A stretch of DNA of 40,576 bases from Opitutaceae bacterium (GTDB lineage Bacteria; Verrucomicrobiota; Verrucomicrobiia; Opitutales; Opitutaceae): NCBI GenBank assembly GCA_030693515.1, contig JAUYAK010000035.1, forward strand, positions 1 through 40,576. Reading direction: 5' to 3'. The number at the start of each line of letters is the position of its first letter. Position 1 is the first letter of the stretch. The notes beneath the pieces were generated by a model. It had not been told where the DNA came from and searched no databases. It saw nothing but the letters and a program-made list of their open reading frames with translations. Of this stretch, positions 1 through 40,576 are shown piece by piece. A program made the position numbers and the translations under genes.

Positions 1-547
1 GTTGTAGGGCGGGGTCGCCGAACCCCGCCGTTTCGTCGGCTGCGTTCCCGGACGGCGGGGTTCGGCGACCCCGCCCTACATCGGACTGATGCTTCAGCGC
101 GCCCGTGCGGTATGACCAGAGCTTCAGGAAGCGAGCGAGGACTTCCGGCGGCAGTTCGCCGCCTTGCGCCCGCGTCCATTGCACCTTGCGAAAACGATCC
201 GGCACGAGCGCGTCGGACTCGCGCGTCGCGTCGATGGCAATCGGCAACACGAACGCCACGCCGGACGCGAAGCCCATCGCCCGCTCGGCGGCGAGTTCCC
301 ACTCAATGCGAAAGTAACCTTCGTGCCGCGCCTGCGTGTTGGTCGAGATGAGCGGGATGAACAGCACGCACTCCTTGATTTGGCGGCGGATTTTTGCGTC
401 CCACTCGTCGCCGTGTTCGAGGCCACCGTCGGCGTCGAGCCACACCTCCATGCCCGCGCCGCGCAGGGTTTCGCAAATGCGCCGCGCGGCCTCCGCGTCT
501 TGCGACGCGTAGCTGAGGAACACGGCTTTGTTGACGGATGCGGACAT
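1..547 (-). CDS. TIR-domain protein, C-terminus cut by window edge
   Basis: The minus-strand frame opens at ATG 547 and stays open to base 1, giving 182 residues with no stop. The first ~130 residues look like a bacterial TIR domain: the N-terminus reads KAVFLSYASQDAEAARRICE, followed by WLDADGG, a KIRRQIKEC helix, the strand FIPLIST and RIEWELAAERA. Known bacterial TIR domains are often NAD-cleaving enzymes in immune or signalling proteins. E in EWELA is a candidate catalytic glutamate, but this is inference. From about residue 155 the frame runs through the inverted repeat at 3-80, giving a low-complexity linker. In related bacteria similar TIR domains are fused to longer C-terminal modules, but that part is outside the window. 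The gene lies downstream of asnS on the same strand, separated by the 626-684 palindrome. Confidence 0.75.
   Translation of the reverse strand, partial: MSASVNKAVFLSYASQDAEAARRICETLRGAGMEVWLDADGGLEHGDEWDAKIRRQIKECVLFIPLISTNTQARHEGYFRIEWELAAERAMGFASGVAFVLPIAIDATRESDALVPDRFRKVQWTRAQGGELPPEVLARFLKLWSYRTGALKHQSDVGRGRRTPPSGNAADETAGFGDPALQ
3..80. repeat. Long perfect inverted repeat, GTAGGG-type palindrome
   Basis: Two exact 28-base arms (3-30 and 53-80) are separated by a 22-base loop. The outer ends read TGTAGGGCGG and CCGCCCTACA, the signature of a dispersed palindrome family with other members at 626-684, 15586-15659 and 18550-18578. This copy lies inside the open frame of the TIR-domain gene and is read through in frame, so it appears to have inserted in a tolerant linker. 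Confidence 0.9.
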
Positions 548-625
548 CGGTGGGGAGAGGGTGGAGCGCGACCGTGGGGAGAATTGCCGTTCGCCGCACG
601 GGCAGGCGAGCGGATTGTTCCTTGC

Positions 626-684
626 GTAGGGGCGCGGCTCGTCCGCGCCTGTCCGGAAAAGGCGCGCACGAGGCGCGCCCCTAC
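626..684. terminator. GTAGGG palindrome abutting the asnS stop codon
   Basis: Arms 626-649 and 661-684 (24 bases, two mismatches) surround an 11-base loop. The right arm ends one base before the asnS stop codon (686-688 on plus). A hairpin this strong would form directly after asnS and could end its transcript, though there is no T-run. It belongs to the same family as the palindromes at 3-80, 15586-15659 and 18550-18578. Confidence 0.7.
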
Positions 685-685
685 T

Positions 686-2089
686 TCAAAAATCCGCCGT
701 GCCCGGCGTGCGCGCAAACGGGATCACATCGCGGATGTTGGCCACCCCGGTCACGAACATGAGCATCCGCTCGAAGCCGAGGCCGAAGCCCGCGTGCGGC
801 ACGGTGCCGTAGCGGCGCAGGTCGAGATACCACCAGTAGGCTTTCTCGTCGAGGTGGTGGAGCGCCATGCCGGCGCGGAGCTGGTCGAGGCGTTCCTCGC
901 GCTGGCTGCCGCCGATGATTTCGCCGATGCCCGGCACGAGCAGGTCCATCGCGGCGACGGTCTGGCGTTCGGGCGCGCAGCCGTCGGTCTGGCGCATGTA
1001 GAAGGCCTTAATCGCGCGCGGATAATTGTAGACGGTCACGGGGCACTTGAAGTGCTCCTCGGTCAGGTAGCGCTCGTGCTCGGCCTGGAGATTCGCACCC
1101 CACGCGACGGGATGCTCCCACGTCTTGCCGCTCTGCGCGAGAATCTCGACGGCCTCGGTGTAGCTGCAGCGGACGAACGGTTTTTCCAAGACGAAGTCGA
1201 GGCGCGCGAGCAGGTCCTTGTCGACGAACTTGGCGAAAAACTCGAGGTCGGCGGCGCAGTGCGTGCGCGCGTCGCGGATCAGGTATTTCACGAACTCCTC
1301 GGCGAGCGTCATGTCGCCCTCGAGATCGCAGAACGCCACCTCGGGCTCGATCATCCAGAATTCGGCGGCGTGGCGCGAGGTGTTGGAGTTTTCCGCGCGG
1401 AACGTCGGGCCAAACGTGTAGATGTTGGACAGCGCGTGCGCGAAGATCTCGCCCTCGAGCTGGCCGCTCACGGTGAGGAAGGTCTTCTTGCCGAAGAAAT
1501 CCTTCGTGGCGTCCACCTGGCCGTCCTCCGTCATCGGCGGATGCGCGAGGTCGAGGGTCGTGACGCGGAACATGTCACCCGCGCCCTCGGCGTCGCTCGC
1601 GGTGATAATGGGCGTGTGGACGTAGAAGAAATTCCGCTCCTGGAAAAACTGATGCACGGCGTAGGCGAGCCGCGAGCGCACGCGGAAGACGGCGCCGAAG
1701 AGATTGGAGCGCGGCCGCAGGTGGGCGATCTCGCGGAGGAACTCGAGGGTGTGGCCTTTTTTCTGGAGCGGATAGGTGGCGTCGGCCTCGCCGATGATCG
1801 TGAACGACTCCGCGATGACCTCCCATTTCTGACCCTGGCCCTGCGAGGGCACGAGCTGGCCGCGCACCTCGATCGCGGCGCCCGTGTGGGCGCGCGCGAT
1901 CTCGGCGGCGTAGTTCGGGAGCGTGGCGTTGGCGATGACCTGGATGCCCTTGAGGCAGGAGCCGTCGTTGACCTCGATGAACGAGAAGGCCTTGGCGTCG
2001 CGGCGCGTGCGCACCCAGCCCTGGAGGAGAATCGCATCGGCGGGCGCCGTGGCGTCGAGGGCGTGTTTGACGAGAGTGCGGGTCGGCAT
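686..2089 (-). CDS. asnS: Asparaginyl-tRNA synthetase
   Basis: This 467-residue protein matches class II asparaginyl-tRNA synthetase over its whole length; the family is usually about 465 residues. It charges tRNA-Asn with asparagine in the cytoplasm. An N-terminal OB-fold anticodon-binding domain (about residues 17-105, with [19 protein letters not shown]) is followed by the catalytic core. Motif 2 is visible as [20 protein letters not shown] and motif 3 as [10 protein letters not shown] near the C-terminus. The ATG at 2089 gives the standard N-terminus. It lies 73 bases downstream of a small membrane-protein gene on the same strand and ends against a hairpin. It is a core gene with no sign of damage. 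Confidence 0.97.
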
Positions 2090-2162
2090 GGCGGCGGTGG
2101 GTGCCGCGCAACGAAGCGCGCGCGTGCAGGCGAGGCAAACCCGGAAACGGCGGCGCAGGGGG

Positions 2163-2528
2163 CTAGGAAGCGGGCTGGGTCCGGTGCAAGGCCCACGCTG
2201 TCCAACACGCCGCGGCCAGATCGATCACTCCGATTAACGCCAGCGGGGCGGGCGCGAGCTTGAGCGCCACCAGCGCGCCGCACGCCACGAAGACCCCGCT
2301 GCGCACCGCGACCGTCCAGCGGAAGAACGGCACCAACCCGGTTCGCGCGGCCGCGATGTAGTAGGCGGCGAGGCACAGCGTGAGCAGGCCGACGATGCGG
2401 GGCCACACCTCGGTGCTAGGCGGAAAACCGAGCGGGCCGAGCGTGGCGTTGGGAGCGATCAGCAGCCCGAGGCCCATGACCACGAGGTAGAGACCGAAAA
2501 CAAAGACGGTTTTGGCAGGGGCATTCAT
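2163..2528 (-). CDS. Small four-helix membrane protein, function unknown
   Basis: This 121-residue protein has four probable transmembrane helices: about residues 7-24 (VFVFGLYLVVMGLGLLI), 43-60, 74-92 and 95-113. The loops are short and there is no recognisable catalytic motif. It is on the same strand as asnS and 73 bases upstream of it, so the two may be cotranscribed, but nothing links their functions. I do not recognise a named family. The start at 2528 is the first ATG before the first helix. It is divergent from mgsA, with ~150 bases between the starts. Confidence 0.65.
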   Translation of the reverse strand: MNAPAKTVFVFGLYLVVMGLGLLIAPNATLGPLGFPPSTEVWPRIVGLLTLCLAAYYIAAARTGLVPFFRWTVAVRSGVFVACGALVALKLAPAPLALIGVIDLAAACWTAWALHRTQPAS

Positions 2529-2682
2529 GGGGAAGATTTCGGGGGCGGCCTTACGCGTTGAACTCCGCGGGTGCAGCGCCGGATGGGGGGCTTGCGGCGG
2601 GAGATCAACCGCGCGCTTCAGGCCAGGTCAACGCTCGGGCGGCCTTGCCGCCGACGGGGCGGGCGCGCAGCCTGCCGGGGCC

Positions 2683-3186
2683 ATGACCTACCGCAAAGTC
2701 GCCATGCCCGCCCGCAAGCGCATCGCCCTCGTCGCGCACGACGGCCAGAAGCAGAATCTCGTCGAGTGGGCCAAGTTCAACCGCGGCACCCTGGCCGCGC
2801 ACGAGATTTGGGCCACCGGCACGACCGGCGCCATGATGGAGACGGTGCTCGGCCTCCCCGTGAGCAAGCTCCTCAGCGGCCCGCTCGGCGGGGACCAGCA
2901 GGTCGGCGCGATGATCGTCGAGGGCAAGATCGATTTCCTGATTTTCTTCTGGGACCCGCTCGAGCCGCAGCCCCACGACCCGGATGTGAAGGCGCTGCTG
3001 CGCATGGCCGTGGTCTGGAACATCCCGACCGCGTGTGACCGCGCCACGGCGGACTTCATCATCTCCTCGCCGCTGCTCGACACGGCCTACGAACGCCGCG
3101 TGCCCGACTACGAGGCCTACCGCCGCGAACGGCTGGCGAACGACGACCTCAAAGCCGCGGCTAAAATCGCGAAGGGGAAAAGCTGA
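2683..3186 (+). CDS. mgsA: Methylglyoxal synthase
   Basis: This 167-residue protein converts dihydroxyacetone phosphate to methylglyoxal and phosphate, the entry to the methylglyoxal bypass of glycolysis. It carries the family landmarks in order: LVAHDGQK near the N-terminus, ATGTTGAM and GPLGGDQQVGA (phosphate binding), IDFLIFFWDPL, and NIPTACDRATADFIISSP near the C-terminus. The E. coli enzyme is 152 residues, so the ATG at 2683 fits; an alternative in-frame ATG at 2704 would give an even closer length. The open frame extends upstream to 2512, but that part is low-complexity Gly/Ala/Arg and unlike the family. It is convergent with the VapC-like gene. Confidence 0.93.
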   Translation: MTYRKVAMPARKRIALVAHDGQKQNLVEWAKFNRGTLAAHEIWATGTTGAMMETVLGLPVSKLLSGPLGGDQQVGAMIVEGKIDFLIFFWDPLEPQPHDPDVKALLRMAVVWNIPTACDRATADFIISSPLLDTAYERRVPDYEAYRRERLANDDLKAAAKIAKGKS

Positions 3187-3260
3187 TTGGTGTGGGAGGC
3201 CGGCCAAGCTGGGGTGGCGTCAACGATGGCCGGACTCTGGGTGTGGGGCCGCGGATATTC

Positions 3261-3668
3261 TCAAGCTTCGGGCGTGACCAGTTTCAGCTTGGGAAAATAG
3301 GTCCGGTAGCGCGCGACATCGCGAGTCACGAGCGTGAAGCCGGAAATCTCCGCGTGCGCGCCGATGTAGAAATCCGGCAGCGGCGACCTTTTGGCCCCGC
3401 CGGCCTTGCGATATTCGAGAAATGCCCGGCTCGCGCGGAAGCCGGCCTCATAGGGCAGCGGCAGGCGGCGGAAGACCGCAGGGCGCAGAAAATGATCGAG
3501 GTCTTCGACGGCGGAAAAATGTGCCGCGAGTTCGGCGTAGATAATCGGATTGAGTGGAATCGGTCCCTCGGCGTGCGCCCGTGCGAACTGGCGCGCGGAC
3601 CAATCGCTCCACTTCGGATCGTTGGTCAGGATGTCCAGCAGGACATCCGTATCAAGCAGGCTGGGCAT
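3261..3668 (-). CDS. PIN-domain toxin, VapC-like
   Basis: This 135-residue PIN-domain protein is probably the ribonuclease toxin of a VapBC-type module. It starts with LLDTDVLLDIL, which carries the first conserved aspartate. A second acidic cluster is AELAAHF, and PLPDFYIGAHAEISGFTLVTRD has the usual D...TRD arrangement near the C-terminus. These are the Mg2+-binding acidic positions of PIN nucleases. Its ATG overlaps the antitoxin stop by one base (TGATG), which indicates translational coupling. Length is typical of the family. The RNA target cannot be told from sequence. Confidence 0.85.
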   Translation of the reverse strand: MPSLLDTDVLLDILTNDPKWSDWSARQFARAHAEGPIPLNPIIYAELAAHFSAVEDLDHFLRPAVFRRLPLPYEAGFRASRAFLEYRKAGGAKRSPLPDFYIGAHAEISGFTLVTRDVARYRTYFPKLKLVTPEA

Positions 3669-3895
3669 CAGTCTTCGCCGCGCGTGAGTTTCATCAACGC
3701 GTCGGTGGACTTGCCGCGCAGGTGCCCGCGGGCTTCCGCGAGCCAGTCGTCGATCGCGCTCGTCCGGCGGCGCTTCGGCTTGAGCACTACCTTGCTGCCC
3801 TCGGCGACAAATTCCACAGCGGTCCCCGGCTTCAGCCCAAAGCGATTGCGGATGCGCTGCGGAATCGTGACCTGGCCTTTGCTGGTGATGACCAT
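3668..3895 (-). CDS. AbrB/MazE-type antitoxin paired with the PIN toxin
   Basis: This 75-residue protein has an N-terminal SpoVT-AbrB DNA-binding fold: MVITSKGQVTIPQRIRNRFG, then LKPGTAVEFV and a KVVLKPK strand. The C-terminal half (IDDWLAEARGHLRGKSTDALM) is the flexible toxin-binding tail typical of these antitoxins. It comes first in the pair, as expected of a type II antitoxin, and probably represses its own promoter upstream of 3895. Its stop overlaps the toxin start by one base. Confidence 0.85.
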   Translation of the reverse strand: MVITSKGQVTIPQRIRNRFGLKPGTAVEFVAEGSKVVLKPKRRRTSAIDDWLAEARGHLRGKSTDALMKLTRGED

Positions 3896-4001
3896 GGCGC
3901 GAGTAATACCGGGAGCAGTCTTACCGGCAAGCGAAAGGTGTCCGGTAGCCCGGTTGGGCGCATCTCGGTTACTGGCACGCTCTTTTTTGCACGTGGCCGT
4001 T

Positions 4002-4066
4002 GTTCGTAGTTCCGGCTTCAGCCGGTCTGAAACTCACCCTGACCGCCTAAAGGCGGAACTACGAAC
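4002..4066. repeat. REP-like inverted repeat
   Basis: Thirteen-base perfect arms (4002-4014 GTTCGTAGTTCCG; 4054-4066 its complement) enclose two smaller palindromes, CCGGCTTCAGCCGG and CCGCCTAAAGGCGG. It is a compact noncoding element between the toxin-antitoxin pair and the ORF6N pseudogene. Its arms differ from the GTAGGG family, so it is probably a second repeat type. Confidence 0.75.
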
Positions 4067-4139
4067 TCGGTGGCTGCAATAAACTGAGATGCGCCTCCCG
4101 GGCAATCGCGTCGAGCCGCGTTACAGGGGAGGGAGCGGT

Positions 4140-4848
4140 TCAGGACTTGGCGGCGGTCTTGGGGACGGCGTGAAAGCCCATTTCCTTTTGCGGCAACTCG
4201 GGCGCGGGTGGCGGCGGTTCGAGGAGGGCCATCACGCGCTGGAGCACACGGACGATGGCGGACTCGTGGGTGTCGAGCCGGCTGGGTGAGTTTCTTTTCG
4301 AGCGACGCGAGCTTGCGGGCGAGTTCGCGCGTGTCGGTGAGCGCGGCGCGCATCGCAATGAACGCGCGCACGACGAAGACGCTCATTTGTTCGCCTCGGC
4401 GCCCCGAGGGGCACCCGCCGAGGCTCACCCGCAGATGTTCATCTGCGGGCTGTTTTGCTCCGCTTCACGACGCCATCTCCGTGCTGCCGCACTCCGTGCA
4501 CGGCCTGCGGGCTGTTGAGGATGTTGGCCGCCATGAGGGCGCCGTGCTCGGTAAAGGCGTAGGGCAGGTGCTTCACATGGCGACCGTGCTTCAAGGTCAC
4601 AATTTGTGACCTTAAGATGGCATCCTCCTGTTGTCTCAAATGTTGCAGGTCCAGCGCTTCCTTGCGCGTGAGCACAAACATGAAGTCCGATAGAAACTTC
4701 TCCCGATTCCGCTTCACCGCTTGGTTGAAGACTTTCGTGGCTACGCCGTAGATTTTGCGAGGTCGGCATCGAGGATCACGCGCTCGCCGCGGAGGGTGTG
4801 AATGACCGAATCAATCGCAGGCGACACGGCCGGGGTCTTGCGGGGCAT
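4140..4848 (-). pseudogene. Broken ORF6N-domain protein gene
   Basis: Three fragments in shifted frames together spell one ORF6N-domain protein (phage or mobile-element associated, probably DNA-binding). The N-terminus from ATG 4848 reads IHTLRGERVILDADLAK. Near 4750 a one-base loss in an A-run shifts the frame, and the next piece continues IYGVATKVFNQAVKRN, DFMFVLTRKE and HLPYAFTEHGALMAANILNS. That piece is interrupted by the palindromic insertion at 4387-4496. The third piece resumes MSVFVVRAFIAMRAAL and ELARKLASLEKKLTQ, then shifts frame again near 4280 before THESAIVRVLQRVMALLEPP. With two frameshifts and an insertion the gene cannot make the full protein. Confidence 0.8.
4387..4496. repeat. 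~110-bp palindromic insertion inside the ORF6N pseudogene
   Basis: In intact ORF6N proteins the segment before this block (LNSPQAVH) runs directly into MSVFVVRAF. Here ~110 bases separate the two codons. The insert holds two hairpins: CCCGCAGATG/CATCTGCGGG with a 2-base loop (4428-4449), and GCCTCGGCG/CGCCGAGGC (4393-4401, 4416-4424) enclosing GCCCC-GA-GGGGC. No coding potential is evident. It resembles a small palindromic mobile repeat. Borders are inferred from the expected protein continuity. Confidence 0.65.
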
Positions 4849-4983
4849 CGCAGCACTCAAGCGCTGGCGAGCGAGCATTGGCAAACGGGATTTCGGTGCG
4901 AGACACGCCAAAAGGCGGCTGATTTCACAGCCCGACGATCTTGCGGATGCGGTTGGAGGTGGATAGTAGCACATCTTGCCACC

Positions 4984-5973
4984 ATGACCCTTGATGAAGC
5001 GTTTGCCCTTGTGGAGCAGCTCTGTGAAATCGATCCGATATTTCGCAAGATACAACTGCGTGCAATTTGTCAGGAGGTCCTAGGCGAGATGACATCACGT
5101 GGCTTGGTGCATAGTGCCGTAACAGCGGCAAATATGAAGGATCGCCTGAATGGGTTCGTTAACGAAAAAGCCCGTCACTTGATTTCCCAATATGCCCGCG
5201 TTCTCGGACAGGCGAAAATCGAAACCTTTGATGGGTTGACCGAACGGCTTGAACAAAACGCGAGGCGGCACCTCGATGGGCATTTCTCCGCAGCGGCGCA
5301 GGAGTTAGAAGAGAACAAGACTCGTGTTCAATCAGGGGGTGCTGCAAACGGCATCGATCTGCAGCTCGACTATCAAAAAATGTGGCAGTGGGTTGGGCCG
5401 GAAATCCGAATTCTCGTCGCGGCGATGGAGAAAGCGACCCGCTCTGATCTCGAACGTGACGTCAAGACTGCTCCTCCAAGGCGGCCGGGACTGATTCCGG
5501 AAACCTTCCCGTGTAAAGCGACCAACACGCGTGTTCAGAAACTTTGCGACGAATTGAAGAAGCTCTCGCCAACAGACTTTCCCAATGCCTGCGCGTTTAC
5601 CTTTCGCTCGTTCATCGAAATCAGTGTGTTTTGCTTTCTGAACTCGAAGGGCGAAACGCAGAAGATGCAGAACGATTATCTATCCGACGTAGCGGCGAAA
5701 AACGCAGGGAGGCCAGCTGATCGTGCGATCAAAGCGGTCGCAGATTGGACACCTGATTTGGGTGCGATGATGAAGCGCTTGACCGACGCCAACCGTGGGC
5801 TCTTAAGAAATAACCATACGATCAAAGCACTGAACAAAGTGATCCATGAGGAGCAGGAGCTCTTCGGGCTAAACCTCTCGACCCATAACCCGACTTATCA
5901 TCCGTCAGAGGCTCGCCTCAGGGCTACTTGGCAGAATCTCGAAGAGTTTTTCAGAGAAGTGTTGGAAGAGTAA
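4984..5973 (+). CDS. Hypothetical protein of a lower-GC accessory patch
   Basis: This 329-residue soluble protein has no signal peptide or membrane helix. It is mostly predicted helical, with a charged first half (for example NGFVNEKARHLISQYARVLG). The last ~60 residues (IKALNKVIHEEQELFG, LSTHNPTYHPSEARLRATW, NLEEFFREVLEE) resemble, from memory, the C-termini of some ParB-like and defence-associated proteins; I am not sure of this. The start at 4984 is preferred because the frame upstream to 4798 overlaps the ORF6N pseudogene on the other strand and reads as low-complexity Arg/Gly. No clear Shine-Dalgarno is visible. Codon choice is visibly less GC-rich than in the neighbours, which suggests acquisition by transfer. 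The convergent neighbour is an Mrr-type nuclease. Confidence 0.7.
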   Translation: MTLDEAFALVEQLCEIDPIFRKIQLRAICQEVLGEMTSRGLVHSAVTAANMKDRLNGFVNEKARHLISQYARVLGQAKIETFDGLTERLEQNARRHLDGHFSAAAQELEENKTRVQSGGAANGIDLQLDYQKMWQWVGPEIRILVAAMEKATRSDLERDVKTAPPRRPGLIPETFPCKATNTRVQKLCDELKKLSPTDFPNACAFTFRSFIEISVFCFLNSKGETQKMQNDYLSDVAAKNAGRPADRAIKAVADWTPDLGAMMKRLTDANRGLLRNNHTIKALNKVIHEEQELFGLNLSTHNPTYHPSEARLRATWQNLEEFFREVLEE

Positions 5974-5989
5974 ACATCCTCGGAGCGAT

Positions 5990-6098
5990 GGGCCTCGGTG
6001 CGTTCGTTGCTCATGCTGTCGCGGGAGGGGTGTTTGTCGAAGTCGAGCCGATCATGGGAGAATTGTTTCCCCTCGGTGACCGTCTGGGTGCGGACCAA
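5990..6098 (-). pseudogene. Remnant of a prpD-like gene
   Basis: On the minus strand this stretch reads VRTQTVTEGKQFSHDRLDFD, closely matching residues ~390-410 of the intact PrpD nearby ([20 protein letters not shown]). The DNA also aligns: the block GGGAGAATTGTTT and the following CCTCGGT are shared with 7921-7955, same strand. Homology is lost on both sides and there is no full gene. It lies just downstream of the Mrr gene, so the Mrr gene sits between this fragment and intact prpD. Confidence 0.65.
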
Positions 6099-6101
6099 CA
6101 G

Positions 6102-7604
6102 TCAGGTGCCGTGCGTGGAGCTAGAGGCGTCGAGGCGGCGTGCTTCCTCGAGATCGATTCGGTAAATGCGGCCGTGCTTACGGAGGAGAGCGATCAAGTT
6201 TGGCCCGTCGATTAGAGAGATGGGTTTGTCTTTGGCGAAATCGTAGGAGTCCGGGCCGTAGGATGAGGTTGTGACGAGGATGCCTCGGTTTGCCCCTTCG
6301 TTCATCACCGTGCCGTAGAGGTCGCGAACGGCGGCGACATCGACAGTGCGGGTGTAACGCTTCGCCTGAATGACGTATTTTCCGCCCCGGATAGGATCAG
6401 GATCAAAGACGATCGCATCGACACCGCGGTCGCGGGATGCCCGCGTGACCTTCACCTCCACTCCGCTGTTGGCGAACATCATTTCGAAGAGTTGCCGAAC
6501 AAGGTGCTCAAAATCCTCCCACGGCATGACTGCGAGGTTCGCTTCTTCGGGCAACTGTCCAGTAACGTCCCGATTAGCGACGATTCGCCGGTCGTCGGTG
6601 TTCATCACGAAGATCGGCCGGACTGGGGCGGCGTTGAGGATGTTGGGGGTGGCGATGCCGCCTAGGTGTCTGAAGCAGGCATCGGCATCAAGATGCCCGG
6701 GCTGCAATGCGCGAAGGTCAGATTTCGAAGCCTGCAGCGACGCGACAATGCCGTTACGAGGTTGGCCTGTAGCCGGATCGAACCAGCTTTGATGGGCGTT
6801 GGCGGTAATCGTATCAAAGCTGTCACATGGATCACTCATTGCAGCAAGATAGGCGGCCCGGATGCAAAGCGCGCGGAGGAGCGTCTGCGAAGCACGCTTA
6901 GTGGCCGATGCGGAAAGCGGCTTCCACGATTTCGCCCGTGCGGTCACCAGCGCGAGCACAGAAAGATCTGGAACATCAATTGTGCAGACCGCAACTCGGG
7001 TTGCATTATCAAGTCCGAAATCGGATTTTTGCCACAGCAGTTGAGGCAAAGGATGGCGCGACAAAGTCGCGAGCATCAGCTGCCTGATGGCAGAGGCATC
7101 GCCAGTTTTGCAGCCTGCGAATAATTCAGCTGAAAGGGCGATGTCCTTGTTCAGTTTGGTCGTGACCTGCTGGATGGAAGATAGGAGTTCTGTTTCGAGT
7201 CGATCATGCTTCGCTTGGCAGTGATCCGCATAAGCACGGTCAGTTTTCCGGGACGACCCTTCGTAACTGTTCTCTCCAAATTGCCTTTCGTGTTGACGGC
7301 GAAGAAAGGTCTCCAACCGAGCTTTGTCTGGCAGTGGATTGAGTTTCGGCACCTTGTTAGGAAGTTGCGGAACCAACAGCTCAAGACCGTGCGGGGGGCC
7401 GAGAGCCTCTGAAGACAGCAACCATTCGATCTGTCCAAGTTCCAGCCCGTCTTTCAACGGTCTCGGAGTAAATCGCTCGCAGCGAGGGTCCAATACTGGC
7501 CCTCCAAATATTCCGTGGTAGAGGACGTAATTTTTTCGAGTCTCTTCAACACGATCAAGGTGCCTATCGTATTCTCTCCATGGATTTAGCCTTCGATACC
7601 TCAT
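6102..7604 (-). CDS. Mrr-type restriction endonuclease domain protein
   Basis: This 500-residue protein has a C-terminal Mrr-like nuclease domain at about residues 360-485. It starts with MPWEDFEHLVRQLFEMMF, then gives RASRDRGVDAIVFDPD and KYVIQAKRYTRTVDVAAVRD, and ends with GILVTTSSYGPDSYDFAKDK and ISLIDGPNLIALL. The catalytic triad is visible as D in GVDAI and the Q-A-K of VIQAKRY, the Mrr variant of the PD-(D/E)xK motif. The first ~340 residues are not a domain I recognise and may carry recognition or regulation. Known Mrr proteins cut modified or foreign DNA, so a defence role is likely but inferred. Codon use is less GC-rich than in prpD. An AT-rich stretch (7605-7655) precedes the gene. 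Confidence 0.85.
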   Translation of the reverse strand: MRYRRLNPWREYDRHLDRVEETRKNYVLYHGIFGGPVLDPRCERFTPRPLKDGLELGQIEWLLSSEALGPPHGLELLVPQLPNKVPKLNPLPDKARLETFLRRQHERQFGENSYEGSSRKTDRAYADHCQAKHDRLETELLSSIQQVTTKLNKDIALSAELFAGCKTGDASAIRQLMLATLSRHPLPQLLWQKSDFGLDNATRVAVCTIDVPDLSVLALVTARAKSWKPLSASATKRASQTLLRALCIRAAYLAAMSDPCDSFDTITANAHQSWFDPATGQPRNGIVASLQASKSDLRALQPGHLDADACFRHLGGIATPNILNAAPVRPIFVMNTDDRRIVANRDVTGQLPEEANLAVMPWEDFEHLVRQLFEMMFANSGVEVKVTRASRDRGVDAIVFDPDPIRGGKYVIQAKRYTRTVDVAAVRDLYGTVMNEGANRGILVTTSSYGPDSYDFAKDKPISLIDGPNLIALLRKHGRIYRIDLEEARRLDASSSTHGT

Positions 7605-7655
7605 TTTCGAAAAATTTGATGGTCTAGAGAGATCTTCAATGAAGATGACCGCTAC

Positions 7656-9140
7656 CTACCTGATAAGCTGCATGGCGAAGTCGCTCACCGAGATCGCTTT
7701 CAGTTTGGAGCTGTTAGTGAAGAGAAATGTGAGCTTCTCCGATTTTGATTTTCCGTAGTGCGCGACAAAGGCGGCCTCGGCCTTTAGCCGCAGAATGGGA
7801 ATGCCTTCTTTCCGCCGCCGCCGGTGGCCGATGGGGAAGTGGACTTCGATCCGCGCAGTGCTCGTGCCGTCGCGGAAGAAGACTTGGACGGCGTTGGCGA
7901 TGGAGCGTTTTTCAGGGTCGAGGTAGTCGCGGGAGAATTGTTTGTCCTCGGTCACGACCATCTGGGCGCGGAGGGCGTCGATGCGCGGGTCGGCGGCGAC
8001 TTGGTCCTCGTAGTGTTCGGCGGTGAGATTGCCGTGGATGAGGCCGATCGCGGTCATGTATTGCAGGCAGTGGTCACGGTCAGCGGGGTTGTGGAGCGGG
8101 CCGGTCTTGTCGATGATGCGGATGGCGGACTCGTGCGTGGTGAGTTCGATGCGCGCGATGGCGGCGAGTTTGTCTTTGACGAGCGGGTGGAGCTGGACGG
8201 CGCACTCGACGGCGGTCTGGGCGTGGAACTCGGCGGGGAAGGAAATCTTGAAGAGGATCTGCTCCATCACGTAGCTGCCGAGGGGGCGCGCGAGTTTCAC
8301 GGGCTGGCCCTTGAACGCCACCTCCTGAAAGCCCCACGTCTTGGCGGTGAGGACGGAGGGGTAGCCCATCTCGCCGGTCAGCGCGATGAGCGCGAGGCGG
8401 ACCGCGCGGCTCGTGGCGTCGCCTGCGGCCCAGCTTTTGCGGGAGCCGGTGTTGGGCGCGTGGCGATACGTGCGCAGCGCGGAGCCGTCGAGCCACGCGT
8501 GCGAGAGCGCGTTGATGATTTGCTCGCGCGTCCCGCCGAGGAGAGCGGTTGCGACGGCTGTGGAGGCAATGCGCACAAGTAACACATGGTCGAGTCCTAC
8601 ACGGTTAAAGGAGTTTTCGAGGGCAAGCACGCCCTGGATTTCGTGGGCCTTCACCATGGCGACGAGGACGTCGCGGACGGTCGGGGCGGGCTGAGAGTTG
8701 AGAGCTGAGAGCGGAGAGCCAAACGCGGCGAGCGGGACGCCCGCGGCCTTGTTGCGGCTGATCCAGTCCGTTACGGCGAGGATGGCGCCGAGGTTGTCGG
8801 AGGGGTGGCCCCATTCGGCGGCGAGCCAGGTGTCGTTGAAATCGAGCCAGCGCACCATCGTGCCGATGTTGAACGCGGCCTGCACGGGATCGAGCTCGTG
8901 GCTCGTGCCGGGCACGCGCGCGCCGTTGACGATGCTCGTGCCGGGCACGACGGGGCCGAGGAGCTTGGTGCAGGCGGGATACTTCAGCGCCATGATGCCG
9001 CACGCGAGCGTGTCGAGGAGGCACCAGCGCGCGGTGTCGAGCGCCTCGTCGCTCGGCGAATCGTAGTTCAGCGCGTAGTCGGCGATCTCGGCGAGGAGCG
9101 CGTCAGGTGGCGGGCGGACGTTGGAAATGGGGGCGGACAT
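7656..9140 (-). CDS. prpD: MmgE/PrpD family 2-methylcitrate dehydratase
   Basis: This 494-residue PrpD-type enzyme dehydrates 2-methylcitrate to 2-methyl-cis-aconitate in the methylcitrate cycle for propionyl-CoA. Family landmarks include [76 protein letters not shown] and [19 protein letters not shown], ending with [20 protein letters not shown] and a basic GHRRRRKEG segment. ATG 9140 gives the usual N-terminus; the frame open to 9209 is unlike the family and crosses heptamer repeats. Residues ~141-151 ([10 protein letters not shown]) are encoded by an in-frame heptamer repeat. A citrate/2-methylcitrate synthase gene lies 780 bases upstream on the same strand. No prpB is present. Confidence 0.92.
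8691..8718. repeat. Four tandem NTGAGAG-type heptamers inside prpD
   Basis: The plus strand reads CTGAGAG-TTGAGAG-CTGAGAG-CGGAGAG. On the coding strand it is translated in frame as part of [10 protein letters not shown], a low-complexity insert in PrpD. The same heptamer occurs at 9150-9170, just upstream of the prpD start. Confidence 0.85.
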
Positions 9141-9149
9141 AAGGGAAAG

Positions 9150-9170
9150 CTGAGAGCTGAGAGTTGGGAG
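9150..9170. repeat. Three tandem NTGAGAG-type heptamers in the prpD leader
   Basis: The plus strand reads CTGAGAG-CTGAGAG-TTGGGAG, in the same orientation as the copy inside prpD. It starts 10 bases upstream of the prpD start codon (9140), so it would lie in the 5' leader or core promoter. Confidence 0.8.
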
Positions 9171-9257
9171 AATCTCCAAAACGAGAACGGCGAGTGCGGG
9201 CCGTGGCAAACGGGGAAAGGGGCGTTAAGAGGCCGCGCCGTCATCGTTCGCCAAGAT

Positions 9258-9282
9258 TTATGGGGAGGTGAAGGCCCCATAA
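9258..9282. promoter_or_regulatory. Inverted repeat between divergent prpD and lipoprotein genes
   Basis: TTATGGGG and CCCCATAA form a perfect 8-base inverted repeat with a 9-base spacer, midway between the starts of prpD (9140) and the lipoprotein gene (9338). The placement and spacing fit an operator for a dimeric regulator, but no regulator gene is adjacent. It could also be a chance hairpin. Confidence 0.35.
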
Positions 9283-9337
9283 GGATTCGGCGTTGCGCAG
9301 AGAACCGGCCGCCCAATCCGCAGTCTGCCCACCTTGT

Positions 9338-9829
9338 ATGAAAACGATCTCCCCAGCTCTTCTGAAAACGAAACACCCGAGGGCGCTCGCACCGGTCCTC
9401 ACGCTGTGCGGCGTGATCGGGCTCGTGGCGGGTTGCGCGTCCGACCCTGTGTCGCACGTGGTCTCGGCCCCGCCTCCGCCCGCTCCGACGGCCGCAACCA
9501 CCGCGTATGTGACCACCACGGCGCCGACCACGACCACCACGCAGACGACCCAGACCACCCCCACTGGAACGGTGGTGACCACGCAGTCCCAGCCCGTCAG
9601 CACGATCGTCGTCACCCAAGCTCCGCCCGCGCTCCAACCGGAAGTGGTCATGGCGCAACCGTCGTCCGCCCATGTTTGGATTGCCGGCTACTGGACCTGG
9701 CGCAACAACCAGTATCAGTGGATGGCGGGCCACTGGGAAGTGCCGCCCTACGCCAACGCGAAGTGGAACGCACCCCGCTGGCAGAGCGAGAGCGGCGCCT
9801 ACCGGTTTACCGAAGGCTACTGGAACTGA
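9338..9829 (+). CDS. WXXGXW/YXWGXW-type lipoprotein
   Basis: This 163-residue protein has an N-terminal signal with a lipobox (GLVAGC, cysteine near residue 31), so it is probably a membrane-anchored lipoprotein. A Thr/Pro-rich linker of about 60 residues (TTAPTTTTTQTTQTTPTGTV) follows. The C-terminal part (HVWIAGYWTWRNNQYQWMAG, HWEVPPYANAKWNAPRW) carries the aromatic repeat pattern of YXWGXW/BcpO-like proteins: G-Y-W-x-W ... W-x-x-G-H-W-E-x-P ... W. The function of these repeats is not established. ATG 9338 is chosen because the signal peptide starts there. It is divergent from prpD and followed by a good terminator. Confidence 0.8.
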   Translation: MKTISPALLKTKHPRALAPVLTLCGVIGLVAGCASDPVSHVVSAPPPPAPTAATTAYVTTTAPTTTTTQTTQTTPTGTVVTTQSQPVSTIVVTQAPPALQPEVVMAQPSSAHVWIAGYWTWRNNQYQWMAGHWEVPPYANAKWNAPRWQSESGAYRFTEGYWN

Positions 9830-9862
9830 GCGGGCCTGACCGCGCGTATTTTCGATCAACCT

Positions 9863-9897
9863 CGGCGCGGAACGGTCCGCGCCGTTAAATTTTTTTG
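9863..9897 (+). terminator. Rho-independent terminator
   Basis: A 9-base GC stem CGGCGCGGA/TCCGCGCCG with loop ACGG (9863-9884) is followed by TTAAATTTTTTTG. It lies 34 bases after the lipoprotein stop, in the right orientation. It also separates that gene from the convergent prpC end. Confidence 0.9.
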
Positions 9898-9922
9898 TGC
9901 CAGCGAGGCCACGCCGTTGTTC

Positions 9923-11101
9923 CTAGCCGCGTTGGGCCGACGGCACGAAGGCGCGCGGTGCCGGGCCGGTGTAGTTCGCGCCAGGGCGGATGATTTTTCC
10001 GTCCTCGCGCTGCTCGATCACGTGGGCGCACCAGCCGGCGGTGCGGGCCATGACGAAGAGCGGCGTGAAGAAGGCCGTGGGCACGCCCATCGTGTCGTAG
10101 GCGGGTGCGCTAAACCAATCGAGGTTGGCAAACATCCGCTTCTCCGCGGCCATCACCTGCTCGATGCGCTCGCAGACGTCGAACAACGGCGTGCGGCCGG
10201 CATCGGCGCAGAGTTCGCGGGCGATTTCCTTGATGATGGCGTTGCGCGGATCGGCGGTGGTGTAAACCGGGTGCCCGAAACCGACGACGACTTCCTTGCG
10301 CGCGAGACGCGCGCGGATGTCGGCCTCGGCCTCGTCGGCGGTGCGGTAGCGGAGCTGGATGTCGTGCGCGACCTCGTTGGCGCCGCCGTGCTTGGGCCCG
10401 CGCAGCGCGCCGATGGCGCCGGTGACGCACGAATACATCCCCGAACCCGTGCCGGCGATGACGCGCGCGGCGAAGGTGGACGCGTTGAACTCGTGCTCCG
10501 CGTAGAGAATCAGCGAACGGTCGAGATCGCGGGCGTGGAGGAGCGAGGGCGTGCGCTGGTGGAGCAGACGGAGAAAATGCGCCGCGAGCGACGGCTCGGC
10601 GGTCTCGGTCTCGATGCGCTGGCCCGTCGTGGCGAAGTGGTGCCAGTAGAGCAGCATCGAGGGGAAGCTCGCGAGCAGCCGCTCCGCGATGGCGCGGGCC
10701 GCGGCGGCATCGACCGGGCCGGTGCTGCCGGCCGGCGCGCGCTCGGGATCGAGGGCGCCGAGCGCGGAGCAGGCGGTGCGCAGCACGCCCATCGCATGAG
10801 CGGAGGCCGGGAGCTGCTCGAGCATCGCGCGCACGGGCGCGGGGATGCCGCGGAGCGCCGCGAGCCGCGCGTGAAACGCGGCGAGCTCCTCGCGCGTGGG
10901 CAGGTGCCCATGCACCAGCAGGTGCGCAACCTCCTCGAATGTCGCGTGCGCCGCGAGGTCGGCGATGGCGTAGCCGCGGTAGTGCAGATCGTTGCCCGTG
11001 TGCCCCACGGTGCAGATCGCGGTGTTGCCGGCGACGACGCCGGAGAGCGCGACGGATTTTTTGGTTTTGGGTGCGGCCGAGGGGATGGGTTCAGGGTTCA
11101 T
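9923..11101 (-). CDS. prpC: 2-methylcitrate/citrate synthase
   Basis: This 392-residue citrate-synthase family enzyme condenses propionyl-CoA (or acetyl-CoA) with oxaloacetate. Landmarks are [20 protein letters not shown] at the N-terminus; [20 protein letters not shown] with the catalytic His; [33 protein letters not shown] with a second His; and [20 protein letters not shown]. The short form and closeness to prpD favour the 2-methylcitrate synthase role. A housekeeping citrate synthase (gltA) is possible, since the subfamilies overlap. The start at 11101 gives an N-terminal extension rich in Pro/Lys before [11 protein letters not shown]. It is on the same strand as prpD but separated by the divergent lipoprotein gene, so not a simple operon. 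Confidence 0.85.
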
Positions 11102-11128
11102 GGGGTGTTTTTTCAGCCGGTCGAATTC

Positions 11129-11425
11129 CTAGGCGAGCCGATGAAGCCAGTAATTTGGTTCCCGGTGCAGCGGCATGACGGCGAGGATCCAAATGTCGTC
11201 AGGGCGCTCTACAAAGAGGATACTGTAGGGGAACTCACGCGTGAAATGGCGGCGGACGGGCGGGCGGATTTGACGAAAGGCTTTTGGACGCGCGCGGGCT
11301 TCGGCAATCAGGCGTTCGATTTCGTCGTAGAATCTTCCGCTCAGGGTTTGGCTGATATCGGCGTAGTGGCGAAGAGCCTCGTTGAACTCCTCGCTTGCCT
11401 CGGGGTGAAGGCCGAACGCTTTCAC
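11129..11425 (-). CDS. ParE/RelE-type toxin
   Basis: This 98-residue protein has the RelE/ParE toxin fold by sequence: LHPEASEEFNEALRHYADIS, FYDEIERLIAEARARPKAFR and HFTREFPYSILFVERPDDIW, ending ILAVMPLHREPNYWLHRLA. The spacing fits ParE-like toxins (gyrase or ribosome inhibitors); which one cannot be told. Its start overlaps the antitoxin stop by four bases (11422-11425), implying coupled translation. It lies 27 bases upstream of prpC on the same strand. Confidence 0.85.
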   Translation of the reverse strand: MKAFGLHPEASEEFNEALRHYADISQTLSGRFYDEIERLIAEARARPKAFRQIRPPVRRHFTREFPYSILFVERPDDIWILAVMPLHREPNYWLHRLA

Positions 11426-11655
11426 CGCCCGGCAATCTTTCGCGCGCGGGCCATCGCCTCGATGCCGGGGACCAGCTTCACTTTGCCGCTTTCGATTTCA
11501 GCGAGGCGCCGAAGGGCGGTGTCGGTCCAGGCTTGTTCGATCTTGGGGTCAACCGCCGTGTGTGCGGCGAGGGTGATGCGCTCGATCAGCTCCGACAATT
11601 GATCGGGCGGGAGTTTGCGCGTCTCCTCCACGATCTGTTCGAGCGTCATCGGCAT
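11422..11655 (-). CDS. Addiction-module antitoxin
   Basis: This 77-residue protein resembles the addiction-module component family (unstable antitoxins paired with RelE/ParE): MTLEQIVEETRKLPPDQLSE, ELIERITLAA, then DPKIEQAWTDTALRRLAEIE and SGKVKLVPGIEAMARARK. The last segment probably binds the toxin. It is first in the pair and overlaps the toxin start. MPM at the start offers two ATGs, at 11655 and 11649. Confidence 0.83.
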   Translation of the reverse strand: MPMTLEQIVEETRKLPPDQLSELIERITLAAHTAVDPKIEQAWTDTALRRLAEIESGKVKLVPGIEAMARARKIAGR

Positions 11656-11722
11656 GACGGGAACGAAGCGCGAATGGGCCGTGGCGTCAACCTGACGGTA
11701 GGGTGACGGCTTTGGGCATCTG

Positions 11723-13171
11723 CTAGGCCCGCGGCGTGAAGATTGTCTGCTTGAGGTCCGCCGCGAGGTGGCGGCGGAAGGTCGCGAGATCCTTCACCGC
11801 GCCGAGGGAAATCAGCTGGCTGGCGAGGTTGCCGACGGCGGTGCCCTCGAGGGCGAAGCTCACGACCGGGAGGCCGCTGGCGTTGGCGGTGGCCTGGCAG
11901 AGGATGCGGTTTTTCGAACCGCCGCCGACGATGAGGATGCGCCGGAATTTTTTCCCAGCCATCTGCTCAAAGGCCCGCATCGCGTCGGCGTGGCCCTTGC
12001 CGAGCGACTCGCAAATCAGGCGCACGTAGCCGGCGAGGGTTTTCGGGCGCGGGAGCTTGCGGCGGCGGAGCTGCGCATCGATCGCGGCTTTCATCGAGGC
12101 GGGGTTGCCAAACTCGGCGAAGGCCATGTCGAGCGGCGCGGCGGGGGCGGGGAGTTTCTCCGCGGCGGTGATGAGCGCGGCCCATTCGCGGTCGTTGGTC
12201 GGGCGGGAGGCGAAGTCCTTGAGCGTGCCTTCGAGCATCCAGAGACCGATGACATTCGTGAGCGGGCGGTAGCGGCCGTCGCCGATGCGCTCGTTGGAGA
12301 TGCGCGCGGCGAGCGCCGCGGCGCCGAGCACGGGGCGATCACTCTCGAAGCCGACGAGCGACCAGGTGCCGGAGCTGATGTAGAGATCGGAGCCGTCGGG
12401 CGCGGCGGGCATCGCATCGTAGGCGGCGGCGGTGTCGTGGCCGGGCACGGCGATGATCTGGGTCTTGGCGAGGGCGGCGGAGGCGCCGGCAATTTCCTTT
12501 TTCAGGCGCCCGAGCTTCGTGCCGCTCAGGACAGGCGGCGTGAACCACTGCGCCGGGATGCGGAAGTGATCGAGCGCGGCGCGCGACCAGCCGGTCGAGT
12601 GGACGTCGATGAGCTGCGAGGTGCTCGCGACGGTGAACTCGTTTTCCATCCGGCCCGAGAGGAGAAAATTGAAGTAGTCCGGGAGAAAAAGGCAGCGCGA
12701 CGCGAGGTCCGTGATGGCCGGGCAGCGCGCGACGACCTCCTCGAGCTGGAGCGAGGTGTTGTAGAAGACATTCGGGATGCCCGTGGCCGCGTAGATGCGG
12801 TCGAGCGCGGCGCGGGTGTTGGCCAGGCGCTTGAGGCCGGGCTGCGTGCGGGCGTCGCGGTAGGCGTGCACGGGGAAGACGAGCCGGCCCGTGTCGTCCA
12901 CGAGCGCGTAGTCCACGCCCCAGACATCGACACCAACGGAGGCGAGCGTCGCGCCGCGGGGCAGGGCGGCGACGGCCTGCCGCAGGCCCTCCTGCACCTC
13001 GTGCCAGAGCGTGCCGAGTTCCCAGTAGTCGTGGCCGCCGAGGCTGCGAAACGCATTGGGGAAGCGGCGCACCTCGGTGAGCGTGAGGCGGTTTTTCGCC
13101 CAGCGGCCGAGGATGACGCGGCCGCTGGTGGCGCCGAGATCGACGGCGGCGGAGTAGATCGTGCGGGACAT
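11723..13171 (-). CDS. rhaB: Rhamnulokinase
   Basis: This 482-residue FGGY-family kinase phosphorylates L-rhamnulose to rhamnulose-1-phosphate; the usual family length is ~480-490. Landmarks are AVDLGATSGRVILGR (phosphate-1 loop), HDYWELGTLWHEVQEGLR, VGVDVWGVDYALVDDTGRL, PNVFYNTSLQLEE, FLPDYFNFLLSG, AVPGHDTAAAYDAMPA with the catalytic Asp, YISSGTWSLVGFE and ILIVGGGSKNRILCQATANA. These are specific enough to separate it from xylulo-, fuculo- and glycerokinases. ATG 13171 gives the normal N-terminus. It is divergent from lutABC across a 185-base gap. Rhamnulose-1-phosphate aldolase yields lactaldehyde, which can become the lactate oxidised by LutABC. No rhaA, rhaD or regulator gene is present. 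Confidence 0.93.
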   Translation of the reverse strand: MSRTIYSAAVDLGATSGRVILGRWAKNRLTLTEVRRFPNAFRSLGGHDYWELGTLWHEVQEGLRQAVAALPRGATLASVGVDVWGVDYALVDDTGRLVFPVHAYRDARTQPGLKRLANTRAALDRIYAATGIPNVFYNTSLQLEEVVARCPAITDLASRCLFLPDYFNFLLSGRMENEFTVASTSQLIDVHSTGWSRAALDHFRIPAQWFTPPVLSGTKLGRLKKEIAGASAALAKTQIIAVPGHDTAAAYDAMPAAPDGSDLYISSGTWSLVGFESDRPVLGAAALAARISNERIGDGRYRPLTNVIGLWMLEGTLKDFASRPTNDREWAALITAAEKLPAPAAPLDMAFAEFGNPASMKAAIDAQLRRRKLPRPKTLAGYVRLICESLGKGHADAMRAFEQMAGKKFRRILIVGGGSKNRILCQATANASGLPVVSFALEGTAVGNLASQLISLGAVKDLATFRRHLAADLKQTIFTPRA

Positions 13172-13356
13172 GGAAAAGGTGGGACGGGTGACGCGTGGCA
13201 GAAGACGGGGGCAGGAAACAAAAGGACGGGCCGCGCGCGGTCACTGCAAATGTGCGTGCGCTCGCGTGCCAAGGAGTGACGCTATTTCACCATGCGGCCG
13301 AGGGGGAAATTCGGTTGCAAGGCCTCCGGTGCGACGCACGGTCTAGCCTTTCCCTC

Positions 13357-14124
13357 ATGCTCAACTCCGAGCGAAAGCCCATCACCGGCAAACGCGTCCA
13401 GCTCATGGCCACGTGCCTCTGCGACGCATTCTACGACGACGTGGCCGCCGCGACGGTCGAGGTGCTCGAGCACCTCGGCGTCGAGGTGGTCTTTCCCGAG
13501 GCGCAGACCTGCTGCGGGCAGCCCGCCTTTAACGGCGGCGACTGGGCGGCGTCGCGCAAGGTCGTGCGCCACACCGTCAAGACCTTCGCGGGCGACGAGC
13601 CGGTCGTCGTGCCGAGCGGCTCGTGCGCGGCGATGATGTTTCACGGCGCGGTGCTCGAGTTTGAAAAGGAAAAGGATGTCGGCGAGGTCGAGGCGCTCGG
13701 CCGCCGCACGTGGGAACTGGCCGACTTCATCGTCCACGGCCTCGGCGTCACCGCGTGGCCGGGCCGCTATGATGCGACAGTGGCCTTCCATCGCTCGTGC
13801 CATTCGCGCGGCACCAAGAGCGGCGAGGCCTCGCTCACGCTACTCAACGCCATCGCCGGCGTGCGCGTGGTGGAGTTTGGCGAGGGCGAGCAGTGCTGCG
13901 GCTTCGGCGGCACGTTCTCGGTCTCGTTTCCGAATATCTCCACGGCGATGGGCGCGCTGAAGTTGGATCATGTGCGCGCCGTGAAGCCCGATGTCTTTGT
14001 CTCGGGCGACATGAGCTGCATGATGCACATGGGCGGCCTCGCCGCTAAGGAAGGCAAACCCATCAAGACCCTCCACCTCGCGCAGGTCCTGCGCGATGCG
14101 CTCAAACATGGAAAACCCAACTAA
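13357..14124 (+). CDS. lutA: L-lactate utilisation protein LutA (cysteine-rich domain)
   Basis: This 255-residue LutA/YkgE protein has two cysteine-rich domains of the type seen in heterodisulfide reductase and GlpC. Each has a CCG motif: TCCGQPAFNGGDW around residue 48 and EQCCGFGGTFSVSFP around residue 180, plus an earlier C-x-C near residue 23 and HRSCHSRG. These bind Fe-S clusters. With LutB and LutC it oxidises L-lactate to pyruvate. ATG 13357 gives the family N-terminus; the frame open from 13195 is unrelated leader. It is the first gene of the lutA-lutB-OPT-lutC unit and is divergent from rhaB. Confidence 0.93.
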   Translation: MLNSERKPITGKRVQLMATCLCDAFYDDVAAATVEVLEHLGVEVVFPEAQTCCGQPAFNGGDWAASRKVVRHTVKTFAGDEPVVVPSGSCAAMMFHGAVLEFEKEKDVGEVEALGRRTWELADFIVHGLGVTAWPGRYDATVAFHRSCHSRGTKSGEASLTLLNAIAGVRVVEFGEGEQCCGFGGTFSVSFPNISTAMGALKLDHVRAVKPDVFVSGDMSCMMHMGGLAAKEGKPIKTLHLAQVLRDALKHGKPN

Positions 14125-14195
14125 GTGCGAAGCCGCCAAGCCGCGCAGGTCCGATGACTTTGCTCCGGACTTCGCGGCTTGGCGTCTTTGCGCTT
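14123..14195. repeat. Imperfect inverted repeat between lutA and lutB
   Basis: Arms 14123-14145 and 14173-14195 (23 bases, a few mismatches; perfect core GCCAAGCCGCG) fill most of the lutA-lutB gap. The left arm starts on the last bases of the lutA stop. The open frame from 14154 runs across the right arm, so the true lutB start is downstream at 14205. Confidence 0.8.
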
Positions 14196-14204
14196 AATCC
14201 GAAA

Positions 14205-15602
14205 ATGCGTTTCCAACAAATCGATCAATTCGCCGCGGAGCTGAAGGCCGACACGCGCGCGTCGGTCTATCAAAGCACCAAGACCACGCACGAGAAGCGC
14301 ACCAAGCTCCTCTTCGATCAGTTCACCGATCCCAACCGCCTCCGCGAGATCGCCGGCGAGATCAAGCAGCACGCGATCGAGAACCTCGACACCTACCTCC
14401 CGCAGGTCGAGGCCAAGCTCCAGGCCGCCGGCGCGCAGGTCCACTGGGCCTCGACCGCCGAGAGCGCCTGCGAGACCGTGCTGCGCATCATGCGCGCGCG
14501 CGGCGCAACCAAGATGGTCAAGGCCAAGACCATGGTGAGCGAGGAGATCGAGCTCGCTCATTTCCTGGAGAAGCACGGGTGCGAGGCGCTCGAGACCGAC
14601 CTCGGCGAATTCATCATCCAGATCGACCACGATCACCCGAGCCACATCGTCCGCCCGATCATCCACAAGAACCGCCGCGAGATCGCGCAGAGCTTCGAGC
14701 GCGAGGGCCTCGGCGCCTACAACGACGACCCCGGCACCATCACGCGGCGCGCGCGGCATTTCCTGCGGCACAAATACCTCGCGGCCGACGTCGGCCTCAC
14801 CGGCGCCAATTTCGTCTCCGCCGAGAGCGGCCGCATGGTGATCGTGACCAACGAGGGCAACTCCCGCTTCTGCCTCGCCGCCACCAAGTGCCACATCGCC
14901 CTCATCGGCATCGAGAAAATCGTGCCGCGCGATCGCGACCTCGGCCTCCTGCTCAACCTCCTCGGCCGCTCCGGCACGGCGCAGGACCTCACCGTCTACA
15001 CCGAGTTCATCGGCGGACCCAAGTCCGCCGCGCAGCCCGACGGGCCCGAGGAAATGCACGTCATCTTCGTGGACAACGGCCGCACCGAGGTGCTCGCGAG
15101 CGATTGCCGCGACATCCTGCGCTGCATCCGCTGCGGTGCGTGCCTCAACGTCTGCCCCGTTTACCGGCAGGCCAGCGGCCACGCGTATCGCAGCGTCTAT
15201 CCCGGCCCGGTCGGCGCCGTGCTCTCGCCGCTCCTCGCCGGCGAAAAATTTCCGTCGCTCGCCGACTTGCCGAAGGCCTCGTCGCTCTGCGGCGCGTGCC
15301 ACGAGGTCTGCCCCGTCAACATCCCGATCCCCGATCTGCTGCTGCGGCTGCGCAACAAGGCGAAGGAGGAGGGTGTGCCCTCGCCCGGCACACCGCCGAT
15401 GGGTGCGTGGGCGCTGCTCGCCACGCAGCCGACCGTGTGGAAGGCGTCGCTCTTCGGCGGCAAGCTGATGAACCATCTGCCGACGAAAATGATCCCGGTC
15501 CCCGCGCTTCAGGCGTGGGCCGACAAACGCGAGTTGCCCCGCTGGCGCGGCGGGGAGTTCCGGAAGTGGATGAAGGAACGCAAAAGTAGGGCGGGTCTGT
15601 GA
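14205..15602 (+). CDS. lutB: L-lactate utilisation iron-sulfur protein LutB
   Basis: This 465-residue LutB/YkgF protein is the electron-carrying part of the LutABC lactate oxidase. The N-terminal two thirds are the LUD-type domain (KMVKAKTMVSEEIELAHFLE, GANFVSAESGRMVIVTNEGN, KCHIALIGIEKIVPRDRDL). Two [4Fe-4S] ferredoxin motifs follow: CIRCGACLNVCPVYRQ near residue 306 and LCGACHEVCPVNIPIPDLLL near residue 362. ATG 14205 (MRFQQIDQFA) is chosen over 14154 because the leader between them is repeat DNA. The last residues (SRAGL) and the stop codon are supplied by the palindrome at 15586-15659, a sign that the repeat landed at the gene's end. Confidence 0.95.
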   Translation: MRFQQIDQFAAELKADTRASVYQSTKTTHEKRTKLLFDQFTDPNRLREIAGEIKQHAIENLDTYLPQVEAKLQAAGAQVHWASTAESACETVLRIMRARGATKMVKAKTMVSEEIELAHFLEKHGCEALETDLGEFIIQIDHDHPSHIVRPIIHKNRREIAQSFEREGLGAYNDDPGTITRRARHFLRHKYLAADVGLTGANFVSAESGRMVIVTNEGNSRFCLAATKCHIALIGIEKIVPRDRDLGLLLNLLGRSGTAQDLTVYTEFIGGPKSAAQPDGPEEMHVIFVDNGRTEVLASDCRDILRCIRCGACLNVCPVYRQASGHAYRSVYPGPVGAVLSPLLAGEKFPSLADLPKASSLCGACHEVCPVNIPIPDLLLRLRNKAKEEGVPSPGTPPMGAWALLATQPTVWKASLFGGKLMNHLPTKMIPVPALQAWADKRELPRWRGGEFRKWMKERKSRAGL

Positions 15603-15659
15603 CCCGCCCTCGGTGCGAACACTCAACGCGTGAAAGGCCGGGTCACAGACCCGCCCTAC
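15586..15659. repeat. GTAGGG palindrome at the lutB stop codon
   Basis: Perfect 21-base arms (15586-15606 and 15639-15659) flank a 32-base spacer. Each arm is itself a hairpin (GCGGGTC-TGT-GACCCGC). The lutB stop TGA (15600-15602) lies inside the left arm, and the right arm ends 10 bases before the OPT transporter start. In RNA it may attenuate read-through from lutB into the transporter. Confidence 0.9.
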
Positions 15660-15668
15660 CTTAAAACC

Positions 15669-17945
15669 ATGAGCCCCCCGAAAAAATTCGAACCCTTCAT
15701 CCCCGACTCCGTCGTGATGCGGGAGTTCACGGTGCGGGCGGTGCTCACGGGCATCGTGCTCGGCATCGTGTTCGGCGCGTCGTCGCTCTATCTCGTGCTC
15801 AAGGTCGGCCTCACGGTGAGCGCGTCGATTCCGGTGGCGGTGATCTCGCTGGCGCTGTTTCGCGGCTGGTCGAAGCTTGGCGGGCGCGACGCCACGATCC
15901 TCGAGCACAACATCACGCAGACCGCCGGGTCCGCGGGCGAGTCGATCGCGTTTGGCGTGGGCGTGACGATGCCCGCGATTTTGATCCTCGGCTTCGATTT
16001 GGAGCTCACGCGCGTGCTGATGGTGGCGGTGCTCGGCGGCCTGCTCGGCATCCTCATGATGATCCCGCTGCGGCGCGCGCTGATCGTGCACGAGCACGGG
16101 AAGCTGAAGTATCCCGAGGGCACGGCCTGCGCCGCGGTGCTCAAGGCCGGGGTTGATGCGGAATCCCGTGCGCTCGCCTCGCCGTCGGCGCAGGCCGAGA
16201 TGCGCGCCGCGGCCGCCGCCGGCCTGGGCGAATCGCCGGGCGCCAAGGTGGTCTTCGGCGGCTTCTTCATCGGGCTGCTCTACACGACGCTCAACCTCGC
16301 GTTCAAGGGCTGGAAGGATGTGTCGGAAAAAGTGTTCGGCCCGCCGCTGAAGGCCGGGTCGGTCGGCGTGGAGGTTTCGCCGGCGCTGCTGGGTGTCGGC
16401 TACATCATCGGCCCGCGCATCGCGGCGATCATGTGCGCGGGCGGCGTGCTTTCGTATCTGCTGCTGATCCCGTTGATCAAGTTCTTCGGCGAGGGGCTCA
16501 CGGCGCCGCTCGCGCCCGGCACGACGCTGATCAAGGACATGAGTCCGGGCGGCATTCGCAGCGCCTACATCCTCTACATCGGCGCGGGCGCCGTCGCGGC
16601 GGGCGGCATCATCAGCCTTGTGCAGGCGCTGCCGACGATCTGGCACGGGCTGCGCGGCGGGCTGGCCAGCATCGGTGGGGCCGGAGGCGGCAACGCCGCG
16701 GCGCGCACGGACCGGGATATTTCGATCAAGGCGGTGGGTATCGGCATCGTCGTCCTCATCGGCGCGATCATGGTCGCACCGTCGCTGCACATGAACCTGC
16801 TCGGCGCGGTGCTCGTGATCGTGTTCGGTTTCCTGTTCGTCACGGTGTCGTCGCGGCTCACGGGCGAGATCGGCTCCTCGTCGAATCCCATTTCGGGCAT
16901 GACGGTGGCGACGCTGCTCTTCACCTGCCTCGTCTTCCTGCTCGTGGGCTGGAAAGGCGGCACCTACTACGTCACCGCGCTCTCCGTCGGCGCGATCGTG
17001 TGCATCGCCTCGTCCAACGGCGGCACGACCTCGCAGGATTTGAAGACGGGCTATCTGCTCGGCGGCACGCCGCGGCTCCAGCAATACGCGATTCTGCTCG
17101 GGGCCTTTGCCTCGGCCGTCGTGCTCGGGCCGATTCTGCTCAAGCTCAATGAATCCGCGATCGTCTACGTGCCGGCGGCGCAGGTTGCTCCCGGCGGGTT
17201 GAAGACCGAGGTGGCGAACCTGGAAAAGGAAAAGCAAGGACTGGTCGGGCCGCAGTCGCGCGACGACAGCGCGCAGTATTTCGCCTGGCACAAGACCGAC
17301 GACGCGGGCGGACCCGCGGGCAAATATCTCGTCAACGATCGCGGCGAGGTCGTGTGGCTCGTCGACCCGGGTATCAATGGCGCGTTCAGCAAGCGGCCCG
17401 ACGGCACGGAGGTCCGCAAATTTGAGGCGCCCAAGGCGACGCTCGTTTCCTACATCATCAAGGGCATCCTCGACCAGAAGCTGCCGTGGGCGCTCGTGCT
17501 GCTCGGCGTGATGATCGCGGTGACGCTCCAGATGTCGTTCGTGCCGGCGCTGGCGTTTGCGGTGGGCGTCTATCTGCCGCTCTTCGCCTCGACGCCGATC
17601 TTCATCGGTGGGATGGTGCGCTGGCTCGTGGATCGGCGCATGCGGAAACAGGCGGCGTATGCGGCGATGGATGAGGAGCAGTTCACCGCGGAAACCGACA
17701 AGAGTCCCGGCGTGCTGCTCGCCTCGGGCTACATCGCCGGCGGCGCCATCGCGGGCATCGTGATCGCGTTTCTCGCGGGTGTGCTGGGTGATTTCGACGC
17801 GGCGGTGACGAAATGGTCCGCGGCGAACAATCCGTTTTACGAGGGCCCCTACGCCGATCTGCTCGCGCTGATTCCCTTTGCCGTGATCACCGTCGCCCTG
17901 TGGTGGGTCGCGCGCACGAATCCCATCGCCCCGAAAAATCCATGA
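15669..17945 (+). CDS. OPT-family oligopeptide transporter
   Basis: This 758-residue integral membrane protein has about 14-16 predicted helices and fits the OPT family (proton-driven uptake of oligopeptides or metal chelates). Landmarks are FTVRAVLTGIVLGIVFGASS, LKVGLTVSASIPVAVISLAL, ILEHNITQTAGSAGESIAFG, KYPEGTACAAVLKAG, GLLYTTLNLAFKGWKDVSEK, and ASSNGGTTSQDLKTGYLLGG, which is typical of the bacterial PepT-like branch. A soluble insert at about residues 500-600 (VANLEKEKQGLVGPQSRDD and WLVDPGINGAFSKRPDG) breaks the helical pattern. ATG 15669 is preferred; the frame upstream runs through the palindrome. The stop overlaps the lutC start by four bases. Placement between lutB and lutC suggests co-expression with lactate oxidation. 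The substrate is unknown. Confidence 0.9.
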   Translation: MSPPKKFEPFIPDSVVMREFTVRAVLTGIVLGIVFGASSLYLVLKVGLTVSASIPVAVISLALFRGWSKLGGRDATILEHNITQTAGSAGESIAFGVGVTMPAILILGFDLELTRVLMVAVLGGLLGILMMIPLRRALIVHEHGKLKYPEGTACAAVLKAGVDAESRALASPSAQAEMRAAAAAGLGESPGAKVVFGGFFIGLLYTTLNLAFKGWKDVSEKVFGPPLKAGSVGVEVSPALLGVGYIIGPRIAAIMCAGGVLSYLLLIPLIKFFGEGLTAPLAPGTTLIKDMSPGGIRSAYILYIGAGAVAAGGIISLVQALPTIWHGLRGGLASIGGAGGGNAAARTDRDISIKAVGIGIVVLIGAIMVAPSLHMNLLGAVLVIVFGFLFVTVSSRLTGEIGSSSNPISGMTVATLLFTCLVFLLVGWKGGTYYVTALSVGAIVCIASSNGGTTSQDLKTGYLLGGTPRLQQYAILLGAFASAVVLGPILLKLNESAIVYVPAAQVAPGGLKTEVANLEKEKQGLVGPQSRDDSAQYFAWHKTDDAGGPAGKYLVNDRGEVVWLVDPGINGAFSKRPDGTEVRKFEAPKATLVSYIIKGILDQKLPWALVLLGVMIAVTLQMSFVPALAFAVGVYLPLFASTPIFIGGMVRWLVDRRMRKQAAYAAMDEEQFTAETDKSPGVLLASGYIAGGAIAGIVIAFLAGVLGDFDAAVTKWSAANNPFYEGPYADLLALIPFAVITVALWWVARTNPIAPKNP

Positions 17946-18553
17946 GCACCGAACGCGAGGCCATCTTCTCCCGCATCCGCGGCGCGCTCGCGCCGCTGCA
18001 CGAACGTGCGCCGCTGCCGCAGTATGACGCGGAGATTTCCGTGATGCGCGGCATGATCGCGGGCCGCGATCTCGCGGAGCTGCTGGCCGAGCGCATGAAG
18101 CGCGTGGGCAGCATCGCCCTCACCGACGTCGCGGCGCTGGTCGCGCACCTGCGCGAGGGAAAATGGCTGCGCGGCTACGTGGACCCGGCGCTGTGGCCGG
18201 GGCTGGCGCCGCATTTTGGCGCGGATTTCACGGTGGAGCAGACGTTCGACCGGACACGCGTGGACGACTACGCGTTTGGCATCACGCGCGCCTCTGGCGC
18301 GATCGCCGAGTCGGGCACGATCATCCTGAACGATGCGACGACCTCGCGGCGGCTCGGCTCGCTCGCGCCGTGGGTGCATGTGGCGGTGGTGGAGCGTGCG
18401 ACGATTTTTTCCGATGTTACGCAGGCCGTCGCCGCGCTCGGCGACGATCGCAATGTGGTGTGGTGCACGGGTCCGTCGAAGACGGCGGACGTCGAGGGCA
18501 TTCTCATCGAGGGCGTGCACGGACCCGGGGTGCAGATCGCGCTGATCGTGTAG
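17942..18553 (+). CDS. lutC: L-lactate utilisation protein LutC
   Basis: This 203-residue LutC/YkgG (LUD domain) protein is the third component of the LutABC lactate oxidase. Visible landmarks are REAIFSRIRGALA at the N-terminus, YAFGITRASGAIAESGTIIL with the conserved AESG, PWVHVAVVERATIFSDV, and VWCTGPSKTADVEGILIEGV followed by HGPG at the C-terminus. ATG 17942 overlaps the stop of the OPT gene (ATGA), so the two are translationally coupled. The stop codon TAG (18551-18553) lies within the left arm of a GTAGGG palindrome. Confidence 0.94.
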   Translation: MSTEREAIFSRIRGALAPLHERAPLPQYDAEISVMRGMIAGRDLAELLAERMKRVGSIALTDVAALVAHLREGKWLRGYVDPALWPGLAPHFGADFTVEQTFDRTRVDDYAFGITRASGAIAESGTIILNDATTSRRLGSLAPWVHVAVVERATIFSDVTQAVAALGDDRNVVWCTGPSKTADVEGILIEGVHGPGVQIALIV

Positions 18554-18578
18554 GGGCGCAGCAAGACTGCGCCCCTAC
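18550..18578. terminator. GTAGGG palindrome at the lutC stop codon
   Basis: Perfect 12-base arms (18550-18561, 18567-18578) have a 5-base loop. The lutC stop codon TAG is part of the left arm. The hairpin would form exactly at the end of the lut transcript and also serve the convergent Ig-domain gene ending at 18591. There is no T-run, so intrinsic termination is uncertain. Confidence 0.75.
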
Positions 18579-18590
18579 TGCGCTCCTGCC

Positions 18591-20438
18591 TCACGGATCG
18601 AGATCGTAGATCTCGACGAGGGCGGTGCCGGTCGTGGCGCCGACGCCGGAGACGACGACCGAGTAGCCGCCGGGTGGAAGGCGAAGCACGACGGCGGCAT
18701 CGCGGCTGGCGGGGGCGAGCGCGAAGGCCCCGGCCTGCACGAAGGCCGCCGCGAGCGCGGGATCGCCACCCCAGTTGTCGTTGGTCACGACGGCGAAGTT
18801 GTGGCCGAGCGGCTGAACCGAGAGCTGCGGATCGGCGAGGGTGCCAGGCACGCCAAATTGCGCGAGGCCGGGGCCGACGGCCCGGATGAGCAGGGTCTTG
18901 GGCGCGGTGCCACCGATCACGAAGCCGGGCACGAGGGCCTGATCGCCGGTGCCGACGAAGCCGCTGGTGGAGACGTTGAGCAGCCGCGTCGGAGCGGTGA
19001 GGCCGTCCTCGTCATAGACTTCGGCCAGGGCGAGCCCGGAGGCGGTGGCGGTTTTTCCGGCGATGCGCACCGAGAAGCCGCTCGTGCCGGTGGCGCGGAG
19101 CGAGGTCGCGACGGAGGCGTCGTTGGAGGCGAGGTTGGAGATGGGGAACGCGCCGACGCGCGCAAACGCCGCGACGAGGGCCGCGGCGCCGCCCCAGTTG
19201 TCGTTGGCCGCGACCGGGGTGGTGCTGCCGAGGGGAATCACCTCCATCGTCGGATCAGCGAGCGTGCCGGCGAGGCCGAAGGCGGCGAGTGCGGGGCCGA
19301 CGGCGCGGATGACGAGGGCCTTGGACGCGTCGCCTTGGATGACGAAGCCGGGCGTGAGGGTGCCGCCTGCGGGCACGAAGCCGCGGGTGGACACGTTGAC
19401 GATGCGGCTCGGGCCGGGGTCGGCGACGGTGACGGTCGCGACGGCGGAGTCGGCGCGGCCTGCGGTGTTGGTGATCGTAGCCGCGTAGAAGCCGGCGCTG
19501 GCCCGGCTGACGTCGCCCAGCACGAGGCTGGCGGCGGTGGCCCCGCCGATTTCGGAGCCGTCTTTTTTCCATTGATAGCCCAAGCCGCCGCCGGTGGCCC
19601 CGACGGTGAGCGTCACGACACTGCCGGGTCCGACGTGCTGCGATTGCGGGTGCGCGGCGATCGCGGGCACGCCGGTCGCAGGGGCGTTGAGGGAGACAAT
19701 GGCGGGAGCGCTGGTGACGCTGCCGCCAGAATTCGTAACGACGACGGTGTAGGCGCCGGCGCTGGCGGACTGGAGGTTCGTGATCGTGAGAGTAGTTTGC
19801 GTGGCGCCCGCGAGGGCGACGCCGTCCTTGCGCCATTGGAACGTGGGCGGGGGCGAGCCGGTCGCGGCGACGCCGAGGGTGAGGGTCGCGCCGGCGTTGG
19901 CGGCCTGGGTGGCGGGCTGGATCGTGATGCTGGGTGCGGTGCCGGCCGCGGCGGTGATGACGAACGTGACCGTTTCCGGCCCGAAGTAGTCGCCCATGCC
20001 GTTGAGGCGTTCGTAGGCCAGCAGCGAGACGGTGAAGGTGCCGCTGGCGGTGGGCGTGCCGGTGATGGTGCCGGTGGAAAAATTAAGGATGCCGTTGGGC
20101 AGGGCGTTGGGCACAATTACCCCCGGAGGTAAAGTGCCGTTGATACGAAACGAACCCGGCGGAATCGACGCGCCGGTGACGGTGAACACCACCGGCGTGA
20201 TGGGCACGCCGACGGTGCCGAGGACGGTGGGCGCGCTGACCACAAACCGCGTCGCGCCCGCGAGCGAATGCACCGCGCCGAGCGAGGCCGTGGTGGCGAC
20301 GGCGGAGCGGAGCAAAGAGACAATCTGCGAGGGAGCGGAAAACTCGCCGCCTCCGGCCGCCAGGCGCAGGAGAGGAGTGCGTTGGAGCAGAATCAGCACT
20401 CCGGCGACTGGCAGGCTGAGGCGGCGGGCGAGTTTCAT
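18591..20438 (-). CDS. Secreted Ig-domain protein with two C-terminal surface repeats
   Basis: This 615-residue protein probably has a signal peptide (MKLARRLSLPVAGVLILL). A putative-Ig region (VPITPVVFTVTGASIPPGSF, GTITGTPTASGTFTVSLLAY) is followed by two Ig-like domains, each with FQWRKDG or YQWKKDG and a SAGAYTVVVTN or SAGFYAATITN signature. The last ~270 residues are two copies of a ~130-residue repeat (RIVNVSTRGFVPAGG..., RLLNVSTSGFVGTGD...), each containing PGFVI, LLIRAVGPGLAQFGV, LADP, NDNWGG and a final ALAEVYD or ALVEIYD. The same repeat ends the YHYH and sulfatase proteins at 30.8-35.2 kb. It is probably an adhesin or surface protein; no enzyme motif is seen. ATG 20438 gives the signal peptide. 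Confidence 0.85.
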   Translation of the reverse strand: MKLARRLSLPVAGVLILLQRTPLLRLAAGGGEFSAPSQIVSLLRSAVATTASLGAVHSLAGATRFVVSAPTVLGTVGVPITPVVFTVTGASIPPGSFRINGTLPPGVIVPNALPNGILNFSTGTITGTPTASGTFTVSLLAYERLNGMGDYFGPETVTFVITAAAGTAPSITIQPATQAANAGATLTLGVAATGSPPPTFQWRKDGVALAGATQTTLTITNLQSASAGAYTVVVTNSGGSVTSAPAIVSLNAPATGVPAIAAHPQSQHVGPGSVVTLTVGATGGGLGYQWKKDGSEIGGATAASLVLGDVSRASAGFYAATITNTAGRADSAVATVTVADPGPSRIVNVSTRGFVPAGGTLTPGFVIQGDASKALVIRAVGPALAAFGLAGTLADPTMEVIPLGSTTPVAANDNWGGAAALVAAFARVGAFPISNLASNDASVATSLRATGTSGFSVRIAGKTATASGLALAEVYDEDGLTAPTRLLNVSTSGFVGTGDQALVPGFVIGGTAPKTLLIRAVGPGLAQFGVPGTLADPQLSVQPLGHNFAVVTNDNWGGDPALAAAFVQAGAFALAPASRDAAVVLRLPPGGYSVVVSGVGATTGTALVEIYDLDP

Positions 20439-20559
20439 GAAGGGTGCGGGTCCAAAGGAGGCATCGATAGCGAGCCGGGTGGGACCGGGCAATCCGCCTT
20501 TGGTGCACGCGCCCGTTTCAGATACCCGCCGGGCCCGGCGCGAGTGAGGCTAGCGCGGC

Positions 20560-21015
20560 CTATTCGGCGAGGATCGGCCGGATCTCGGCGCGAGTGAGAC
20601 GGCCGTCCTCGTCGACAACGAGCGCGAGGAGCCGGCCCTTGGCCGCGAGGATTTCGTAGGGCGAGAGCTCGCCGTCGCCGTCTAGATCGAGGACGAGCAT
20701 CACGGGATCGACCGGATTTGGGCGGTTGCCGGACGCCTCGAGGGTCGCGGCGTCGCCGGCCCGGCCTGGGCGCAGTTCGGCGACGGAGAGCGTGCCGTCG
20801 GCATTGGTGTCGAGGAGCCGGAGGCTCGCGGCGGCGTTGCGGATTTCGGCGGCGGAGAGTTCGCCGTCGCCATCGGCATCCAGGGCGCGGAACATGGCGC
20901 TTACGGAGCGGGCGCCGTGGTGGCGATGGGGCGCGGAGGCGGCGGGGGCTTGCGCGATGGCGAGCGTGACGCCAGAGAGGGTGAGGACGAGGGAGACGAG
21001 GCGGATGGATTTCAT
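20560..21015 (-). CDS. Secreted EF-hand protein 1
   Basis: This 151-residue protein starts with a signal peptide ([20 protein letters not shown]). Four EF-hand-like loops follow: [36 protein letters not shown] and a shortened [12 protein letters not shown]. The first three keep the D-x-D/N-x-DG calcium ligands and a terminal Glu. It is probably exported and binds calcium; its partner is unknown. It is a paralogue of the gene at 21219-21758, and even the ~100 bases upstream are alike. ATG 21015 is chosen because the frame upstream is noncoding leader. It is third in the sigma factor - EF-hand 2 - EF-hand 1 series on the minus strand. Confidence 0.87.
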
Positions 21016-21100
21016 GGGATTGGAGCCGTTGCGCATCCGGTGCCGGCCGACAGGCTGGCGATCGAGCGGTGCGTTTTGGATTGGTCTGATTAGACGCCGG

Positions 21101-21150
21101 AATTGTTGGCGCTTTGTTTGGGTGGAAGGGAGAATTGTTAGGTGTGTGTA
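21101..21150 (-). promoter_or_regulatory. Shared upstream motif before EF-hand gene 1
   Basis: On the minus strand 21132-21150 reads TACACACACCTAACAATTC, and a second AACAATT box lies 32 bases further on (21101-21107), followed by CCGGCGTCTA. The first element is 117 bases from the start codon. The same arrangement precedes EF-hand gene 2 with the same 32-base spacing, and the first element also precedes the sigma factor gene. It is a candidate promoter for the neighbouring ECF sigma factor. Confidence 0.6.
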
Positions 21151-21171
21151 AGGTTCGGGGCGCCCGCTGCG

Positions 21172-21198
21172 GCGGCGTGCCCGAGAGGGGCACGCCGC
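21172..21198 (-). terminator. Hairpin after EF-hand gene 2
   Basis: An 11-base perfect stem (21172-21182, 21188-21198) with loop GAGAG lies 20 bases downstream of the EF-hand 2 stop (minus strand). No T-run follows, so it may be a processing site or a factor-assisted terminator. Confidence 0.5.
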
Positions 21199-21218
21199 GC
21201 AGGGCACACCGGCGGCGT

Positions 21219-21758
21219 TCACTTGGCCGGCGTGGGCGGGAGCGGACGAAGCTCGTCGCGGGTGAGCGTGCCGTCCTGGTTGGCGTCGAGTGCGAGGAGA
21301 CTGGCGGGCGCGCCGGAGATTTCCGCGGCGGAGAGCTCGCCATCCTGGTTGGCATCCAGCGCGAGCATCACCGGATCGACGGGGCGCGGGCGGTGGCTGC
21401 CGTCACTGGGCGGGCCGCCGGCAGGACGGCCCCGGCGCGATCCCGCTGCGGGGGGCGTGGCACCGGTCGGACGGCCGGGAGCGCCGGCCGGGCGGCCGGG
21501 GTGCATTTCCGCGCGGGAGACGATGCCGTCGTTGTCGGTGTCGAGCGCGCGAATGACCGCGGCGGCGTTGGCGATCTCCGCGGCGGAGATGACACCGTCC
21601 TTGTCGGCGTCGAGCGTGCGGATGATGGGGCTGGGGCCGCCCCGGCCCGGACCGCCGGGACCGCCGCGGCGCGGGCCGCCCTCGGTGGGCGCCTGCGCGG
21701 AGGCGAGCGTGGCGCCGGAGAGTGTGAGGGCGAGGGAGACGAGGTTGAATGCTTTCAT
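21219..21758 (-). CDS. Secreted EF-hand protein 2
   Basis: This 179-residue paralogue of the gene at 20560-21015 has signal peptide [20 protein letters not shown], followed by a Gly/Arg/Pro-rich stretch. It has four EF-hand loops in two pairs: [12 protein letters not shown] and [12 protein letters not shown], then, after a [19 protein letters not shown] linker, [12 protein letters not shown] and [12 protein letters not shown]. All four keep the calcium ligands. The linker is longer than in the paralogue. ATG 21758 is set by the signal peptide. It lies 161 bases downstream of the sigma factor gene with its own upstream motif. Confidence 0.87.
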
Positions 21759-21846
21759 GGGTTTGTGGGTCCTCCCGTGCATCCCGTGCCGGCCGTGGTG
21801 GCTGGTGATCGGGCGGTGCGGGTGGACCTGCCATGAAAGACGCCCC

Positions 21847-21896
21847 GATTGTTGGGGGTCCGTTTGCGAAACGGGCCGAATTGTTCGGCCCGTGTA
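21847..21896 (-). promoter_or_regulatory. Shared upstream motif before EF-hand gene 2
   Basis: The minus strand reads TACACGGGCCGAACAATTC at 21878-21896 and AACAATC at 21847-21853, 32 bases apart as before EF-hand gene 1, followed by GGGGCGTCTT. The downstream leader also matches EF-hand gene 1 (CACCGC-CGATC-CCAGCC and GGCCGGCAC-GGATGC blocks), so the two genes were duplicated together with their promoters. Confidence 0.6.
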
Positions 21897-21919
21897 ATTG
21901 TTTGGTAGCGCCGCCGGCC

Positions 21920-22552
21920 TTACGCCGCGGCGCACCAGCCCTTGGCGCCGGGGCGCCGGGTGGCGGTCATCTCGCCAATCCAGGTGCGGAGAAACGGCCG
22001 CACGCGGTGCAGGCGGACCTTCACGCTCGCGAGGGAGAGGCCGGCGCGCTCGGCGATCACGCCGTAGCTGTCGCCTGCGACGAATTGCGAGACGAGCGAA
22101 CGATCAACCGGATTCAGGCGCGTCAACGCGCGGTCGAGGGCGGCGTAAATTTCCGCCGTGGCGTTGTGGCTCGAAGGATCGGGGATGCGGTAGATGGCGT
22201 CGTCGAGCGCGACCGTGGCGGGCCGGCACTGGCGGCGGCGCAGAAAATCGAGCCCGGCGTTGCGCGCCAGCGTGAAGAGCCACGACTCGAACACCGCCGG
22301 ATCGCGCAGGCGGCTCAGGCGCCGAAACATCTTGATGAAGACCGTCTGCGTCACGTCCTCCACCGCATCGGGCTGGCGGATGATGGTGCGGACGAAGCCC
22401 GCGACGCGGCGCGTGTAGCGCCGCACGAGCTCGGACTGCGCCTCGGGCTCTTCGGCCTCGGCGCGGCGCACGAGGGCGATCAGCTCGGCTTTATCGTCTT
22501 CGGCGGGAGTGGTGGTGCGGGCGGGGAGAAAATCGGCGTGGGGGTGAATCAT
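21920..22552 (-). CDS. ECF-type RNA polymerase sigma factor
   Basis: This 210-residue sigma-70 family protein has the ECF layout. Region 2 (about residues 30-100) reads ELVRRYTRRVAGFVRTIIRQ, PDAVEDVTQTVFIKMFRRL and FESWLFTLARNAGLDFLRRR. A short linker is followed by region 4 (RALTRLNPVDRSLVSQFVAG, YGVIAERAGLSLASVKVRLH) with the helix-turn-helix. No anti-sigma gene is adjacent. Two EF-hand genes follow on the same strand, and all three share an upstream TACAC...AACAATTC element, so this factor may control itself and them. The start at 22552 matches the motif distance (53 bases). Confidence 0.92.
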   Translation of the reverse strand: MIHPHADFLPARTTTPAEDDKAELIALVRRAEAEEPEAQSELVRRYTRRVAGFVRTIIRQPDAVEDVTQTVFIKMFRRLSRLRDPAVFESWLFTLARNAGLDFLRRRQCRPATVALDDAIYRIPDPSSHNATAEIYAALDRALTRLNPVDRSLVSQFVAGDSYGVIAERAGLSLASVKVRLHRVRPFLRTWIGEMTATRRPGAKGWCAAA

Positions 22553-22604
22553 GAGGCCCCCACTACACCCGAAGCGTGTTTCGGAATCGTTTCGACCGGC
22601 GGCG

Positions 22605-22623
22605 GAATTGTTAAGGGCGTGTA
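22605..22623 (-). promoter_or_regulatory. Shared upstream motif before the sigma factor gene
   Basis: The minus strand reads TACACGCCCTTAACAATTC, matching the elements before both EF-hand genes at identical internal spacing. It lies 53 bases from the sigma start codon. The 32-base-spaced second AACAAT box is not clearly kept here. It suggests an autoregulated ECF promoter. Confidence 0.55.
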
Positions 22624-22639
22624 AAGGCCCGGGGCTGTT

Positions 22640-24535
22640 TCAGCCGGACAGTTCGTCAAACCGCAGCAGACGGGCGCTGTTGAAGATGACGAAGAAGGCG
22701 CTGAACTCGTGGAGCAGGGCCGCCATGATCGGGCTCACGAGGCCGAAGGCGGAGAGGCCGGCGAACAGCGCGATGAAGGCGAGGCCCCAGAGAAGGTTCT
22801 GGTTGATGATGCGCAGCGTGCGGTCCGAGAGCGCGATGAAGCGCGGGAGCTGCCGGAGGTCGTCGCCCATCAGCGCGACATCGGCGGTCTTCACCGCGAT
22901 GTCGCTGCCGAGGGCGCCCATCGCCACGCCCAAGTCGCCGGCGGCGAGGGCCGGGGCGTCGTTGACGCCATCACCGATGACGAGCACGCGCCGGCCGGCG
23001 GCCTTGAGCGCGCGCACTTCCTCCAGCTTTTGCGCCGGGAGGCACTCGGCCCGGTAGCGGGTGATGCCCGCTTCGCGCGCGATCTCGGCGGCGACGGCGG
23101 CCCGGTCGCCGGTGAGCATGACAAAATCCTCGATACCCAGCGCGCGGAGTCGCTCGGCGGTCTCGCGCGTCTCGGCGCGCAACGCATCGGCGAGCTGAAC
23201 CACGCCGGCAAACCCGCCGCCGCGCGCCACAAACAGCGACGAGGCTCCGGGTGACTCCGCCGCCGACTCCGGCACGGCCACGCCCAGCGATTCGATCCAG
23301 GAGCGGCGGCCCGCGGCGAGATCGCCGCCGCGCACGCCGAGACCCGCGACTTCGTTGATCGCGAGTGTCCGATCGATGGCGAGGCCGCGGCGCTGCGCCT
23401 CGGCGACGATGGCCCGCGCGATCGGGTGCGTGGAGTGGGCCTCGAGCGCGGCCGCCGCCATCAGCACATCGGCCTCGGTCAGGCCGGGGGCGGGTCGCAC
23501 CGCGAGCACGCGGAGCCGGCCCGTGGTGAGCGTGCCCGTCTTGTCGAAGACCACCGTATCGATCGCGCGCGCGGCCTCGAAGAAGCGCGAGCTTTTCACG
23601 AGGATGCCGAGGCGCGAGGCGACGGCCAGCGCCGCCACCATCGCCGACGGCGAGGCGAGCACGAACGCGCACGGCATCGCCACGATGATGACCGAGATCG
23701 CGCGCTCCACCTCGCGGGTGAAGAAGAGCACGAAGCCCGCGACGATCAGCACGAGCGGCATGTAGTAGCGCGTGTAGTCGTCGATGAGCCGCATGACGGG
23801 CGCGCGCGAGGTCTTGGCCTCCTCGACGATTTGTGTGACGCGGCCGATCACGGTGTCAGGGCCGGTCTGCCCGACGACAAACTCGAAGGCGCCGGTGAGA
23901 TTCGTCGTGCCGGCGTAGACCGCGGTGCCCACGTCGGCATCGACGGGCAGCGACTCGCCCGTGATGGAGGCTTGATCAATCGTGGTGGTGCCGGAGGCGA
24001 TTTTTCCGTCGGCCGGGATGGTGTCGCCGGGGAGCACGCGCACGCGGTCGCCGGAGCGGAGGAGCGCCGCATCGACCAGCTCCTCGGTCGCGCCGAGGCG
24101 GCGGGCCTTCACGCGCGAGAGCCGGGTGAGGGCCTTCACGGCTTCCTCGACGCCGAGGGTGGTGTGCTCCTCGAGAATCTGCCCCACGATCAGAATGGCA
24201 GCGACGATGGTGCCGGTCGCGTATTGCCCCGTGGCGAAGCACGCGAGGATCGCGAGCGCCACAAACTGGTCCATGTAGTATTTTGTGGCCTCAAAGCCGT
24301 CGGCCTTGAGCGAGACGAGACTGTCGATGAGCACCGGCACCGCGGCGAGGCCCAGGCCGATCATGGCCCAAAGGGAAAACACCTCGGCCTGATCGGGGCG
24401 CAACCAGGAGGCGACCGCGCTCAACGCGAGGCAAAGCAACCCGAGCGCGACCAAACCGAGGCGCACATGCATGGCGGAAAACCGGACGCGCGGGGTCTCG
24501 GCTTCGGCCGGCGGAGAGGCGGGCGCGGCGCTCAT
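22640..24535 (-). CDS. P1B-like metal-transporting P-type ATPase with MPC motif
   Basis: This 631-residue P-type ATPase has all catalytic motifs: TGES (residues ~193-196), phosphorylation site DKTGTLT at D331, HP at 370-371 (the P1B signature) and GDGVNDAPAL from residue 521. The membrane motif is MPCA (287-290) where transition-metal pumps usually have CPC, so a ligand cysteine is missing. There is no N-terminal metal-binding domain. The C-terminus keeps NQNLLWGLAFIALF and LLHEFSAFFVIFNSARLLRF as in P1B-type pumps. The transported ion is unknown. It is the last gene of a four-gene operon with three SPFH proteins, and its start overlaps the previous stop by four bases (24532-24535), so a functional link is likely. 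Confidence 0.9.
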   Translation of the reverse strand: MSAAPASPPAEAETPRVRFSAMHVRLGLVALGLLCLALSAVASWLRPDQAEVFSLWAMIGLGLAAVPVLIDSLVSLKADGFEATKYYMDQFVALAILACFATGQYATGTIVAAILIVGQILEEHTTLGVEEAVKALTRLSRVKARRLGATEELVDAALLRSGDRVRVLPGDTIPADGKIASGTTTIDQASITGESLPVDADVGTAVYAGTTNLTGAFEFVVGQTGPDTVIGRVTQIVEEAKTSRAPVMRLIDDYTRYYMPLVLIVAGFVLFFTREVERAISVIIVAMPCAFVLASPSAMVAALAVASRLGILVKSSRFFEAARAIDTVVFDKTGTLTTGRLRVLAVRPAPGLTEADVLMAAAALEAHSTHPIARAIVAEAQRRGLAIDRTLAINEVAGLGVRGGDLAAGRRSWIESLGVAVPESAAESPGASSLFVARGGGFAGVVQLADALRAETRETAERLRALGIEDFVMLTGDRAAVAAEIAREAGITRYRAECLPAQKLEEVRALKAAGRRVLVIGDGVNDAPALAAGDLGVAMGALGSDIAVKTADVALMGDDLRQLPRFIALSDRTLRIINQNLLWGLAFIALFAGLSAFGLVSPIMAALLHEFSAFFVIFNSARLLRFDELSG

Positions 24536-25632
24536 TTCGGATCGCGGAGGTAGATGTTGACCTGTCCGCCATCGGCCGGGAGCAGGGTCTTGGCCTTCAT
24601 GCGGGGGAGAATCTGTTCGAGGGTCTCGGCGCGGAGGCGGGCCTCGACGAGCGCGGGCGCGGCGCGGTATTCGGCGAGGAGCGCGAGGAACGAGGCGGAT
24701 TCGCCGCGCGCGCGGGCGACGATTTCGCGGGCTTCGGCGCCGGCTTGCTGGCGGATGCGAAAGGCGTCGCTGCTCGCGCGCGGCGCCGTCTGCGCCCGGT
24801 AGGTGCGCGCCTGCTCGAGCGTGGTGCGGGCCTCGACCTGTGCGCTCGTCACATCGGCGAAGGCCGTGGCCGTGGCCTGCGGGGGCGTGAGCGCGTTGAC
24901 TTCGAACGCCACGAGATCGAGGCCGAGACGCAGGGCTTCCAGCCGCCGCTGCGCGGCCTCATGCACGCGGGTGCGCACGCTCTCGAGCCCCGAGCCGAGG
25001 GCGTCGTCGATCCGGGTGTGCGCGAGCACGCGGGTGGCGGCGTCCATGAGGGCGGCCTCGATGAGGGCGTCGCGCGCCGCGGGCTGCGCGGCGGCGAGGT
25101 AGGCGAAAGGATCGGTGATGCGGTAGCGCGCGGTGAGCCGCGCCTGCACGATGTTGGTGTCACCGGTGAGCGTGTAGCCGTCGGTCACGGGGTGGAGGCC
25201 GCGGCCCATGGGTGGCGGCGTGGCGGCGAGCCCGGCGTTGCCCGGGGGCATCACGGCGAGGAGCGAGGCGGGAATCTGCGGCGGGGCGGCCACCGCGGGT
25301 GGCAGGGCGGCGGTCTCCTCGGGCGCCCAGGCATGGAGCAGCACCTCGTGCTGCGTGCGCGTGGGGATCTTGACGACACGATCGAGCGGGGGCGGGAGCG
25401 CGAAGCACAGGCCGGGCGGGTGTAGTTCGCGCTGGAGGCGGCCGAGGCGGTAGATCACCGCGTCTTCGTTGGGGGCAACGCGCGTGATGCCGGAGCCAAG
25501 GTAGAGCGCGACGAGGCCGAACATCAGCCAGCGCAGCAGCCGGATCGTGGCGGCGAGGGCGCCGAACAGCGCCTGGCCGGAGCTGACGCCGTCGGCGCGG
25601 CGGCGGGAGGAGAGCGGAGCGTCGTCGCTCAT
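24532..25632 (-). CDS. SPFH-domain protein, HflK-like
   Basis: This 366-residue protein has a cytoplasmic N-terminus, one transmembrane helix (about residues 33-50, LLRWLMFGLVALYLGSGI), then an SPFH/prohibitin domain starting ITRVAPNEDAVIYRLGRLQR. It continues TDGYTLTGDTNIVQARLTAR, YRITDPFAYL, and RLGLDLVAFEVNALTPP. A long helical coiled-coil region (residues ~255-325) follows, ending in VNIYLRDPK. The order matches HflK; in E. coli HflK and HflC form a ring around the FtsH protease. A proline/alanine-rich insert (residues ~105-140) is unusual. It overlaps the next gene by four bases on both sides, so it is translationally coupled to HflC and the ATPase. No ftsH is present. Confidence 0.85.
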   Translation of the reverse strand: MSDDAPLSSRRRADGVSSGQALFGALAATIRLLRWLMFGLVALYLGSGITRVAPNEDAVIYRLGRLQRELHPPGLCFALPPPLDRVVKIPTRTQHEVLLHAWAPEETAALPPAVAAPPQIPASLLAVMPPGNAGLAATPPPMGRGLHPVTDGYTLTGDTNIVQARLTARYRITDPFAYLAAAQPAARDALIEAALMDAATRVLAHTRIDDALGSGLESVRTRVHEAAQRRLEALRLGLDLVAFEVNALTPPQATATAFADVTSAQVEARTTLEQARTYRAQTAPRASSDAFRIRQQAGAEAREIVARARGESASFLALLAEYRAAPALVEARLRAETLEQILPRMKAKTLLPADGGQVNIYLRDPK

Positions 25633-26528
25633 CGGTTCGCCGGCGCGGCCGGCTTGAGCTGGTGGAACGGCGCGGTGTCCGTGTCCAAGATGAGCGTGGT
25701 GTTGTCGCGCGTCACTTTGCGCAACGTCTCGAGCTCGCGGAGGAAGGTGTAGAACTTCGGGTCCTGGGTGTGGGCCTCGGCGTAGATGCGCGCGGCGTCG
25801 GCCTCGGCCTGGCCGCGGGTTTCCTCGGCGAACTTCTGCGCCTCGGCGACGAGCACGGTGCGTTCGGCGTCGGTGCGGGCGCGGAGTTCCTCGGCTTCGC
25901 GGCGGCCTTCGGCGCGGAACTTGGCGGCGAACTGGCCGCGCTCGGCCTTCATCCGCTCAAAGACGTAGAGCGTGTTGGCCTCGGGCAGCGCGATGCGCTT
26001 CAGGCCGACCTGCTCGATCCCGATGCCGAAGGCCGCGAGCGCCTGCGGGCGGATGGCGGCGGCGAGCCGCGATTCGAACTCGGCGAGTTTGAGTTTCGCC
26101 GGATCGGTCGAGACGAGCTCCGCGAAATCGTAGCGGCCGAGCAGGGCGTTGCGCGCGCTGGTGGCGAGGCTGTCGAGCTTGGCGGGCGCGGCGGCCGGCG
26201 CGCCGAGGGCCTGGAGAAACTTCAGCGGATCGGTGACGCGCCAGGCGAGGAAGACGGGGAGGATGATGTTGCGCTTGTCCTGCGTGAGCGCCTCGGAGAG
26301 CCGGGTGTCGTGGAACGCGAGCCGCGTGTCGAAGCGATGCACGGTGTCCACGGGCCAGGGCCATTTGAAGTAGAGGCCGGGTTCGCCGAGGGTGCGCACC
26401 GGCGAGCCGAAGCGCGTGAGCACCGCGGACTCGTTGCTCGCGACCTGAAAGCTGCACATCGCGCAGCCGAGCACCGCGGCGACGACCGCGGCGATGAGCG
26501 CGCGGGTGAGGAATTGAAACGAGGACAT
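25629..26528 (-). CDS. SPFH-domain protein, HflC-like
   Basis: This 299-residue protein has one N-terminal helix (FLTRALIAAVVAAVLGCAMC) and an SPFH domain: FQVASNESAVLTRFGSPVRT, GEPGLYFKWPWPVDTVHRFD, TRLAFHDTR and NIILPVFLAWRVTDPLKFL. A charged helix (RREAEELRARTDAERTVLVA, AQKFAEETRGQAEADAARIY) follows, then the FYTFLRELETLRKV segment. The GLYFKWPWPVDTV stretch and RVTDPLKF are typical of HflC. Its partner is probably the HflK-like protein 4 bases further on. It lies 30 bases after the larger SPFH gene. Confidence 0.9.
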   Translation of the reverse strand: MSSFQFLTRALIAAVVAAVLGCAMCSFQVASNESAVLTRFGSPVRTLGEPGLYFKWPWPVDTVHRFDTRLAFHDTRLSEALTQDKRNIILPVFLAWRVTDPLKFLQALGAPAAAPAKLDSLATSARNALLGRYDFAELVSTDPAKLKLAEFESRLAAAIRPQALAAFGIGIEQVGLKRIALPEANTLYVFERMKAERGQFAAKFRAEGRREAEELRARTDAERTVLVAEAQKFAEETRGQAEADAARIYAEAHTQDPKFYTFLRELETLRKVTRDNTTLILDTDTAPFHQLKPAAPANR

Positions 26529-26558
26529 GCGGAAAGGCGTTGGTTTTTTCGATGGGGC

Positions 26559-28244
26559 TCAGCGGGCCGGAGCGGGCATCGGCGGGGACGTCCCGTCGAG
26601 GCCTTGGTAGAAATTCACGCGCGAGCGGGCGCCGTGCGGGACGAGGATGAGCTGGCGCACCTCGGCGAGGGTGGCTTCGAGGGCCTCGAGCCGGCGGCGC
26701 GTCATGAAAGCTTCCGGCTGCTCGCGATAGGCGGCGAGCGGGGCGAGGAAGCGCGCGGCCTCGCCGCCGGCCCGGGCGCGGCGCTCGGTGGCGGCGGTCT
26801 CGGCCGAGAGGCGGATCTGCGCGGCGCTCATCTGCGCGGCGACGCCCGCCTGCACGGCGTAGGTGCGCGCGAGATCGACGAGCGCGGCACGCTGCTCCTC
26901 GGCGCTGATCACATCCTGGTAGGCGGGCGCGACGGCCACGGGCGGGTGCACATCCTTGAGGCCGACAAACACGATCTCCAGGCCGAGGCCGAGGCGGTCG
27001 CTCGCGGCCTGGAGTTCGGCGTGGATCTGGTCGGTGATTGCGCCGCGGTCGGTGACCATGAGCCCAAAGGCGCTGTGCGTGGTGGTGACCGTGAGCAGCG
27101 CGCGGTAGCCGAGCGCTTCGAGCGCGGCGCGCGCATCGCCTGCGTGCCGGAGGTAGGCGACGGCGTCGCGCACGCGGTAGTGCACGGGCACGTTGATGGT
27201 GAGGAGTTCCTCGCCCTGGCCGACGAGCAGGTTCTGCTCGCCTTCAAAGTGTTTCTCGGTCCACAGCACCGGTCCCGCGAGATCGCGCTCAAAACCGAGC
27301 GACACCTCCTGCACCCGCTCCGTGGGCACCACGACCACGCGGCCCCAGGGCCATGGCGCGTGAAAATGCAACCCCGGCGGCAAGGTGTCGGGCGCGAAGG
27401 CCCCGCTCCGCACCAGCACGCCGCGGCTCTCCACCGGCACGCGCGTGACGGCCGTCGAGGCCCACAGGCCGAGCGCGCCAAGCAGCGCGAGCGGCGCGGC
27501 AAGCAGGCGCGTGAGCTGCACGAGCCAGGTGTCGGCGAGCTTCACGCCAAACGTCCGCTCGATCGTCGCGGCGAGCGAGCGCAGCGGGCCGCTCTCGCCG
27601 AAGAGCGCGGGCAGCAGCACGCTGGCGGCGAGCACCGGGCCCTCCGCGCGCAGGCGCGCCGGCTGGTAGAGCCGGGCGATGGCGCGCAGGGCGGCTTCGG
27701 CGGCGAGCACGGCCGTCGCAAAATTCAAAGCGGCGCCGACCGCGGGGAGGGCGTTGTGCCGCGTGTAGAGGCGGAGCAGGAGCGCCGCGAGCAGCAGCGC
27801 GTGCGCCGCCGCGAGCAGGCGGGAAAAAGGCACGAGCGCCGCGATCCCGGCCGCCGGCGTGGCGCGCGTGATGTGCGCGCCGAAGGTGCCGAGGAAATGA
27901 AAGGCAAACGCGAGCACCGCCAGCGCCACCGCGGCGAGCTGCAGCTGCGCGGTCGTCGCCCCCGCCGTGACCGCGGGCGACCGCAGGTGAAACCACAGGG
28001 GCAGGCCCAGCGCCGCGATGGGGCCCAGCACGCAGAAGATCCCGCGCAGCCGCCACGGCAGGCGCGGGAGCGACGACGCCGCGACCGCGACGAACGCCCA
28101 CGCCGCGAGCCCGCCGAGCGCGGCGAAGGCCGCGAGTCCCGTGCGCAGCGCGAGCAGATCCGCCGCGGCGGTCGCGACCGCCAGGGCGGCGGCGAGCGCG
28201 ATCACGGGACCGCGGGGCGGGGAGGGGGAGTCGGGGCTGGGCAT
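26559..28244 (-). CDS. Large SPFH protein with an N-terminal multi-helix membrane domain
   Basis: This 561-residue protein joins about five or six hydrophobic helices (residues ~12-175, for example AAWAFVAVAASSLPRLPW and LAAVALAVLAFAFHFLGTF), with another near residue 255, to an SPFH domain (ESRGVLVRSGAFAPDTLPPG, LHFHAPWPWGRVVVVPTERV, LTINVPVHYRVRDAVAYL). A coiled coil follows (YQDVISAEEQRAALVDLART, AQIRLSAETAATERRARAGG). SPFH proteins usually have one membrane helix, so this domain is atypical. It is the first gene of the four-gene operon and its product may scaffold the other SPFH proteins around the ATPase; that role is inference. Confidence 0.8.
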   Translation of the reverse strand: MPSPDSPSPPRGPVIALAAALAVATAAADLLALRTGLAAFAALGGLAAWAFVAVAASSLPRLPWRLRGIFCVLGPIAALGLPLWFHLRSPAVTAGATTAQLQLAAVALAVLAFAFHFLGTFGAHITRATPAAGIAALVPFSRLLAAAHALLLAALLLRLYTRHNALPAVGAALNFATAVLAAEAALRAIARLYQPARLRAEGPVLAASVLLPALFGESGPLRSLAATIERTFGVKLADTWLVQLTRLLAAPLALLGALGLWASTAVTRVPVESRGVLVRSGAFAPDTLPPGLHFHAPWPWGRVVVVPTERVQEVSLGFERDLAGPVLWTEKHFEGEQNLLVGQGEELLTINVPVHYRVRDAVAYLRHAGDARAALEALGYRALLTVTTTHSAFGLMVTDRGAITDQIHAELQAASDRLGLGLEIVFVGLKDVHPPVAVAPAYQDVISAEEQRAALVDLARTYAVQAGVAAQMSAAQIRLSAETAATERRARAGGEAARFLAPLAAYREQPEAFMTRRRLEALEATLAEVRQLILVPHGARSRVNFYQGLDGTSPPMPAPAR

Positions 28245-28324
28245 GGCGGCGGCCGCAGGAATCTGGGCCGCCCCTTATGTGCGGGGCTTTGCGCCGCGCA
28301 TCAAATGCGTTTCCGCCGAATCGA

Positions 28325-29005
28325 TCACTTCTTCTTTTTCTTGGTCGCGGCGGGGCTGGTCTTGGGATCGACCACGATGTCCTTGGTGGCGAGCCAGGCG
28401 GCGGCGCCGGATGAGTCGGTGCCGCGCTGGGGCGCGATGACGGTGGCCTCGAGCGCGGCGCCCGAGAGGCTGCGCTGCACCCCGTCGCTCGCGAAGGTCG
28501 CGCGCTCGTCGTCGAAGGTGAACTGTGAGGTCAGCACCGTGGCATCGCCGATCTTCACATGGAAGTGGAAGTGCCGGATGCGGCCCGTGTAGAGGCCCGG
28601 CTTGATCGTGCGGAAGGAGTAGCGGCCATCCGCGCCGGTCACGCTCTCGCCGTAGAACTGAAAATGGGGGTCGCGCTTGGCGGCGTTGCGGTCTCCGGAG
28701 TGATAATAGACGCCGGCTGCGTCGGTGTGCCAGATCTCGACCTTGGCGCCCGCGAGCGGCGCGCCGGTGAGATCGCGGACGACACCGGAGAGGAGAAACG
28801 GCATCCCCTGGGTCGCTTCCTTGGCGCCAGCAAGCCGCGTGAGATCGTTGTCGCGGTTGGCGGCGGGGATGGGCGGGAGGGTGTTGGTGGAGTTGAAGGG
28901 ATAGAACGGACCTTCGGTGACTTCGGGCGTGCGCACGGGCGCGGCCGGCAGGGTCGAGGCGAACGCGAGGGCGGCGATCAGGAGGCGGGCGGGATGAGTT
29001 TTCAT
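28325..29005 (-). CDS. Secreted intradiol ring-cleavage dioxygenase-like protein
   Basis: This 226-residue protein has a probable signal peptide (MKTHPARLLIAALAFASTLP) and a fold like protocatechuate 3,4-dioxygenase. Landmarks are TPEVTEGPFYPFN, PFLLSGVVRDLTGAPLAGAK, VEIWHTDAAGVYYHSGD, and GLYTGRIRHFHFHVKIG. The Tyr of GVYYHSG, the Tyr of GLYTGR and the two His of RHFHFH match the four ferric-iron ligands. The substrate is unknown. It ends in a lysine tail (TKKKKK). ATG 29005 is preferred to 29062 because the signal peptide starts there. It lies 58 bases downstream of the histidine kinase gene. Confidence 0.85.
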   Translation of the reverse strand: MKTHPARLLIAALAFASTLPAAPVRTPEVTEGPFYPFNSTNTLPPIPAANRDNDLTRLAGAKEATQGMPFLLSGVVRDLTGAPLAGAKVEIWHTDAAGVYYHSGDRNAAKRDPHFQFYGESVTGADGRYSFRTIKPGLYTGRIRHFHFHVKIGDATVLTSQFTFDDERATFASDGVQRSLSGAALEATVIAPQRGTDSSGAAAWLATKDIVVDPKTSPAATKKKKK

Positions 29006-29063
29006 GGGGACGGGGAAAGCGGTGCGAAGCTGCGCGAGGAGCGGGCTCGTTGCACGTCGCAAA

Positions 29064-30683
29064 TCAGGCGGCCGCGAGGCGAATCTCGGCGCGGAAGCCC
29101 CGCGGCACGCGGTTCGAGAACCGCACCTCGCCGCCGCACGCGGCGACGCTGCTGCGCACGATCGCGAGGCCGAGGCCGACGCCGCCGCCTTCGCGCGTGC
29201 GCGCCAGCTCGGGCCGGAAGAAGGGCTCGCCCAGCCGATCCAGATCCGTGGCGGGCACGCCGGGGCCCTCGTCCTCCACCGCCAGCACGATGCGGGTGCC
29301 GTCGCGGGTGGCGGAGAGGGTGACCGGGCCGGCGTCTCCGGCGTAGCGGAGGGCGTTGCGGACGAGATTGCCGAGGGCGCGGCCGAGCAGATCGGCGTCC
29401 GCCTGCGCGCGCAGGCCGGCGGGCACCGCCAGCACCACGCGATCCGCGGCGTCCTCTCGGGCGAGCGCCGTCTGGACGAGCGGATCGAGCTCCGTGGGGG
29501 CGAGGACGATCTCGCGGGGTTGCAGGCCGGCCTTGGTGAAGGCGAGCAGCTCGTTCACGAGCGTGCTCATCTGCTGCACCTCGTCGCGGAGATCGGCGAC
29601 CGTCTCCTGCATCGCGGCGGGAGCCTGATCGGCGAGGATGCCGGCGGCCATTTGCAGGCGAGCGAGCGGCGAGCACAGCTCGTGGGCGACGTCGCCGAGG
29701 AAGCGTTTCTGGCCGTTCATGTGTGCGTCGAGCCGGATGGCCATGCGGTCGACGGAGTCGCCGAGGCGGCCGAGTTCGTCGCGCCGGTGGCTGTTGACGC
29801 GGGTGTCGAAGCGGCCTTCGGCGATGCGCTCGGTCGCGACGGTGAGCTGGCTCACCGAGCGGGTGATGCTGCGCACCAGGGGGAGCCAGAACAGCACCGA
29901 GGCGATCAGCACGACGCCTCCGCCCAGCAGCCAGGATTGCACGCCGAGAAGATTGAGCAGGCCCCAGAACGAACCCACGTGGGCCACCATCTTGGCCGGG
30001 ATCGGGCGGTTGCCGCGCTCCGGGTGGGTGGCCGGCACGCGCAGCCCGACCCAGTAGCCGGAAGGCGCTGCGGTGCGGACGACGAAGCGTCCCGCGAGTC
30101 GATCCGGAGAGGGTGGGGTGAAGCCGGGCGGCGGACCGCCGCCCTCGCCGCCGCGGCGTGCGCCTTCGGAGCCGAAGCGGCTGCGCTCGCCCGGGGTCGC
30201 CGGATCGCGGGGCGAGCTCCCCTCGCCAGCTTCGCGGGCGGCCTTTTCCGCCGCATCGCGTTTCCGGGTGGAATCCGAGTCCCCTTCCGGACCCCGGCGT
30301 CGCGGCGGCGGACCGCCAAAAAATCCCCAGCCCGGTCCGCGAAAATCCAGGCGCTCCTGCACGGCGGGCGGCAGCGGGGACGCGCCACTGGTCGCGAGTC
30401 GGGTCTCGTCAAAGGCATAGAGGGCAAACTCGGCGTCGTAGGCCTCGGCGAAGCGCTTCAGCACCGCATCGCGCGCCGGCCCCTGCGCCGCCGAGACTTC
30501 ACCGGCAATCACGTTGAACAGCACCTGCGCCCGGTCGCCGGTCGGGCCCGCGACGAGCGCGCTCCAGCCGAGCCCGCCTTGCACGACGACAAAGCCGATC
30601 ACGAGCGCGGCGAGCAGCAGCAGGTTGAGCACGAGCCACAGCGAGACCTTCAGCGAAAGCGGGTAGGAGACCTTCATCGGCAC
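29064..30683 (-). CDS. Sensor histidine kinase, CpxA-like
   Basis: This 539-residue two-helix histidine kinase has its first helix at about residues 12-36, a periplasmic domain at about 37-245, a second helix (WLLGGGVVLIASVLFWLPLV), HAMP, then the catalytic core. The phospho-acceptor His is H334 in DVAHELCSPLARLQ. The N box is LLGRALGNLVRNALRYA, G1 is VEDEGPGVP and G2 is GGGVGLGLAIVRSS. The H-box wording resembles CpxA-type kinases. The periplasmic domain holds a low-complexity charged/proline insert at about residues 122-190. Start codons at 30683 and 30677 are both possible. Its partner regulator is not adjacent; the OmpR-family gene at 38375-39106 is a candidate only. Confidence 0.88.
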   Translation of the reverse strand: MPMKVSYPLSLKVSLWLVLNLLLLAALVIGFVVVQGGLGWSALVAGPTGDRAQVLFNVIAGEVSAAQGPARDAVLKRFAEAYDAEFALYAFDETRLATSGASPLPPAVQERLDFRGPGWGFFGGPPPRRRGPEGDSDSTRKRDAAEKAAREAGEGSSPRDPATPGERSRFGSEGARRGGEGGGPPPGFTPPSPDRLAGRFVVRTAAPSGYWVGLRVPATHPERGNRPIPAKMVAHVGSFWGLLNLLGVQSWLLGGGVVLIASVLFWLPLVRSITRSVSQLTVATERIAEGRFDTRVNSHRRDELGRLGDSVDRMAIRLDAHMNGQKRFLGDVAHELCSPLARLQMAAGILADQAPAAMQETVADLRDEVQQMSTLVNELLAFTKAGLQPREIVLAPTELDPLVQTALAREDAADRVVLAVPAGLRAQADADLLGRALGNLVRNALRYAGDAGPVTLSATRDGTRIVLAVEDEGPGVPATDLDRLGEPFFRPELARTREGGGVGLGLAIVRSSVAACGGEVRFSNRVPRGFRAEIRLAAA

Positions 30684-30817
30684 GGGGTGAGACGCAGGCC
30701 ATCCATCGGAGTTAGCCGGGTGGTCCGCAACGTTTACCTCCGCTTAATAATAAGTCTGCCTCATCCACACATGCGCTTAACCGGCTGATGGTTTTATCTG
30801 TCCGCATCCCCCATCAT

Positions 30818-33133
30818 ATGAAAAACGTCCATCGACTCACGGCACTTTTCATGGTCTCCGCCGCGGCGGCCACGCTCGCCGCCCAGACCGATCCGCGCAT
30901 CACGAGCTGGCTCGTCTCGCCCTCCCGCCAATACGCCCGCATCTATGAAAGCGACGCGGCAAAAAACGCCGGCACCGCCGTCACCACCTGGAGCCGCGCC
31001 CAAGGCGTGCAGTCCGTGCCGAGCTACGCCGGCGTGATGCAGGTCTCCTATTCCGACAACTGGGTTTACCTCCGCTCGTCGGGACTCGGCTACCACGTGA
31101 TGGGGCCGTGGTATCTCGACGCCGCGCACACGCGAAATTTCCCAAATTTCCCCGCCAACAACAACGTCCTCTACCGCATCCCGCGGAGCCCGACTGTGCC
31201 GGCGACAAAGACCTCCACCCGCGCCGGGGCGATCGGCTACTTCGTGGATGGCGTGGCGATGTTCGACTACACGGACACCTTCTCCTACTCGACGGCTGGC
31301 GGGGCCGATGCCCAGCCCGTCAACACGCTGCGCGGTGACGGCATCTGGAACCGCGACGCCTATGTGAACGAAGGCGTGACCTTCGACGCCGCCTTCGCGC
31401 ACCAAGCCGGCAGCAACTACCATTACCATGCCACCACGCCGGCGCTGCGCCACCTGCTCGGCGACCACGTGGATTACAACGCGAGCACCAAGACCTACGC
31501 CGAGAGCCCGGCCACCGTCACGCGCCACTCGCCGATTCTCGCCTGGGCCTCGGACGGCTATCCGGTTTACGGACCCTACGGCTACTCGTCGCCGCTGGTC
31601 GCGACGAGCGCCGTGCGGCGCATGATTTCCGGCTACGTGAAGCGCGACGGCGCCAACGGCACGACGAACCTCGCGGCCACGGGCCGCACCACGCTCCCGG
31701 CCTGGGCGACGCGGGCGCAAAACCGCGCCGCGACTCTCGCGCCCACCCAATACGGCCCGGCTATCGGCACCGCCAACTACACGCTCGGCCACTACCTCGA
31801 GGACTACGACTACCTCGGCGATCTCGGGAAGACGCAGGGGGCGGATTTCGACTTGGACGTTTACAACGGCCGCTTCTGCGTGACGCCTGAATTCCCCAAC
31901 GGGACCTACGCCTACTTCATTTCCATCGAGCCCGACGGGCTGCCCAAGTTTCCCTACATCATCGGCCGCTGGTTCTACGGTAGTCCGACGGGCGCCGCCG
32001 TCACCGCCATCAGCGAGACCGTCGCCGAATACGTGCGCGGCGGCCAGGCCTCCGCGATCGCGGTCACCGCCGTGCTGGTGAACGGCAGCGTGGTCCTGAG
32101 CTGGAGCTCCGTCGAGGGCGGCACCTACTCGGTCGCCACGTCGAGCGACGGCACGAACTTCACGACGCTCGCGAATGCCGTGACGAGCGCCGGGCTTACC
32201 ACGACCTCCACGTCCGCGACCGTCGCCCACACTTTCAAAGTCACGCTCACCGCGGTCGCAACCTACGACACCCGGGGCACCGGCGGCCTCAGTGGCCTCG
32301 GCAACAACGCCACCGCCACCGTCGGCGCGAGCGGCACCGCCCGTCTCGTGAACATCGCCACGCGCGCGCAAATCGGCGGCACCGCGGGCACGCCCATCGC
32401 GGGCTTCGTGATCGCGGGCAGCGGGACGAAGCCGATGCTCGTCCGCGCCGTCGGCCCCGGGCTCACGAGTTTCGGCGTCACCGGCGCCCTGGCTGATCCC
32501 AGCCTCTCGCTCGTCTCTGGGACCTCGACGATCGCGACCAACGACAACTGGCTCGCGGCCGATGCCGGCACGTTTGCCGCGGTCGGCGCCTTCGCCTTTA
32601 CGGTGGGCAGCAGGGACGCGGCCCTCGTCTCGCCGCTCGCGACCGGCGCCTACTCCACGCCGGTCGGCGCCGGGGGCGGCAGCGGGGTCACGCTGCTGGA
32701 AGTTTACGATGCCGACTCGGCCGCGACGCCGACGGCGCAGCTCATCAACGCCAGCACCCGCGCCTTCGTCGGCACGGGCGAGAGCGTGCTCATCCCCGGC
32801 TTCGTGATCAGCGGCACAGGTTCCGTGAAGCTTCTCATCCGCGCCGCCGGGCCCGCCCTCACGCCCCTCGGGGTGACGGGCGCGCTCGCCGATCCGCAGA
32901 TCACGCTCTACTCCGGCGCCGCCGCGATTGCATCGAACGACAACTGGTCGAGCGCCAGCAACGCCGCCGAGATCGCCGCGACGGCCACGAGCGTGGGCGC
33001 CTTCGCCTTTGGCGCGGGCAGCCGGGATGCCGCGCTGCTCGTCACGCTTTCGGCCGGGGCCTATACCGCGAGCATCAGCGGCGTCGGCGGCACCACCGGC
33101 ACCGCCCTCATGGAAATCTACGTCGCGCAATGA
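30818..33133 (+). CDS. Secreted YHYH-domain protein with two C-terminal surface repeats
   Basis: This 771-residue protein starts with a probable signal peptide (MKNVHRLTALFMVSAAAATL). Its main domain has the YHYH motif in SNYHYHATTPALRHLLGDHV near residue 205, with SPILAWASDGYPVYGPYGYS and LPKFPYIIGRWFYGSPTG, matching the YHYH domain family of unknown function. The last ~260 residues are two copies of the repeat seen in the 18591-20438 protein (RLVNIATRAQIGG, LIRAAGPALTPLGVTGALAD, NDNW, final ALMEIYV). Its stop overlaps the sulfatase start by four bases, so the two are made together. ATG 30818 is chosen for the signal peptide. A ~135-base AT-richer stretch separates it from the divergent kinase gene. 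Confidence 0.87.
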   Translation: MKNVHRLTALFMVSAAAATLAAQTDPRITSWLVSPSRQYARIYESDAAKNAGTAVTTWSRAQGVQSVPSYAGVMQVSYSDNWVYLRSSGLGYHVMGPWYLDAAHTRNFPNFPANNNVLYRIPRSPTVPATKTSTRAGAIGYFVDGVAMFDYTDTFSYSTAGGADAQPVNTLRGDGIWNRDAYVNEGVTFDAAFAHQAGSNYHYHATTPALRHLLGDHVDYNASTKTYAESPATVTRHSPILAWASDGYPVYGPYGYSSPLVATSAVRRMISGYVKRDGANGTTNLAATGRTTLPAWATRAQNRAATLAPTQYGPAIGTANYTLGHYLEDYDYLGDLGKTQGADFDLDVYNGRFCVTPEFPNGTYAYFISIEPDGLPKFPYIIGRWFYGSPTGAAVTAISETVAEYVRGGQASAIAVTAVLVNGSVVLSWSSVEGGTYSVATSSDGTNFTTLANAVTSAGLTTTSTSATVAHTFKVTLTAVATYDTRGTGGLSGLGNNATATVGASGTARLVNIATRAQIGGTAGTPIAGFVIAGSGTKPMLVRAVGPGLTSFGVTGALADPSLSLVSGTSTIATNDNWLAADAGTFAAVGAFAFTVGSRDAALVSPLATGAYSTPVGAGGGSGVTLLEVYDADSAATPTAQLINASTRAFVGTGESVLIPGFVISGTGSVKLLIRAAGPALTPLGVTGALADPQITLYSGAAAIASNDNWSSASNAAEIAATATSVGAFAFGAGSRDAALLVTLSAGAYTASISGVGGTTGTALMEIYVAQ

Positions 33134-35211
33134 ATCGACTCCCCCGTCTGTTCCTCGCGCTCGGACTTGTCGCCGGTTTGGCCCGCTTCGCCTCCGCGGC
33201 TTCGCCGCCGAACGTCCTTCTGATCGTCGCCGACGACCAGGGTTGGGGCGACGTGCCGTGGCGGGGCAGTCCCGCGCGGATGCCGAACCTCGATCAGCTC
33301 CGGCAAAGCGGCACGGAGCTGCTGCGTTTCTACGCCAGCCCGGTGTGCAGCCCCACGCGCGCTTCGTTGTTCACGGGTCGCTCCGCCGTGCAACTGGGCA
33401 TCCGCGATCAGTTCGCCCCGAACAATGACGGGCTTTCGCTGCTCGAGCACCTGATGCCGGAGAGCTTCCGTGCGGCCGGCTACCAGACGGCGCTGATCGG
33501 CAAATGGCATCTCGGCTCCACGACCGCGGAACGCCGCCCGCTCGCCCGCGGCTTCGATCGCTTCTACGGTTTTCTCGGGCCCGCGATCGATTACTACACG
33601 CATCTTTTCACCGGACCCGCCGGCGGTCTCGACTGGCAGCGCGACGGTGTGACGCTCAACGAACCCGGCTACGCCACGGATCTCATCGCCGCGGAGGCGG
33701 TCCGTCTCCTCCGCACGCGCGATCCGGCGAAGCCGTTTCTCCACGTCGTCACCTTCAACGCGCCGCACACGCCCTACGCTGCGCCGGAGGAGCTTAAGGC
33801 CAACTACCCGATGCTCTCCGGCGATGCCCAGACTTACGCGGCGATGCTCGAGAGTCTCGATAACGGCCTCGGCCGCATCCTCGCCGAACTCGCCGCTCAG
33901 GGCCTCGCCCACGACACGCTCGTCGTCTTTGTCTCCGACAACGGCGGCACCGGCCCCGGTCGCAACACGCCCCTGCGCCTCAACAAGGGCAACATCTACG
34001 ACGGCGGCATCCGCGTCCCCGCTCTCATCCGCTGGCCCGGTGTCGTCCGCGCCGGAGCGACGAGCGACCAGTTCGTGACCGCGCAGGATATTTTTCCCAC
34101 GATCGCCGCCGCCACAGGGATGACGCCGCGCAACGGCCTGCCGTTCGACGGACTGAACCTCTGGACCACGCTCCGCACCGGCGCGCCCACGGTCGAGCGG
34201 ACGTTTGCGATGGCGACGACCGTGAACTATGCCCAGTTCGAAGGCCGCATGAAGCTGGTCCGCATCGGCGCGCGGGACGAACTTTACGACATCGTCGCCG
34301 ATCCCTCCGAGACCACGAATCTCGCGGCCGCGCAGCCCGCCGTGCTGGCGCGGCTGCAAACCACGCTCGCCGGCACGCTCGTCCGCTCGCTCGGTCCGGA
34401 GACCCACGGCGATGCGCGCGTGACCAATCTGTCCGTGCGGGCGGCCGTCGGCGGGACGGCAGGCACGCCCATCCTCGGCTTCGTCGTCACGGTCGGGGAG
34501 AAGCGCCTGGTCGTGCGCGCGGCCGGCCCGGCGCTGGCGGGGTTTGGCGTGGCGGGTGCGCTGGCTGATCCGCTCCTCGAGCTGCGGCAGGGCCAAACCC
34601 TCGTCCAAGCCAACGACAACTGGTCCGCGATCGATGCCGCTGCGATGGCGGCGGTGGGCGCGTTTGCGCTGCCGGCGGCCAGCAAGGATGCGGCGCTCGT
34701 GGTGACGTTGCCGCCCGCCCCTTACACGGCGCAAACCTCCTCGATAGTTGCTGGCGGCACCGGCGTCGCCCTCGTGGAGATTTACGACACCGGCGCTGGC
34801 GCCACGACCGCGCGTCTCGTCAATGCCTCGGCCCGTGCCTTCGTCGGCACGGGCGCCTCGATCCTGATTCCGGGTATCGTCGTCGGTGGGGACGGTGCGG
34901 CGGGCCTGCTGATTCGCGCGGCCGGCCCCGCGCTGGGGAAATTCGGCGTGGCCGACACCCTCGCCGATCCGGTGATTTCACTTTATCGCGGCAGCAGCCT
35001 AGTCGCGACCAACGACGACTGGGGCGCCGCCGCGAATGCCGCCCAGATTACAAGCAGCGCCGCCGCCGCCGGGGCCTTCGCGTTCGACAACGGCAGCCGC
35101 GACGCCGCGCTGCTCACCACCCTGCCCGGCGGCACGAGCTACTCCGTGCAGGTGAGCGGAAAAAACAACACGACGGGCACCGTGCTTGTGGAATTCTACC
35201 TCGTGCCGTGA
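33130..35211 (+). CDS. Secreted arylsulfatase with two C-terminal surface repeats
   Basis: This 693-residue family S1 sulfatase has a signal peptide (MNRLPRLFLALGLVAGLARF). Landmarks are PNVLLIVADDQGWGDVPW (metal-binding Asp pair), SPVCSPTRASLFTGR, where Cys of C-S-P-T-R would be converted to formylglycine, GKWHLGS, and VSDNGGTGPGRNTPLRLNKG. It probably cleaves sulfate esters from polysaccharides outside the cytoplasm; the substrate is unknown. Residues ~430-693 are two copies of the shared surface repeat (NLSVRAAVGGTAGTPILGF, LIRAAGPALGKFGVADTLAD, final VLVEFYLVP). The ATG overlaps the YHYH stop. The last 58 bases recur at 37476-37533. No sulfatase-maturation gene is nearby. Confidence 0.92.
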   Translation: MNRLPRLFLALGLVAGLARFASAASPPNVLLIVADDQGWGDVPWRGSPARMPNLDQLRQSGTELLRFYASPVCSPTRASLFTGRSAVQLGIRDQFAPNNDGLSLLEHLMPESFRAAGYQTALIGKWHLGSTTAERRPLARGFDRFYGFLGPAIDYYTHLFTGPAGGLDWQRDGVTLNEPGYATDLIAAEAVRLLRTRDPAKPFLHVVTFNAPHTPYAAPEELKANYPMLSGDAQTYAAMLESLDNGLGRILAELAAQGLAHDTLVVFVSDNGGTGPGRNTPLRLNKGNIYDGGIRVPALIRWPGVVRAGATSDQFVTAQDIFPTIAAATGMTPRNGLPFDGLNLWTTLRTGAPTVERTFAMATTVNYAQFEGRMKLVRIGARDELYDIVADPSETTNLAAAQPAVLARLQTTLAGTLVRSLGPETHGDARVTNLSVRAAVGGTAGTPILGFVVTVGEKRLVVRAAGPALAGFGVAGALADPLLELRQGQTLVQANDNWSAIDAAAMAAVGAFALPAASKDAALVVTLPPAPYTAQTSSIVAGGTGVALVEIYDTGAGATTARLVNASARAFVGTGASILIPGIVVGGDGAAGLLIRAAGPALGKFGVADTLADPVISLYRGSSLVATNDDWGAAANAAQITSSAAAAGAFAFDNGSRDAALLTTLPGGTSYSVQVSGKNNTTGTVLVEFYLVP

Positions 35212-35221
35212 CGGGCGCGGA

Positions 35222-36251
35222 TCACTTGTAGGCCACACCCGCGCTGGCCGGACCGGCCAGGGGAATCACCTCGGTGCGGCTGAAGCCGGCCTCTTTGCAC
35301 CACCGGCCAAAGTCGGCGCCGGTGAAGTCGAAGGCCTCGCCAAATTCAATCAACATGTTGAGCGACATCATCAGGCCAAAGGCGTTTTCGCGGCGCGCGT
35401 CGTCGATCAGGTTTTCGACGACAATGAAGGCGCCGCCTTTCGGGAGCGCGTTGTAGGCCGCGCGGATGAGGTGCATTTTTTTTCTCCAGATTCCAGTCGT
35501 GGAGAATCAGGCCCATCGTAATCACGTCGGCCTTGGGCAGCGGTTCCGCAAAGAAGTCGAGCGGCCGCGCGGTCACGCGGTCGGCGAGCCCCGCCGCGGC
35601 GATCTTGCGCTCGGCGATTTTCACAACCTCCGGCAGATCGGTCGTGGTGCAGTGCAGGTGCGGGTGCCGCTGGGCGACCAGCAGGGAAAGCAGGCCGACC
35701 GAGCCGCCGACGTCGCAAAGCGTCTGGTAGCGCGAGAAGTCGAACTTGTCCGCCAGCGCCTGAAAATTCCCGTGGGAGATACCGCTCATGGCGGCGCAAA
35801 ACTGCTCGAGGCGCGCGGGACTGCTGTAGAGTTCCTCGAACATGGACTTCCCGGAGTGCTTGAGCTCGTTCTGCGGCTGGCCGGTGCGCAGGGCCTCGTT
35901 GAGGTCGCCCCAGAACGGGTAGAGCCGCGCGCCGGCCATTTCGAGAAAGCCGCCGAGGAACGCCGGGCTCTTACGATCGAGAAAGGCGGCCGTCTCTTCG
36001 GTGTTGCGGTAGCGGGACGCGGGGCCGTCGCCTTCGCGGGCGAGAAAGCGCAGCGCCACGAGCGTGTCGAAAAAGTCCGGGTTGGCGCGCACGTGGAGGC
36101 CGAGGGCGCGTTGCAGTTCGTCACCGGTCAGAGCGCGGTCGCCGAGTTCGGTGAAGACGCCGAGCTCGACGGCGGAGAGGAGGACGCGGGCCGGCCAGAA
36201 GGCCATGCCGGTTTCCATGATGCGGGCGGGGGAGAGGGCGGAGGCGGTCAT
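35222..36251 (-). pseudogene. Class I O-methyltransferase-like gene with a frameshift at an A8 run
   Basis: Two frames together encode one ~340-residue methyltransferase. The first (ATG 36251) gives an N-terminal dimerisation region (MAFWPARVLLSAVELGVFTE) and the SAM-binding core ([51 protein letters not shown]), as in acetylserotonin or hydroxyneurosporene-type O-methyltransferases. At 35476-35483 the coding strand has eight As where seven would keep the frame (LEKK then [20 protein letters not shown]). Beyond it the second frame continues to a normal end ([17 protein letters not shown]). It is either a real lesion or a homopolymer error; the rest is well kept, which favours a recent or artificial change. 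Confidence 0.8.
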
Positions 36252-36413
36252 TGGAGTGATAGAATTCCGAGGGCTGCGGGGCTGGGTGGGAAGGTTTCGC
36301 CTCCGGGTTGTCGCATGAAACAACGAAACAGAGCCTCACGGGGATAAGGACCCCAATCAGCAACGGGCAACGGGCCGGCTTGTTTTGGGGGCCGCCCCGG
36401 CACCGTCCGGCGA

Positions 36414-37361
36414 TTATTGGATCGGAATGCGCGCCTTGTTGGCGGCGAGCCAGGTGTCGAAGTTTTGCAGTGCAGGATTAAGCGCGCGGGAGAGATCGAG
36501 CGGGCGCGCCGCGCAGAAGTCCGCCTCAAAGTCGTGCTTGTATTGAAACATATTGCCGAGGTCGTCAGCGCCCGGGAAGCCGAGTTTGCGATAGTCGTCG
36601 AAGGGCATCGCGTAAAACGCGACCGGCTGGCCAAGCGCCTTGCCCAGCGAGGCCGCCATCTGCGCGCCGGTGGGATGCTCGCCCGCGACGCCGATGGATT
36701 TGCCAATGTAGTTGTCGCCGGCCTTGAACACGCCGTAAGCGCAGCGGCCAATGTCCTCGGCCGCGATGCCGGGCAACTTCTTGCCACCCATCGGGAGAGC
36801 GAACACCAGCTTGCCGTCGGCGCCCTTCCGCGGGCCCATGCCGAAGTGGATGAGGTTTTCCCAATAGAACGAGGTGTGGAACAGCGTCGTCGGCACGCCC
36901 GCCTTGGCGAACTCGGCGTTGGCCTCGCCCTTGCCGTCGAAATGCGGCACCTTGTAGTTGCCGTGCAGCGTGGGCATGCGCGGGTCGGAAAGGGGGATTT
37001 TTTTTCGCGTGTCCTCGAGCGTGGACCATACGACGTGCTTCAGGCCGGTGGCCTTCGCCGCGCGGGCCATCGCGGCGACCTCGGCCATTTCCTTTTCGGC
37101 CGAGAAGTGCGCCCAGAAAAATGTGACGCAATACGCACCGTAGGCGCCGGTAAACGCGCGCACGAGGCTGGCCTCATCGTCCACATCGCCCGCGACGACC
37201 TCCGCGCCGAGCGCGGCGAGGGCTTTGGCCTTGTCCGATTTGGGATCACGGACGATGGCGCGCGCGGCGAAGCCGCCTTTCGGATCGTTGAGGATGGCGC
37301 GGACGAGTCCGCCGCCTTGGGCGCCGGTGGCGCCGAGAACTGCGATGATTTTTTTGCTCAT
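36414..37361 (-). CDS. NmrA/HSCARG-like NAD(P)-binding protein
   Basis: This 315-residue atypical short-chain dehydrogenase is of the NmrA type. The N-terminal Rossmann loop reads VLGATGAQGGGLVRAIL, followed by ARAIVRDPKSDKAKALAALG, VVAGDVDDEASLVRAFTGAY and VWSTLEDT where a catalytic Ser-Tyr-Lys would be expected. The usual YxxxK is not clear, as in NmrA-like regulators that sense NADP rather than reduce substrates. The C-terminal part includes GKSIGVAGEHPTGAQMAASL. It lies ~160 bases upstream of the methyltransferase on the same strand, possibly cotranscribed. It is bracketed by the 58-base duplicated sequence. Confidence 0.87.
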   Translation of the reverse strand: MSKKIIAVLGATGAQGGGLVRAILNDPKGGFAARAIVRDPKSDKAKALAALGAEVVAGDVDDEASLVRAFTGAYGAYCVTFFWAHFSAEKEMAEVAAMARAAKATGLKHVVWSTLEDTRKKIPLSDPRMPTLHGNYKVPHFDGKGEANAEFAKAGVPTTLFHTSFYWENLIHFGMGPRKGADGKLVFALPMGGKKLPGIAAEDIGRCAYGVFKAGDNYIGKSIGVAGEHPTGAQMAASLGKALGQPVAFYAMPFDDYRKLGFPGADDLGNMFQYKHDFEADFCAARPLDLSRALNPALQNFDTWLAANKARIPIQ

Positions 37362-37475
37362 GGAGGTGGGGATGAAGGGGCGGTGAATTGAATGGTCCGA
37401 TGCTTTGCGCTTGGGCTCGCTGATACTTTTGGCAGGTGCGGCGGCCGCGGTCGGGGCGAGTTAACCTGTGTCGGA

Positions 37476-37533
37476 GAGCGGAAAAAACAACACCACAGGC
37501 ACCGTGCTCGTGGAATTCTGCCTCGTGCCGTGA
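37476..37533 (+). repeat. 58-base copy of the sulfatase gene's 3' end
   Basis: This sequence matches 35154-35211 (last codons and stop of the sulfatase) at 54 of 58 bases, ending with the same TGA. No homology extends upstream. Both copies lie on the plus strand, so the methyltransferase and NmrA genes sit between direct repeats ~2.3 kb apart. It is a gene fragment left by duplication or a decayed second repeat-bearing gene. Confidence 0.8.
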
Positions 37534-37570
37534 ACCGCGAGGCAGCGTGGGGCGCGATGCGCCCCGTCTT

Positions 37571-38167
37571 TTAGCGCGCGGCCCGGAACATCCGGCTGAT
37601 CACCGGTGAACTGCCGGCCTGAATCTCGCCGATGATTTCATAGCCGAAGCGCTGGTAGAACGGTATGTTCGTGGGATTTGACGTTTCAAGATAGGCGGCC
37701 ACGTGGGCCCGATCGCAGACCTCCAGGCCCCGGGCGAGCAACGCGGAGCCGTAGCCCTGGCCCTGCCGCCGCGAATCGACGCCGATGGCGGGCAGATACC
37801 AGTGGGTCTCGTCCGGGTGCCCGGCGCCGACTTGCTCGAGCACGCCGAAGGCCTCGCCGTGCCGCTCGCTGTCCACCCCCTGCGCCATCACGGCCCCCAG
37901 CGCCTGCTCATCCGGACCCACGCCCGGCGGGAGCCAGAGCGCGGCCCCGGCAAAGTCCGCGGACCGGTAGGCCGAGCCGTGTTCAAAGCCCCGCCCGGCG
38001 AAATGCTTCAGCACCTGCGGGGCGAAAGTCAGATACTGCAGCGCGTCGGGAAACAGCCAGCGAAGGACCGGATCGGAGGCGAACGCAGTCGTGAGCGCGG
38101 CCGTCATCCGATCCCGGTCGTCGAGCGTGGCGCACAGGACTGAACGAGCGGTGGGCGGGGTTGTCAT
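37571..38167 (-). CDS. GNAT family N-acetyltransferase
   Basis: This 198-residue protein has the GNAT acetyl-CoA-binding segment near residues 125-160: THWYLPAIGVDSRRQGQGYG, SALLARGLEVC, then YLETSNPTNIPFYQRFGYEI. This is the arrangement of puromycin acetyltransferase-like members. The N-terminal part (ATLDDRDRMTAALTTAFASD, PVLRWLFPD) also fits. The substrate is unknown. ATG 38167 is preferred to 38239 because the fold starts there. It is preceded on its own strand by the response regulator gene. Confidence 0.85.
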   Translation of the reverse strand: MTTPPTARSVLCATLDDRDRMTAALTTAFASDPVLRWLFPDALQYLTFAPQVLKHFAGRGFEHGSAYRSADFAGAALWLPPGVGPDEQALGAVMAQGVDSERHGEAFGVLEQVGAGHPDETHWYLPAIGVDSRRQGQGYGSALLARGLEVCDRAHVAAYLETSNPTNIPFYQRFGYEIIGEIQAGSSPVISRMFRAAR

Positions 38168-38337
38168 GGAGCGAAGGGGTGCGGGGCGCAGTTGGGGGGA
38201 GTGAAGCGGGGAGCCCTGAAGACGTTGAGGCTGGTGCAACTGCGCACTCCCTCACCCGTGGTTTTGAAATTGGGCGCGTTTATCCTGCTGGCAAGTTTGG
38301 TTTCGGCGGCTGCGGGAGGAAGCCATGCCCAACGGTT

Positions 38338-38358
38338 CGGCCCGGGGCAATCGGGCCG
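38338..38358 (-). terminator. GC hairpin after the response regulator gene
   Basis: CGGCCCG and CGGGCCG form a 7-base stem with a 7-base loop, 17 bases past the regulator stop on the minus strand. No T-run follows, so termination activity is uncertain. Confidence 0.35.
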
Positions 38359-38374
38359 CGCTCCGGGGCCGCGT

Positions 38375-39106
38375 TCACTCCGGCCCGACCATCATGTAAC
38401 CCGCCGAGCGCACAGTGCGTATATACTTGGGCTCCTTGGCGTCATCGCCCAATTTTTTTCGCAGCGAGGAAATATGCACGTCGATCGATCGATCAAACAC
38501 GTCGTAGTTGCGGTCGCGGCACTCGTCGAGGAGGGCCTCGCGCGATTTCACGCGGCCCTTGGCCTTGGCGAGGCTCGCCAGCAAATCGAACTCCACCGGC
38601 GTGAGCACGAGGGGCGCGGTGTCCATCACCGCGGAGCGGGCGTCGAGGTTCACGCGCAGCGCGCCCACCACGAGTTCGGTGGGCGGCTTCTCCGCGGCAC
38701 CCGTGGCGGTCGCGGTCGCGACGCTGCGACGCAGCACGGCGCGCAGCCGGGCGAGCAGCTCGCGCGTGGAAAAAGTCTTCGGCAGGTAGTCGTCGGCGCC
38801 GACCTCGAGGCCGACGATGCGGTCGACGTCCTCGACCTTGGCCGTCAGCATGATGATGGGGGTGGCGTCGTTGGTGGCGCGCAGCCGGCGGCAGATCGAC
38901 AAGCCATCCTCGCCCGGCATCATCAGGTCGAGCACGATGAGGTCGATGCTCTCGCGCGCCAGCAGCCGGCTCAAGGCCTTGCCGTCCTCGGCCAGCAGGA
39001 CGTCGAAGCCTTCCTGCGACAGGTAGCGCCGCAGCAGGTCGCGGATGCGGGCGTCGTCGTCGACGACGACGATGCGATCGACTTTGGTGGTGGCAGCGAC
39101 GTTCAT
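38375..39106 (-). CDS. OmpR-family response regulator, apparently chimeric
   Basis: This 243-residue two-domain regulator has a receiver with acidic pocket VVDDDAR, phospho-Asp D60 in IVLDLMMPG, and K110 in DDYLPK. A winged-helix DNA-binding domain follows (LTPVEFDLLASLAKAKGRVK, FDRSIDVHISSLRKKLGDD, YIRTVRSAGYMM). The receiver up to residue ~110 (MNVAATTKVDRIVVVDDDAR, RDLLRRYLSQEGFDVLLAED, GLSICRRLRATND) looks like OmpR of Burkholderiales. From TFSTRELLARLRAVLRRS onward it looks like CpxR-type regulators of the main organism, with PKTFSTREL where betaproteobacterial OmpR would have PKPFNPREL. The change falls in a motif common to both. ATG 39106 gives the OmpR-type N-terminus. The lineage assignments are from memory and need alignment. 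Confidence 0.75.
   Translation of the reverse strand: MNVAATTKVDRIVVVDDDARIRDLLRRYLSQEGFDVLLAEDGKALSRLLARESIDLIVLDLMMPGEDGLSICRRLRATNDATPIIMLTAKVEDVDRIVGLEVGADDYLPKTFSTRELLARLRAVLRRSVATATATGAAEKPPTELVVGALRVNLDARSAVMDTAPLVLTPVEFDLLASLAKAKGRVKSREALLDECRDRNYDVFDRSIDVHISSLRKKLGDDAKEPKYIRTVRSAGYMMVGPE
38777..38836. other. Probable chimera junction
   Basis: These bases encode about residues 91-110 of the regulator (VEDVDRIVGLEVGADDYLPK), a stretch nearly identical across OmpR/CpxR regulators. Everything right of it resembles a betaproteobacterium and everything left resembles Opitutaceae. A homology-driven join here, by assembly or by recombination, would leave the reading frame intact, as seen. 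The exact breakpoint cannot be placed within the shared stretch. Confidence 0.65.
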
Positions 39107-39289
39107 CGGCGACTCCAAAGATGTAACAGGCGCATTGTGGACGCCCAAGCCCGGTGTAAACCCCAGGGTTCGACCTTCTGTTACAAGTCTTGCGGGTAAT
39201 CGGCGGCCGTTGTCGTCCACCCGTGAACCCTGTCACACACTGAGGGGCCATGGCGCTGTCGCCACGGCCTCGTCACCACAAGGAATGCC

Positions 39290-39994
39290 ATGTCTGCACG
39301 CCCACTGCTCTTGATCCTGCTGACCTGGCTGCCGATGGCGGCGGCGCTGGCGCAGCCCGCGGCCGCGCCGCAGAACGTCGTCAACCTGTCGGCCAGCGCG
39401 GTGGTCGAGGTCGACAGGGACTGGATGAGCGTCACCTTCAGCACCCGCCGTGACGGCGCTGACGCCGGCCTGGTGCAGCGCCAGCTCAAGCAGGCGCTGG
39501 ACGCGGCGCTGACCGAAGCCCGCGCCGCCGCCCGACCCGGCCAGCTCGAGGTGCAGACCGGCCAGTTCTCGCTGCAGCCGCGCTACACGCCGCAGGGCGC
39601 TGCGATCGCCGGCTGGCAGGGCACGGCCGAGTTGCTGGTGCAGGGGCGCGACAGCCAGGCCATCGCCCAGCTCAGCGCCCGCATTCAGACGCTGACGATC
39701 GCGCGCGTTGCGTACTCGGTGTCGCGCGAGGCGCGCGACAAGGTCGACGGCGAGGTCAGCGCGATGGCCGTCGCCGCCTTTCGCGCCAAGGCCGATCGCG
39801 CAGCGCAGCAGTTCGGCTTCAGTGGCTGGACGCTGCGCGAAGTGCAACTCGGCGGTCAGGAGCCGAATCCGGTCCATTCACAGCCGATGCGGGCCCAGCT
39901 CAGCCGCGGTGGCGTCGAAGAAGCCTTGCCGGTCGAAGCCGGCAAGGCGCTGGTGACGGCGGTCGTCAGCGGCAGCGTGCAGCTGCAACGCTGA
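39290..39994 (+). CDS. SIMPL-domain (DUF541) periplasmic protein, betaproteobacterial type
   Basis: This 234-residue protein has signal peptide MSARPLLLILLTWLPMAAAL ending near AQPA. The SIMPL domain covers most of the rest: VVNLSASAVVEVDRDWMSVT, LVQRQLKQALDAALTEARAA, QFSLQPRYTPQGAAIAGWQG, ELLVQGRDSQAIAQLSARI, and AVAAFRAKADRAAQQFGFSG. Such proteins are periplasmic or outer-membrane associated with no settled function. It is divergent from the regulator and convergent, with a 9-base gap, with the dehydrogenase gene. The wording is typical of Burkholderiales, which supports a foreign origin of this end of the window. Confidence 0.88.
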   Translation: MSARPLLLILLTWLPMAAALAQPAAAPQNVVNLSASAVVEVDRDWMSVTFSTRRDGADAGLVQRQLKQALDAALTEARAAARPGQLEVQTGQFSLQPRYTPQGAAIAGWQGTAELLVQGRDSQAIAQLSARIQTLTIARVAYSVSREARDKVDGEVSAMAVAAFRAKADRAAQQFGFSGWTLREVQLGGQEPNPVHSQPMRAQLSRGGVEEALPVEAGKALVTAVVSGSVQLQR

Positions 39995-40003
39995 GGCGCG
40001 CCC

Positions 40004-40576
40004 TCACTGGGCGACCCAGCCGCCGTCGACGTTCCAGGCTACGCCGCGCACGTTGTCGGCCGCCGGCGAGCACAGGAACAAGGCCAGCTCGGCCAGTTGC
40101 TCGGGGGTCGTGAACTGCAGCGAAGGCTGCTTCTCGGCCAGCAGCCGGCGCTGGGCTTCGGCGTCGTCGACACCGTCGGCGGCGGCGCGGGCGTCGACCT
40201 GCTTTTGCACCAGCGGCGTCAGCACCCAGCCGGGGCAGATGGCGTTGACCGTGATGCCGGTGGTGGCGCATTCCAATGCGGCCGTCTTCGTCAGGCCGAT
40301 GATGCCGTGCTTGGCCGCCACATAGGCGCTCTTGTTGGCCGACGCCACCAGGCCGTGGGTGGAGGCGATGTTCAGCACCCGGCCCCAGCCGCGCTGCTTC
40401 ATGCCCGGCAGCGCCAGCCGCATGGTGTGGAAGGCCGACGTGAGGTTGATGGCGAGGATGGCATCCCAGCGCTCGACCGGGAAGTCGTCGATCGGCGCCA
40501 CATGCTGGATGCCGGCGTTGTTGACGAGGATGTCGACGCCGCCGAAGCGCGCTTCGCAGGCCTGCATCATGGCCTC
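40004..40576 (-). CDS. 3-hydroxybutyrate dehydrogenase, N-terminus cut by window edge
   Basis: This short-chain dehydrogenase fragment has 190 residues and runs off the right edge, missing the Rossmann glycine loop. It keeps VDILVNNAGIQHVAPIDDFP, GRVLNIASTHGLVASANKSA with the catalytic Ser, YVAAKHGIIGLTKTAALEC with the Tyr-Lys pair, and NAICPGWVLTPLVQKQVDAR. The GIQHVAP and STHGLVAS wording is that of D-3-hydroxybutyrate dehydrogenase (hbdH/bdhA), which turns 3-hydroxybutyrate to acetoacetate in polyhydroxybutyrate use, as in many betaproteobacteria. The C-terminus AWNVDGGWVAQ is complete. Confidence 0.92.
   Translation of the reverse strand, partial: EAMMQACEARFGGVDILVNNAGIQHVAPIDDFPVERWDAILAINLTSAFHTMRLALPGMKQRGWGRVLNIASTHGLVASANKSAYVAAKHGIIGLTKTAALECATTGITVNAICPGWVLTPLVQKQVDARAAADGVDDAEAQRRLLAEKQPSLQFTTPEQLAELALFLCSPAADNVRGVAWNVDGGWVAQ

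Follow-up and report, generated by a model that had tools for sequence, protein, structure and literature searches.

The right end of this contig (C16) is almost certainly chimeric, two bacteria having been joined at the contig end by misassembly. Its last 1.8 kb looks like the DNA of an unrelated beta-proteobacterium, and there is strong support for regarding the hybrid response regulator that is encoded across the join as an artefact, not a new protein. The window, by which we mean the whole stretch of DNA that was analysed, is the entire contig C16 of 40,576 bases; it comes from a genome (G000) of 6.65 Mb in 130 contigs that is reported to be 100% complete and 1.1% contaminated. The features on which the argument draws are as follows.

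15499 to 35206, no strand assigned: native part, collinear with contig C23 of genome G018 (single alignment of 19,852 columns, 87.8% nucleotide identity).
38375 to 39106, minus strand: regulator gene, 243 aa, with the Pfam domains Response_reg (PF00072) at 12-121 and Trans_reg_C (PF00486) at 165-239, above cut-off.
38375 to 38776, minus strand: DNA-binding half of the regulator (residues 111-243 plus stop), native to the window's genus; 96% amino acid identity to G018, with 358/396 nt identical to G018.
38781 to 38825, minus strand: interval of the lineage switch, which codes for DRIVGLEVGADDYLP, the shared word; exact matches to both sides.
38826 to 39106, minus strand: receiver part of the regulator, foreign (Caldimonas-like); 85% amino acid identity to Caldimonas over residues 8-110.
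39290 to 39994, plus strand: SIMPL (DUF541) protein, foreign; Pfam PF04402, 53% amino acid identity to the Caldimonas neighbour.
40004 to 40576, minus strand: foreign 3-hydroxybutyrate dehydrogenase, truncated at its 5' end where the contig stops; NCBIfam NF009093 above cut-off, 78% amino acid identity to the Caldimonas neighbour.

For comparison of the two halves, the regulator was cut at residue 110/111 and each part was run by tblastn against the collected loci. For residues 1-110, identity is 85% to Caldimonas manganoxidans (L033) and 77% to two other betaproteobacterial loci (L034 and L035), as against 41.6-49% to 22 same-genus relatives and 46% to the copy on contig C59 of the window's own genome. 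For residues 111-243, it is 96% to G018 and 94% to G016, both of the same genus, 76.7-90% to the remaining 20 same-genus relatives, 81% to the C59 copy and 41% to Caldimonas. The preliminary description of this DNA had proposed that two lineages are joined inside a single response-regulator gene, and had suggested searching the halves separately. The proposal is borne out by the N part at 85% to Caldimonas and the C part at 96% to G018: in the sets searched, no single species' regulator is the best match for both, and the best full-length matches (75% in the same genus, 61% in Caldimonas) are each carried by one half.

Both the receiver and the Trans_reg_C domains of an OmpR/PhoB response regulator (PF00072, PF00486) are present in the composite sequence, the family label being based on these Pfam domains together with NCBIfam hits below their cut-offs. 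As in other OmpR/PhoB-type response regulators, each half has the domains of the family and matches intact regulators of its own lineage; unlike them, the full-length protein of the window is a composite of two such genes.

The change of lineage is accompanied by a change in composition. The segment 38837-40576 scores +36.3 on a strand-symmetric 5-mer Markov classifier, for which 194 kb of the own genome outside the window and 168 kb from the donor family served as training sets. This score is reached by none of 109 held-out own-genome pieces (mean -37.5, maximum -13.1), and the 127 overlapping 900-nt windows to the left of the join average -41.4, with a maximum of -9.6. Held-out donor-family pieces (n = 91) have a mean of 34.2 and a minimum of -51.9, 48 of them lying at or below the score of the segment. 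The left/right difference that had been anticipated takes the form of a flip at the join, within the scan resolution of ~300 bases, and the segment stands well above the own-genome maximum. Together, the half-by-half identities and this flip place an abrupt change of lineage inside C16.

In the DNA alignment, the best partner changes at the codons for DRIVGLEVG. An exact match of 62 nt to the donor-family locus L072 corresponds to window positions 38842-38781, and exact matches of 39, 44 and 68 nt to the same-genus loci L025, L030 and L011 start at 38825, 38818 and 38800, respectively. These exact matches on both sides confine the switch to 38781-38825, inside the VDRIVGLEVGADDYLPK stretch that is common to both lineages, which is where the preliminary description had put it. 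Natural regulators of the donor family and of the same genus have exact words of 39, 38 and 33 nt in common at the switch site. Among 330 donor-family/same-genus locus pairs, at least 31 nt are shared in 4 and at least 25 nt in 7, with fewer than 25 nt in the other 323; the shared word is here measured between relatives of the two sources, the actual donor not being among the genomes searched. Accordingly, the identical sequence of up to 39 nt at the join refers to relatives only, and what the window itself provides is a match to both sides over 38781-38825.

Common sequence of this length, up to about 40 nt, could seed recombination as well. The regulator could then be a real, functional hybrid, formed when betaproteobacterial DNA entered by homologous recombination in the conserved stretch and placed a foreign receiver in front of the native DNA-binding domain. 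In keeping with this, the hybrid retains an open frame and both domains, although an open frame is expected also when a join falls at a homologous word. The evidence from the foreign block and from the neighbouring contigs, however, makes a real hybrid very improbable.

The preliminary description had read the receiver half, the SIMPL protein and the 3-hydroxybutyrate dehydrogenase as foreign, and this agrees with the identities given above and with gene order: in the Caldimonas locus, the regulator (minus), SIMPL (plus) and dehydrogenase (minus) genes have the same order and orientation as in the window. Three donor-side loci were recovered, which by the titles of their records are from Caldimonas manganoxidans, a Betaproteobacteria MAG and a Hydrogenophaga MAG. 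Of 399 sampled Caldimonas-family genomes, 394 match the 1,716-nt foreign query somewhere (E <= 0.001), and among the matches listed, for which one or two candidates were scored in each genome, seven align over nearly the full 1,716 nt at 69-73%. The donor species was not found among these 399 genomes, the best near-full-length match listed being at 73% nucleotide identity. Conversely, the native half of the regulator has no match at 1e-30 in 299 donor-family genomes, in a search that had no positive control and scored one or two candidates per genome among the matches listed. When 14 kb of the relative L113 served as query, no further long pieces of the donor neighbourhood were found in the own genome, the longest other match being 227 nt.

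The window being all of C16, its edge is a true contig end, and the foreign DNA reaches it with no return to native sequence, as had been expected of a contig-end chimera. C16 thus ends within the foreign DNA, native DNA is seen on one flank of the segment, and a second boundary, if there is one, would lie beyond the contig end. Against a real hybrid regulator, then, stands the continuation of the foreign part to the contig end without a native return, and so does the SIMPL gene, which was not found in any of the 26 other same-genus genomes.

The native half of the regulator matches the regulator that lies beside the region of G018 contig C23 aligned with 15499-35206, and the far side of that G018 regulator is found on C59, in pieces that are separated by unmatched stretches and have 88% identity in the two longest and 79-96% in the shorter ones; in the wider-locus comparison, five pieces give 79-94%. 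C59, too, has its end in the regulator gene, and the two contigs have a similar divergence from G018 (88% for the two longest pieces of C59, 87.8% for C16). In 6/6 same-genus relatives for which the wider locus was compared, these being the six best-scoring of the 22 with a hit, the gene is bordered by C59-like sequence at one end and by C16-like sequence at the opposite end; thus, C59 and C16 should meet inside one gene. The native sequence that should follow on C16 is therefore located on a second contig, whose end falls in this gene too. However, each of C16 and C59 has its own copy of the regulator and then runs into other sequence: at E <= 1e-60, the own genome has two copies, one per contig end, where the 22 other same-genus genomes that gave a hit have a single copy apiece (none in G002 and G021).

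The regulator copy on C59 also appears to be mosaic, although this is less firm, and the switch is less sharp than on C16. Its receiver half is 97-99% identical at the amino acid level to G018, G016 and G001, and its other half is 79.5-81.8% identical to the same three genomes and at most 84.1% identical to any of the 22 relatives. DNA identity to G018 drops from 244/267 (91%) to 308/402 (77%); as BLAST gives a single unbroken alignment of G018 across the C59 regulator, it is on this drop from 91% to 77% that the switch rests. Beyond the regulator, C59 has the start of a TonB-receptor-like gene (labelled by reading) that reaches the contig end. The source of C59:1-1265 was not found among the 26 other same-genus genomes, none of which has a single match over the regulator half plus the TonB-like gene; this stretch (L009) has a composition score of -68 and is not betaproteobacterial. 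Judging from its sequence, this end was probably misassembled too, with material from a closer relative.

For a real hybrid regulator, the difficulty is that the native upstream partner of C16 lies on C59, where the contig likewise ends in this gene and the copy seems to change character at about the same place. A real hybrid would then need either two separate events at a single point, or reciprocal crossover with a second locus that was already hybrid. Additionally, none of the single copies in the 22 same-genus relatives that gave a regulator hit (0/22) has the foreign receiver, so the same junction was not seen in an independent genome of this set. A true inter-phylum domain swap, in which a native regulon was rewired to a foreign kinase signal and the matching rearrangement is visible on C59, we hold to be no more probable than the real hybrid. 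Since C16 finds its native continuation on C59, itself with a mosaic-looking end, assembly error is favoured over recombination, a preference that the preliminary description had already expressed.

Another reading is that the whole of C16 comes from a different organism and was mis-binned. The right 1.8 kb is indeed foreign to the host lineage, but binning cannot produce a switch within one gene, and the left part of C16 is about as far from G018 (87.8%) as are the long pieces of C59 (88%), both being collinear with one and the same contig of G018. As C16 and the long pieces of C59 diverge alike from G018, we rejected mis-binning of the whole contig, which we consider slightly less probable still than a real hybrid.

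The native part of C16 has some features of its own. On C16, ~3 kb (about 35.2-38.3 kb) separate the sulfatase from the regulator, which in G018 are immediate neighbours. Positions 35211-38375 contain O-methyltransferase, NmrA-like and GNAT genes, a ~3 kb insertion relative to G018, and 37457-37536 repeats the last codons of the sulfatase (82.5% to L051:300-221), as if a copied gene tail marks the insertion. Within 30788-35211, the ~265 residues at the end of a YHYH protein and those at the end of the sulfatase form related modules, 55-59% identical between one gene and relatives of the other, with more matches of 42-44% at L051:16023-16856. At 29064-30683, there is a sensor-kinase-like protein (labelled by reading and similarity) that is 27-30% similar to a kinase-like ORF beside the Caldimonas regulator; it is found in the same conserved cluster in six relatives, and is a candidate for the native partner of the regulator.

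Misassembly at the right end of C16 most probably came about as follows, starting from what is directly established, namely the mosaic on C16 and its position, the word shared by natural relatives, and the adjacency of C59-like and C16-like sequence in six relatives. The real regulator gene of the organism would begin on C59 and end on C16. In mid-gene, regulators from different organisms can agree exactly over a conserved word of about 40 nt, and a word of such length, when common to regulators in one sample, would act as a branching node for a graph assembler. At that node, C16 would have left the native path for the betaproteobacterial regulator-SIMPL-dehydrogenase locus, while C59 would have been extended into another regulator, that of a closer relative, plus the TonB-receptor-like gene. 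We infer that the join was made by a graph assembler from the short reads of a mixed sample.

In the relevant passages of the GUNC paper (PMC8201837), the computational errors of metagenome-assembled genomes are traced chiefly to misassembly, in the form of chimeric contigs, and to mis-binning. Those passages also term misassemblies relatively rare, and report that contamination is underestimated by CheckM in simulated genomes with non-redundant contamination (PMC8201837). Like the chimeric contigs considered there, C16 has fragments of different sources in one contig and a foreign extension that the marker-gene figure hardly shows; unlike in those passages, the join is here placed to ~45 nt inside one gene, and the counterpart end, C59, is identified. 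Several points count against misassembly: the contamination of 1.1%, the rarity of misassemblies, the donor-family pieces scoring down to -51.9, the 323 of 330 locus pairs with fewer than 25 nt in common, and the starts of 20 other contigs. None of these 20, out of 130 contigs and taken at their starts only, looks betaproteobacterial; thus, there is no sign of a general assembly failure.

The finding has little biological interest in itself and matters locally, as a question of data quality. Conserved words in receiver domains can yield in-frame chimeras that resemble real fusions, and synteny with relatives can expose such chimeras without reads. We suggest that 38781-40576 should be masked, that the hybrid regulator should not be annotated, and that the first ~1.3 kb of C59 should be treated as doubtful. 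Otherwise, the last 1.8 kb of C16, perhaps together with the first 1.3 kb of C59, would give rise to a spurious hybrid regulator and would wrongly put SIMPL on record for the genus.
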